A DNA stretch of 64,000 bases from Sycon ciliatum (lineage: Eukaryota; Porifera; Calcarea; Leucosolenida; Sycettidae): NCBI RefSeq assembly GCF_964019385.1, contig NC_088645.1, positions 8,862,598-8,926,597 of the forward strand, written 5' to 3'. The notes under the pieces were generated by a model. That model was given only the letters and a program-made list of their open reading frames with translations, did not search any database and was not told where the DNA came from. Positions 1-64,000 of the stretch are shown here, piece by piece; the first letter of the stretch is position 1, and every line of letters starts with the position of its first letter. The translations under genes were made by a program, and so were the position numbers.

Positions 1-2312
1 TGCGTATGAAGCGGTGTAGGTAGGAGTCCGTGCTGGAGATTGGCCTGTTGTGGTATTGTTCTGAGGTATCCCCTGCTGGCTTTGGTTTTTCTCAGCAGGT
101 CCAGGCAAGTTTGTAGGGAGGCTTGTTGTGGCTGGTGTTGTGGGGGCTGGTGTTGTGGGGGCTGGTGTTGCTGTGGCTGGTGTTGTTGTGGCTGGTGTTG
201 TGGGGGCTGGTGTTGTTGGTGCTGGTGTTGTTGGGGCTGGTGTTGTTGTGGCTGATGTTGTGGGGGCTGGTGTTGTTGGGGCTGGTGTTGTGGGGGCTGG
301 TGTTGTGGGGGCTGGTGTTGTTCTGGTTGTTGTTGTTGAGGCTGGTGTTGTTGTGGCTGGTGTTGTGGGGGCTGGTGTTGTTGTGGTTAGTTTTGTGGGG
401 GCTGGTGTTGTGGGGGCTGGTGTTGTGGGGGCTGGTGTTGTGGGGGTTGGTGTTGTGGGTGCTGGTGTTGTTGGGGCTAGTGTTGTTGGGGCTGGTCTTC
501 TGGGGGCTGGTGTTGTTGCGGTTGGTGTTGTGGGTGCTGGGGTTGTTGGGGCTGGTGTTGTTGGGGCTGGTGTTGTTGGGGCTGGTCTTGTGGGGGCTGG
601 TGTTGTTGTGGTTGGTGTTGTGGGAGCTGGTGTTGTTGGGGCTGGTGCTGTTGTGGTTGGTGTTTTGGGGGCTGGTGTTGTTGGGGCTGGTGTTGTTGTG
701 GTTGGTGTTGTGGGAGCTGGCGTTGTTGGGGCTGGTGTTGTGGGGGCTGGTGTTGTTGTGGTTGGTGTTGTGGGGGTTGGTGTTGTGGGTGCTGGTGTTG
801 TTGGGGCTGGTGTTGTTGGGGCTGGTGTTGTTGTGGTTGGTGTTGTGGGAGCTGGTGTTGTGGGGGCTGGTGCTGTTGTGGTTGGTGTTGCGGGGGCTGG
901 TGTTGTGGGGGTTGGTGATGTGGGTGCTGGTGCTGTTGTGGTTGGTGTTTTGGGGGCTGGTGTTGTTGGGGCAGGTGTTGTGGGGGCTGGTGTTGTCGTG
1001 GCTGGTGTTGTGGGGGCTGGTGTTGTTGTGGTTGGTGTTGTGGGCGTTGGCGTTGTGGGTGCTGGTGTTGTTGGGGCTGGTGTTGTTGGGGCTGGTGTTG
1101 TGGGGGCTGGTGTTGTTGTGGTTGGTGTTGTTGGGGCTGGTGTTGTTGTGGTTGGTGTTGTTGGGGCTGGCGTTGTGGGGGCTGGTGTTGTGGGTGCTGG
1201 TGTTGTTGTGGGGGCTGGTGTTGTTGTTGCTGGTGTTGTTGTGGTTGGTATTGTGGGGGCTTGTGTTGTTGTGGTTGGTGTTGTGGGGGCTTGTGTTGTT
1301 GTCGTTGGTGTTGTGGGGGCTGGTGTTGTTGGGGCTGGTGTTGTTGTTGCTGGTGTTGTTGTTGCTGGTGTTGTGGGTGTTGTGGGGACTGGTGTTGTTG
1401 TGGTTGGTGTTGTTGGGGCTGGTGTTGTTGTGGTTGGTGTTGTTGGGGCTGGCGTTGTGGGGGCTGGTGTTGTGGGTGCTGGTGTTGTTGTGGGGGCTGG
1501 TGTTGTTGTTGCTGGTGTTGTTGTGGTTGGTATTGTGGGGGCTTGTGTTGTTGTGGTTGGTGTTGTGGGGGCTTGTGTTGTTGTCATTGGTGTTGTGGGG
1601 GCTGGTGTTGTTGGGGCTGGTGTTGTTGTTGCTGGTGTTGTTGTTGCTGGTGTTGTGGGTGTTGTGGGGACTGGTGTTGTGGGGGCTGGTGTTGTGAGTG
1701 TTGTGGGGGCTGGTGTTGTGGGGGCTGGTGTTGTCGTGGCTGGTGTTGTGGGTGCTGGTGTTGTTGTGGTTGGTGTTGTGGGGGCTTGTGTTGGTGTGGT
1801 TGGTGTTGTGGGGGCTGGTGTTGTGGGGGCTGGTGTTGTTGTTGCTGGTGTTGTTGTTGCTGGTGTTGTGGGTGTTGTGGGGACTGGTGTTGTGGGGGCT
1901 GGTGTTGTGAGTGTTGTGGGGGCTGGTGTTGTGGGGGCTGGTGTTGTCGTGGCTGGTGTTGTGGGTGCTGGTGTTGTTGTGGTTGGTGTTGTGGGGGCTT
2001 GTGTTGTTGTGGTTGGTGTTGTGGGGGCTGGTGTTGTTGGGGCTGGTGTTGTTGTTGCTGGTGTTGTGGGGGCTGGTGTTGTGGGTGTTGTGGGGACTGG
2101 TGTTGTGGGGGCTGGTGTTGTGGGTGTTGTTGTTGCTGGTGTTGTGGGGGCTGGTGTTGTGGGTGTTGTGGCCGCTGGTGTTGTGGGGGCTGTTGTTGTC
2201 GTGGCTGGTGTTGTGGGTGTTTTGGCGGCTGGTGTTGTGGGGGCTGGTGTTGTGGGCGCTGGTGTTGTGAGGGCTGGTGGCATTGTTGCTGGTGCAGTCC
2301 TTGGTTGTCCAG
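1..2312 (-). CDS. Mucin-like Thr/Pro/Ala repeat exon, gene copy A (partial at window edge)
   Basis: Internal exon of a secreted or surface protein with a heavily O-glycosylatable stalk. The minus strand starts after a pyrimidine-rich acceptor ending in ATAG at 2313 and reads PGQPRTAPATMPPALTTPAP and then more than 700 codons of TTPAP/TTPTT-type repeats. The frame stays open to base 1, where the repeat gives way to a non-repetitive Ser/Thr/Gln/Asn-rich stretch; no GT donor occurs in the last ~130 bases. The acceptor phase (1) fits the EGF exon at 9661-9789. Copies B and C have only 441 nt, so this is either an expanded tandem repeat or a differently terminated paralogue. The other five frames are also largely open because of the repeat; this frame is chosen because it alone matches the splice phase and stays open to the edge. 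Confidence 0.7.
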
Positions 2313-2586
2313 CTATACAAAGAGGAGGCAAATAGGAGGAATACAGAAGTATGGCAAACAGAATGTCAATAATTTAGAATTCTCTACATCAACATAGTAA
2401 TCGCAGTAGTCTCAGTAATTATGGTCTTGTAGAGAGTCAACTGTGTGGTTTTCCAGGACAAGAGCAGATTTGCATAATGGCACACAAAGAAATAAATCCA
2501 GTTGTGAAACTGATGAGACCTTTCGTACCATTACTTCTCAATTCAGCACGTGGTAACGAGAGAGCCTGGAAGCTCATGGCCCTACA

Positions 2587-2684
2587 CTATGCTTTTTTGC
2601 CTAGCGAGAGTCAACTTTCTCTTTGCATTCGAGGGTAATACGACATCGTCTACCGCCTTGATGACCTAGGCAAAAAAAGCATAG
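2587..2684. repeat. Short inverted-repeat hairpin, copy A
   Basis: 98-bp stretch with 18-19 bp arms CTATGCTTTTTTGCCTAG / CTAGGCAAAAAAAGCATAG. Either a mini-MITE or a hairpin; also in B and C. Confidence 0.6.
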
Positions 2685-2714
2685 GGATGTTATAAATTTT
2701 TCATTTCTCCTTTT

Positions 2715-2800
2715 TTTTTAAGACATAACCTAGGATTCGAACCCGCACTATCACCCTGCATGCATTCCCCCGATACACTTCACATATGCTCATTCTTCCA
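2715..2800 (-). repeat. tRNA-like sequence with B box (SINE head or tRNA relic), copy A
   Basis: Minus strand has GGTTCGAATCC at 2733-2743, matching the RNA polymerase III B-box/T-arm consensus, followed by an A-rich run. No full cloverleaf or clear A box could be drawn, so this is a tRNA-derived SINE relic or pseudo-tRNA. Equivalent boxes lie at 29454-29464 and about 57042-57052. Confidence 0.35.
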
Positions 2801-3085
2801 AGTTGCTTCACGTTATGATCTTGCATTTGAAAGCCCTATTTGACTATTGTGGCCAGCTGTCTTTGATGGTACGGTACGGGACAGGTACGGGATAGCGCCA
2901 GGCATTCCGATGCTGTCCTTGATGGTACGGTACTGGACAGGCACGGGATAGCACCAGGCATGCCGATGGCACAAACAAACAAACAAACACGGAAATAAAG
3001 CTGTGTGGACCCTGGCTAGCGCCAGACGTTACCGAAGTAACGTCTTTTGTATAGCTAAGGGAATAAACGTGATGAAGCACAACAA

Positions 3086-4340
3086 GTTCAATGGATACAG
3101 TTTATCCCTATTGTCTTCATGCACTGGGTCGAGACCCGTATGTTGGAGACTGCCACCCTCCAGCCATCACTCTATGCAAGGTACATCGACGATACAATTT
3201 CAATTTGGATCTATGGCTCAGCTGCTCTACGGGTATTCATTGCCCACTGCAAAAGCCAGCGCCCTATGAACAAGTTGACTTACGAAAGCAGTGAAAATGG
3301 ACCTGTTCCTTTTCTTCACGTTTGCTTTGAGGTTACCCCTGACGACGGCACCATTACACACCGCCTGTACAGGAAGCCTAGTGACAGTGGCGTCAACGTG
3401 GACTTTCATCCCCAAGTGCCTCGCTCCGTCAAGTATGCGGTCGGTAAGCAGCACTTCGTCAGGGCTCGAAAGAATTCGTCTTCACCAGCACAAGCCTGTG
3501 AGAGTCTCGGTATGACGAAGAAATTGCTGCGAAGCAACAACTATCCCGAGGCAATCATCGAAGAGATTGCTGCAAAGCAACAACTATCCTGAGGCAATCA
3601 TCGAAGAGATTGCTCGGAAATGTTGGCACACTGCCCAGCGACGTGAGGCAAATGAAGAAAGATGCCGCTATACTGAAGCTACCCTTTCGCTTAGGAGATA
3701 GAAGAGATTCAGCGGAAGGCGAAGAATTTAGTCGAGCGCTCAGGGTTCCTGGTTAATGTCGTATCTGACACACCCCCAACCTCAAAGATGCCCTCGTGAA
3801 GTCAGCGCTGAATCCAACGAAGTGCAGCGTGACACAAGAAGGAGTGAGGCGCCGAGAACAGCGGAGGCGAGGAAGACCGCTCAACCCCTGCATCTCATGC
3901 TCCTCTGGTTTGCCGAGCTGCATGTGTGATTCCCCGGCATTATCTGTATGATGAAGTGTCGGAAGCGATATGTCGGTGAGACCTTCAGGGTCGCAAGAGA
4001 CCTTTTTCATCATATTGTGAGAGTCGTGGGCCAATAGCCCCGGTGAGAAGGCAGTCTTGCCTGTTCATATGGTGAAGTAAAATAAAGAAACAACAACAAC
4101 AACCGTTTCGAGGAACACCACTAGGAAGCATGTCACAGGATGCTGGACAAACCGTGGGGTAAACACATGGCTACTGATCCCGAGCAGCACAGAACCATGA
4201 ATAGCACAAATGTGATTTTCATTGAGGCACAAGTACTGGCTGTGAAGACATGGATGGCCAGAAGAAAAATCAGGGAGTCAATCAAGATTCGAGAGCGTCG
4301 TCCGGAGATCAATATCTCCTTCGGAGGGCTATTAAAGGCG
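3086..4340 (+). pseudogene. Penelope-like element RT / GIY-YIG relic, copy A
   Basis: A 157-codon open stretch (3119-3592) shows the RT active site RYIDDTISIW and the thumb signature THRLYRKPSDSGVNVDFHPQ, typical of Penelope-like reverse transcriptases. About 3951-4035 reads KRYVGETFRVARDLFHH and 4190-4330 reads MARRKIRESIKIRERRPEIN, both resembling the GIY-YIG endonuclease that follows RT in these elements. Frames are broken, the 5' half is absent, and an AATAAAG(CAA)n tail at ~4080-4103 splits it. Penelope-like elements are the proposed machinery for metazoan retrozymes, so its presence beside the hammerhead arrays is relevant. Confidence 0.75.
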
Positions 4341-4349
4341 CTAGCACCC

Positions 4350-6550
4350 TTTGTTGTTGTTGTATACTTTATTTATAGTGGAAATCAAAACAGGCAAAAT
4401 GCCTAATAACATTGGACCCACTGTGAATAACATGTTAAAGGATATTGTGGAAAAGCAGATACAAGAGAAAAAGAGAAAGGAAAGAAAAAACGGAAGGTTG
4501 GTTGCAACGAACAGATATCAATCCAGTGAGCATTGGAAAACCTATGTCGCTGATAATATATACTGCAAGGCTTGAGATTTAAAATCCAAATACCTATTTG
4601 AACATTTTGCTGCTGGTGGCAATCTATTCCACATAATGGCTCCAGCGTGCAATAGGCGCTTAGCAGAACGAGCAGTGCTAGCAGGTGGGACCACAAGCAA
4701 GTTGCTTTGGCCTCACCCTCACAGTGAAACTGCTAAATCTTGCTGTATCTGTACAGGGTTGTACACACAATGATTGTGGTATACACCTTCGTACACACAT
4801 GTCCTGCACTTTATCTGCTGAGCTCTTGCATACCCGCTCTTTCAGTGTACTTTTCCTTGTCTGCTGTGCATGCGAATTCATACACTCAATTTCATACGGC
4901 CATTGTGTGTGTTCGTTTGTTTTGTACATGGACATACATCACTAATAAAATAAATTTACATCCAGCTAATACGCCAAAGAGTGAATAGCAACTGAATAGA
5001 GCGGTTGTCAGTTGACAACCCCCCTTTTATTTACAATGCAGTTGCGTGATGTCCACCACTTTCTGAGTATGCAGGTGAAATAGGCTGGTTTGACAAGTAA
5101 TGGCGTCAAAGGACTCGTGACGTTCACAACTGGTTTCGTCTCTTTGTGTGCTAATATGTCTCCCTCGAACTACAGTCCTTATTGAAGGATCGCATCACTA
5201 GTGGCGTTTCCGTCACAATTTGCTGGGAGACAAATATATGAAGGCAAATACAAGAAGGACATTCTTCAGGTTCTTCAACAACATTCTGAGAGCGTTCGAG
5301 AGTGTACTGTCGACTCCACTTAAAACGAACTCGCACCTGGCAAATTTCGTGATATAGCAAACCAGTGTCCATGTCGCTCCCTGTTTGAACCCATACAAAA
5401 TTGACCCCTCAGGGCCCCTTGCACACCATGTAGAAAAACGCCTATGTGCTGCGTTCCAGTAAAAGTTGTCATGTCAACTGACGGCATACGGTGGAAAACC
5501 TAGAAAGTAGCGCAAGGGTTTCTGCCGACCTTGGACGGGTATAGAAGGTTTCTTTTGGAGCTTTTAGGCGTTCCTGAACTTCCAGAGATAGGAACTTCAT
5601 TCTTGTGACCGTGATGTTTTGGCGCTGTGTGGATATCAATCCTGTTTCCTGTTTCAGACTTCCATTGACTGTTTGCGCACTTCTGAACTTTTCGTACTTG
5701 AGCTCTTGTTATTCGGGCCGTGGTAGGGCGTACTATAGTTCAGTTTTACAAGGTGAGTATGAGACAATCCCAAGCCGTCCAAAGGTTGCAACCACTTCTC
5801 TAGTCCACGATACTGGTCCGCAACAGCATGGCAAACATTGTCGTTAGCATTAAACTTGAGCAACTGTAATCGATCGTCTTGAAAATATCAAGAACAGGAA
5901 ATAGCCAGCGATCACACGACTTCAGTAGCTTTTGGAGATCCTGAAACATCACTGATCACTGCAAAGGCCGCCGCCGTCTCTTGCCGGAGTCTACCTGAGG
6001 TCCATAGGTATGGCTACAACAGGAAAGATGCAGAACGAATTCAAAGAAAACAAAGTAGTCGTTCTGAGAACAGCATTTCTCGTCTGAACTGCAGTTTCTT
6101 GTTGAATCTCGAGGCGTGCGCGCCACTAACTCGCACTGCACTGCAAGGGTACTGCAGACCACTCGTCAGCGTGCAACTGCACTTGAACAAGCTAGTGCAT
6201 ACGCAGAGTATGCTCAGGTTTGTTGCGTTCTACATGTAACCAGTTTACAATGGTCCTAATAGCGAACAGGTTTCGTTTGTAGCCAACCGTAGCTCGTAGG
6301 GCCGCATGCAATCTAAGTGCAATCATGCTGTCACGGGTCACACGCCAATCATGATGTGTTGCTTGTATGGCGTGAGTGCTTTAATTTTAAAGAACTTCAG
6401 CTACAAAGAACTAATTCACCTGGACAATGGTGTTGGTAACATCAGGAGTCGACTGCACTGTCTAGCCTTCTCGTCAGGTGAATACAGGAAAGCGCAAAGG
6501 AACAGTGACAATTGATTCAGTGCAGCAGAGAGGTGATAAAACAGCACAAG
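4350..6550. other. Unassigned interval, copy A
   Basis: No gene recognised; open frames are all under 90 codons. A (CAA)n-type tail in reverse orientation (minus-strand AATAAAGTATACAACAACAAC) at ~4352-4378 suggests the 3' end of a minus-strand retroposon. The rest is unclassified and conserved in units B (31070-33276) and C (59375-61581). Confidence 0.5.
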
Positions 6551-7378
6551 TGTTGTACATGTGGCTGCGCTTGTGTCTCTTCCTTGTACATGCGGCTGCA
6601 AGAGTAGCTCTTTGTCGTACATGCTGCTGCTTTTGTGTCTCTTTATTGTACATGCTGCTGAGCCGTGGTACATGCTGCTGCGCTGTTTTTGACTCCTGCG
6701 TACATGTGGCTGCACCGTTTTCTGTCCCCGCTGTGCACACACTTGCTTGTCTTGTCCCCATTGTACGCCTTCACTATTATATCCTGTTGTCTCGTCTTTT
6801 CTCAGTGTCAGTTGTTCGTTGTCAGTGTTAGTTGTTAATCGTGAGTTCTCCCGTCGGCTCCTGAAGCGCATTACAAGAAAAGCTCTCTCTTTGGAAATAG
6901 AGAACAACCATTTGACTACAGTCCATTCATAAAAAGATGGGTCCTGGCTCTGGCGAGCTCCCGTATTTGGCGATTTTTCGTGATTTCATCGTACACAGTG
7001 CAGTGCTGCGAACTTTGAAATTTGAAAAAGGGTCCAAAAAGGGTACCTGAACTGGGGTTCGAACCGCAGAATGCACTGTTGCAGGCGGGGTCAAACGGCC
7101 TGGATTTTGATGGTTTTTCCCAATTCAGTGCTTTTGGGGCAAAACCTGGCCGAAATCCTATTCTTGCTATGGCTTGCTTTTTGGACAAAAAAACTTCAGA
7201 AACATAATTGGAAGAGGATTCCATATGGGATTGCAGAAAAAAATTCTAAAAAAACTCAACGTTTGACCCATTTATGGCCAAAAGCTATAAGTTCATTTTT
7301 TTCTGAATGGACTGTAGTCCTTTTGATGTGTGGCGTGGCGAGAGCGTAGAGGCAGTTCTTTCTCCATCCGAGACGACA
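6551..7378 (+). mobile_element. Solo LTR (minisatellite LTR family), copy A, carrying a MITE
   Basis: Starts TGTTGTACATGTGG and ends GAGACGACA. The first ~170 bp is a degenerate ~36-bp minisatellite with repeated TGTACATGCGGCTGC. It is interrupted by the MITE at 6919-7314. The clean copy is 33277-33706. Confidence 0.72.
6919..7314. mobile_element. TA-flanked MITE, A only
   Basis: 396 bp, inverted ends CAGTCCATTCA followed by A-rich bases, with a TA duplication (6917-6918, 7315-7316). The empty site in B reads GACTAGTCC. Fits a non-autonomous Tc1/mariner-type element. Confidence 0.85.
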
Positions 7379-8521
7379 CTAGGAAGAATAGCAACAACAA
7401 CTACAACAACCGTTGGACGGAGCATGTTGAATACATAGTCAAAAAATCACTCAAGTCTTTCAATATTCTTTTTAGACTAAGGCCTACACTCACCAGTGAT
7501 TCTTTATCTCACATCTATCAGACATACATACTACCTATATTCTCATATGCGAGCAATGCTCTCACACCGTTGTCACACACTTCCCTTGACAGGCTAGAAC
7601 GACTCCAGCGGAAAGCCGCCAGAATATGTCTCCACCTTCCCCTTTACACACACTTAGAACACTCCCACCTTTTGCATCGCATCAAATGGCCAACATTATT
7701 TTCACGCTTTCAAGTTAAACCAAGAGTACATAACCCCCCAGAGTGTGCAACTCCACTATGGGTGCTGTCCCGACAGAATTTCAAGTTGACGTCATTTTGA
7801 TGATGCAATGCGCACTGTACACGGATTATCAGACGAATCCGGAACCTGTGGTTGACCGAAGCCGATCGATCCTGTACAAATTATTGGAAAGAAAAACGTG
7901 TGATGCGTTGACACCCGTACACATGTTGTAAATCACTGGTGCAAGGAGCATTGCGTCATAAATAATGACGTCAACTTGAAATTCTGTCGGGACAGCAGGG
8001 TATGTAGGAGTTGCACACTCTTGGGGGGTTATGTACTCTTGGTTAAACATATACTCTTCGCGCATTCTCTGTGCCACAATTATGCCCCACCACATATACT
8101 CTCGCTGCATACTGCTAGCAACGTGCAACCTTCGTATAATACGTCGCTCTCGTACTTGGCACTTGCCAACTCCGCAGACTGACCGCTGTCTCCATTCTCC
8201 CCTGTACAAGGCCCTTCATTACTTTAATTGCTTGCCCGCCCAGCTTCGCGAAATCCCTTCTCGTACTCCCTTCAAATCCGAGATATCCCTGCTGTTGCAC
8301 AACTCTGTATGCTCGTGTAGCGACCACCCCTGCCCGTACACTTAAGTACACAACTCTGTATGCTCGTGTAGCGACCACCCCTGCCCGTACACTTAAGTAG
8401 TCATTAATCCCTAGGCCCTGCCCACCCAATTCTTCCTCACTCTTTCTCCTTTCTTACACTATTATCTCTTATTGGCCACGGGCTATCGTGAGAATAAAGA
8501 TTTGAAACAACAACAACAACC
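7379..8521 (+). pseudogene. LINE reverse transcriptase 3' fragment, copy A
   Basis: Encodes the C-terminal part of a non-LTR RT: SLKSFNILFRLRPTLTSDSL, then YQTYILPIFSYASNAL, LDRLERLQRKAARICLH and LHRIKWPTLFSRF. It ends AATAAAGATTTGAAA(CAA)n. A 321-bp foldback element interrupts it at 7721-8041. The 3' part has a direct duplication of ~51 bp (~8294-8397, CACAACTCTGTATGCTCGTG). Confidence 0.75.
7721..8041. mobile_element. Foldback element with ~95-bp inverted arms, A only
   Basis: 321 bp beginning CAAGAGTACATAACCCCCCA and ending in its complement; the arms extend through GTCCCGACAGAATTTCAAGT. It is flanked by 7-bp GTTAAAC (7714-7720, 8042-8048), present once in B. Confidence 0.85.
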
Positions 8522-9597
8522 GCACTGATTGCCATTGCAGCCAGCTACATTGAATGTGAGGCTGCGCTACAAAGAAGCGTCAATGCTGCAACAGAATGGC
8601 TAGAGCGCTTGCACCTGTTAGTCAATAAAACGAAAACTGTCATCCTCCCGTTCTTCCATGCTAAGTTGCTAACCGACCCCCACCACCACTGCCCAAAATA
8701 AAACTCGGATAAACTCTACTAGAAACAGTAACACAGCACCGTCACTTTGGAATAATATCCCAACATGACCTGCGCTGGACAAAACACTTTGATAGTATTA
8801 TAGTGAAATCACTCAAGTCATTCAACTTGCTATTCCGCCTAAGATCAACCCTTACCACTTCTGTTCTTGCAACCATTTATACTTGACGCATCCTACCCCT
8901 GTACTCTTTTGCAAGCATCGCTGTAACCCCCATATCCTACACTAGCTTAGACAAGCTAGAGAGAATCCAGTGGAAAGCCGCACGATTACGCCTCCGCCTC
9001 CCTCTCTACACCCATATTAACCACTCTGACATTCTACACCGCATCAAGTGGCCCCACTTTCTTCTCCCTCGTTAAAGTTAAACACATAACGTTTGCTCAC
9101 TCCATCCACCACCATTACGCCCAGCCTCATACTCTAATGCTCGTAACCACAAATCGTGTCAATACATTCTATAGCGTTTGGCACACTCGCACTTGGAATT
9201 TGCCAACTGCAAGAACCGACCACTGCCTGAGTTCCCCTGTGTATAAATCTCTCCATTATTTCAATGGCCTCCAATCAACGTTACGCGATATTTAATCGCC
9301 AGATGTGTTTGAGCAAAATATATCTTCCCTGCTGCTGCATTCAATCTGCTCATGCACGAGCCACGCTCACCCATACATCTAGTCTGATCACTGCTAGCCA
9401 TGAAATTTCCGGATCATACTAATCTCACTATACACAAGGTAGAGTTTGGAAGCTTTGTCACAACTCCGAGTTTCACGTATCTCTACGATCATCAGGCAAC
9501 TGATGGATCCAAAACGGGCAGCCAGAACATAAGGTCACTATATTATCTCTTATTGGCCACAGGCCATTGCGAGAATAAAGATTTGAAAGAACAACAG
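8522..9597 (+). pseudogene. Older, decayed LINE fragment, copy A
   Basis: Second copy of the same LINE family, full of stops, with recognisable IAASYIECEAALQRSVNAAT, AATEWLERLHLLVNKTKTV and INHSDILHRIKWP, ending AATAAAGATTTGAAAGAACAAC. In A, ~110 bp between two TCACTATA repeats (~9427-9541) is absent from B. Confidence 0.65.
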
Positions 9598-9660
9598 TGA
9601 AATAAGTCACCCATACATGATATAGAAGAATGACAAAAAAAGGTACAGATGCTAACTTAC

Positions 9661-9789
9661 GCGTGCAACCAGTTGCCGGGGCGCCGGGTGTCCCAGAAGG
9701 TTGACAAGAGCAGGGCCCATTAGCACGAGTTGCTTGACAGGGTTTGCCCTTGGAACAAACACCGTTACTGTATGTGCATGTATCTGGAG
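9661..9789 (-). CDS. EGF-like domain exon, gene copy A
   Basis: 129-nt exon (43 codon equivalents), phase 1-1, flanked by a CTGCAG acceptor and a GTAAGT donor on the minus strand. It encodes one six-cysteine module with spacing C-x6-C-x5-C-x8-C-x-C-x12-C, the EGF-like pattern, starting APDTCTYSNGVC. Single-domain phase 1-1 exons are typical of EGF modules in animal extracellular proteins. It sits between the unknown-domain exon (16301-16732) and the mucin exon (1-2312), and the joints read through in frame. It differs sharply from copy B while the neighbouring intron is nearly unchanged. The EGF assignment rests on cysteine spacing alone; another small disulfide-rich fold is possible. Confidence 0.7.
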
Positions 9790-10068
9790 CTGCAGACGTA
9801 GAATGAAACAAACAGAAAGAATGGCAACATTCAAGATGCAAACTGCTCAACCACCCAACAGTGTACTATCTCCTGCCACTGCAAGTGTTGGCCTTGACCT
9901 TTACGAAGTCACATTTGGCACTGCGCTGCGCTTGGGGTTCGCTGCTGCAAACGGACTGTGCGGGTTGCGCTACTGCTGCGTGCATGTGTGCATGCATAAT
10001 ATAACCAATTCTCTCCCCCCCCCCCAAACCAATTCTCTTCCAAACATTCTTGGCTTTTTTTCTAAATA

Positions 10069-10659
10069 CAGGTCGTCCCCCGTTAATACGAGTCCGGTTA
10101 GTACATAAACCCCGTTAGTACATAAGAAATCTCAAGTCCCGGACGAAACGTGGTCACTTCCATACAAATTTTGTCGGTTAGTACATAATTCGTTAGTACA
10201 TAAACCCCGTTAGTACATAACATTTCTCCGTACCCGCATGCCACCGACCTCAATAGTACATAATTTTTTGATCTTTTGGCCTTCCTGTTGAGGCACATCG
10301 TGTTCTAGTTTCTACTTGTGGACGCAATTAGCTCAGAAATCAGAGTGCACATCGCAAACCGACAAAGCTCTGTTTTTTTTCGAGTGACTGTACAGGCGCG
10401 GCTGGGCATGTATCATGCAAACTGTAGAATCTTTGCTAACTGTGACCGTTAAAACATAATTTTTATGTTATATCGAGGGAATCAAGAATATCTCGCTCCC
10501 TACGAAGTCATGGTAGCAAGAAACACTCAGAAAAGTTGAAAAAAGTGAAAAATTCTGGTACACAAGCAAGCTATGTACACTTTCGTTTAGTACATAAACC
10601 CCGTTAATACATAACATTTGTTAAGTCCCAGAGATTATGTATTAACGAGGGACGACCTG
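10069..10659. mobile_element. Tigger/pogo-like MITE, A only
   Basis: 591 bp with ~21-bp inverted ends starting CAGGTCGTCCC and a TA duplication (10067-10068, 10660-10661). The CAGGTCGTCCCxCG start resembles pogo/Tigger termini. The interior repeats GTTAGTACATAA motifs several times, echoing its own ends. Empty site in B: AAATATAGC. Confidence 0.88.
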
Positions 10660-11345
10660 TATAGCAAAAAGCAGTATTTGGCTTTTTGGCCACCGCTTTA
10701 GGAGCTGCATCTGCGCCGTAATCTTTGAAGGGTGGTGGCGTTCCTACGGATGCGGAAAGCCCGGCTAGCTTCCAGCCGAGTCTCACGCGAACCGTGACAT
10801 TTTTTAAATATTAATTACTACGCACGTACGCGTGCACGTGTGCGCAGCGCTGCATCCTTTGGAACGCGTCTTGTATTAGAATCTACACGCGCGGCGGCGT
10901 GCTGGGTGTTTGTTTGAAACAGAAGAAATAAATAATTCAGTGTGGTCGCAAGTAAGTTAGTCAGGTCACCACACTTGAAGAGTCTTTGGAGCTGTTTCCT
11001 CTCAAAATGTCGTCTTCTCGAAAAAGGAAAGCGTCTGGCCAGCTCACTATCAGCGGACTTTTTCGTGTTTTCCTGTGCAAAATGTTTCCTGTTCAAAATT
11101 CCTGTGCACCCCCTTGTGAAGGGGTCCGGTGACGCCCCTGGAGAGAATGCCCCAAGGGCCTCTTACGTTGCTACTTGCTATACTATGCTGTCTGCAGAAT
11201 TCACGCCTGATTATTAGTATCACATCTTTACATTATCACCAGTTTAGTTTTTCACAGTGTTTTGCACTTGGCTATTTTGCTTAGCCCTAATCTTCGTGCC
11301 TCAGGTGCACGCATTATGCTTACCCCTTTCAGTACAAAAGGGTGA
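10660..11345. other. Intronic interval with a short transposase-like N-terminus, copy A
   Basis: Contains a 41-codon plus-strand frame at 11007-11132, MSSSRKRKASGQLTISGLF, similar in style to N-termini of hAT/ZMYM-type transposases. Its TGA at 11130-11132 and lack of a follow-on frame make it a fragment at best. Copy B: 36907-37032. The remainder is unassigned. Confidence 0.3.
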
Positions 11346-11542
11346 CAGGGGCGTCGGAAGGTAATTTAGTGTGGTACGGTCAGCCATCTGAACTACAATT
11401 TACTCGTGGGGGAGGGATGGCTTAGCCGAAAGTTTTGAAAATTTAGAGCCCAAATCAGTGGATATAATGGATTCACGGGGTACTTGGGCAAAGTAGTGGT
11501 ACGGTCAATACCGTAGTGACCGTACTGTGTGCGACGCCCCTG
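11346..11542. mobile_element. hAT-like MITE, copy A
   Basis: 197 bp with inverted ends CAGGGGCGTCG and a 5-bp duplication GGTGA (11341-11345, 11543-11547). Present in both A and B, so it predates the duplication. Confidence 0.8.
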
Positions 11543-11635
11543 GGTGATTTTCACTATCTTAGTCATTCTACTATAGCTACCTTCACTAGCGAGAGTTTTA
11601 TACTCGAAAAAGTTGACATGTATGAAGGAATTCAG

Positions 11636-11961
11636 TGTTGTACTCGCGGCTGCGCTTGTAGCGCTTCATTGTACATGCGGCTGCGCCTGTAGCTCTTCAT
11701 TGTACATGCGGCTGCGCGTGTAGCTCTTTGTCGTATATGCTGCTGCGTTTGTGTCTCTTTGTCCTACATGCTGCTGAACCCTGGTACACGCTGCTGCGCT
11801 GTCTTTGACTCCTGTGTACATGCGGCTGCACCGTCTTTTGTCTCCGTTTTATACAATTTTTCTCGTCTTGTCCCTGTTGTATGCTTTCATAATAATTATA
11901 ATTATTCTCGTGTCTCGTCTGTTCTCGGTGTCAGATGTCAGTTTTCTTGTCGTCTCCTTAG
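11636..11961 (+). mobile_element. Truncated LTR of the minisatellite family, copy A
   Basis: Starts TGTTGTACTCGCGG with the same ~36-bp TGTACATGCGGCTGC repeats. It is cut off where the piggyBac end CCCTTTATGTACCGC begins at 11962. Confidence 0.65.
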
Positions 11962-14029
11962 CCCTTTATGTACCGCGCCTCTAATGTATTTAAGGGGTCC
12001 CCCGCTCCACATATACACTCATATCTCAAGACCGACAGATATTTTGTATGGACATGTTTTGTTTTTCTGAAAGTAGATGGATGAAGGCTTGCAGAGAAGC
12101 AATAGTCAAGACCAGATCTCAATTGGTGTTACAGCGGCATGTCCTGAAAATTGTCAAAAAGTGTGAAAATTGCAAAAAAACAAGAAGTCCTGACAGCACA
12201 GCCAAGGCTATATCAAATTATACAGTTATGTTTGTACACCAGTCATATTTCCAATATAATACACTCACGGAATAGTGTTTTACTCAGCATGATAAGCTGC
12301 AAAGCAATTACGCTCTGAATTTAGGCAGAAATGAGCGGAATTGTTTTTTGCGGTTCTTGCACACTGAACACGCAAATTTGGACTTCGGTGGATCGATGCC
12401 TTTGCAAACCACACAGTTTCTGCTCTCTTCAGTAAACACTGGTAGATGTGGTCAGGGGCGGATCCAGGAATTTTTCAGGGGGGGTTCAAATTTTTTCGAG
12501 TGCACAGAATTAAATTCGCTTCAAACTGTTTTCGCCAAATTTCGGTTCGTTCAGTACACCGAGAGTTGCAAAATCTTTATTGTCACGGTAGCCCTTGGCC
12601 AATAAGACAAGGGTAATGCGTTTACAAATGGTTTAGAGCCTTACAAAGTACAAAGCTGCAGCACAGGCAGAAACTAAGGCGGTGACTGCAGCATTTTCCG
12701 AACTGACGGAAAGCGAAGTTCTCTGACTGTCCTCCGGCTGGGACTCCGTGTCGTCACATTCGCGCCGTACACGGCGGAACGAAGCCAAGCTCAATGGCAA
12801 CTGATCGGCCGCTCGCCTCTTTGGCAGACGTCGCGACATGGCAAACTACACGACAAACACAAACATTATCTTCGTACTGCCACGGAGGAAACGGCCTACA
12901 GTCAGAGCCAGCGCGAAATAAAACAAAACGACAAGGAAGGTAAGGAGGACAAGTGGCAGTTTTTCCACCTTTTGCTCCACCGCGACATGGCAAACTACGC
13001 GACAAACACAAACAATATCTTCGTACTGCGACGGAGGAAACCTACAGTCCAGCCAGCGCGAAATAAAACAAAACGACAAGGAAGGTAAGCTAAGGTCAGG
13101 AGGACAAGTGGCAGTGTTTCCACCTTTTGCTCCACCACTTGAACTGTCGATCGTTTCAACTTTCAAGTCACATGATACTCGTACAGCTCAGACACTTCGA
13201 TTCGAACGGTACGCGTACAACAGTCCCGACAACTCCATGCATGCAGTGACCTGCACTGCCTGTGGATCTACGTGACTCGTACTGCATGCAGGATGCATGC
13301 CAGTGAAGTCTACTGCCACAGTACTGGCTACGCGGTGCGCTACACTTCGCTGGCTGCGCACTTGGATACCATGGATACTAGTACTCGTACCACAAAAAAA
13401 TCGACTGGACCCATGGTCGAAATTATTTTAGGGGGTTCGTCCGAACCCCCTGAACCCCCCCTGTATCCGCCCCTGGTGGTGGTGGTTTTACTACAGGCTG
13501 TGGCCTTGCCGATTCGTTATACAGTGGAACCGGCGTGTCATGGTCAATATTACACAACTGCCGGATGATGGCCAGCCGGTCCTCTAACTGGGTCATGGTG
13601 TGGTCACCACCGAGAACACCTGGGTTCTGTCTAGACCAATGCTCATAAAGAATGAATCAATTGACAGCAGCTACCTCTACAAAATCAAGAAAATAATAAT
13701 GTTTTCCAATATTTTTTCGTTTTTCTAAGTATACGAAACGAAAATACGAGTTGATCTAATTTATCAACACCGCCCATTGCCATATTGTATTCCTGTACTG
13801 TTGCTGGCTTCTTTACAGTAACATTATGTAGCTGACCATGATGTTTTATAGTTCTATTTTCATTCACATATTCCGTAGCACAGTGGATATTGGATATCAT
13901 TGTCACACACCGTTTATCCATCCACTGCAGCTGCAGCAAGCTACCGTCCCATATATACCGCATATCGGACCACTGGGCGCGTCGCTGGTATAGTTTGACC
14001 GTTTCCCTCCAAGGCCAGAGCATGATAAC
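11962..14029 (-). pseudogene. piggyBac transposase relic, copy A, split by a hAT-like insertion
   Basis: Minus-strand remains of a piggyBac (DDE_Tnp_1_7) transposase: VKLYQRRAQWSDMRYIWDG, KKPATVQEYNMAMGGVDKLD, then the C-terminal cysteine-rich domain near 12290-12440. The left end CCCTTTATGTACCGC is a piggyBac-type terminus. The 5' half is missing at the junction with the LINE RT at ~14030. In A an extra T in a T-run near 12340 shifts the cysteine domain frame, and a 1,023-bp element splits the gene. Confidence 0.82.
12453..13475. mobile_element. hAT-like non-autonomous element, A only
   Basis: 1,023 bp with ends CAGGGGCGGATCCAGG / CCTGTATCCGCCCCTG and a 5-bp duplication GTGGT (12448-12452, 13476-13480). 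The interior holds a ~150-bp direct duplication (about 12833-12983 and 12984-13135). No full transposase. Confidence 0.85.
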
Positions 14030-14788
14030 ATGATCCCACCAGAGACAGGTTACGCTGATGATGTTAACTTCCTGTCTCGTAAGTTATCTTGGCTCAAGGA
14101 AGTTTTGCCCGCGATAAGTGCCACACTCGGAGTCTGGGGTCTGAAAGTAAACGAGGCGAAGACAGAATGGATCCACTTAACGTCTGAAGGTGAAAGATGG
14201 AAGAAATCTAAACAGCTTGGGTCCTACTTGGGCGAGGGTGATGATATTGCTCACCGCATGGAAAACGCCTCGCAGGTCTTGGACAGGGTGTTCTCCCTAT
14301 GGCTCCGGAGGGAGAAGGTATCAGAAAAGCGCCGGCTGAGAATATACAATGCCCTCGTGATCTCCACCCTCCTCTACAATTGTGAGACGTGGGGACTCAC
14401 GGAGGGCAACCTGGCATCCCTGGACGTATTCCACAGGAAACAGCTACGCACAATTCTTGAAATTCGTCACCCAGACCATATAACGAATGATGCATTGTAC
14501 AAGAGGTGCAGCTCTGAACCGATATCTGCAATTGTAAAGCGCCGCAGAACGCAAATGCTAGGGCACGTCCTTCGGATGGACCCCAATGCACCTGCCTTCA
14601 GAGCTATGACATGCTCCCTGAAGCGAGACGCTACCGGCCACCGTGGTAGACCGAAGACAACACTCGCCACCACGGTCATCAAGGACCTCCAAGAAAGGAA
14701 CATCCCGTTGAAGAGTGTGGGGGATTTGGAAGAGGTTTGCACCACTGCCACTGACAAGAATCAGTGGCGTGCCATGTTCCGTCAGTAG
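14030..14788 (+). pseudogene. LINE reverse transcriptase C-terminal ORF, copy A
   Basis: 252 codons starting just before the RT active site TGYADDVNFLS and continuing through palm and thumb (LRIYNALVISTLLYNCETWG, HRKQLRTILEIRHPDHI) to a RGRPKTTLATTVIKDL tail and stop. The start is the breakpoint with the piggyBac relic; the endonuclease and RT fingers are missing, so this is a 5'-truncated LINE. The frame is still intact, with only a few substitutions against copy B. A 200-N gap follows at 14801. Confidence 0.85.
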
Positions 14789-14800
14789 CGGCTGCATTTT

Positions 14801-15000
14801 NNNNNNNNNNNNNNNNNNNNNNNNNNNNNNNNNNNNNNNNNNNNNNNNNNNNNNNNNNNNNNNNNNNNNNNNNNNNNNNNNNNNNNNNNNNNNNNNNNNN
14901 NNNNNNNNNNNNNNNNNNNNNNNNNNNNNNNNNNNNNNNNNNNNNNNNNNNNNNNNNNNNNNNNNNNNNNNNNNNNNNNNNNNNNNNNNNNNNNNNNNNN
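14801..15000. other. Assembly gap (200 N)
   Basis: Exactly 200 Ns. In copy B the bases flanking this gap are contiguous (CTGCATTTT then GTCCGCTCC at 43577-43590), so the gap may contain nothing. Confidence 0.9.
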
Positions 15001-15093
15001 GTCCGCTCCGCTCAGTGACTCCGTTCTTAACGTTCAAGCTGTAACCGCTGCATTTTGGCCGCTCAGTAACTATTAGTGCTTGCACTTCGTTTC

Positions 15094-15495
15094 TGTTGTA
15101 TATCACAGTAAACAGAGTATCAGTTATTCATTGAGGTAGTTTCATTGCATTACACTTCTGTATCTTTTCTTGAGACGTTCTCACTCACTGAGAGTTTTGA
15201 ATATTTGGAACACTTGTCATTTTGAATGTGGTTGACATAATGCTTCAATGGTTAGTAATTCATTACATAGTGAGTACATGAAGCACACGTCGACTTACGT
15301 CTCTCTAGCCCTGTTCTCTTCTTCTCTCTTGCCCTGCTGGCTCCTGGTTCTTATTGGCGCATGCTCCACGTAATTGATTCATTCTAATTATCACTGTTCC
15401 ACAAACTGGTTATCGTTGTGAGCTGAGTGTGAACGAGAGGTTCGACCTCGTGTGTGTATAGAAGAGGTTCGACCTCGTGTGTTCACTATATAACA
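15094..15495. mobile_element. Solo LTR of another family, A only
   Basis: 402 bp, starts TGTTGTATATCAC and ends CTATATAACA, with a perfect 5-bp duplication GTTTC (15089-15093, 15496-15500). Empty site in B at ~43672-43680. Contains a 25-bp direct repeat around GAGGTTCGACCTCGTGTGT. Confidence 0.82.
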
Positions 15496-15500
15496 GTTTC

Positions 15501-16300
15501 CCACACGCATACTTCCCCGTACGCACACTAGCCCATGCATGCGCGTACTTACATACACCCATTACCATACACACCTCTATCCGGTTGTGCACTTTCACTT
15601 CTCTCGGGGTTTTTTTCTTTTCCTTTTTTCACAACCATCACATGTAGCAGAGCTCAAAAGAGACAGAAGCGGAAAGGTTAGCATTTGCTGCCTTGCACGC
15701 GAACTGTTCTATTTTTATTCAGCTGTCAGAAGGAATTATCAATATCGTCTACAGAAGTGTCCTCGCAGTGGTGATGATTGTGTGCAAGAGGATCTAGTCG
15801 GCTAAAGAGCGCAGTGTAATGGTGGAGGTGACTCAACATGTTTTTTAGCACCATTGAGTGCTGAAGAACGATGTGCTGAAGAGAGAACAGGGTAGAAATG
15901 AGCACGGACGGGATACAGGATACCAATAGTACACATGGTGCTTCTGCTGCTTTGAAATTTCTACATGGAAAATAGGAATGGTCTACTCTACGACTGTGAA
16001 CCCCCGTTCTTCAGCCTCCGACAGTACTGCAAACCACCTTTCCTAGTTTTCTCAGACATGCTCTCTAAAACTGTCTTCACCTATAATGCCATTGTGGTGA
16101 TTGATTGCTGATGTATGGCACAAGAAAGGGCTTGGATCCAACACACTGTCACATGTTGATTGCAAAATAAGTGCGTTTATTATGCCTTTCATTTCTATTT
16201 TAACAGTCAACACACACACGCACACATGCTATGGGTGAATACACCCTTTTACAGCTACATAATATCATGTATAGCAAGTGTAGTATGTGAAACAACATAC
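15501..16300. other. Intron interval, copy A
   Basis: Intron between the unknown-domain exon and the EGF exon (in minus-strand order). Only short open frames; nothing recognised. Copy B: 43681-44477. Confidence 0.5.
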
Positions 16301-16732
16301 CGTCGCTTTTCTGAGGCACTGGAAAATATTCATCGGATGGAGTCTTCCATAGAGTTGTACTGATTGCAGCGGTCGTGTAGCTAATGCCTTTAATGACATT
16401 GAATGGATTGCCATGCAGCATGCTACCCTCTTTACATTTCAGCAAACAATCCTCGTCTTTCATACGTCCATCGAGTAGAAACCAGGAGTGCGTGGCATTT
16501 GCGTCAATGTAGTTGATACTGATCCGGTATTTAAAATAGGACTGAGGCTGAGTAGAATCCTCAACCAATTCAAATCCATTGCTTTTGAAGGTATGTGAGA
16601 GATTCCTGCTTGGGATGCTGACAGTGCATTTTGTAAAGTCATAGTTCAGGGGAGGTGCGTAGAAATTCCAACCTGTGTTGCTGATGAACACGGCACTGCC
16701 ACTGGGACTTGACTTCATTATAAATTCTCCAT
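16301..16732 (-). CDS. Unknown extracellular domain exon, gene copy A
   Basis: 432-nt phase 1-1 exon between an acceptor ending AACAG (16733-16734) and a GTATGT donor (16299-16300). The ~144-residue product begins DGEFIMKSSPSGSAVF and ends KTPSDEYFPVPQKSD. It has three cysteines (TKCTV and EDCLLKC), two N-glycosylation sequons (NLS and NAT), and alternating hydrophobic segments such as YFKYRISINY and SWFLLDG that suggest a beta-rich fold. No known family is recognised. The amino-acid sequence is identical to copy B. The phase and neighbours place it N-terminal to the EGF-like and mucin modules of a secreted or membrane-attached protein. Confidence 0.7.
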
Positions 16733-16809
16733 CTGTTATGCGAATAAATTGTGAGAAGAAATATTCAACACTGATAAGCTTAATTTTCAAGACAACATAA
16801 AACCCTTAC

Positions 16810-16843
16810 CGGTACAAATATCAATCACTGTCAATGAAAGCAT
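16810..16843 (-). CDS. Candidate first coding exon, gene copy A
   Basis: An ATG at 16843 opens MLSLTVIDICT and runs to a GTAAGG donor at 16809-16808 in phase 1, joining the next exon as T-D-G-E. The peptide is hydrophobic but short for a signal peptide. A second reading is possible: an AG at 16828-16829 could make this an internal 18-nt microexon with the true start further upstream. Both readings keep the frame, so the 5' end of the gene is uncertain. Confidence 0.4.
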
Positions 16844-16930
16844 TCAAATTCCAAAGTATTGGTGATATGAATAAACTCGGATGGAGAGCCAAGGATTACA
16901 CTTGAGAAGAAATGACTAAAGCCGGGTTAA

Positions 16931-17167
16931 CAAGTTACCCGTAGTTGTCCAACACTGGCAATTAAAAGTTTGATATTGATGAGTCATAACGTCCAACAGT
17001 TAGCACAATATTGACTGCTGTTGTGCCGACATTAAACGACTTGACGTTCAACTCCATTACGTATTGAGTGCACATGCCAACAGCCTTCCAACTTTGGAAG
17101 GTTCTAAGTTGTGAAATATCTTAAGAAAGGGGAAGGTGAGCAGTGTTGGACAACTATGGGTAACTTG
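16931..17167. mobile_element. Small inverted-repeat element, copy A
   Basis: 237 bp with ~27-bp arms CAAGTTACCCGTAGTTGTCC / GGACAACTATGGGTAACTTG. Flanks TTAA/TAAA hint at a TTAA target. Confidence 0.7.
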
Positions 17168-17457
17168 TAAACCTTTGGTCCTTTTGTAATAGGTGTATTT
17201 ATGCTACGACCTGTACAATGTCATACTCACTATTCCTATTTCCCGCTTGTTCCCCTTGGCGATGAGAGCCACTCACATAGAAGAGCGCATGCTCCAGTTC
17301 TGTTCTAGCTGTCTTGAGTTGTCGTTGTCCTGTTATCCTTCTTGTCTACACTCTTGTACTTCCATAATTCAATACTATAAAACCCTTGTGTTTTGGTGTA
17401 AGGGGACTTCATTAGCCGGGAGCTAACACTTTCTTCTTGGTATGAGGCCATCATTTT

Positions 17458-17769
17458 TTATATCAATGTTTCGCGTCGTCCGCGCGCATACGTTTTGATT
17501 TTTTTGGAAAAAAATTGAACATGCACAGTGAGTGTATGATCGTGCGAGTCACCAGTATGGACTGGTTGGATACGGCGAAGCTGGGACTCAGAAATGGCCT
17601 CGAGGCCAGCCTTGGTAAATGATCATTTGTTCGGCATCTGTGAGCAGTATTCTATGAGCTTACACCAGACTGCATCGATCGCCTCAAGCTGAGAGGATGC
17701 ATTGTTCCGGAGCTCTTTGTACCGCTGTTGAAGGCTGAGTACAATAACCAGGCGAAGCATGGACAACAC
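17458..17769 (-). pseudogene. Unrecognised ORF, copy A (nonsense-mutated)
   Basis: Same sequence as 45635-45946 with a single change creating TGA after MPNK (near 17622). Confidence 0.35.
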
Positions 17770-18035
17770 CGTTTGCCCCCTCTGTCCAAAGTGAATAGTT
17801 ACTCAAGCTGATAGCCCAGATTTTGTGCTTCGATGTATGTTCTGAAGACAGTATGCAGTAGTGTGCGTTCTCTGTGTTTTCTGTGTGTTGTCTGTGCGAT
17901 CTGTGCACGGTCTCTGTTCTCTGTGTGTTCCCTGTGCGATCTGTGTGTTCTTCATGTGCTGTGCAGAAGACTCCAGATATTGAAGAATTTACGAGTGTCA
18001 CAATTATATATCTACTGTGTTTATTCCCTCATTTC

Positions 18036-18094
18036 CTCTGTGCTGCGCTGATGAGTTCAAAAAGAACAAAACAGCATGCTGTCCGCAGATTGAG
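18036..18094 (+). ncRNA. Hammerhead ribozyme A1 (core mutated)
   Basis: Stems I, II and III and the GUC site are intact, but the GAAA after stem II reads AAAA. This replaces the invariant G12 general base, so self-cleavage should be lost. Copy B unit 1 keeps the G. Confidence 0.85.
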
Positions 18095-18263
18095 TATTTC
18101 GCTCCTGCTCTTGCAGCAGTTGAGCACTCTTGCGTGGGGTAGTGCCTTTGCTGTTTGCGTTATGCAGAGCTCACTGACTTGTCAGTTTGAGCACTCTGGC
18201 AAGGTACGTTCGGGCCTGATTGGAAAGTTTTATTTCCATTGCTATCAGGTTCGGCCTAATTTC

Positions 18264-18322
18264 CTCTGTGCTGCGCTGATGAGTTCAAAAAGAACGAAAC
18301 AGCATGCTGTCCACAGATCGAG
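18264..18322 (+). ncRNA. Hammerhead ribozyme A2 (stem I mismatch)
   Basis: Catalytic core intact. The 3' strand of stem I is CACAG instead of CGCAG, giving one C-A mismatch next to the cleavage site. The same variant is in B2. Confidence 0.85.
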
Positions 18323-18491
18323 TATTTCGCTCCTGCTCTTGCAGCAGTTGAGCACTCTTGCGTGGGGTAGTGCCTTTGCTGTTTGCGTTATGCAGAGCTC
18401 ACTGACTTGTCAGTTTGAGCACTCTGGCAAGGTACGTTCGGGCCTGATTGGAAATTTTTATTTCCATTGCTATCAGGTTCGGCCTCATTTC

Positions 18492-18550
18492 CTCTGTGCT
18501 GCGCTGATGAGTTCAAAAAGAACGAAACAGCATGCTGTCCGCAGATTGAG
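18492..18550 (+). ncRNA. Hammerhead ribozyme A3 (canonical type I)
   Basis: Outer helix CTC/GAG, internal loop TGTG/ATT, stem I CTGCG/CGCAG, core CTGATGA, stem II GTTC/GAAC with AAAAA loop, GAAA, stem III CAGC/GCTG with a two-base AT loop, then TC with cleavage before CGCAG. G10.1-C11.1 and A15.1-U16.1 are present. The open helix is stem I, so it is type I. The tiny stem III loop is typical of metazoan retrozymes, which may cleave best as dimers. Confidence 0.93.
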
Positions 18551-18719
18551 TATTTCGCTCCTGCTCTTGCAGCAGTTGAGCACTCTTGCGTGGGGTAGTG
18601 CCTTTGCTGTTTGCGTTATGCAGAGCTCACTGACTTGTCAGTTTGAGCACTCTGGCAAGGTACGTTCGGGCCTGATTGGAAAGTGTTATTTCCATTGCTA
18701 TCAGGTTCGGCCTCATTTC

Positions 18720-18778
18720 CTCTGTGCTGCGCTGATGAGTTCAAAAAGAACGAAACAGCATGCTGTCCGCAGATTGAG
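18720..18778 (+). ncRNA. Hammerhead ribozyme A4
   Basis: Same as A3 at every core and stem position. Confidence 0.92.
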
Positions 18779-18947
18779 TATTTCGCTCCTGCTCTTGCAG
18801 CAGTTGAGCACTCTTGCGTGGGGTAGTGCCTTTGCTGTTTGCGTTATGCAGAGCTCACTGACTTGTCAGTTTGAGCACTCTGGCAAGGTACGTTCGGGCC
18901 TGATTGGAAAGTTTTATTTCCATTGCTATCAGGTTCGGCCTCATTTC

Positions 18948-19006
18948 CTCTGTGCTGCGCTGATGAGTTCAAAAAGAACGAAACAGCATGCTGTCCGCAG
19001 ATTGAG
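18948..19006 (+). ncRNA. Hammerhead ribozyme A5
   Basis: Same as A3 at every core and stem position. Confidence 0.92.
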
Positions 19007-19175
19007 TATTTCGCTCCTGCTCTTGCAGCAGTTGAGCACTCTTGCGTGGGGTAGTGCCTTTGCTGTTTGCGTTATGCAGAGCTCACTGACTTGTCAGTTT
19101 GAGCACTCTGGCAAGGTACGTTCGGGCCTGATTGGAAAGTTTTATTTCCATTACTATCAGGTTCGGCCTCATTTC

Positions 19176-19234
19176 CTCTGTGCTGCGCTGATGAGTTCAA
19201 AAAGAACGAAACAGCATGCTGTCCGCAGATTGAG
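19176..19234 (+). ncRNA. Hammerhead ribozyme A6
   Basis: Same as A3 in core and stems; the monomer has a T to G change just after the outer helix. Confidence 0.92.
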
Positions 19235-19403
19235 TAGTTCGCTCCTGCTCTTGCAGCAGTTGAGCACTCTTGCGTGGGGTAGTGCCTTTGCTGTTTGCGT
19301 TATGCAGAGCTCACTGACTTGTCAGTTTGAGCACTCTGGCAAGGTACGTTCGGGCCTGAGTGGAAAGTTTTATTTCCATTGCTATCAGGTTCGGCCTCAT
19401 TTC

Positions 19404-19462
19404 CTCTGTGCTGCGCTGATGAGTTCAAAAAGAACGAAACAGCATGCTGTCCGCAGATTGAG
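19404..19462 (+). ncRNA. Hammerhead ribozyme A7
   Basis: Same as A3 at every core and stem position. Confidence 0.92.
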
Positions 19463-19631
19463 TATTTCGCTCCTGCTCTTGCAGCAGTTGAGCACTCTTG
19501 CGTGGGGTAGTGCCTTTGCTGTTTGCGTTATGCAGAGCTCACTGACTTGTCAGTTTGAGCACTCTGGCAAGGTACGTTCGGGCCTGATTGGAAAGTGTTA
19601 TTTCCATTGCTATCAGGTTCGGCCTCATTTC

Positions 19632-19690
19632 CTCTGTGCTGCGCTGATGAGTTCAAAAAGAACGAAACAGCATGCTGTCCGCAGATTGAG
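19632..19690 (+). ncRNA. Hammerhead ribozyme A8
   Basis: Same as A3 at every core and stem position. Confidence 0.92.
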
Positions 19691-19859
19691 TATTTCGCTC
19701 CTGCTCTTGCAGCAGTTGAGCACTCTTGCGTGGGGTAGTGCCTTTGCTGTTTGCGTTATGCAGAGCTCACTGACTTGTCAGTTTGAGCACTCTGGCAAGG
19801 TACGTTCGGGCCTGATTGGAAAGTTTTATTTCCATTGCTATCAGGTTCGGCCTCATTTC

Positions 19860-19918
19860 CTCTGTGCTGCGCTGATGAGTTCAAAAAGAACGAAACAGCA
19901 TGCTGTCCGCAGATTGAG
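19860..19918 (+). ncRNA. Hammerhead ribozyme A9
   Basis: Same as A3 at every core and stem position. Confidence 0.92.
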
Positions 19919-20087
19919 TATTTCGCTCCTGCTCTTGCAGCAGTTGAGCACTCTTGCGTGGGGTAGTGCCTTTGCTGTTTGCGTTATGCAGAGCTCACTG
20001 ACTTGTCAGTTTGAGCACTCTGGCAAGGTACGTTCGGGCCTGATTGGAAAGTTTTATTTCCATTGCTATCAGGTTCGGCCTCATTTC

Positions 20088-20146
20088 CTCTGTGCTGCGC
20101 TGATGAGTTCAAAAAGAACGAAACAGCATGCTGTCCGCAGATTGAG
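20088..20146 (+). ncRNA. Hammerhead ribozyme A10
   Basis: Same as A3 at every core and stem position. Confidence 0.92.
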
Positions 20147-20315
20147 TATTTCGCTCCTGCTCTTGCAGCAGTTGAGCACTCTTGCGTGGGGTAGTGCCTT
20201 TGCTGTTTGCGTTATGCAGAGCTCACTGACTTGTCAGTTTGAACACTCTGGCAAGGTACGTCCGGGCCTGATTGGAAAGTTTTATTTCCATTGCTATCAG
20301 GTTCGGCCTCATTTC

Positions 20316-20374
20316 CTCTGTGCTGCGCTGATGAGTTCAAAAAGAACGAAACAGCATGCTGTCCGCAGATTGAG
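20316..20374 (+). ncRNA. Hammerhead ribozyme A11
   Basis: Same as A3 in core and stems. Its monomer carries the TAG (GCGTAGGG) that ends the accidental long frame. Confidence 0.92.
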
Positions 20375-20571
20375 TATTTCGCTCCTGCTCTTGCAGCAGT
20401 TGAGCACTCTTGCGTAGGGTAGTGCCTTTGCTGTATGCGTTATGCAGAGCTCACTGACTTGTCAGTTTGACCACTCTGGCAAGGTACGTTCGGGCCTGAT
20501 TGGAAAATTTTATTTCCATTGCTATCAGGTTCGGCCTCATAAACAGTCCAGCAATGACATCAGGGAAAGGC

Positions 20572-22678
20572 TCAAAGCTGTTCAATCAGTCTATCCGGAC
20601 GAACACTACGCCGAGACGAACGTCTAACAGTGGTTTCACAGGGAGTATTCTCGACCTGTGGTAAACCAACTTCAGGAGCCGACTGCTCACAAGGAGGATC
20701 CGCCTCAACTTGTACAGTAGCAGACTGTGGCGAGACGCTAGCCGGAAAATCACTGGGCCGTGACGAATCTCCTACGTCTGACAGCACTGGTGACGGTGAC
20801 GTCTGATCGATTGTATCCAACAGTGGTTCTGGCAGCGATGCACTCAAGCTTGCCGGAACTGACCGTAGACGCAACTGATCTCGGTGACGCTTCCACAACA
20901 CATCACCCACTTGTACTTCATAGTTGTAGTCACTGAGGACACGCACAATTTGTCCCGGGACCCAACGATTACCTTTGCCGAAATTCAGCGCAAACACAGA
21001 GTCACTCTCTGTGAACGCTGGCTTGACGCGATTGCCGTCCTCATAAGCCTTTGCTTGTTGACGTACCTGCGAGGGACGCAGAGCACTGAGCCGCGTGCGT
21101 GGCTGGCGTCCAAACATCATCTCCGCCGGTGTTCTGCCGGCATGGTTGGGTGTCGTGCGGTACGTTAGCAGAAACCTGTCGAGCCGAGCTTGCAGTGGTT
21201 CGCTCGTTGCACCCATTTCCTTCAACTTCTGCTTAAACACACCCACATAGCGCTCAGCAAGTCCATTCGTAGCCGGATGGCCTGGAGCCGTCAGGGTGTG
21301 CACAATGTCGTTGGCACGGAGGAAAGCCTTGAATTCCTCGCTCGTGAATTGGGTTCCATTATCTGAAACAAGATGCTCCGGCAGACCAAACACAGAGAAC
21401 ACGTGCCGCAGAGCCGCAATAGTGGTTGCAGACGTGGCATTAGACATTGCAATTACATCCAGATACTTTGTGTATGCATCCACCACAACCAGGAACATCT
21501 TGCCCATGAATGGTCCTGCAAAGTCGATATGCACCCGTTTCCAAGGACCGTTTGGCCATGACCAGGTTCCCGACTTGGCAGGTGGACATTTCGCACTTTC
21601 TTGGCATTGAGCACATGCCTTGACCAACATTTCAATCTCTTGATCCACATTTGGCCACCATAAGTACCGTCGTGCCATTTGCTTGGTTTTGACCATGCCA
21701 AAGTGCTCCGTGTGCAAATCACATAGCAATACCATTCTTAGTGATTTGGGTATGACAACTCGTTGTCCCCACAATAGGATACCATCTTCCGCAGACAGCT
21801 CATCCCTCTTATTGTGGTAAGACCGAAACGATTGGGGTACTGAGCTAGGCCAACCATTCACCACATAGTAGAGCACCTTAGATAGCTCAGGGTCACGAGC
21901 TGTTTCCGATTTCACTACGTCTGCTTTGATTATCGTATCTTCCTCCACTAGCAATACACGAACCGTAACCATTTCCTCTGCAGACGGACTGATATTCTCA
22001 TATGGTTGCCTAGACAGGAAATCCGCGTAGACATTTTCCTTGCCTGGCAAATACTTGATCTCATAATCATAGCCAGCTAGCATTAGTGCCCATTTCTTGA
22101 TGCGAGCTGATGCAAGTGTAGGAACTGGTTCGTTGTTTCCCAGTAACTTCAATAGTGGTTGATGGTCGGTTTGAAGCGTGAAGTGGCGCCCTAGCAAGTA
22201 TTTCTGGAACTTTGTAACACCGAAAACCACAGCTACGGCTTCCCGTTCGATTTGTGCATAACGCGATTCAGCCGGTGTCAATTTCCTTGACACATAAGCA
22301 ACCGGCAAAACATCACCATTCGTTTGCCTTTGCAATAGTACGGCACCTAGACCCATTGGAGAAGCGTCCACCTGGAGTGTGACTGGCTTCTTGACATCGT
22401 AGTGTGCTAATAGCGTATGCTCACACATTGCATCTTTCAAGGCCTGGAATGCATCTTCCTCTGCCTTGCTCCATTGCCATTTCATTTCTTTCCTGAGCAG
22501 GTTGTACAGTGGTGCAGCAATCTCTGCGAACCGAGGTACAAATTTCCGTTGAAAATTGGCCGCACCCAGAAAAGAGTACAATTCATTCACGTTGTTAGGC
22601 GGCTTTGCGACTTTCAAGGCATTCACTCGATCAGGCGAGGGTGCGATTCCCTGCGCGGTTACCTGATGACCGAGGTAC
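20572..22678 (-). pseudogene. Gypsy RT-end / RNase H / integrase fragment, copy A
   Basis: Same motifs as copy B (VDASPMGLG, TDHQPLL, SDNGTQFTSEEF, GLAERYVG). In-frame but without a native start, downstream of the shared frameshift. Confidence 0.85.
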
Positions 22679-24773
22679 GTTTAGCTTATCCGCCATGTAG
22701 CTGAACTTCTTAGGATTGAGCTTGAATCCTTTCTCATTTAGGCAAGATAGCACTTGATCCACATTTTTCTCATGGATCTCCTCATCACGACCAGTACACA
22801 ACACATCGTCGATGTAGCCCCCGCATCCTGGCAAATCGCTAAGGGTTTCTTCCATTACCCGTTGGAAAATAGATACGGCGCTGTGAAAACCAAAAGGGAG
22901 TCGTTTGTACTGATACAACCCCTGCATGGTATTGATCGTGGTGTACTTCCGACATTCAGGTGCTATCTCTAGCTGGTGGTAGGCTTGCGACAAATCCAGC
23001 TTCGTGAATTTAGACCCCGGGCCCAATTTGTGCAATAGCTCCTCAAGAGTGGGTAGCGGGTATTGCTCGCATTTAGAATGCAGATTGATAGTGCCACTGT
23101 AGTCACCACAGATTCTCAACCCACCTCCTGATTTCTCTACCGTGACAGTGGGGGAGGCCCATTCTGAATGCGTGACTTTCTCGATTATACCATCTGCTTC
23201 CAATTTATTCAGAGCCTCAACATAGCTCTCCCGAATTGACAGTGGTACCGGCCTTGCCTTTCGGTAAACAGGGCTCTCATCAGACACATGCAATTTCACC
23301 TGCACGCCTTTCACCTTTCCCACTTCTGAGGTGTCGAACAACCCTGGGTATTTCTCAATGAATTTAGCGCCAGACTTTTCGACCTGGTGCACTTCGAAAA
23401 TGAGCCGTCAGATGAGAAAACAGACCTTATCGCAAAAACCGTACAGTGCAGAAAAGTGCACTTGAAAGTTGGCGAGTTTACCCACTGGTGCGTCTGGACA
23501 ACCAAGCTACAAACCGTCGTATTTCAGTCAAATATCGGTCTTTCAAGACAATCCAAGTATGTAAATCGAAGAGAAAACTCCAAGGAATCCAATGCAGCAA
23601 GCGCGATCGCGGCACGATGCTGCGTTCCCGAGATGCGAAGCCTGCAAGATACGTCACGGCACTTTGCATTTCGACACGCGAGTCAAACGCTCCAGACCTG
23701 GGGTTTCCCCCTTTTCAAGCGATCTACGATCTCGGCAACAGGCTCAGACGTCTTGGAAGCTCTCACTGCATCTTCACGAAAAAAATTGGGCGTCCTGGGA
23801 TAATGGAGATGGAAATGGCGAGCGATTTTCGTGTGACGGCGCAAGTCTAGCGCTGAAGCGATGTCTGCAGCTTGTTGCGCTGGAGCTGTGCTTTATTTGC
23901 TATCGGATTTGGGCCCAACGGGTTGCTTGTCACCAGAGCTTTCCAGAAAGCCCAAGTTTGTGGAAATCGATCAAAGGAAATAGAAAATATTATCCAAAGT
24001 AGGTGAAACAATTGTTGGTATTGCACCCAAAATTGAGGTGCAATTTGTAATGGTCTCCTACTGTCGAGGCTATAACTTTGCTTTCCCTGGTCCAAATCAA
24101 CTCTAGTTTTCTGCATACGATTCCTGGTGCTCCTGGCAATCAGATAGTACCACAAACAAAAATATGACTTTTTTGTGATAAGGTCTGTTTTCTCATCTGA
24201 CGGCTCAAATTGATTTCCAGGGGAGTTTGAACAAAGCCATTGCATCTCTGCCCAGAATAGATGGACGGTTTCCATTTGTAACCCTCACCAATAGTGTGTG
24301 CAATTGTGTGCCCATTCGGAACTCCATTTCCGCTTCCCCGAGACAATTAATCACATCTCCAGAGTAGGACACAAGGTTGATACTGGATTCCATCAGGTTA
24401 CTCAGCACACCATTGCATTGCAAGAAATCTGCGCTGCTGAGAATCGTGACAGCACTTCCCGTATCAATCTCCATTTGGATAGTGGTACCCATTACATCTA
24501 ATGATACAGTGTACGGTAGTCGCCCCATTGCATTTACACTATACATGGTGACATCGGGTTTACTAGCACATGGAACGAACTCACCAATTTCTTCCGCGAT
24601 GTGATGGACGGTTTGTCCAGACTTCTTCTTGCGGCAAGCTCTCTCGATGTGACCCACCGTACCACATGCGTGACACTTCACACTCTTGAAGCGGCACTCT
24701 TCCGGTTTGTGACCAGCCTTGTCACACCGAAAACATTTCTTGTCGTGCGACTTGAAAGTTGGAGTTGGCGCTC
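22631..24773 (-). pseudogene. Gypsy zinc-knuckle / protease / RT fragment, copy A (interrupted)
   Basis: Carries the same CCHC, IDTGSAV and YIDDV motifs as copy B but is split by the element at 23401-24209. The RT palm lies left of the insertion and the protease right of it. Confidence 0.85.
23401..24209. mobile_element. Inverted-repeat element in gypsy pol, A only
   Basis: 809-bp insertion absent from copy B. The ends are near-perfect ~37-bp inverted repeats beginning TGAGCCGTCAGATGAGAAAA. Comparison with the empty site shows duplication of only AA. No convincing transposase frame is seen, so it is a non-autonomous DNA element of unassigned superfamily. Confidence 0.8.
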
Positions 24774-24845
24774 ACGAAAATCACCTTTTTCAAATATTTC
24801 AAGCTTCGATCGCGACATCTTCGTCTTTTATCTTCGTCGCCAAAT

Positions 24846-25031
24846 TGTTATGTCCCCTTGCGGACTAACATTCCATTACACTCATGCATTCTTACTGACA
24901 CACACAAACACTAGCATTTGTAAGACATTCCTCTTGGTCAGGTAAAGTAACAACAACAACCATATGCGAGCATGCGCAGTCAGTAGCAAACGGTGTAGTA
25001 GATATATAATGACTAACTTGCATACACAACA
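24846..25031 (-). repeat. Gypsy 5' LTR, copy A
   Basis: 186 bp, matching copy B, followed by the 5-bp duplication AGGAG. Confidence 0.88.
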
Positions 25032-25047
25032 AGGAGTTAGTTACTTG

Positions 25048-25538
25048 TGTTGTACATGTGGCTGCGCTTGTGTCTCTTTGTTGTACATGCGGTTTTTGTC
25101 GTACATGTGGCTGCTTTTGTGTCTCTTTGTTGTACATGTTGCTGAGTCGTGGTACATGCTGCTGCGCTGTTTTTGACTCCTGCGTACATGCGGCTGCACC
25201 GTCTTCTGTCCCCGTTGGTATACACTTGCTCGTCTTGTCCCCGTTGTACGCCTTCACTATAATATATTCTGTTGTCTAATCTTATCTCTGTGTCAGTCGT
25301 CAGTCGTTCATTGTCAGTGTTGGTTCTTCTTTATGAGTTCCCCAGTCGCCTACTGAAATGAAGTAGAAGAAAAAGCTCTCTAACAAGTTGTACTGGTCCT
25401 TTGTGGTGTGGCGTGGTGAGGAGCGTAGAGGCAGTTCGTTCACGGTTTTCAAACCCGTGACGACATTTGCTCGCGGGGGGTTTGTTGTTGTGTGGAGTGG
25501 CGAGGAGAGCAACAGTTCGTCCAATTAAATTGACGACA
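25048..25538 (+). mobile_element. 5' LTR of the minisatellite family with primer-binding site, copy A
   Basis: 491 bp, starts TGTTGTACATGTGG and ends TTGACGACA, immediately followed by TTTGGCGCCCAAC, a primer-binding-site-like sequence. U3 holds the ~36-bp TGTACATGCGGCTGC repeat. No downstream pol and no partner LTR is found, so the element is truncated. The gypsy inserted ~12 bp upstream. Confidence 0.65.
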
Positions 25539-26177
25539 TTTGGCGCCCAACTAATCTTTCCCACGACCCTGAAGCTCGTCGACGCGTCGCCGTCAGCTCG
25601 TATTCCTCGTCTCCTCGCCGCCCCACCAATGTCTCACGACCGTCCAAGCCTCTCATGAGAGCGCCTACTCAGGTGAGAATGCCTTTGTAATTGTCTACTC
25701 TGCGTAATGTGTTGCCGTAACTTGTATTCGATTTCGAATTTTTTCAAATTGTTTTGCGTTGGGTGACTCTGGTCCCGGCAGGAAGTCCGTGGAACCTTGT
25801 TCTCTTGTGCTCGAGTGTGTAGTGTAGTCTAGCTGCTCGTTGTAAATTCGCCCCGTTGTGTTCGTTGTTCCTGTGTCTCTCTGACTACCCTGTACTGTAC
25901 GGTTGTGTGTATGAAAATTTCAAACTTCTCTTCGTGTGCTACGCGTTCGAATCTGGAACTTGTTTTTGCTTGCTCGTCGTGAATTCAGCATGGGTAGCTT
26001 TGATCTCGTCTTGTGTTGTGCCCTTGTGCTTGTCACGGAGACCGAGTTGCCGCCGGACTGCTCCGATATTGTGACTGTGTCGTGTGATTGGTTTGGATGT
26101 CCACCTGAACGTTCTCGAGGTGCTGCCTCGTTTGTAGTCGATCCATATTGTTTTGTTTCGTGTTTCTACCGTTTCAC
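25539..26177 (+). other. Leader-like region after the LTR, copy A
   Basis: Contains a strong splice donor CTACTCAG/GTGAGAATG at 25672/25673, as in a retroelement or LTR-driven leader. An ATG at 25990 opens MGSFDLVLCCALVLVTETEL, which looks like a signal peptide, but the frame then runs into the AGT microsatellite as poly-Ser and ends inside a MITE at 26454. No gene is asserted. Copy B: 53004-53642. Confidence 0.3.
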
Positions 26178-26382
26178 TAGTACTAGTAGTAGTAGTAGTG
26201 GTAGTGGTAGTGGTAGTGGTAGTGGTAGTGGTAGTGGTAGTGGTAGTGGTAGTGGTAGTGGTAGTAGGAGTAGCAGTAGCAGTAGCAGTAGCAGTAGCAG
26301 TAGCAGTAGCAGTAGCAGTAGCAGTAGCAGTAGCAGTAGCAGTAGCAGTAGCAGTAGCAGTAGCAGTAGCAGTAGCAGTAGC

Positions 26383-26425
<43 letters not shown>
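26178..26425. repeat. AGT/GGTAGT/AGCAGT microsatellite, copy A
   Basis: Compound trinucleotide-based repeat; it produces poly-Ser, poly-Thr, poly-Val or poly-Tyr frames on both strands. It differs in length and internal makeup from copy B. Confidence 0.95.
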
Positions 26426-27260
<835 letters not shown>

Positions 27261-28282
27261 TCTCCATGTTCCGTGCAGAGTATTGTCAGGCTCGGTCATG
27301 CACTGTGCACCCAGTCGGAAAGCTGGTGGCTTCCGGTTTGGTGGGAGGTGTGAACTTCATGTAGGATTCTCGTTTCGGATCCAGGGTGAATTTTGTTTGT
27401 GAGCGTATGGTTTTGTAATAATTGTGTTTCGGCATGTAGGTCTCTCTAGTTCGTTTGGGTGGGCGTCTGATCATGGCGAGCCACGGTCTGCGTGGTGGTC
27501 TGCAGGGATCCTGCGTTTTTTTGTGACAGGGGGGTTGAGTCTGCAGGGGAAGAATACAGTGATTGAACTGAAGCTGGATGATGACCGTGTGGTGAGTGTG
27601 TGGGGGTTTCGAGATGCCGTCCTGGGGCAGGGATGTCGGTCTTTTAGCTTGGACGGGTGTTGTTACATTCATTGTAACATTTTGTCGTTTTCTGTGTGTT
27701 TTGCTGTGCGACTACAGTAGCAGCAGTGTCTTGTGCTAATTTTTCTTATGATATCAGGCCCTATGCGTACAATTATTCAAAAAGAAAAAAAAGAAAAAAT
27801 ATCAGGAAGGAGATATAATAATATCAATAATAAAGCCATTGCCGAGCCACCGTGCTCACAGCAGAGACTTCTGTGTGTGTTATTGTTGTGAAGTGGACCA
27901 CAAAGACAGTGTGAAATTGACATACTATTGTAGTACGTTATTTTGTGTACGTGGTGTGTACGTGATGTTGGTGCATGCGCGTGTTGCTGTGGTGTGAAAA
28001 GCAGTCTTTGTCTTGAGTTCGTCATGTCTAGTTGTGTTTCCGGAGTCGTCTTGTAATATACAGTCTTTCCAATGTAGTTATCATGGTCCAATTGTCCGAG
28101 TGTGGAGATGACACGGGACTGGGAGCAGGTGAAGAAAAGCTATCTACAACATTGGTGGCAGCGGTGATGGAAATTGTTGTACACTTCAACTTCCGGATTC
28201 GTCCTGCGTGGCCTTTGCTCCCAGTTTCCCAGGAAAACACGTGGTGTGTTTTATAATGCGCAGTGCAGGCATACAATTTCAG
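27261..28282. other. Unassigned interval between microsatellite and gene 3' end, copy A/B boundary
   Basis: A 98-codon plus-strand frame at 27424-27720 and a 128-codon minus frame at 27286-27672 overlap; neither is recognised. AATAATAAAGCC occurs at ~27824-27835. CTACAACATTGGTGGCAGCGG at ~28145 looks like an LTR end plus primer-binding site of a gypsy-type element. Same in 54848-55870. Confidence 0.4.
28153..28170 (+). other. Possible retroelement primer-binding site
   Basis: TGGTGGCAGCGGTGATGG directly follows CTACAACA, as at the LTR/PBS boundary of many animal gypsy elements. No flanking pol was found. Copy at 55741-55758. Confidence 0.25.
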
Positions 28283-28288
28283 TTTATT
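28283..28288 (-). promoter_or_regulatory. Polyadenylation signal AATAAA, gene copy B
   Basis: Canonical hexamer on the minus strand ~130 nt after the TAG of the terminal exon and not inside a recognised transposon. It marks the likely 3' end of the mucin/EGF gene. Confidence 0.6.
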
Positions 28289-28417
28289 TCAGGGTGTGAC
28301 AGTGCATGTACTGGCAGATGTAACTGGAGCTAAGTAGTGTGCAACCGCATCTCCAGTCACCGTGATTGAAAGTCAATACATCAACAGCGGAAGTGTTAGC
28401 CATGTATAACATAGAAC

Positions 28418-28503
28418 CTAGACTACAGGACGTGTAGCAGTGAATGCCAGTGATACAAAGTATGCTGCATACGACGGGAGTTGCTTGTCGCCAACGTTGC
28501 CTA
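28418..28503 (-). CDS. Terminal coding exon of the mucin/EGF gene, copy B
   Basis: Last exon after the mucin exon donor at 28592. The acceptor is a pyrimidine-rich tract ending CCCCAG (28504-28505), followed in phase 1 by LGNVGDKQLPSYAAYFVSLA and seven more residues to a TAG at 28418-28420. The tail AAYFVSLAF is mildly hydrophobic and could serve as a weak membrane or GPI signal, but is short for either. The acceptor is a tandem CAG/TAG, so a form one codon shorter is possible. A 3' UTR of ~130 nt leads to AATAAA at 28283-28288. The coding exons of copy B sum to 1119 nt, exactly 373 codons. Confidence 0.6.
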
Positions 28504-28592
28504 CTGGGGCAATACAGGGCAAAGATAACGGCACATAGTGATAGGTCATACATAGTAATATTGATCAAGCTCAGAGTTTCACAATCACTTAC

Positions 28593-29033
28593 GCGTGTCT
28601 TCTGGGATGGTAGCTGGGATCTGCGCTTGGCTGGTGGGATTAGTAGTTGGTGTCGTTGCTGCGGCTGTTGTGGGGGCTGGGGTCGTGGGGGCTGGTGTTG
28701 TTGTGGCTTGTGTTGTGGGGGCTAGTGTTGTTGGTGTTGTGGGGGCTGGTGTAGTTGTGGCTGGTGTTGTTGTGGCTGGTGTTGTTGTGGCTTGTGTTGT
28801 GGGGGCTAGTGTTGTTGGTGTTGTGGAGGCTGCTGTAGTTGTCGCTGGTGTTGTTGTGGCTGGTGTTGTTGTGGTTGGTGTTGTGGGGGCTGGTGTTGTG
28901 GGGGCTGGTGTTGTCGTGGCTGGTGTTGTGGCGGCTGGTGTTTTGGCGGCTGGTGTTGTGGGGGCTGGTGTTGTGGGCGCTGGTGTTGTGAGGGCTGGTG
29001 GCATTGTTGCTGGTGCAGTCCTTGGTTGTCCAG
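28593..29033 (-). CDS. Mucin-like Thr/Pro/Ala exon, gene copy B
   Basis: 441-nt phase 1-1 exon bounded by an acceptor ending TTTAG (29034-29035) with a long pyrimidine tract and a GTAAGTG donor at 28592. It encodes ~147 residues, almost all Thr, Pro, Ala and Ser in TTPAPTTPA-type units, as in the PTS domains of mucins, ending IPATIPEDT. It would form an extended O-glycosylated stalk between the EGF-like module and the C-terminus. It is identical to copy C and over five-fold shorter than the copy A exon. Confidence 0.75.
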
Positions 29034-29307
29034 CTAAACAAAGAGGAGGCAAATAGGAGGAATACAGAAGTACGGCAAACAGAATCTCAATAATTTAGAA
29101 TTCTCTACATCAACATAGTAATCGCAGTAGTCTCAGTAATTATGGTCTTGTAGAGAGTCAACTGTGTGGTTTTCCATGACAAGAGCAGATTTGCATAATG
29201 GCACACAAAGAAATAAATCCAGTTGTGAAACTGATGAGACCTTTCGTACCATTACTTCTCAATTCAGCACGTGGTAACGAGAGAGCCTGGAAGCTCATGG
29301 CCCTACG

Positions 29308-29406
29308 CTATGCTTTTTTTGCCTAGCGAGAGTCAACTTTCTCTTTGCATTCGAGGGTAATACGACTTCATCTACCGCCTTGATGACCTAGGCAAAAAAA
29401 GCATAG
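29308..29406. repeat. Short inverted-repeat hairpin, copy B
   Basis: Same arms as 2587-2684 with one more T in the left arm. Confidence 0.6.
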
Positions 29407-29814
29407 GGATGTTATAAATTTTTCATTTCTCCTTTTTTTTAAGACATAACCTAGGATTCGAACCCGCACTATCGCCCTGCATGCATTCCCCCGATACACT
29501 TCACATATACTCATTCTTCCAAGTTGCTTCACGTTATGATCTTGCATTTGAAAGCCCTATTTGACTATTGTGGCCAGCTGTCTTTGATGGTACGGTACGG
29601 GACAGGTACGGGATAGCGCCAGGCATTCCGATGCTGTCCTTGATGGTACGGTACTGGACAGGCACGTGATAGCACCAGGCATGCCGATGGCACAAACAAA
29701 CAAACAAACACGGAAATAAAGCTGTGTGGACTCTGGCTAGCGCCAGACGTTACCGAAGTAACGTCTTTTGTATAGCCGTAAGTAAGGGAATAAACGTGAT
29801 GAAGCACAAGTTCA

Positions 29815-31066
29815 ATGGATACAGTTTATCCCTATTGTCTTCATGCACTGGGTCGAGACCCATATGTTGGAGACTGCCACCCTCCAGCCATCACTCTATG
29901 CAAGGTACATCGACGATACAATTTCAATTTGGATCTATGGCTCAGCTGCTCTACGGGTATTCATTGCCCACTGCAAAAGCCAGCGCCCTATGAACAAGTT
30001 GACTTACTAAAGCAGTGAAAATGGACCTGTTCCATTTCTTCACGTTTGCTTTGAGGTTACCCCTGACGACGGCACCATTACACACCGCCTGTACAGGAAG
30101 CCTAGTAACAGCGGCGTCAACGTGGACTTTCATCCCCAAGTGCCTCGCTCCGTCAAGTATGCGGTCGGTAAGCAGCACTTCGTCAGGGCTCGAAAGAATT
30201 CGTCTTCACCAGCACAAGCCTGTGAGAGTCTCGGTATGACGAAGAAATTGCTGCGAAGCAACAACTATCCCGAGGCAATCATCGAAGAGATTGCTGCAAA
30301 GCAACAACTATCTTGAGGCAATCATCGAAAAGTTGGCACACTGCCCAACGACGTGAGGCAAATGAAGAAAGATGCTGCTATACTGAAGCTACCCTTTCGC
30401 TTAGGAGATAGAAGAGATTCAGCAGAAGGCGAAGAATTTAGTCGAGCGCTCAGGGTTCCTGGTTAATGTCGTGTCTGACACACCCCCAACCTCAAAGATG
30501 CCCTCGTGAAGTCAGCGCTGAATCCAACGAAGTGCAGCGTGACACAAGAAGGAGTGAGGCGCCGAGAACAGCGGAGGCGAGGAAGACCGCTCAACCCCTG
30601 CATCTCATGCTCCTCTGGTTTGCCGAGCTGCATGTGTGATTCCCCGGCATTATCTGTATGATCAAGTGCGCACTAACTGTGTCGGAAGCGATATGTCGGT
30701 GAGACCTTCAGGGTCGCAAGAGACCTTTTTCATCATATTGTGAGAGTCGTGGGCCAATAGCCCCGGTGAGAAGGCAGTCTTGCCTGTTCATATGGTGAAG
30801 TAAAATAAAGAAACAACAACAACAACAACCGTTTTGAGGAACACCACTAGGAAGCATGTCACAGGATGCTCGACAAACCGTGGGGTAAACACATGGCTAC
30901 TGATCCCGAGCAGCACAGAACCATGAATAGCACAAATGTGATTTTCATTGAGGCACAAGTACTGGCTGTGAAGACATGGATGGCCAGAAGAAAAATCAGG
31001 GAGTCAATCAAGATTCGAGAGCGTCGTCCGGAGATCAATATCTCCTTCGGAGGGCTATTAAAGGCG
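29815..31066 (+). pseudogene. Penelope-like element relic, copy B
   Basis: Same relic as copy A. It has a TAA (TTACTAAAG) inside the RT frame where A has TTACGAAAG, so B is further decayed. Copy C shares the stop. Confidence 0.75.
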
Positions 31067-31069
31067 CTA

Positions 31070-33276
31070 GCACCCTTTGTTGTTGTTGTATACTTTATTT
31101 ATAGTGGAAATCAAAACAGGCAAAATGCCTAATAACATTGGACCCACTGTGAATAACATGTTAAAGGATATTGTGGAAAAGTAGATACAAGAGAAAAAGA
31201 GAAAGGAAAGAAAAAACGGAGGGTTGGTTGCAACGAACAGATATCAATCCAGTGAGCATTGGAAAACCTATGTCGCTGATAATATATACTGCAAGGCTTG
31301 AGATTTAAAATCCAAATACCTATTTGAACATTTTGCTGCTGGTGGCCATCTATTCCACATAATGGCTCCAGCGTGCGTTAGGCGCTTAGCAGAACGAGCA
31401 GTGCTAGCAGGTGGAACCACAAGCAAGTTGCTTTGGCCTCACCCTCACAGTGAAACTGCTAAATCTTGCTGTATCTGTACAGGGTTGTACACACAATGAT
31501 TGTGGTATAAACCTTCGTACACACATTTCCTGCACTTTATCTGCTGAGCTCTTGCATACCCGCTCTTTCAGTGCACGTTTCCTTGTCTGCTGTGCATGCG
31601 AATTCATACACTCAATTTCATACGGCCATTGTGTGTGTTCGTTTGTTTTGTACATGGACATACATCACTAATAAAATAAATTTACATCCAGCTAATACGC
31701 CAAAGAGTGAATAGCAACTGAATAGAGCGGTTGTCAGTTGACAACCCCCCTTTTATTTACAATGCAGTTGCGTGATGTCCACCACTTTCTGAGTATGCAG
31801 GTGAAATAGGCTGGTTTGACAAGTAATGGCGTCAAAGGACTCGTGACGTTCACAACTGGTTTCGTCTCTTTGTGTGCTAATATGTCTCCCTCGGACTAAA
31901 GTCCTTATTGAAGGATCGCATCACTAGTGGCGTTTCCGTCACAATTTGCTGGGAGACAAATATATGAAGGCAAATACAAGAAGGACATTCTTCAGGTTCT
32001 TCAACAACATTCTGAGAGCGTTCGAGAGTGTACTGTCGACTCCACTTAAAACGAACTCGCACCTGGCAAATTTCGTGATATAGCAAACCAGTGTCCATGT
32101 CGCTCCCTGTTTGAACCCATACAAAATTGACCCCTCAGGGCCCCTTGCACACCATGTAGAAAAACGCCTATGTGCTGCGTTCCAGTAAAAGTTGTCATGT
32201 CAACTGACGGCATACGGTGGAAAACCTAGAAAGTAGCGCAAGGGTTTCTGCCGACCTTGGACGGGTATTGAAGGTTTCTTTTGAAGCTTTTAGGCGTTCC
32301 TGAACTTCCAGAGATAGGAACTTCATTCTTGTGACCGTGATGTTTTGGCGCTGTGTGGATATCAATCCTGTTTCCTGTTTCAGACTTCCATTGACTTTTT
32401 GCGCACTTCTGAACTTTTCGTACTTGAGCTCTTGTTATTCGGGCCGTGGTAGGGCGTACTATAGTTCAGTTTTACAAGGTGAGTATGAGACAATCCCAAG
32501 CCGTCCAAAGGTTGCAACCACTTCTCTAGTCCACGGTACTGGTCCGCAACAGCATGGCGAACATTGTCGTCAGCATTAAACTTGAGCACCTGTAATCGAT
32601 CGTCTTGAAAATATCAAGAACAGGAAATAGCCAGCGATCACACGACTTCAGTAGCTTTTGGAGATCCTGAAACATCACTGATCACTGCAAAGGCCGCCGC
32701 CGTCTCTTGCCGGAGTCTACCTGAGGTCCATAGGTATGGCTACAACAGGAAAGATGCAGAACGAATTCAAAGAAAACAAAGTAGTCGTTCTGAGAACAGC
32801 ATTTCTCGTCTGAACTGCAGTTTCTTGTTGAATCTCGAGGCGCGCGCGCCACTAACTCGCACTGCACTGCAAGGGTACTGCAGACCACTCGTCAGCGTGC
32901 AACTGCACTTGAACAAGCTAGTGCATACACAGAGTATGCTCAGGTTTGTTGCGTTCTACATGTAACCAGTTTACAATGGTCCTAATAGCGAACAGGTTTC
33001 GTTTGTAGCCAACCATAGCTCGTAGGGCCGCATGCAATCTAAGTGCAATCATGCTGTCACGGGTCACACGCCAATCATGATGTGTTGCTTGTATGGCGTG
33101 AGTGCTTTAATTTTAAAGAACTTCAGCTACAAAGAACTAATTCACCTGGACAATGGTGTTGGTAACATCAGGAGTCGACTGCACTGTCTAGCCTTCTCGT
33201 CAGGTGAATACAGGAAAGCGCAAAGGAACAGTGACAATTGATTCAGTGCAGCAGAGAGGTGATAAAACAGCACAAG
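31070..33276. other. Unassigned interval, copy B
   Basis: Equivalent of 4350-6550; only scattered point differences. Confidence 0.5.
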
Positions 33277-33706
33277 TGTTGTACATGTGGCTGCGCTTGT
33301 GTTTCTTCCTTGTACATGCGGTTGCAAGAGTAGCTCTTTGTCGTACATGCTGCTGCTTTTGTGTCTCTTTATTGTACATGCTGCTGAGCCGTGGTACATG
33401 CTGCTGCGCTGTTTTTGACTCCTGCGTACATGCGGCTGCACCGTTTTCTGTCCCCGCTGTGCACACACTTGCTTGTCTTGTCCCCATTGTACGCCTTCAC
33501 TATTATATCCTGTTGTCTCGTCTTTTCTCAGTGTCAGTTGTTCGTTGTCAGTGTTAGTTGTTAATCGTGAGTTCTCCCGTCGGCTCCTGAAGCGCATTAC
33601 AAGAAAAGCTCTCTCTTTGGAAATAGAGAACAACCATTTGACTAGTCCTTTTGATGTGTGGCGTGGCGAGAGCGTAGAGGCAGTTCTTTCTCCATCCGAG
33701 ACGACA
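33277..33706 (+). mobile_element. Solo LTR (minisatellite LTR family), copy B
   Basis: 430 bp, TG...CA, flanked by CAAG at 33273-33276 and 33707-33710 (5 bp ACAAG if the last A is counted outside). No internal retroelement sequence adjoins it. The related LTR at 25048-25538 and 52513-53003 keeps a primer-binding site, which confirms the LTR reading. Confidence 0.75.
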
Positions 33707-33710
33707 CAAG

Positions 33711-34523
33711 GAAGAATAGCAACAACAACTACAACAACCGTTGGACGGAGCATGTTGAATACATAGTCAAAAAATCACTCAAGTCTTTCAATATTCTTTT
33801 TAGACTAAGGCCTACACTCACCAGTGATTCTTTATCTCACATCTATCAGACATACATACTACCTATATTCTCATAATTGTGCGAGCAATGCTCTCACACC
33901 GTTGTCACACACTTCCCTTGACAGGCTAGAACGACTCCAGCGGAAAGCCGCCAGAATATGTCTCCACCTTCCCCTTTACACAAACTTAGAACACTCCCAC
34001 CTTTTGCATCGCATCAAATGGCCAACATTATTTTCACGTTTAAAGTTAAACATATACTCTTCGCGCATTCTCTGCGCCACAATTATGCCCCACCACATAT
34101 ACTCTCGCTGCATACTGCTAGCAACGTGCAACCTTCGTATAATACGTCGCTCTCGTACTTGGCACTTGCCAACTCCGCAGACTGACCGCTGTCTCCATTC
34201 TCCCCTGTACAAGGCCCTTCATTACTTTAATTGCTTGCCCGCCCAGCTTCGCGAAATCCCTTCTCGTACTCCCTTCAAATCCGAGATATCCCTGCTGTTG
34301 CACAACTCTGTATGCTCGTGTAGCGACCACCCCTGCCCGTACACTTAAGTACACAACTCTGTATGCTCGTGTAGCGACCACCCCTGCCCGTACACTTAAG
34401 TAGTCATAAACCCCTAGGCCCTGCCCACCCAATTCTTCCTCACTCTTTCTCCTTTCTTACACTATTATCTCTTATTGGCCACGGGCTATCGTGAGAATAA
34501 AGATTTGAAACAACAACAACAAC
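33711..34523 (+). pseudogene. LINE reverse transcriptase 3' fragment, copy B
   Basis: Same fragment without the foldback insertion; a small change (CATAATTGTGCGAGC) shifts the frame near 33873. Confidence 0.75.
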
Positions 34524-36096
34524 CGCACTGATTGCCATTGCAGCCAGCTACATTGAATGTGAGGCTGCGCTACAAAGAAGCGTCAATGCTGCAACAGAAT
34601 GGCTAGAGCGCTTGCACCTGTTAGTCAATAAAACGAAAACTGTCATCCTCCCGTTCTTCCATGCTAAGTTGCTAACCGACCCCCACCACCACTGCCCAAA
34701 ATAAAACTCGGATAAACTCTACTAGAAACAGTAACACAGCACCGTCACTTTGGAATAATATCCCAACATGACCTGCGCTGGACAAAACACTTTGATAGTA
34801 TTATAGTGAAATCACTCAAGTCATTCAACTTGCTATTCCGCCTAAGATCAACCCTTACCACTTCTGTTCTTGCAACCATTTATACTTGACGCATCCTACC
34901 CCTGTACTCTTTTGCAAGCATCGCTGTAACCCCCATATCCTACACTAGCTTAGACAAGCTAGAGAGAATCCAAGTTAAACACACATGGCCAGCAATCGAG
35001 GACATCTGAGAGTTGTAATTTTTGTACTCCTCCGAGGCGTGATTTTTGGCGTGCTGGGCCAAGCACAAGGAAGCCATCTGCAAAAAAAACTGCAGAAAAT
35101 GGTTGTTGTTTGATCCTTTGGTGTAATCTTTGTTTCTAGTCGAAGCTAGTTGCTGTTTGGAGCAGAACCGCCTAAATTGACTATTTTCTGCATGTACTCA
35201 TGTACTCAGTCATGCAGTCTCACTCGTATTTTAGCTCTTTTTCTGGAATGGATGCTGCTCTGCGCCCCTTGGTGAACATTTCCTGCGCTCGTGGAGCAGC
35301 TGAAAAGGACCACTGGTATGTCTGGTTCCTGGTTTGAAAGTGGAGAGTCGACTTTTGTGCCTTGAAAAAGGAGTAGAGAGCGATAAAGGTACGTCTGTGG
35401 CTTATTTTTGAGTGCTCCTCGTACATTTTTGATCATGATAGAAATTCTCAGACCAAAGTCAGACCAAAGTCAGCGCGATGATGGCCGTAGAGTTTTCTTG
35501 TGGATTTTTTAGTTGTTTCATCTCGTATCTATGTCAGTATCGTGATGGTGAAGTGGAGAGGGTGATTTTCTTCCTCTAGGCTTCGTTCGGCCGACTTTGC
35601 TTCGTCCTCGTTGAAAAGTGATCCTGAAAAAAAGGTCGATTCTCAAAATTATGTTGATTTTCAATGTACGTGATGACATGCGATTGCTGGCTATGTAACG
35701 TTTGCTCACTCCATCCACCACCATTACGCCCAGCCTCATACTCTAATGCTCGTAACCACAAATCGTGTTAATACATTCTATAGCGTTTGGCACACTCGCA
35801 CTTGGAATTTGCCAACTGCAAGAACCGACCGCTGCCTGAGTTCCCCTGTGTATAAATCTCTCCATTATTTCCATGGCCTCCAATCAACGTTACGCGATAT
35901 TTAATCACCAGATGTGTTTGAGCAAAAGATATCTTCCCTACTGCTGCATTCAATCTGCTCATGCACGAGCCACGCTCACCCATACATCTAGTCTGATCAC
36001 TGCTAGCCATGAAATTTCCGGATCATACTAATCTCACTATATTATCTCTTATTGGCCACAGGCCATTGCGAGAATAAAGATTTGAAAGAACAACAG
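34524..36096 (+). pseudogene. Older LINE fragment, copy B, split by a small element
   Basis: Same as 8522-9597 but lacks ~115 bp next to the element at 34984-35695 and the ~110-bp TCACTATA interval. Confidence 0.6.
34984..35695. mobile_element. Small inverted-repeat element, copy B
   Basis: 712 bp with ends CATGGCCAGCAATCG / CGATTGCTGGCTATG. The flanks rejoin to the copy A sequence (GTTAAACACA + TAACG) with no duplicated base. No transposase frame. Confidence 0.75.
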
Positions 36097-36158
36097 TGAA
36101 ATAAGTCACCCATACATAATATAGAAGAATGACAAAAAAGGTACAGATGCTAACTTAC

Positions 36159-36284
36159 GCGTGCAACCAGTTGTCGAGGCGCCGGGTGTCCCAGAACCTT
36201 GACAAGAGCAGGGCCCATTAGGACGAGTTGCTTTACAAGTGCTCGTGAAACAAACACTGTTACTGTATGTGCATGTATCTGGAG
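36159..36284 (-). CDS. EGF-like domain exon, gene copy B
   Basis: 126-nt phase 1-1 exon with the same CTGCAG acceptor and GTAAGT donor as copy A. The six cysteines are kept with spacing C-x6-C-x4-C-x8-C-x-C-x12-C, starting APDTCTYSNSVC. Against copy A it lacks one codon in the second inter-cysteine loop and has twelve nucleotide changes in ten codons, all changing the residue, whereas flanking intron bases differ at only about one position per 60-200. The pattern suggests selection for altered binding surface, or conversion from an unseen paralogue. Confidence 0.7.
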
Positions 36285-37245
36285 CTGCAGACGTAGAATG
36301 AAACAAACAGAAAGAATGGCAACATTCAAGATGCAAGCTGCTCAACCACCCAACAGTGTACTATCTCCTGCCACTGCAAGTGTTGGCCTTGACCTTTACG
36401 AAGTCACATTTGGCACTGCGCTGCGCTTGGGGTTCGCTGCTGCAAACGGACTGTGCGGGTTGCGCTACTGCTGCGTGCATGTGTGCATGCATAATATAAC
36501 CAATTCTCCCCCCCCCCCCAACCAATTCTCTTCCAAACATTCTTGGCTTTTTTTCTAAATATAGCAAAAAGCAGTATTTGGCTTTTTGGCCACCGCTTTA
36601 GGAGCTGCATCTGCGCCGTAATCTTTGAAGGGTGGTGGCGTTCCTACGGATGCGGAAAGCCCGGCTAGCTTCCAGCCGAGTCTCACGCGAACCGTGACAT
36701 TTTTTAAATATTAATTACTACGCACGTACGCGTGCACGTGTGCGCAGCGCTGTATCCTTTGGAACGCGTCTTGTATTAGAATCTACACACGTGGCGGCGT
36801 GCTGGGTGTTTGCTTGAAACAGAAGAAATATATAATTCAGTGTGGTCGCAAGTAAGTTAGTCAGGTCACCACACTTGAAGAGTCTTTGGAGCTGTTTCCT
36901 CTCAAAATGTCGTCTTCTCGAAAAAGGAAAGCGTCTGGCCAGCTCACTATCAGCGGACTTTTTCATGTTTTCCTGTGCAAAATGTTTCCTGTTCAAAATT
37001 CCTGTGCACCCCCTTGTGAAGGGGTCCGGTGACGCCCCTGGAGAGAATGCCCCAAGGGCCTCTTACGTTGCTACTTGCTATACTATGCTGTCTGCAGAAT
37101 TCACGCCTGATTATTAGTATCACATCTTTACATTATCACCAGTTTAGTTTTTCACAGTGTTTTGCACTTGGCTATTTTGCTTAGCCCTAATCTTCGTGCC
37201 TCAGGTGCTTGCATTATGCTTACCCCTTTCAGTACAAAAGGGTGA

Positions 37246-37442
37246 CAGGGGCGTCGGAAGGTAATTTAGTGTGGTACGGTCAGCCATCTGAAGTACAATT
37301 TACTCGTGGGGGAGGGATGGCTTAGCCGAAAGTTTTGAAAATTTAGAGCCCAAATCAGTGGATTTAATGGATTCACGGGGTACTTGGGCCAAGTAGTGGT
37401 ACGGTCAATACCGTAGTGACCGTACTGTGTGCGACGCCCCTG
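37246..37442. mobile_element. hAT-like MITE, copy B
   Basis: Same as 11346-11542 with the same GGTGA flanks. Confidence 0.8.
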
Positions 37443-37535
37443 GGTGATTTTCACTATCTTAGTCATTCTACTATAGCTACCTTCACTAGCGAGAGTTTTA
37501 TACTCGAAAAAGTTGACATGTATGAAGGAATTCAG

Positions 37536-37861
37536 TGTTGTACTCGCGGCTGCGCTTGTAGCGCTTCATTGTACATTCGGCTGCGCCTGTAGCTCTTCAT
37601 TGTACATGCGGCTGCGCGTGTAGCTCTTTGTCGTACATGCTGCTGCGTTTGTGTCTCTTTGTCCTACATGCTGCTGAACCCTGGTACACGCTGCTGCGCT
37701 GTCTTTGACTCCTGTGTACATGCGGCTGCACCGTCTTTTGTCTCCGTTTTATACAAATTTTCTCGTCTTGTCCCTGTTGTATGCTTTCATAATAATTATA
37801 ATTATTCTCGTGTCTCGTCTGTTCTCGGTGTCAGTTGTCAGTTTTCTTGTCGTCTCCTTAG
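37536..37861 (+). mobile_element. Truncated LTR of the minisatellite family, copy B
   Basis: Same as copy A. Confidence 0.65.
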
Positions 37862-39734
37862 CCCTTTATGTACCGCGCCTCTAATGTATGTAAGGGGTCC
37901 CCCGCTCCACAGATACACTCATATCTCAAGACTGACAGATATTTTGTATGGACATGTTTTGTTTTTCTGAAAGTAGATGGATGAAGGCTTGCAGAGAAGC
38001 AATAGTCAAGACCAGATCTCAATTGGTGTTACAGCGGCATGTCCTGAAAATTGTCAAAAAGTGTGAAAATTGCAAAAAAAAACAAGAAGTCCTGACAGCA
38101 CAGCCAAGGCTATATCAAATTATACAGTTATGTTTGTACACCAGTCATATTTCCAATATAATACACTCGCGGAATAGTGTTTTACTCAGCATGATAAGCA
38201 GCAAAGCAATTACGCTCTGAATTTAGGCAGAAATGAGCGGAATTGTTTTTGCGGTTCTTGCACACTGAACACGCAAATTTGGACTTCGGTGGATCGATGC
38301 CTTTGCAAACCACACAGTTTCTGCTCTCTTCAGTAAACACTGGTAGATGTGGTGGTGGTTTTACTACAGGCTGTGGCCTTGCCGATTCGTTATACAGTGG
38401 AACCGGCGTGTCATGGTCAATATTACACAACTGCCGGATGATGGCCAGCCGGTCCTCTAACTGGGTCATGGTGTGGTCACCACCGAGAACACCTGGGTTC
38501 TGTCTAGACCAATGCTCATAAAGAATGAATCAATTGACAGCAGCTACCTCTACAAAATCAAGAAATAATGTTTTCCAATATTTTTTCGTTTTTCTAAGTA
38601 TACGAAACGAAAATACGAGTTGATCTAATTTATCAACACCGCCCATTGCCATATTGTATTCCTGTACTGTTGCAGGCTTCTTTACAGTAACATTATGTAG
38701 CTGACCATGATGTTTTATCCCTTTGCCGGTCTAACTCAATGTATGTGAGGGGTGGTCACGCAAATACATGTACACACAACCAGCAATAACTCAAGAACCA
38801 TGTGATGTAGGTATGGGTAAAATGACGGCTTTGAGCAGCAAAGCCAAGTTAGCCCACGCATGCACGTGTTTTGTCACGGTTCGTCACGCGGCACATGAAT
38901 AAAAAATATATTTTTTCCGAAAATGGTGGATGAAAAAATAAATCTTGCGTGGCCGCTTTGCCCTGCCTCGTGTCAGCAAAGCAACTTCCTTGTCAACAAT
39001 TTCTGTCATCCAGTTAGCCAAAGTGACTCAAGGTTGTGTTTTCTCTGCCAAAGTGCCAAGCTGTACAAGAGTATTAGTTTTGCTAGTCTGCGTAGACAAG
39101 CGCTGACTCGTGTGAGCTGGAAGCGCTTGAAAATTCACAACTTCAAACAGCGATCGATCGCGCTTGGTTGAAATATTTATTTGTTGCGTGGGCAGATAGA
39201 GTAGCTCATGGTCGCAGTAGTGAATTTCCTGGAGTTCATGAGGCCAAGCAAGAACTACTCGAAGCAGAGGACCAGTTATTTAGGCCTCGACATGGCGAGT
39301 GGCGTTGACACCAACTCAGAAATGGCTGTGATTACCTGTCAAAAAATCTAGCCAAAGAAGTAGACAAGGAGCAGAGGCATTTACATGGACAACGGACGAT
39401 GGTGGTTTGCAACATGCTACTACTGCTGGAGCGACGTTGAGTGCAGGGACGATCGTTGATCATCTACGTATCAGGTGTGGTTGTCAAACGCTTGTGGCCT
39501 TTGATGTGGATATGAAGATTTTATGCCCACTGTGCGTTCGTTATGCACCACATCTGCTGTGCACGTGGCATTACCCTATCTCAGGGAGAAATCATCAACC
39601 CAGTCATTCTGGGTAAAACTATTCCTGATAGTTGTGCAGGCCAGCACAAGAACCAGTACGCTGCACTTAACAAGGTGCTTATGTTCGTGTGCTTGATGGT
39701 CAATGGAATGAGTTCAACTGAAAGCAACGGTTCC

Positions 39735-40673
39735 GCAGGTCTTCAACAACCTCAGCAAGGTGGTCGGCCCAGCAACAGTGGTGACGGTACTTGGCATAGA
39801 AGTCGACAGCGAGGACCAGATGATGCGGCTACCTGACAAGAAGTTATTTGCCTTTCTAGCGGCTTTGAGTGAGTAGTCCACGCGCACTAGCTACACAACG
39901 CGGGAACTGCTGTCGCTGATCGGAACCTTGTCCTTGCCGCAAAGATGGTTCCTCCTGGCAGGACCTTCATCCGTCAACTCCTGTATCTTACCTGGACAAC
40001 TCTCTCAGTCTCTTCAGTCAGTAGTCAACATCAACACCAAAGCTCACTTGGACATCGAATGGTCGCGCTCCTTTGCCGCAAACTGGAATGGCCAATCCTT
40101 CTTCTACGATGTCGAGTTTTCAAAGTCCCCTGACCTTGAGCTATTCACGGATGCCTCTGATGTTGGCTTCTGCGGTTTCTATCAAGGAAAATCGTTTTTG
40201 GGGCAACGGGCCGCTGAGATGCGGCATGAACCTATTGTGATTACTCGCTTCCGAGAACTGGCTTCCACAGCCAACCAGTGCCTGGTGCCAACTCCTCCGC
40301 TGAACTCGCCGCTCTGATTGCTGCCAGCAATGATCTCATGAGCGACTCAGACCTTTAAGCCCGGTATTTGCGCACACATAATCTGATGTACCCAGTTTCG
40401 GCTATGGCCGAGTTCCGGTCCCTGACCGCTACTGCCGGCAGCTCACGGCCAGTGTTTGTGTTCGTCGACGGCGGCTACTTCTCCCGAGTTTTCTCGACTA
40501 GGATCCTCAACTGCAACCGGGTGAGCTCCCATGCTGTGCGCATTGGCGGGGCCACACTCATACCTCACCGGAGTACAAGTGGCTGTGAAGCAGCCATATG
40601 CAGTGCAGGCTGCTGGCGAAGTGCAGCATCCGATCACTATGTCAGGCGTGCAGCCGGTATACCCAATGGCTAG
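39735..40673 (+). pseudogene. DIRS-type retrotransposon remains (RT - RNase H - tyrosine recombinase)
   Basis: Broken frames in the right order for a DIRS element: VTVLGIEVDSEDQMMRLPDK and LLSLIGTLSFAAKMVPPGR (RT palm/thumb), then KAHLDIEWSRSFAANWNGQ and ELFTDASDVGFCGFYQGKSF (RNase H), then SSHAVRIGGAT and CWRSAASDHYVRRAAG (tyrosine recombinase C-terminus). Several frameshifts and internal losses; inactive. Assignment by motif memory, not by search. Confidence 0.6.
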
Positions 40674-40965
40674 CAGCGAAGACTGGAACAGCCCATGCCC
40701 ATGTGGTGTTGAGAACAGAAGTGAGGTACATTTGTAGTGTTGTACAGTGTTGTGCCTTCCGCTTGTTGTGCAGTCCTTGTGCCGGTGTGGCTCTGTGGGT
40801 ATCACTTAGGGGTTTGCCATGGTTACTTGCAGGAAGTTATGCTAATGAGCGATGCCGTGAGAAATGCTTGGTCGTAAACACTGGTTTTTGGGAGGGTCAA
40901 ATGCATTTGCCTCTCAGTGTTGTGCTGTACTGTCTCAGTGTTGTGACACCTGTATGTTGTTGTGT

Positions 40966-41375
40966 GGTTGACCCGCCGGTTTGAGGCATGGGTGGTCAAC
41001 TGTGTATGTTGTATCGGTGTGTTCCCGTTTGAAGTTGCCGGGCCACCATGTGGTTGACCCGCCGAAAATGGAGGCATGGGTGGTCAACTGTGTCTATTGT
41101 ATCGGTGTGTTCCCGTTTGAAGTTGCCGGGCCACCATGTGGTTGACCCGCCGATAATGGAGGCATGGGTGGTCAACTGTGTCTATTGTATCGGTGTGTTC
41201 CCGTTTGAAGTTGCCGGGCCACCATGCGGTTGACCCGCCGATAATGGAGGCATGGATGGTCAACTGTGTATGTTGTATCGGTGTGTTCCCGTTTGAAGTT
41301 GCCGGGCCACCATGTGGTTGACCCGCCGAAAATGGAGGCATGGGTGGTCAACCGTGTATGTGTATCATTGAAGTT
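40966..41375. repeat. 88-bp tandem repeat, ~4.5 units
   Basis: Unit starts GAGGCATGGGTGGTCAAC at 40983, 41071, 41159, 41247 and 41335, exactly 88 bp apart, and contains GTTGACCCGCCG. Inside the composite element. Confidence 0.85.
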
Positions 41376-42813
41376 GCAATACGTACATTGCTGTGACTTG
41401 CCCGATTGCTGTTGCCGGGCACCTACGCATTTATTTGCCTACTTGTGAAGAGATATCTCTTCTGGTTTATTGCATAATTCTTGGCTCAATGTTATCCACG
41501 GTGTCGCTCGATGCAAAGTCTCGTAAATATTTATCAGACAAAATTGAAAAAAAAAACTATGGCAAACCCCACTTCCTTGTATTCTATCTGCTTGGTGTAC
41601 ACGTGTCCACGTTTTGTACGTTTGGCACGCACATGCGTGCGTGTGTATGTGAGAGCGTGTCTGGATAAATGTGCATATTGATGTTTTGGTTGTTTTAAGT
41701 TTATTGTGTGTATGCGTGCATGCATGTGGGTTAACCATATATTTTCAAAATCTGTGTGCCTGAACGCGTCCAGAAAATTCAAATAGGACTAGGTCCAGGC
41801 AAGGATAGGGCCCATGGTAGCCCTTCAAGTTGAGAGAAAATACAATTGCGAATGAAGTACACAAATATCACAGCACGAAGGGCATACCAAGTTCGTGATG
41901 GAGCTATAGTCGTACGATAAACAATCAGGTAAGGGCTACGTCTTTACAAGAAATGTAGGCTCTCTACAATACCGCCATTGAACACCAACACCTCGCCCTA
42001 GGCGATACGCCAGCAGCAGCAATTCCCATTGCACGATATCGCAGTTTCGGTTTGTTCATCTCAGCGCTGCTCGCGTCAGATTCACTCTCGCTCAGATGAG
42101 TACTCAGGCGCGAGCTTACGCATGCCGTGATTCTCACGGCCAGGCGAATCAGCTGATCGCACCTGACGAGTCCTTGTGACAGTCGCTGTCGCCGTGTCGG
42201 CAGCAAGAAGGCTTCCTCTCTGTTTGGAGAATTTTGTTTCTTCATTCATGGACGATATATTTTTGAACTAGCAGGACTCAACGGAGCTCTTTTTCTCAAC
42301 ACACTACACTGCAAAACCTCCCGGGACATCCAGCCTGGACTGGTGATGTTACTGCTCTCAGAGCGCTTGTCAAACACGGCCCCAAGAGATGCACTCCCAT
42401 TCTTGAAATGCGCGCATGGCGGATGGTCGTCTTTTCCAATTTCTACAAACTTCAGTCGATCGATACGGCAAAAATTTGTATGGCAAGCATGGTTGTTTTG
42501 CACATCGTCAGAAAGCCTTGGACCTCAGCTACGCATTTTAGCTGTCTCCTAGCAACAAGACCCCAAAAAAATGAGGGCCAAACGTACCGTACTATAGTAT
42601 CGGTACGCTTATGGTAGACCGGTAAAGGGTTATAGTTCTATTTTCATTCACATATTCCGTAGCACAGTGGATATTGGATATCATTGTCACACACCGTTTA
42701 TCCATCCACTGCAGCTGCAGCAAGCTACCGTCCCATATATACCGCATATCGGACCACTGGGCGCGTCGCTGGTATAGTTTGACCGTTTCCCTCCAAGGCC
42801 AGAGCATGATAAC

Positions 42814-43572
42814 ATGATCCCACCAGAGACAGGTTACGCTGATGATGTTAACTTCCTGTCTCGTAAGTTATCTTGGCTCAAGGAAGTTTTGCCCGCGATA
42901 AGTGCCACACTCGGAGTCTGGGGTCTGAAAGTAAACGAGGCGAAGACAGAATGGATCCACTTAACGTCTGAAGGTGAAAGATGGAAGAAATCTAAACAGC
43001 TTGGGTCCTACTTGGGCGAGGGTGATGATATTGCTCACCGCATGGAAAACGCCTCGCAGGTCTTGGGCAGGGTGTTCTCCCTATGGCTCCGGAAGGAGAA
43101 GGTATCAGAAAAGCGCCGGCTGAGAATATACAATGCCCTCGTGATCTCCACCCTCCTCTACAATTGTGAGACGTCGGGACTCACGGAGGGCAACCTGGCA
43201 TCCCTGGACGTATTCCACAGGAAACAGCTACGCACAATTCTTGAAATTCGTCACCCAGACCATATAACGAATGATGCGTTGTACAAGAGGTGCAGCTCTG
43301 AACCGATATCTGCAATTGTAAAGCGCCGCAGAACGCAAATGCTAGGGCACGTCCTTTGGATGGACCCCAATGCACCTGCCTTCAGAGCTATGACATGCTA
43401 CCTGAAGCGAGACGCTACCGGCCACCGTGGTAGACCGAAGACAACACTCGCCACCACGGTCATCAAGGACCTCCAAGAAAGGAACATCCCGTTGAAGAGT
43501 GTGGGGGATTTGGAAGAGGTTTGCGCCACTGCCACTGACAAGAATCAGTGGCGTGCCATGTTCCGTCAGTAG
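42814..43572 (+). pseudogene. LINE reverse transcriptase C-terminal ORF, copy B
   Basis: Same 252-codon fragment with YADD, fused to the piggyBac relic at the same point, so the junction predates the duplication. Confidence 0.85.
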
Positions 43573-44477
43573 CGGCTGCATTTTGTCCGCTCCGCTCAGT
43601 GACTCCGTTCTTAACGTTCAAGCTGTAACCGCTGCATTTTGGCCGCTCAGTAACTATTAGTGCTTGCACTTCGTTTCCCACACGCACACTTCCCCGCACG
43701 CACACTAGCACATGCATGCGGGTACTTACATACACCCATTACCATACACACTTCTATCCGGTTGTGCACTTTCACTTCTCTCGGGGTTTTTTTCTTTTCC
43801 TTTTTTTCACAACCATCACATGCAGCAGAGCTCAAAAGAGATAGAAGCGGAAAGGTTAGAGCATTTGCTGCCTTGCACGCGAACTGTTCTATTTTTATTC
43901 AGCTGTCAGAAGGAATTATCAATATCGTCTACAGAAGTGTCCTCGCAGTGGTGATGATTGTGTGCAAGAGGATCTAGTCGGCTAAAGAGCGCAGTGTAAT
44001 GGTAGAGGTGACTCAACATGTTTTTTAGCACCATTGAGTGCTGAAGAACGGTGTGCTGAAGAGAGAACAGGGTAGAAATGAGCACGGACGGGATACAGGA
44101 TAACCAATAGTACACATGGTGCTTCTGCTGCTTTGAAATTTCTACATGGAAATAGAAATGGTGTACTCTACGACTGTGAACCCCCGTTCTTCAGCCTCCG
44201 ACAGTACTGCAAACCACCTTTCCTAGTTTTCTCAGACATGCTCTCTAAAACTGTCTTCACCTATAATGCCATTGTGGTGATTGATTCCTGATGTATGGCA
44301 CAAGAAAGGGCTTGGATCCAACACACTGTCACATGTTGATTGCAAAATAAGTGCGTTTATTATGCCTTTCATTTCTATTTAAACAGTCAACACACACACG
44401 CACACATGCTATGGGTGAATACACCCTTTTACAGCTACATATCATGTATAGCAAGTGTAGTATGGGAAACAACATAC

Positions 44478-44909
44478 CGTCGCTTTTCTGAGGCACTGGA
44501 AAATATTCATCGGATGGAGTCTTCCATAGAGTTGTACTGATTGCAGCGGTCGTGTAGCTAATGCCTTTAATGACATTGAATGGATTGCCATGCAGCATGC
44601 TACCCTCTTTACATTTCAGCAAACAATCCTCGTCTTTCATACGTCCATCGAGTAGAAACCAGGAGTGCGTGGCATTTGCGTCAATGTAGTTGATACTGAT
44701 CCGGTATTTAAAATAGGACTGAGGCTGAGTAGAATCCTCAACCAATTCAAATCCATTGCTTTTGAAGGTATGTGAGAGATTCCTGCTTGGGATGCTGACA
44801 GTGCATTTTGTAAAGTCATAGTTCAGGGGAGGTGCGTAGAAATTCCAACCTGTGTTGCTGATGAACACGGCACTGCCACTGGGACTTGACTTCATTATAA
44901 ATTCTCCAT
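44478..44909 (-). CDS. Unknown extracellular domain exon, gene copy B
   Basis: 432-nt phase 1-1 exon, same boundaries and same predicted residues as copy A (16301-16732). Only intronic bases next to the donor differ. Three cysteines and two sequons (NLS, NAT) are kept. Identity here next to strong divergence in the neighbouring EGF exon shows that the two modules are under different pressures or have different conversion histories. Family not recognised. Confidence 0.7.
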
Positions 44910-44986
44910 CTGTTATGCGAATAAATTGTGAGAAGAAATATTCAACACTGATAAGCTTAATTTTCAAGACAACATAAAACCCTTAC

Positions 44987-45020
44987 CGGTACAAATATCA
45001 ATCACTGTCAATGAAAGCAT
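44987..45020 (-). CDS. Candidate first coding exon, gene copy B
   Basis: ATG at 45018-45020 gives MLSLTVIDICT to a GTAAGG donor in phase 1. As in copy A, an internal acceptor at 45005-45006 would instead make an 18-nt microexon. With this start the copy B protein is 372 residues: short leader, unknown domain, EGF-like domain, mucin stalk, short tail. Confidence 0.4.
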
Positions 45021-45107
45021 TCAAATTCCAAAGTATTGGTGATATGAATAAACTCGGATGGAGAGCCAAGGATTACACTTGAGAAGAAATGACTAAAGCC
45101 GGGTTAA

Positions 45108-45344
45108 CAAGTTACCCGTAGTTGTCCAACACTGGCAATTAAAAGTTTGATATTGATGAGTCATAACGTCCAACAGTTAGCACAATATTGACTGCTGTTG
45201 TGCCGACATTAAACGACTTGACGTTCAACTCCATTACGTATTGAGTGCACATGCCAACAGCCTTCCAACTTTGGAAGGTTCTAAGTTGTGAAATATCTTA
45301 AGAAAGGGGAAGGTGAGCAGTGTTGGACAACTATGGGTAACTTG
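45108..45344. mobile_element. Small inverted-repeat element, copy B
   Basis: Same as 16931-17167. Confidence 0.7.
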
Positions 45345-45634
45345 TAAACCTTTGGTCCTTTTGTAATAGGTGTATTTATGCTACGACCTGTACAATGTCA
45401 TACTCACTATTCCTATTTCCCGCTTGTTCCCCTTGGCGATGAGAGCCACTCACATAGAAGAGCGCATGCTCCAGTTCTGTTCTAGCTGTCTTGAGTTGTC
45501 GTTGTCCTGTTATCCTTCTTGTCTACACTCTTGTACTTCCATAATTCAATACTATAAAACCCTTGTGTTTTGGTGTAAGGGGACTTCATTAGCCGGGAGC
45601 TAACACTTTCTTCTTGGTATGAGGCCATCATTTT

Positions 45635-45946
45635 TTATATCAATGTTTCGCGTCGTCCGCGCGCATACGTTTTGATTTTTTTGGAAAAAAATTGAACATG
45701 CACAGTGAGTGTATGATCGTGCGAGTCACCAGTATGGACTGGTTGGATACGGCGAAGCTGGGACTCAGAAATGGCCTCGAGGCCAGCCTTGGTAAATGAT
45801 CGTTTGTTCGGCATCTGTGAGCAGTATTCTATGAGCTTACACCAGACTGCATCGATCGCCTCAAGCTGAGAGGATGCATTGTTCCGGAGCTCTTTGTACC
45901 GCTGTTGAAGGCTGAGTACAATAACCAGGCGAAGCATGGACAACAC
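45635..45946 (-). CDS. Unrecognised 103-codon ORF, copy B
   Basis: Open minus-strand frame starting LSMLRLVIVLSLQQRYKEL and continuing with SSQLEAIDAVWCKLIEYCSQ and KRSFTKAGLEAISESQLRRI. Charged and helix-prone, with no known motif; the style suggests a transposon-encoded or DNA-binding fragment rather than a host protein. In copy A the same frame has CGA changed to TGA at the KRS position, so it is not maintained. It lies upstream of the mucin/EGF gene on the same strand. Confidence 0.3.
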   Translation of the reverse strand: MLSMLRLVIVLSLQQRYKELRNNASSQLEAIDAVWCKLIEYCSQMPNKRSFTKAGLEAISESQLRRIQPVHTGDSHDHTLTVHVQFFSKKIKTYARGRRETLI

Positions 45947-46189
45947 CGTTTGCCCCCTCTGTCCAAAGTGAATAGTTACTCAAGCTGATAGCCCAGATTT
46001 TGTGCTTCGATGTATGTTCTGAAGACAGTATGCAGTAGTGTGCGTTCTCTGTGTTTTCTGTGTGTTGTCTGTGCGATCTGTGCACGGTCTCTGTTCTCTG
46101 TGTGTTCCCTGTGCGATCTGTGTGTTCTTCATGTGCTGTGCAGAAGACTCCAGATATTGAAGAATTTACGAGTGTCACAATTATATATC

Positions 46190-46203
46190 TACTGTGTTTA
46201 TTC
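46190..46203. repeat. Retrozyme target-site duplication, left
   Basis: TACTGTGTTTATTC, repeated exactly at 48323-48336. The same bases flank the left side of the array in copy A (18013-18026). Confidence 0.85.
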
Positions 46204-46212
46204 CCTCATTTC

Positions 46213-46271
46213 CTCTGTGCTGCGCTGATGAGTTCAAAAAGAACGAAACAGCATGCTGTCCGCAGATTGAG
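46213..46271 (+). ncRNA. Hammerhead ribozyme B1
   Basis: Canonical; keeps the core G that A1 has lost. Confidence 0.92.
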
Positions 46272-46440
46272 TATTTCGCTCCTGCTCTTGCAGCAGTTGA
46301 GCACTCTTGCGTGGGGTAGTGCCTTTGCTGTTTGCGTTATGCAGAGCTCACTGACTTGTCAGTTTGAGCACTCTGGCAAGGTACGTTCGGGCCTGATTGG
46401 AAAGTTTTATTTCCATTGCTATCAGGTTCGGCCTCATTTC

Positions 46441-46499
46441 CTCTGTGCTGCGCTGATGAGTTCAAAAAGAACGAAACAGCATGCTGTCCACAGATCGAG
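46441..46499 (+). ncRNA. Hammerhead ribozyme B2 (stem I mismatch)
   Basis: CACAG variant shared with A2, so it predates the segmental duplication. Confidence 0.85.
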
Positions 46500-46668
46500 T
46501 ATTTCGCTCCTGCTCTTGCAGCAGTTGAGCACTCTTGCGTGGGGTAGTGCCTTTGCTGTTTGCGTTATGCAGAGCTCACTGACTTGTCAGTTTGAGCACT
46601 CTGGCAAGGTACGTTCGGGCCTGATTGGAAAGTTTTATTTCCATTGCTATCAGGTTCGGCCTCATTTC

Positions 46669-46727
46669 CTCTGTGCTGCGCTGATGAGTTCAAAAAGAAC
46701 GAAACAGCATGCTGTCCGCAGATTGAG
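46669..46727 (+). ncRNA. Hammerhead ribozyme B3
   Basis: Canonical core and stems. Confidence 0.92.
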
Positions 46728-46896
46728 TATTTCGCTCCTGCTCTTGCAGCAGTTGAGCACTCTTGCGTGGGGTAGTGCCTTTGCTGTTTGCGTTATGCAG
46801 AGCTCACTGACTTGTCAGTTTGAGCACTCTGGCAAGGTACGTTCGGGCCTGATTGGAAAGTTTTATTTCCATTGCTATCAGGTTCGGCCTCATTTC

Positions 46897-46955
46897 CTCT
46901 GTGCTGCGCTGATGAGTTCAAAAAGAACGAAACAGCATGCTGTCCGCAGATTGAG
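46897..46955 (+). ncRNA. Hammerhead ribozyme B4
   Basis: Canonical core and stems. Confidence 0.92.
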
Positions 46956-47124
46956 TATTTCGCTCCTGCTCTTGCAGCAGTTGAGCACTCTTGCGTGGGG
47001 TAGTGCCTTTGCTGTTTGCGTTATGCAGAGCTCACTGACTTGTCAGTTTGAGCACTCTGGCAAGGTACGTTCGGGCCTGATTGGAAAGTGTTATTTCCAT
47101 TGCTATCAGGTTCGGCCTCATTTC

Positions 47125-47183
47125 CTCTGTGCTGCGCTGATGAGTTCAAAAAGAACGAAACAGCATGCTGTCCGCAGATTGAG
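47125..47183 (+). ncRNA. Hammerhead ribozyme B5
   Basis: Canonical core and stems. Confidence 0.92.
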
Positions 47184-47352
47184 TATTTCGCTCCTGCTCT
47201 TGCAGCAGTTGAGCACTCTTGCGTGGGGTAGTGCCTTTGCTGTTTGCGTTATGCAGAGCTCACTGACTTGTCAGTTTGAGCACTCTGGCAAGGTACGTTC
47301 GGGCCTGATTGGAAAGTTTTATTTCCATTGCTATCAGGTTCGGCCTCATTTC

Positions 47353-47411
47353 CTCTGTGGTGCGCTGATGAGTTCAAAAAGAACGAAACAGCATGCTGTC
47401 CGCAGATTGAG
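47353..47411 (+). ncRNA. Hammerhead ribozyme B6 (stem I end mismatch)
   Basis: Stem I 5' strand is GTGCG instead of CTGCG at its outermost pair; core intact and probably still active. Confidence 0.88.
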
Positions 47412-47580
47412 TATTTCGCTCCTGCTCTTGCAGCAGTTGAGCACTCTTGCGTGGGGTAGTGCCTTTGCTGTTTGCGTTATGCAGAGCTCACTGACTTGTC
47501 AGTTTGAGCACTCTGGCAAGGTACGTTCGGGCCTGATTGGAAAGTTTTATTTCCATTGCTATCAGGTTCGGCCTCATTTC

Positions 47581-47639
47581 CTCTGTGCTGCGCTGATGAG
47601 TTCAAAAAGAACGAAACAGCATGCTGTCCGCAGATTGAG
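47581..47639 (+). ncRNA. Hammerhead ribozyme B7
   Basis: Canonical core and stems. Confidence 0.92.
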
Positions 47640-47807
47640 TATTTCGCTCCTGCTCTTGCAGCAGTTGAGCACTCTTGCGTGGGGTAGTGCCTTTGCTGTT
47701 TGCGTTATGCAGAGCTCACTGACTTGTCAGTTTGAACACTCTGGCAAGGTACGTCCGGGCCTGATTGGAAAGTTTTATTCCATTGCTATCAGGTTCGGCC
47801 TCATTTC

Positions 47808-47866
47808 CTCTGTGCTGCGCTGATGAGTTCAAAAAGAACGAAACAGCATGCTGTCCGCAGATTGAG
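47808..47866 (+). ncRNA. Hammerhead ribozyme B8
   Basis: Canonical core and stems; follows the 227-bp monomer. Confidence 0.92.
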
Positions 47867-48035
47867 TATTTCGCTCCTGCTCTTGCAGCAGTTGAGCACT
47901 CTTGCGTAGGGTAGTGCCTTTGCTGTATGCGTTATGCAGAGCTCACTGACTTGTCAGTTTGACCACTCTGGCAAGGTACGTTCGGGCCTGATTGGAAAAT
48001 TTTATTTCCATTGCTATCAGGTTCGGCCTCATTTC

Positions 48036-48094
48036 CTCCGTGCTGCGCTGATGAGTTCAAAAAGAACGAAACAGCATGCTGTCCGCAGATTGAG
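48036..48094 (+). ncRNA. Hammerhead ribozyme B9
   Basis: Core and stems canonical; one T to C change in the stem I internal loop (CGTG). Confidence 0.9.
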
Positions 48095-48263
48095 TATTTC
48101 GCTCCTGCTCTTGCAGCAGTTGAGCACTCTTGCGTGGGGTAGTGCCTTTGCTGTTGGCGTTATGCAGAGCTCACTGACTTGTCAGTTTGAGCACTCTGGC
48201 AAGGTACGTTCGGACCTGATTGGAAAGTTTTATTTCCATTGCTATCAGGTTCGGCCTCATTTC

Positions 48264-48322
48264 CTCTGTGCTGCGCTGATGAGTTCAAAAAGAACGAAAC
48301 AGCATGCTGTCCGCAGATTGAG
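48264..48322 (+). ncRNA. Hammerhead ribozyme B10, last in array
   Basis: Canonical core and stems. The motif ends exactly at the element boundary before the right TSD, so the final ribozyme is complete and could cut the 3' tail off the transcript. Confidence 0.92.
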
Positions 48323-48336
48323 TACTGTGTTTATTC
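48323..48336. repeat. Retrozyme target-site duplication, right
   Basis: Second copy of the 14-bp target sequence. Its first two bases (TA) also match the monomer, so the minimum duplication is 12 bp and the maximum 14 bp. Confidence 0.85.
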
Positions 48337-48402
48337 TATATTTTGTTGGAATTACTGAATCCTTCGTTCTTCAGAGAGCACAGTCAAAGCGCTTACTAGG
48401 AG

Positions 48403-48588
48403 TGTTATGTCCCCTTGCGGACTAACATTCCATTACACTCAGGCATTCTTACTGACACACACAAACACTTGCATTTGTAAGACATTCCTCTTGGTCAGGT
48501 AAAGTAACAACAACAACCATATGCGAGCATGCGCAGTCAGTAGCAAACGGTGTAGTAGATATATAATGACTAACTTGCATACACAACA
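48403..48588 (-). repeat. Gypsy 3' LTR, copy B
   Basis: 186 bp, two mismatches to the 5' LTR. Preceded on the minus strand by a polypurine tract at about 48589-48600. Confidence 0.9.
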
Positions 48589-48845
48589 ACTGCCCCCTTT
48601 CAAGAATGTTCCAGGAAATATTCTACCACAATTAAATACCTCAAAAATCGTTGAAGAAACACATAAAATAAGTTCATCAATCCACCGTACGTGAATTCTT
48701 AAACTTTGACACAGCACTACAATAACATAATCTGACGCAGGAATCCGTCAGTCAATATTAGCAATACCAAGGATCTTGCACACTATTGTACATGGTAATA
48801 ATTACTAGTTCGCTAAACAGTCCAGCAATGACATCAGGGAAAGGC

Positions 48846-50952
48846 TCAAAGCTGTTCAATCAGTCTATCCGGACGAACACTACGCCGAGACGAACGTCTA
48901 ACAGTGGTTTCACAGGGAGTATTCTCGACCTGTGGTAAACCAACTTCAGGAGCCGACTGCTCACAAGGAGGATCCGCCTCAACTTGTACAGTAGCAGACT
49001 GTGGCGAGACGCTAGCCGGAAAATCACTGGGCCGTGACGAATCTCCTACGTCTGACAGCACTGGTGACGGTGACGTCTGATCGATTGTATCCAACAGTGG
49101 TTCTGGCAGCGATGCACTCAAGCTTGCCGGAACTGACCGTAGACGCAACTGATCTCGGTGACGCTTCCACAACACATCACCCACTTGTACTTCATAGTTG
49201 TAGTCACTGAGGACACGCACAATTTGTCCCGGGACCCAACGATTACCTTTGCCGAAATTCAGCGCAAACACAGAGTCACTCTCTGTGAACGCTGGCTTGA
49301 CGCGATTGCCGTCCTCATAAGCCTTTGCTTGTTGACGTACCTGCGAGGGACGCAGAGCACTGAGCCGCGTGCGTGGCTGGCGTCCAAACATCATCTCCGC
49401 CGGTGTTCTGCCGGCATGGTTGGGTGTCGTGCGGTACGTTAGCAGAAACCTGTCGAGCCGAGCTTGCAGTGGTTCGCTCGTTGCACCCATTTCCTTCAAC
49501 TTCTGCTTAAACACACCCACATAGCGCTCAGCAAGTCCATTCGTAGCCGGATGGCCTGGAGCCGTCAGGGTGTGCACAATGTCGTTGGCACGGAGGAAAG
49601 CCTTGAATTCCTCGCTCGTGAATTGGGTTCCATTATCTGAAACAAGATGCTCCGGCAGACCAAACACAGAGAACACGTGCCGCAGAGCCGCAATAGTGGT
49701 TGCAGACGTGGCATTAGACATTGCAATTACATCCAGATACTTTGTGTATGCATCCACCACAACCAGGAACATCTTGCCCATGAATGGTCCTGCAAAGTCG
49801 ATATGCACCCGTTTCCAAGGACCGTTTGGCCATGACCAGGTTCCCGACTTGGCAGGTGGACATTTCGCACTTTCTTGGCATTGAGCACATGCCTTGACCA
49901 ACATTTCAATCTCTTGATCCACATTTGGCCACCATAAGTACCGTCGTGCCATTTGCTTGGTTTTGACCATGCCAAAGTGCTCCGTGTGCAAATCACATAG
50001 CAATACCATTCTTAGTGATTTGGGTATGACAACTCGTTGTCCCCACAATAGGATACCATCTTCCGCAGACAGCTCATCCCTCTTATTGTGGTAAGACCGA
50101 AACGATTGGGGTACTGAGCTAGGCCAACCATTCACCACATAGTAGAGCACCTTAGATAGCTCAGGGTCACGAGCTGTTTCCGATTTCACTACGTCTGCTT
50201 TGATTATCGTATCTTCCTCCACTAGCAATACACGAACCGTAACCATTTCCTCTGCAGACGGACTGATATTCTCATATGGTTGCCTAGACAGGAAATCCGC
50301 GTAGACATTTTCCTTGCCTGGCAAATACTTGATCTCATAATCATAGCCAGCTAGCATTAGTGCCCATTTCTTGATGCGAGCTGATGCAAGTGTAGGAACT
50401 GGTTCGTTGTTTCCCAGTAACTTCAATAGTGGTTGATGGTCGGTTTGAAGCGTGAAGTGGCGCCCTAGCAAGTATTTCTGGAACTTTGTAACACCGAAAA
50501 CCACAGCTACGGCTTCCCGTTCGATTTGTGCATAACGCGATTCAGCCGGTGTCAATTTCCTTGACACATAAGCAACCGGCAAAACATCACCATTCGTTTG
50601 CCTTTGCAATAGTACGGCACCTAGACCCATTGGAGAAGCGTCCACCTGGAGTGTGACTGGCTTCTTGACATCGTAGTGTGCTAATAGCGTATGCTCACAC
50701 ATTGCATCTTTCAAGGCCTGGAATGCATCTTCCTCTGCCTTGCTCCATTGCCATTTCATTTCTTTCCTGAGCAGGTTGTACAGTGGTGCAGCAATCTCTG
50801 CGAACCGAGGTACAAATTTCCGTTGAAAATTGGCCGCACCCAGAAAAGAGTACAATTCATTCACGTTGTTAGGCGGCTTTGCGACTTTCAAGGCATTCAC
50901 TCGATCAGGCGAGGGTGCGATTCCCTGCGCGGTTACCTGATGACCGAGGTAC
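48846..50952 (-). pseudogene. Gypsy RT-end / RNase H / integrase fragment, copy B
   Basis: Continues pol in a shifted frame. It holds the RT connection (ELYSFLGAANFQRKFV), an RNase H core (LQVDASPMGLGAVLL, TDHQPLL), an integrase zinc finger (HTEHFG ... CAQCQ), the integrase core (VDAYTKYLDV, SDNGTQFTSEEF, GLAERYVGVF) and a C-terminal domain with a Ser/Pro-rich tail. The catalytic residues appear intact. Copy A (20572-22678) looks the same over this stretch, so the duplication or a later conversion homogenised it. Confidence 0.85.
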
Positions 50953-52236
50953 GTTTAGCTTATCCGCCATGTAGCTGAACTTCTTAGGATTGAGCTTGAA
51001 TCCTTTCTCATTTAGGCAAGATAGCACTTGATCCACATTTTTCTCATGGATCTCCTCATCACGACCAGTACACAACACATCGTCGATGTAGCCCCCGCAT
51101 CCTGGCAAATCGCTAAGGGTTTCTTCCATTACCCGTTGGAAAATAGATACGGCGCTGTGAAAACCAAAAGGGAGTCGTTTGTACTGATACAACCCCTGCA
51201 TGGTATTGATCGTGGTGTACTTCCGACATTCAGGTGCTATCTCTAGCTGGTGGTAGGCTTGCGACAAATCCAGCTTCGTGAATTTAGACCCCGGGCCCAA
51301 TTTGTGCAATAGCTCCTCAAGAGTGGGTAGCGGGTATTGCTCGCATTTAGAATGCAGATTGATAGTGCCACTGTAGTCACCACAGATTCTCAACCCACCT
51401 CCTGATTTCTCTACCGTGACAGTGGGGGAGGCCCATTCTGAATGCGTGACTTTCTCGATTATACCATCTGCTTCCAATTTATTCAGAGCCTCAACATAGC
51501 TCTCCCGAATTGACAGTGGTACCGGCCTTGCCTTTCGGTAAACAGGGCTCTCATCAGACACATGCAATTTCACCTGCACGCCTTTCACCTTTCCCACTTC
51601 TGAGGTGTCGAACAACCCTGGGTATTTCTCAATGAATTTAGCGCCAGACTTTTCGACCTGGTGCACTTCGAAAATTGATTTCCAGGGGAGTTTGAACAAA
51701 GCCATTGCATCTCTGCCCAGAATAGATGGACGGTTTCCATTTGTAACCCTCACCAATAGTGTGTGCAATTGTGTGCCCATTCGGAACTCCATTTCCGCTT
51801 CCCCGAGACAATTAATCACATCTCCAGAGTAGGACACAAGGTTGATACTGGATTCCATCAGGTTACTCAGCACACCATTGCATTGCAAGAAATCTGCGCT
51901 GCTGAGAATCGTGACAGCACTTCCCGTATCAATCTCCATTTGGATAGTGGTACCCATTACATCTAATGATACAGTGTACGGTAGTCGCCCCATTGCATTT
52001 ACACTATACATGGTGACATCGGGTTTACTAGCACATGGAACGAACTCACCAATTTCTTCCGCGATGTGATGGACGGTTTGTCCAGACTTCTTCTTGCGGC
52101 AAGCTCTCTCGATGTGACCCACCGTACCACACGCGTGACACTTCACACTCTTGAAGCGGCACTCTTCCGGTTTGTGACCAGCCTTGTCACACCGAAAACA
52201 TTTCTTGTCGTGCGACTTGAAAGTTGGAGTTGGCGC
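50905..52236 (-). pseudogene. Gypsy gag-end / protease / RT fragment, copy B
   Basis: Frame with two CCHC zinc knuckles (CFRCDKAGHKPEEC and CHACGTVGHIERAC), an aspartic protease site IDTGSAVTILS, and the fingers-palm of a Ty3/gypsy RT (LDLSQAYHQ, LPFGFHS, YIDDVL). It has no start of its own: a TGA lies just upstream at 52237-52239, and the gag start (ATG at 52281-52283, MSRSKLEIFEKGDF) is in another frame, consistent with an internal gag deletion. It ends by frameshift at about 50953 and stops at 50905. Domestication is unlikely, since both ends are broken in the same way in copies A and B. Confidence 0.85.
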
Positions 52237-52310
52237 TCACGAAAATCACCTTTTTCAAATATTTCAAGCTTCGATCGCGACATCTTCGTCTTTTATCTTC
52301 GTCGCCAAAT

Positions 52311-52496
52311 TGTTATGTCCCCTTGCGGACTAACATTCCATTACACTCATGCATTCTTACTGACACACACAAACACTAGCATTTGTAAGACATTCCTCTT
52401 GGTCAGGTAAAGTAACAACAACAACCATATGCGAGCATGCGCAGTCAGTAGCAAACGGTGTAGTAGATATATAATGACTAACTTGCATACACAACA
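52311..52496 (-). repeat. Gypsy 5' LTR, copy B
   Basis: 186 bp, starts TGTTGTGTATGC and ends GGGGACATAACA on the minus strand. A TATATA box sits ~25 bp from its start and would drive the element. Confidence 0.9.
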
Positions 52497-52512
52497 AGGA
52501 GTTAGTTACTTG

Positions 52513-53003
52513 TGTTGTACATGTGGCTGCGCTTGTGTCTCTTTGTTGTACATGCGGTTTTTGTCGTACATGTGGCTGCTTTTGTGTCTCTTTGTTGTAC
52601 ATGTTGCTGAGTCGTGGTACATGCTGCTGCGCTGTTTTTGACTCCTGCGTACATGCGGCTGCACCGTCTTCTGTCCCCGTTGGTATACACTTGCTCGTCT
52701 TGTCCCCGTTGTACGCCTTCACTATAATATATTCTGTTGTCTAATCTTATCTCAGTGTCAGTCGTCAGTCGTTCATTGTCAGTGTTGGTTCTTCTTTATG
52801 AGTTCCCCAGTCGCCTACTGAAATGAAGTAGAAGAAAAAGCTCTCTAACAAGTTGTACTGGTCCTTTGTGGTGTGGCGTGGTGAGGAGCGTAGAGGCAGT
52901 TCGTTCACGGTTTTCAAACCCGTGACGACATTTGCTCGCGGGGGGTTTGTTGTTGTGTGGAGTGGCGAGGAGAGCAACAGTTCGTCCAATTAAATTGACG
53001 ACA
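52513..53003 (+). mobile_element. 5' LTR of the minisatellite family with primer-binding site, copy B
   Basis: Same as copy A. Confidence 0.65.
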
Positions 53004-53642
53004 TTTGGCGCCCAACTAATCTTTCCCACGACCCTGAAGCTCGTCGACGCGTCGCCGTCAGCTCGTATTCCTCGTCTCCTCGCCGCCCCACCAATGTCTC
53101 ACGACCGTCCAAGCCTCTCATGAGAGCGCCTACTCAGGTGAGAATGCCTTTGTAATTGTCTACTCTGCGTAATGTGTTGCCGTAACTTGTATTCGATTTC
53201 GAATTTTTTCAAATTGTTTTGCGTTGGGTGACTCTGGTCCCGGCAGGAAGTCCGTGGAACCTTGTTCTCTTGTGCTCGAGTGTGTAGTGTAGTCTAGCTG
53301 CTCGTTGTAAATTCGCCCCGTTGTGTTCGTTGTTCCTGTGTCTCTCTGACTACCCTGTACTGTACGGTTGTGTGTATGAAAATTTCAAACTTCTCTTCGT
53401 GTGCTACGCGTTCGAATCTGGAACTTGTTTTTGCTTGCTCGTCGTGAATTCAGCATGGGTAGCTTTGATCTCGTCTTGTGTTGTGCACTTGTGCTTGTCA
53501 CGGAGACCGAGTTGCCGCCGGACTGCTCCGATATTGTGACTGTGTCGTGTGATTGGTTTGGATGTCCACCTGAACGTTCTCGAGGTGCTGCCTCGTTTGT
53601 AGTCGATCCATATTGTTTTGTTTCGTGTTTCTACCGTTTCAC

Positions 53643-53889
53643 TAGTACTAGTAGTAGTAGTAGTGGTAGTGGTAGTGGTAGTGGTAGTGGTAGTGGTAGT
53701 GGCAGTGGCAGTGGCAGTGGCAGTAGCAGTAGCAGTAGCAGTAGCAGTAGCAGTAGCAGTAGCAGTAGCAGTAGCAGTAGCAGTAGCAGTAGCAGTAGCA
53801 GTAGCAGTAGCAGTAGCAGTAGCAGTAGCAGTAGCAGTAGCAGTAGCAGTAGCAGTAGCAGTAGCAGTAGCAGTAGCAGTAGCAGTAGC

Positions 53890-53935
<46 letters not shown>
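53643..53935. repeat. AGT-type microsatellite, copy B
   Basis: Same locus as 26178-26425 but with a longer AGCAGT section. Confidence 0.95.
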
Positions 53936-54847
<912 letters not shown>

Positions 54848-55870
54848 TTCTCCATGTTCCGTGCAGAGTATTGTCAGGCTCGGTCATGCACTGTGCACCC
54901 AGTCGGAAAGCTGGTGGCTTCCGGTTTGGTGGGAGGTGTGAACTTCATGTAGGATTCTCGTTTCGGATCCAGGGTGAATTTTGTTTGTGAGCGTATGGTT
55001 TTGTAATAATTGTGTTTCGGCATGTAGGTCTCTCTAGTTCGTTTGGGTGGGCGTCTGATCATGGCGAGCCACGGTCTGCGTGGTGGTCTGCAGGGATCCT
55101 GCGTTTTTTTGTGACAGGGGGGTTGAGTCTGCAGGGGAAGAATACAGTGATTGAACTGAAGCTGGATGATGACCGTGTGGTGAGTGTGTGGGGGTTTCGA
55201 GATGCCGTCCTGGGGCAGGGATGTCGGTCTTTTAGCTTGGACGGGTGTTGTTACATTCATTGTAACATTTTGTCGTTTTCTGTGTGTTTTGCTGTGCGAC
55301 TACAGTAGCAGCAGTGTCTTGTGCTAATTTTTCTTATGATATCAGGCCCTATGCGTACAATTATTCAAAAAGAAAAAAAAGAAAAAATATCAGGAAGGAG
55401 ATATAATAATATCAATAATAAAGCCATTGCCGAGCCACCGTGCTCACAGCAGAGACTTCTGTGTGTGTTATTGTTGTGAAGTGGACCACAAAGACAGTGT
55501 GAAATTGACATACTATTGTAGTACGTTATTTTGTGTACGTGGTGTGTACGTGATGTTGGTGCATGCGCGTGTTGCTGTGGTGTGAAAAGCAGTCTTTGTC
55601 TTGAGTTCGTCATGTCTAGTTGTGTTTCCGGAGTCGTCTTGTAATATACAGTCTTTCCAATGTAGTTATCATGGTCCAATTGTCTGAGTGTGGAGATGAC
55701 ACGGGACTGGGAGCAGGTGAAGAAAAGCTATCTACAACATTGGTGGCAGCGGTGATGGAAATTGTTGTACACTTCAACTTCCGGATTCGTCCTGCGTGGC
55801 CTTTGCTCCCAGTTTCCCAGGAAAACACGTGGTGTGTTTTATAATGCGCAGTGCAGGCATACAATTTCAG

Positions 55871-55876
55871 TTTATT
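55871..55876 (-). promoter_or_regulatory. Polyadenylation signal AATAAA, gene copy C
   Basis: Same hexamer and distance from the stop as in copy B. Confidence 0.6.
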
Positions 55877-56005
55877 TCAGGGTGTGACAGTGCATGTACT
55901 GGCAGATGTAACTGGAGCTAAGTAGTGTGCAACCGCATCTCCAGTCACCGTGATTGAAAGTCAATACATCAACAGCGGAAGTGTTAGCCATGTATAACAT
56001 AGAAC

Positions 56006-56091
56006 CTAGACTACAGGACGTGTAGCAGTGAATGCCAGTGATACAAAGTATGCTGCATACGACGGGAGTTGCTTGTCGCCAACGTTGCCTA
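56006..56091 (-). CDS. Terminal coding exon of the mucin/EGF gene, copy C
   Basis: Same acceptor (tandem CAG/TAG), 27 residues after the split codon, and TAG stop as copy B. The phase matches the mucin exon at 56181-56621. Confidence 0.6.
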
Positions 56092-56180
56092 CTGGGGCAA
56101 TACAGGGCAAAGATAACGGCACATAGTGATAGGTCATACATAGTAATATTGATCAAGCTCAGAGTTTCACAATCACTTAC

Positions 56181-56621
56181 GCGTGTCTTCTGGGATGGTA
56201 GCTGGGATCTGCGCTTGGCTGGTGGGATTAGTAGTTGGTGTCGTTGCTGCGGCTGTTGTGGGGGCTGGGGTCGTGGGGGCTGGTGTTGTTGTGGCTTGTG
56301 TTGTGGGGGCTAGTGTTGTTGGTGTTGTGGGGGCTGGTGTAGTTGTGGCTGGTGTTGTTGTGGCTGGTGTTGTTGTGGCTTGTGTTGTGGGGGCTAGTGT
56401 TGTTGGTGTTGTGGAGGCTGCTGTAGTTGTCGCTGGTGTTGTTGTGGCTGGTGTTGTTGTGGTTGGTGTTGTGGGGGCTGGTGTTGTGGGGGCTGGTGTT
56501 GTCGTGGCTGGTGTTGTGGCGGCTGGTGTTTTGGCGGCTGGTGTTGTGGGGGCTGGTGTTGTGGGCGCTGGTGTTGTGAGGGCTGGTGGCATTGTTGCTG
56601 GTGCAGTCCTTGGTTGTCCAG
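56181..56621 (-). CDS. Mucin-like Thr/Pro/Ala exon, gene copy C
   Basis: Same 441-nt phase 1-1 exon as copy B with the same acceptor and donor. Its upstream EGF-like and unknown-domain exons would lie beyond the right end of the window. Confidence 0.75.
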
Positions 56622-56895
56622 CTAAACAAAGAGGAGGCAAATAGGAGGAATACAGAAGTATGGCAAACAGAATCTCAATAATTTAGAATTCTCTACATCA
56701 ACATAGTAATCGCAGTAGTCTCAGTAATTATGGTCTTGTAGAGAGTCAACTGTGTGGTTTTCCATGACAAGAGCAGATTTGCATAATGGCACACAAAGAA
56801 ATAAATCCAGTTGTGAAACTGATGAGACCTTTCGTACCATTACTTCTCAATTCAGCACGTGGTAACGAGAGAGCCTGGAAGCTCATGGCCCTACG

Positions 56896-56994
56896 CTATG
56901 CTTTTTTTGCCTAGCGAGAGTCAACTTTCTCTTTGCATTCGAGGGTAATACGACTTCATCTACCGCCTTGATGACCTAGGCAAAAAAAGCATAG
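56896..56994. repeat. Short inverted-repeat hairpin, copy C
   Basis: Same as copy B. Confidence 0.6.
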
Positions 56995-57364
56995 GGATGT
57001 TATAAATTTTTCATTTCTCCTTTTTTTTAAGACATAACCTAGGATTCGAACCCGCACTATCGCCCTGCATGCATTCCCCCGATACACTTCACATATACTC
57101 ATTCTTCCAAGTTGCTTCACGTTATGATCTTGCATTTGAAAGCCCTATTTGACTATTGTGGCCAGCTGTCTTTGATGGTACGGTACGGGACAGGTACGGG
57201 ATAGCGCAAGGCATTCCGATGCTGTCCTTGATGGTACGGTACTGGACAGGCACGGGATAGCACCAGGCATGCCGATGGCACAAACAAACAAACAAACACG
57301 GAAATAAAGCTGTGTGGACTCTGGCTAGCGCCAGACGTTACCGAAGTAACGTCTTTTGTATAGC

Positions 57365-58087
57365 CATGGCCAGCAATTGAGGACATCTGAGAGTTGTAAT
57401 TTGTGTACTCCACCGAGGTGTGATTTTTGGCGTGCTGGGCCAAGCACAAGGAAGCCATCTGCAAAAAAACTGCAGAAAATGGTTGTTGTTTGATCCTTTG
57501 GTGTAATCTTTGTTTCTAGTCGAAGCTTGTTGCTGTTTGGAGCAGAAACGCTGAAATTGACTATTTTCTGCATGTACTCATACCTGTACTCATGTACTCA
57601 GTCATGCAGTCTCACTCGTATTTTAGCTCTTTTTCTGGAATGGATGCTGCTCTGCGCCCCTTGGTGAATATTTCCTGCGCTCGTGGAGCAGCTGAAAAGG
57701 ACCACTGGTATGTCTAGTTCCTGGTTTGAAAGTGGAGAGTCGACTTTTGTGCCTTGAAAAAGGAGTAGAGAGCGATAAAGGTACGTCTGTTGCTTATTTT
57801 TGAGTGCTCCTCGTACATTTTTGATCGTGATAGAAATTCTCAGACCAAAGTCAGACCAAAGTCAGCGCGATGATGGCCGTACAGTTTTCTTGTGGATTTT
57901 TTAGTTGTTTCATCTAGTATCTATGTCAGTATCGTGATGGTGAAGTGGAGAGGGTGATTTTCTTCCTCTAGGCTTCGTTCGGCCGACTTTGCTTCGTCCT
58001 CGTTGAAAAGTGATCCTGAAAAAAATGTCGATTCGCAAAATTATGTTGATTTTGAATGTACGTGATGACATGCGATTGCTGGCTATG
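57365..58087. mobile_element. Small inverted-repeat element, C-only site
   Basis: 723-bp relative of 34984-35695 with scattered differences, upstream of the Penelope relic. Copy A has no insertion here; copy B has a few extra bases (CCGTAAG) at the same place. Confidence 0.75.
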
Positions 58088-58114
58088 TAAGGGAATAAAC
58101 GTGATGAAGCACAA

Positions 58115-59371
58115 GTTCAATGGATACAGTTTATCCCTATTGTCTTCATGCACTGGGTCGAGACCCATATGTTGGAGACTGCCACCCTCCCGCCATCACT
58201 CTATGCAAGGTACATCGACGATACAATTTCAATTTGGATCTATGGCTCAGCTGCTCTACGGGTATTCATTGCCCACTGCAAAAGCCAGCGCCCTATGAAC
58301 AAGTTGACTTACTAAAGCAGTGAAAATGGACCTGTTCCATTTCTTCACGTTTGCTTTGAGGTTACCCCTGACGACGGCACCATTACACACCGCCTGTACA
58401 GGAAGCCTAGTAACAGCGGCGTCAACGTGGACTTTCATCCCCAAGTGCCTCGCTCCGTCAAGTATGCGGTCGGTAAGCAGCACTTCGTCAGGGCTCGAAA
58501 GAATTCGTCTTCACCAGCACAAGCCTGTGAGAGTCTCGGTATGACGAAGAAATTGCTGCGAAGCAACAACTATCCCGAGGCAATCATCGAAGAGATTGCT
58601 GCAAAGCAACAACTATCTTGAGGCAATCATCGAAAAGTTGGCACACTGCCCAACGACGTGAGGCAAATGAAGAAAGATGCTGCTATACTGAAGCTACCCT
58701 TTCGCTTAGGAGATAGAAGAGATTCAGCAGAAGGCGAAGAATTTAGTCGAGCGCTCAGGGTTCCTGGTTAATGTCGTGTCTGACACACCCCCAACCTCAA
58801 AGATGCCCTCGTGAAGTCAGCGCTGAATCCAACGAAGTGCAGCGTGACACAAGAAGGAGTGAGGCGCCGAGAACAGCGGAGGCGAGGAAGACCGCTCAAC
58901 CCCTGCATCTCATGCTCCTCTGGTTTGCCGAGCTGCATGTGTGATTCCCCGGCATTATCTGTATGATCAAGTGCGCACTAACTGTGTCGGAAGCGATATG
59001 TCGGTGAGACCTTCAGGGTCGCAAGAGACCTTTTTCATCATATTGTGAGAGTCGTGGGCCAATAGCCCCGGTGAGAAGGCAGTCTTGCCTGTTCATATGG
59101 TGAAGTAAAATAAAGAAACAACAACAACAACAACCGTTTTGAGGAACACCACTAGGAAGCATGTCACAGGATGCTCGACAAACCGTGGGGTAAACACATG
59201 GCTACTGATCCCGAGCAGCACAGAACCATGAATAGCACAAATGTGATTTTCATTGAGGCACAAGTACTGGCTGTGAAGACATGGATGGCCAGAAGAAAAA
59301 TCAGGGAGTCAATCAAGATTCGAGAGCGTCGTCCGGAGATCAATATCTCCTTCGGAGGGCTATTAAAGGCG
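58115..59371 (+). pseudogene. Penelope-like element relic, copy C
   Basis: Same as copy B including the in-frame TAA. A 723-bp small element sits just upstream (57365-58087). Confidence 0.75.
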
Positions 59372-59374
59372 CTA

Positions 59375-61581
59375 GCACCCTTTGTTGTTGTTGTATACTT
59401 TATTTATAGTGGAAATCAAAACAGGCAAAATGCCTAATAACATTGGACCCACTGTGAATAACATGTTAAAGGATATTGTGGAAAAGTAGATACAAGAGAA
59501 AAAGAGAAAGGAAAGAAAAAACGGAAGGTTGGTTGCAACGAACAGATATCAATCCAGTGAGCATTGGAAAACCTATGTCGCTGATAATATATACTGCAAG
59601 GCTTGAGATTTAAAATCCAAATACCTATTTGAACATTTTGCTGCTGGTGGCCATCTATTCCACATAATGGCTCCAGCGTGCGTTAGGCGCTTAGCAGAAC
59701 GAGCAGTGCTAGCAGGTGGAACCACAAGCAAGTTGCTTTGGCCTCACCCTCACAGTGAAACTGCTAAATCTTGCTGTATCTGTACAGGGTTGTACACACA
59801 ATGATTGTGGTATAAACCTTCGTACACACATTTCCTGCACTTTATCTGCTGAGCTCTTGCATACCCGCTCTTTCAGTGCACGTTTCCTTGTCTGCTGTGC
59901 ATGCGAATTCATACACTCAATTTCATACGGCCATTGTGTGTGTTCGTTTGTTTTGTACATGGACATACATCACTAATAAAATAAATTTACATCCAGCTAA
60001 TACGCCAAAGAGTGAATAGCAACTGAATAGAGCGGTTGTCAGTTGACAACCCCCCTTTTATTTACAATGCAGTTGCGTGATGTCCACCACTTTCTGAGTA
60101 TGCAGGTGAAATAGGCTGGTTTGACAAGTAATGGCGTCAAAGGACTCGTGACGTTCACAACTGGTTTCGTCTCTTTGTGTGCTAATATGTCTCCCTCGGA
60201 CTAAAGTCCTTATTGAAGGATCGCATCACTAGTGGCGTTTCCGTCACAATTTGCTGGGAGACAAATATATGAAGGCAAATACAAGAAGGACATTCTTCAG
60301 GTTCTTCAACAACATTCTGAGAGCGTTCGAGAGTGTACTGTCGACTCCACTTAAAACGAACTCGCACCTGGCAAATTTCGTGATATAGCAAACCAGTGTC
60401 CATGTCGCTCCCTGTTTGAACCCATACAAAATTGACCCCTCAGGGCCCCTTGCACACCATGTAGAAAAACGCCTATGTGCTGCGTTCCAGTAAAAGTTGT
60501 CATGTCAACTGACGGCATACGGTGGAAAACCTAGAAAGTAGCGCAAGGGTTTCTGCCGACCTTGGACGGGTATTGAAGGTTTCTTTTGAAGCTTTTAGGC
60601 GTTCCTGAACTTCCAGAGATAGGAACTTCATTCTTGTGACCGTGATGTTTTGGCGCTGTGTGGATATCAATCCTGTTTCCTGTTTCAGACTTCCATTGAC
60701 TTTTTGCGCACTTCTGAACTTTTCGTACTTGAGCTCTTGTTATTCGGGCCGTGGTAGGGCGTACTATAGTTCAGTTTTACAAGGTGAGTATGAGACAATC
60801 CCAAGCCGTCCAAAGGTTGCAACCACTTCTCTAGTCCACGGTACTGGTCCGCAACAGCATGGCGAACATTGTCGTCAGCATTAAACTTGAGCACCTGTAA
60901 TCGATCGTCTTGAAAATATCAAGAACAGGAAATAGCCAGCGATCACACGACTTCAGTAGCTTTTGGAGATCCTGAAACATCACTGATCACTGCAAAGGCC
61001 GCCGCCGTCTCTTGCCGGAGTCTACCTGAGGTCCATAGGTATGGCTACAACAGGAAAGATGCAGAACGAATTCAAAGAAAACAAAGTAGTCGTTCTGAGA
61101 ACAGCATTTCTCGTCTGAACTGCAGTTTCTTGTTGAATCTCGAGGCGCGCGCGCCACTAACTCGCACTGCACTGCAAGGGTACTGCAGACCACTCGTCAG
61201 CGTGCAACTGCACTTGAACAAGCTAGTGCATACACAGAGTATGCTCAGGTTTGTTGCGTTCTACATGTAACCAGTTTACAATGGTCCTAATAGCGAACAG
61301 GTTTCGTTTGTAGCCAACCATAGCTCGTAGGGCCGCATGCAATCTAAGTGCAATCATGCTGTCACGGGTCACACGCCAATCATGATGTGTTGCTTGTATG
61401 GCGTGAGTGCTTTAATTTTAAAGAACTTCAGCTACAAAGAACTAATTCACCTGGACAATGGTGTTGGTAACATCAGGAGTCGACTGCACTGTCTAGCCTT
61501 CTCGTCAGGTGAATACAGGAAAGCGCAAAGGAACAGTGACAATTGATTCAGTGCAGCAGAGAGGTGATAAAACAGCACAAG
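59375..61581. other. Unassigned interval, copy C
   Basis: Equivalent of 4350-6550. Confidence 0.5.
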
Positions 61582-62011
61582 TGTTGTACATGTGGCTGCG
61601 CTTGTGTCTCTTCCTTGTACATGCGGTTGCAAGCGTAGCTCTTTGTCGTACATGCTGCTGCTTTTGTGTCTCTTTATTGTACATGCTGCTGAGCCGTGGT
61701 ACATGCTGCTGCGCTGTTTTTGACTCCTGCGTACATGCGGCTGCACCGTTTTCTGTCCCCGCTGTGCACACACTTGCTTGTCTTGTCCCCATTGTACGCC
61801 TTCACTATTATATCCTGTTGTCTCGTCTTTTCTCAGTGTCAGTTGTTCGTTGTCAGTGTTAGTTGTTAATCGTGAGTTCTCCCGTCGGCTCCTGAAGCGC
61901 ATTACAAGAAAAGCTCTCTCTTTGGAAATAGAGAACAACCATTTGACTAGTCCTTTTGATGTGTGGCGTGGCGAGAGCGTAGAGGCAGTTCTTTCTCCAT
62001 CCGAGACGACA
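61582..62011 (+). mobile_element. Solo LTR (minisatellite LTR family), copy C
   Basis: Same as copy B with the same CAAG flanks. Confidence 0.75.
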
Positions 62012-62015
62012 CAAG

Positions 62016-62829
62016 GAAGAATAGCAACAACAACTACAACAACCGTTGGACGGAGCATGTTGAATACATAGTCAAAAAATCACTCAAGTCTTTCAATATT
62101 CTTTTTAGACTAAGGCCTACACTCACCAGTGATTCTTTATCTCACATCTATCAGACATACATACTACCTATATTCTCATAATTGTGCGAGCAATGCTCTC
62201 ACACCGTTGTCACACACTTCCCTTGACAGGCTAGAACGACTCCAGCGGAAAGCCGCCAGAATATGTCTCCACCTTCCCCTTTACACACACTTAGAACACT
62301 CCCACCTTTTGCATCGCATCAAATGGCCAACATTATTTTCACGCTTTAAAGTTAAACATATACTCTTCGCGCATTCTCTGCGCCACAATTATGCCCCACC
62401 ACATATACTCTCGCTGCATACTGCTAGCAACGTGCAACCTTCGTATAATACGTCGCTCTCGTACTTGGCACTTGCCAACTCCGCAGACTGACCGCTGTCT
62501 CCACTCTCCCCTGTACAAGGCCCTTCATTACTTTAATTGCTTGCCCGCCCAGCTTCGCGAAATCCCTTCTCGTACTCCCTTCAAATCCGAGATATCCCTG
62601 CTGTTGCACAACTCTGTATGCTCGTGTAGCGACCACCCCTGCCCGTACACTTAAGTACACAACTCTGTATGCTCGTGTAGCGACCACCCCTGCCCGTACA
62701 CTTAAGTAGTCATTAACCCCTAGGCCCTGCCCACCCAATTCTTCCTCACTCTTTCTCCTTTCTTACACTATTATCTCTTATTGGCCACGGGCTATCGTGA
62801 GAATAAAGATTTGAAACAACAACAACAAC
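62016..62829 (+). pseudogene. LINE reverse transcriptase 3' fragment, copy C
   Basis: Same as copy B. Confidence 0.75.
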
Positions 62830-63289
62830 CGCACTGATTGCCATTGCAGCCAGCTACATTGAATGTGAGGCTGCGCTACAAAGAAGCGTCAATGCTGCAA
62901 CAGAATGGCTAGAGCGCTTGCACCTGTTAGTCAATAAAACGAAAACTGTCATCCTCCCGTTCTTCCATGCTAAGTTGCTAACCGACCCCCACCACCACTG
63001 CCCAAAATAAAACTCGGATAAACTCTACTAGAAACAGTAACACAGCACCGTCACTTTGGAATAATATCCCAACATGACCTGCGCTGGACAAAACACTTGG
63101 ATAGTATTATAGTGAAATCACTCAAGTCATTCAACTTGCTATTCCGCCTAAGATCAACCCTTACCACTTCTGTTCTTGCAACCATTTATACTTGACGCAT
63201 CCTACCCCTGTACTCTTTTGCAAGCATCGCTGTAACCCCCATATCCTACACTAGCTTAGACAAGCTAGAGAGAATCCAAGTTAAACACA
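62830..63289 (+). pseudogene. Older LINE fragment, copy C (partial)
   Basis: Left part only; the small element at 63290 follows as in copy B. Confidence 0.6.
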
Positions 63290-63999
63290 CATGGCCAGCA
63301 ATCGAGGACATCTGAGAGTTGTAATTTTTGTACTCCTCCGAGGTGTGATTTTTGGCGTGCTGGGCCAAGCACAAGGAAGCCATCTGCAAAAAAACTGCAG
63401 AAAATGGTTGTTGTTTGATCCTTTGGTGTAATCTTTGTTTCTAGTCGAAGCTAGTTGCTGTTTGGAGCAGAACCGCCTAAATTGACTATTTTCTGCATGT
63501 ACTCATGTACTCAGTCATGCAGTCTCACTCGTATTTTAGCTCTTTTCTGGAATGGATGCTGCTCTGCGCCCCTTGGTGAACATTTCCTGCGCTCGTGGAG
63601 CAGCTGAAAAGGACCACTGGTATGTCTGGTTCCTGGTTTGAAAGTGGAGAGTCGACTTTTGTGCCTTGAAAAAGGAGTAGAGAGCGATAAAGGTACGTCT
63701 GTGGCTTATTTTTGAGTGCTCCTCGTACATTTTTGATCATGATAGAAATTCTCAGACCAAAGTCAGACCAAAGTCAGCGCGATGATGGCCGTAGAGTTTT
63801 CTTGTGGATTTTTTAGTTGTTTCATCTCGTATCTATGTCAGTATCGTGATGGTGAAGTGGAGAGGGTGATTTTCTTCCTCTAGGCTTCGTTCGGCCGACT
63901 TTGCTTCGTCCTCGTTGAAAAGTGATCCTGAAAAAAAGGTCGATTCTCAAAATTATGTTGATTTTCAATGTACGTGATGACATGCGATTGCTGGCTATG
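63290..63999. mobile_element. Small inverted-repeat element, copy C
   Basis: 710-bp counterpart of 34984-35695 at the same site; ends one base before the window end. Confidence 0.72.
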
Positions 64000-64000
64000 T

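Follow-up and report, generated by a model that had tools for sequence, protein, structure and literature searches.

The 64,000-nucleotide window, by which we mean the whole stretch of DNA that was analysed, holds a tandem array on its forward strand at 18027-20540 (array c1), which the original prediction had read as eleven 228-bp units; TRF confirms this with a period of 228, 11.0 copies and 98% matches, and the length equals 11 x 228 + 6. A second forward-strand array in the same window (c2, 46204-48323 or 48324; 9 units plus about 69 nt, with 10 hammerheads) is a duplicate of the c1 insertion, and both lie in a segment, some 28 kb long, that is duplicated in tandem. Array c2 terminates in ..CGCAGATTGAGT(A), directly 3' of its last hammerhead, and is bounded on the forward strand by a target site duplication, ACTGTGTTTATTC, at 46191-46203 (left) and 48324-48336 (right), which measures 13-14 bp, the A/TA at the right junction being common to the array end. 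The same repeat stands to the left of c1 (18014-18026, +), where its right partner is missing; the right end of c1 was lost in a secondary rearrangement, and the array now adjoins the sequence that stands at 48814 in the second copy of the segment. The GC content of the unit is 49.1%, and units elsewhere in the genome measure 226 bp in subfamily B, 232-239 bp in others and 251 bp in one.

A separate Ty3/gypsy element, which is not part of the retrozyme, occupies the reverse strand at 48403-52497, about 79 bp beyond c2. Its pol ORFs lie between two LTRs (48403-48589 and 52311-52497) that are 98.9% identical, and it has its own 4-5 bp repeat, (A)GGAG. Beside c1 the second copy of this element retains its pol ORFs (20572-23392, -), with the outer LTR lost there. 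Domain tests covered RNase H and integrase on 20572-22626 and the reverse transcriptase on the equivalent 50905-52146. ARAGORN found no tRNA in the window.

The hammerhead motif

The hammerheads of c1 recur on the forward strand once per 228 bp, the first at 18036-18096 and the further ones from 18264-18324 to 20316-20376. A representative intact copy (18492-18552, +) combines an outer CTC/GAG helix, stem I CTGCG/CGCAG, CTGATGA, stem II GTTC/GAAC, GAAA and a stem III of ACAG/CTGT with a CATG loop. Cleavage is predicted after 18539, between TGTC and CGCAG, a position that we take from general hammerhead rules. Stem III had initially been drawn as CAGC/GCTG with a two-nucleotide loop, and ACAG/CUGU with a CAUG tetraloop fits better. 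The earlier statement that each monomer carries the full motif was likewise slightly too strong, because two of the eleven units are altered in core or stem: the whole motif is present in the other nine, unit 1 (18027) has AAAA for GAAA at phase 42, a catalytic position, and judging from this change is probably inactive, and unit 2 (18255) has CACAG instead of CGCAG, a single C-A mismatch in stem I.

The Rfam covariance scan that had been suggested as a check gave a qualified answer. All eleven c1 units match RF02275 (Hammerhead_HH9) on the forward strand at 23.3-28.8 bits, with E-values of 1.9e-4 to 0.011 in a 2.8-kb search, but nothing in the window reaches the curated cut-off (52 bits for HH9), and the matches are found only in E-value mode. 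When the whole window was searched, HH9 accounted for all 21 rows with E <=2 (0.0044 to 0.25 each), 11 in c1 and 10 in c2; a covariance model built from 36 rows of the family itself, of which 5 come from the window, recovered exactly those 21 hammerheads and none other up to E = 1. HH9, the best-scoring hammerhead family, resembles the motif in its conserved core and A-rich loop II, although the best score of 28.8 bits remains under its cut-off; it is presumably an isolated mammalian hammerhead rather than a tandem element.

An alignment of 36 of the 38 distinct motifs (L024:2197 and L046:4935 left out) shows a type I topology. Its 16 pairs are formed in 96.7% of 576 cells, and three pairs are changed on both sides (19 such cells), with compensatory changes in stems I and II; the covariation score of 0.109, against a shuffled mean of 0.065, was reached by none of 500 shuffles. 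Thermodynamic folding, in which tertiary contacts are uncounted, places the hammerhead 3.8 kcal/mol above the minimum free energy (MFE) fold for the isolated motif (-12.7 vs -16.5 kcal/mol) and 6.9 kcal/mol above it for the 228-nt circle (-67.8 vs -74.7 kcal/mol), and the hammerhead is absent from both MFE folds. Since covariation supports the hammerhead, this absence is not decisive against it, and on these folding models self-cleavage of the monomer is plausible, if not assured.

Insertions across the genome

The exact 36-nt core occurs 1364 times on both strands of the 538-Mb host genome and the same pattern reversed does not occur there at all, which together with the covariance-model matches excludes chance. 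Unit matches at 81-100% identity lie on at least 13 contigs (40 of 55 candidates scored), and monomers at some separate loci are identical. Wnt is not known outside animals; the host genome has 55 wnt matches (best E 1.4e-50) and 14 control genomes have none, so the genome is that of an animal. A search for COX1 gave no match in the assembly. Exact-pattern searches found no match to subfamilies A and B in IMG/VR and none to subfamily C in GTDB genomes.

Insertion anatomy was read at 43 loci, 31 of them on one contig and most picked for the exact core. Their 54 junction rows reduce to 50 insertions after removal of L059, whose 3' end falls beyond the locus, and of L047:6387, with its duplicate flanks, and after merging of the row pairs at L046 and L035; the 50 count c1 and c2, two copies of a single duplicated insertion, as well as the two members of the back-to-back pair L072. 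A 3' end is visible in all 50, and in 46 it falls within one 8-nt span (unit phase 67-74), just 3' of the hammerhead and about 12 nt beyond the cleavage site; the end lies elsewhere in four. This usual end recurs in 9 of 12 among loci chosen without a hammerhead requirement, and in both cases (L043, L055) of a third hammerhead subfamily. Over the whole genome, 2031 exact hammerhead 3' halves include 913 that extend 11 nt further into the unit and 55% that do not, as opposed to a loss of 13% over a 12-nt extension in the opposite direction, which is present in 1769 of the 2031. From such exact-pattern counts, some 850-1100 insertion ends appear to lie at one start point beside the hammerhead.

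The other end of the insertions behaves differently. In 41 insertions the 5' ends are scattered over the unit, if not quite uniformly (KS p = 0.045; 6/41 in phase 1-10, unadjusted p = 0.0085). At 21 of these 41 the two flanks share a direct repeat no shorter than 7 bp, against a mean of 2.2 and a maximum of 5 in 200 control re-pairings; in the unique-flank subset 9 of 18 do so, where the controls average 0.2 and never exceed 2. No such repeat is present at the remaining 20, and many of the flanks consist of microsatellite sequence, in which a repeat carries no information. This count omits c1 with its lost right end, L035, L060 and L072:1, whose 5' ends are out of view, L063, L066 and L065:391, whose 3' ends lie elsewhere, and L055:2515 and L055:3153, which have the usual 3' end and are crowded by neighbouring copies. 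The 20-bp flanks are AT-rich (81% on the right and 74% on the left, in a window of 53% AT), and TA comes next in 31 of 38 ends with the motif, although it may belong to the template. Of the inserts with both ends seen (n=41), 40 measure 63-1136 bp and one, c2, 2121 bp; 27 are longer than one unit, and 7 of 16 multi-unit arrays consist of identical units throughout. Two insertion pairs, L072 and L028, lie back to back. Taken as a whole, this anatomy fits target-primed reverse transcription with an internal start on RNA that would be intact across the cleavage site.

Alternative origins of the array

An ordinary satellite, grown by unequal crossing-over and carrying the hammerhead as relic or passenger, would account for the long homogeneous arrays that do occur (at least 2.9 kb at L035, 2.1-2.5 kb in the window) and for a position within a tandemly duplicated segment. 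Yet all but one of the two-ended insertions measure no more than 1136 bp, the insertions are dispersed, with a single fixed 3' end and junction repeats, and the identity of some monomers at separate loci also speaks against it; the fixed end and the target site duplications largely refute this reading, which we consider very improbable. A repeat-protein gene deserves hardly any credence. The 228 bp of the unit correspond to 76 codons without a stop in one forward frame, which is open through the array as an 847-aa ORF (17874-20417, +), and three units give three weak Pfam matches, with a whole-protein sum for DUF3553 of 22.6 bits against a cut-off of 20.3; no single Pfam stretch, however, passes its cut-off alone, and the frame is broken by the 226-bp units of subfamily B and the other units of 232-239 bp, and the gene is therefore rejected.

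The presence of the Ty3/gypsy element beside the array in both segment copies could suggest a plant-type LTR retrozyme riding on its neighbour, with type III hammerheads inside LTRs and 4-bp duplications. The array, however, stands outside the LTRs, which have a short repeat of their own; the 2-kb flanks of the window arrays share no direct repeat other than the 13-bp one and thus reveal no LTRs; the hammerhead is of type I and the junction repeats exceed 4 bp. This reading is refuted for this locus and retains next to no probability. Mobilisation of a retrozyme by a LINE (CR1/L2/RTE-like) through ordinary target-primed reverse transcription is a more serious proposal, if still an unlikely one. 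Truncation at variable 5' points and duplications of the size seen here, about 7-14 bp, are normal for LINEs, and a LINE-like reverse transcriptase ORF is present in the window (14030-14788; RVT_1 26.6 bits vs a cut-off of 29.6). Against this, the insertions have their 3' end within the transcribed unit, at neither an RNA terminus nor a poly(A) tail, a cleaved monomer would terminate at TGTC, unlike the observed insertion end, and no LINE with the tail of the retrozyme was noticed, albeit in no systematic search.

A retrozyme probably primed beside its ribozyme

We consider it highly probable that the array is a metazoan non-LTR retrozyme, non-coding and non-autonomous, that spreads by internally primed reverse transcription beside its hammerhead, most likely with the enzyme of a Penelope-like element (PLE). 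Metazoan retrozymes are described as tandems of type I hammerheads with units of about 150-450 bp, transcripts of 170-400 nt, GC below 50%, no LTRs, duplications of more than 4 bp where there are any, dispersal and co-occurrence with GIY-YIG PLEs bearing minimal hammerheads (PMC7229834, Cervera and de la Peña 2020); among them, units measure 220-240 bp in Acropora millepora, 350-390 bp in mussel and 330/350 bp in axolotl (PMC7229834). The present family resembles them, by features and not by sequence, in its type I hammerhead per unit, its small tandem units, GC content, duplications, many dispersed copies and co-resident PLEs, which supports the retrozyme identity first proposed. Schistosoma W-elements, for one of which a possible target site duplication is reported, are similarly repetitive, hammerhead-bearing and animal (PMC8490949), a likeness from descriptions rather than sequence, and they belong to a different lineage. 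What is new here is the insertion anatomy. A fixed 3' end beside the hammerhead is not described in the passages of PMC7229834 covered here, and a literature search found, in the texts that it covered, no report of such an end in animal retrozymes.

By analogy with published retrozymes, the hammerheads of array transcripts would cut the RNA between TGTC and CGCAG into 228-nt monomers, which a host ligase may close into circles. A reverse transcriptase would then nick AT-rich DNA, often where the target offers T or TA, and cDNA priming would occur internally on the RNA at GAUUGAGUA, GAUUGAG(UA), just 3' of the outer stem of the hammerhead. Copying would pass over the hammerhead into the remainder of the unit, in some cases for several rounds on a putative circle, until a variable 5' stop, and repair would leave the target site duplications, roughly 7-14 bp long. 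Unequal crossing-over, or the copying of a linear multimer from a homogeneous array, could give identical units as well, which hence do not prove the circle.

A PLE is the likeliest enzyme in this scheme. At least 13 GIY-YIG matches are present in the host genome (150 of 944 candidates scored), one of which, from a small contig, could be contamination, and a CTGATGA..GAAA hammerhead-like core lies at the end of all three PLE 3' regions examined. However, these three copies end about 85 or 120 nt past their own core, not 12 nt, and a shared-tail comparison leaves only GAGT in common to retrozyme and PLE ends, which makes the assignment weak. The one open frame of three units encodes neither a PLE reverse transcriptase nor a GIY-YIG domain. 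According to PMC7761336, animal retrozyme repeats have no conserved motif from which their autonomous mobilising element might be deduced, and PLEs are offered only as a strong candidate for moving retrozymes (PMC7229834). A published parallel is the Poseidon PLE of the green anole, whose protein starts reverse transcription internally on its own RNA, some 85-92 nt beyond the hammerhead cut as calculated from the published positions, cuts and extends both strands of AT-rich DNA, and does not need the hammerhead for insertion in vitro (PMC11167929). Both systems have a hammerhead upstream of the start point, an internal RNA start, AT-rich targets and two extendable strands (cf. L072, L028), but Poseidon encodes a reverse transcriptase and endonuclease, whereas the retrozyme has no coding capacity and would be primed about 12 nt beyond its cut.

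We tentatively speculate that the folded 3' edge of the hammerhead may be the start signal of a PLE, with priming from nicked AT-rich DNA at GAUUGAG(UA) on a circular RNA, copying round that circle and, as the back-to-back pairs suggest, possibly simultaneous starts from both DNA strands; retrozymes and PLEs might then form one mobilisation system in which the hammerhead is the common template mark. The insertion ends themselves suggest that the ribozyme could also be the binding or start signal of the enzyme. The fixed start point and the features of the DNA target open the question of how retrozymes reinsert to direct biochemical test.

Retrozyme arrays within a duplicated segment

The original prediction of eleven 228-bp hammerhead monomers held for the array and its units, as the retrozyme array c1 (18027-20540, plus strand) comprises 11 x 228 + 6 bp with a plus-strand hammerhead per unit, and the units lie 0-4 positions away from the unit majority in a unit-by-unit comparison. 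It went slightly too far in granting each monomer the full motif, since unit 1 no longer has the G of GAAA and one stem I pair is mismatched in unit 2. A second array, c2 (46204-48324, plus strand), sits within the other copy of a segment of ~28 kb that is duplicated in tandem; because the left flanks of c1 and c2 are identical, both derive from a single insertion that was duplicated afterwards. The duplicated pieces (1924-6918, 28648-33644 and 56236-61949; 15496-20148 and 43673-48324; 20540-23401 and 48814-51675) recur in tandem with a period of ~27-28 kb and are 94-100% identical, the copies differing from each other. This duplication may be genuine or may have arisen in assembly; a 200-N gap lies at 14801-15000. 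Long micro- and minisatellites comprise a 15-bp TTGTTGGGGCTGGTG array (123-2279) as well as AGTAGC (26178-26425 and 53649-53935) and GTA tracts (27132-27259 and 54642-54847), the latter two differing in length between segment copies.

A Ty3/gypsy element with LTRs at 48403-48589 and 52311-52497, 4-5 bp repeats (A)GGAG and pol domains for RT, RNase H and integrase is found ~79 bp past array c2. We rejected an LTR retrozyme because the array lies outside these LTRs. An 847-aa ORF (17874-20417, plus strand) spans c1, the 228-bp unit being free of stops in one plus frame; we rejected it as coding, as the frame is broken by the unit length in other subfamilies and is probably due to chance.

Two further features were observed in the window. 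An ORF at 3119-3592 (plus strand), with related sequence around 29.8 and 58.1 kb, had no match in Pfam; by its motif RYIDD.. we take it to resemble a Penelope-like RT. At 9457-9501 (minus strand) there is another type I hammerhead-like motif, a minimal one reading AGTTGC CTGATGA .. GAAAC TCGGAGT TGTGAC, which looks like the minimal hammerhead of Penelope-like elements (PLEs) and recurs in the genomic loci L039 (twice) and L053.

Hammerhead conservation and subfamilies

The anticipated covariance-model match was obtained in E-value mode, in which all 11 c1 units matched RF02275 HH9 (E 1.9e-4 to 0.011), although below the Rfam curated score, which nothing in the whole window reached. All 21 rows of the whole-window Rfam search were HH9 (E 0.0044 to 0.25), and a covariance model built from the retrozyme family, which itself contains five window rows, returned the same 21 and nothing further up to E = 1. 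Folding alone does not yield the hammerhead, neither for the motif (-12.7 versus an MFE of -16.5 kcal/mol) nor for the 228-nt circle (-67.8 versus -74.7 kcal/mol), whose MFE has a z of -1.9 and was equally low in 6 of 200 shuffles.

Three subfamilies are told apart by their stems: stem II reads GTTC/GAAC in A, GTCC/GGAC in B and GCTC/GAGC in C, which also has a CTGTG/CACAG stem I. An alignment of 36 of the 38 distinct hammerheads from these subfamilies, with copies from inside and outside the window, is paired on the hammerhead structure in 96.7% of 576 cells; changes on both sides affect three pairs (19 cells), of which two belong to stem II and one to stem I. For covariation the alignment scored 0.109 against 0.065 +- 0.006 in shuffles, none of 500 being as high; on two weaker measures, the number of pairs changed on both sides was equalled or exceeded by 31/500 shuffles, and further pair types were at least as many in 500/500. 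These shuffles take no account of relatedness, so that their counts are not probabilities. With single-copy Rfam E-values modest, the retrozyme case rests on repetition, covariation and insertion anatomy.

The host assembly (538 Mb, 313 contigs) is that of an animal, with 55 matches to wnt, a marker of animals (best E 1.4e-50), against none in 14 control genomes; a search of it for COX1 gave no match. Throughout the assembly we counted 757 + 607 exact matches to a 36-nt core of subfamily A and 727 + 795 matches to a 30-nt core of subfamily B, with none in the reversed-pattern control for A or in the control for B, and among the matches listed the 228-bp unit appears at 81-100% identity on at least 13 contigs. 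The consensus of 64 A units and that of 11 B units disagree at 8/48 columns within the 5' portion of the hammerhead, including compensatory stem changes, and at 0/180 elsewhere, as though a ribozyme cassette had been exchanged. The two longer units in this comparison have the B form, and locus L066 combines a B stem II with an A stem III.

Anatomy of the insertions

Retrozyme copies are dispersed, with a single 3' anchor within the unit, scattered 5' ends and junction repeats. Our junction survey covered 43 loci (31 on one contig, C1) and 54 rows of retrozyme matches, which gave 50 insertions with a visible 3' end after split copies were merged and one duplicate and one cut copy omitted. The 3' end fell at unit phase 67-74 in 46/50, a count possibly biased by the exact core having served to select most loci. 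It directly follows CGCAGATTGAG, the outer 3' strand of hammerhead stem I, ~12 nt beyond the predicted cleavage site TGTC|CGCAG (phase 57; subfamily B phases are shifted by 2). The exceptions are c1, L063, L066 and L065:391, and the aberrant right end of c1 is a secondary deletion, because its duplicate c2 ends normally. The common end was also present in 9/12 insertions at loci picked solely by whole-unit similarity and in 2/2 of subfamily C, which was met by chance (L043 and L055). Genome-wide, 913 of 2031 exact hammerhead 3' halves (21-mers) extend 11 nt into the next unit versus 1769 that extend 12 nt in the opposite direction; mutation alone is therefore insufficient for the break, and ~850-1100 genomic copies appear to end at this point.

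The 5' ends are scattered across the unit, not perfectly uniformly (KS p = 0.045), with 6/41 in phase 1-10 (unadjusted p = 0.0085). Direct repeats of at least 7 bp occur at the junctions of 21/41 insertions, compared with a mean of 2.2 and a maximum of 5 in 200 re-pairings of flanks from different insertions, and in 9/18 insertions with non-repetitive flanks against 0.2 (maximum 2). TACTGTGTTTATTC flanks c2 on both sides, and its 2-kb flanks have no other direct repeat in common. The 20-base flanks are AT-rich (right 81%, left 74%; window 53%), many being TA, TAA or TATG microsatellites. TA comes next after 31/38 motif-bearing ends; the template reads TA too, so its UA beside GAG could pair with the primer. 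As follows from known biology, target-primed reverse transcription that truncates copies at the 5' end has this pattern.

Back-to-back copies, with 3' ends outward and 5' ends meeting, were found in L072 (306-1333 minus, 1338-2163 plus) and L028 (a 29-nt remnant followed by a copy of 336 nt). They fit extension from both nicked strands, but orientation alone is not proof because face-to-face pairs also exist (L040; L072 1-285 versus 306). The face-to-face 3' ends abut one common short (TA)n tract (L040 3080-3091, L072 285-306). Two further back-to-back candidates, known by coordinates only, lie on contig C1 near 48992845-48993217 and 50178847-50179277.

Template and mobilising enzyme

The anchor is located 3' of the cleavage site, which copies traverse unbroken, so the template would have been intact there, either as a closed RNA circle or as a multimer left uncut. 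Circles are made by published animal retrozymes (PMC7229834). More than one unit is present in 27/41 inserts, and all units are identical in 7/16 multi-unit arrays, as expected from round-and-round copying of one small template; crossing-over or a linear multimer could equally produce them.

The kind of element is already known. In the portions of the literature searched, animal retrozymes are not described as having their 3' ends fixed next to the hammerhead; earlier work states that no conserved motif indicates the mobilising element (PMC7761336), and a 2024 review still gives LINEs or PLEs as possible mobilisers (PMC11722881).

The host genome holds at least 13 matches to PLEs with GIY-YIG. 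Three such copies (L067, L068, L071) have a hammerhead-like CTGATGA..GAAA core near the end, one with a short 3' end and two extending ~36 nt longer beyond the core, which resembles the 'tail' described in PMC11167929 on the anole PLE. An inverted copy of the PLE end lies upstream in L069. In the same study, the anole protein begins reverse transcription internally on its own RNA, downstream of a hammerhead, cuts AT-rich DNA with both strands extended, and, in the assay used there, inserts without need for hammerhead cleavage (PMC11167929). Against a PLE, the distance from core to end in the three copies is ~85 or ~120 nt, and GAGT alone is common to the PLE ends and the retrozyme end. With lesser confidence than for the intact template, we nevertheless suggest that the enzyme mobilising these retrozymes would be a PLE.
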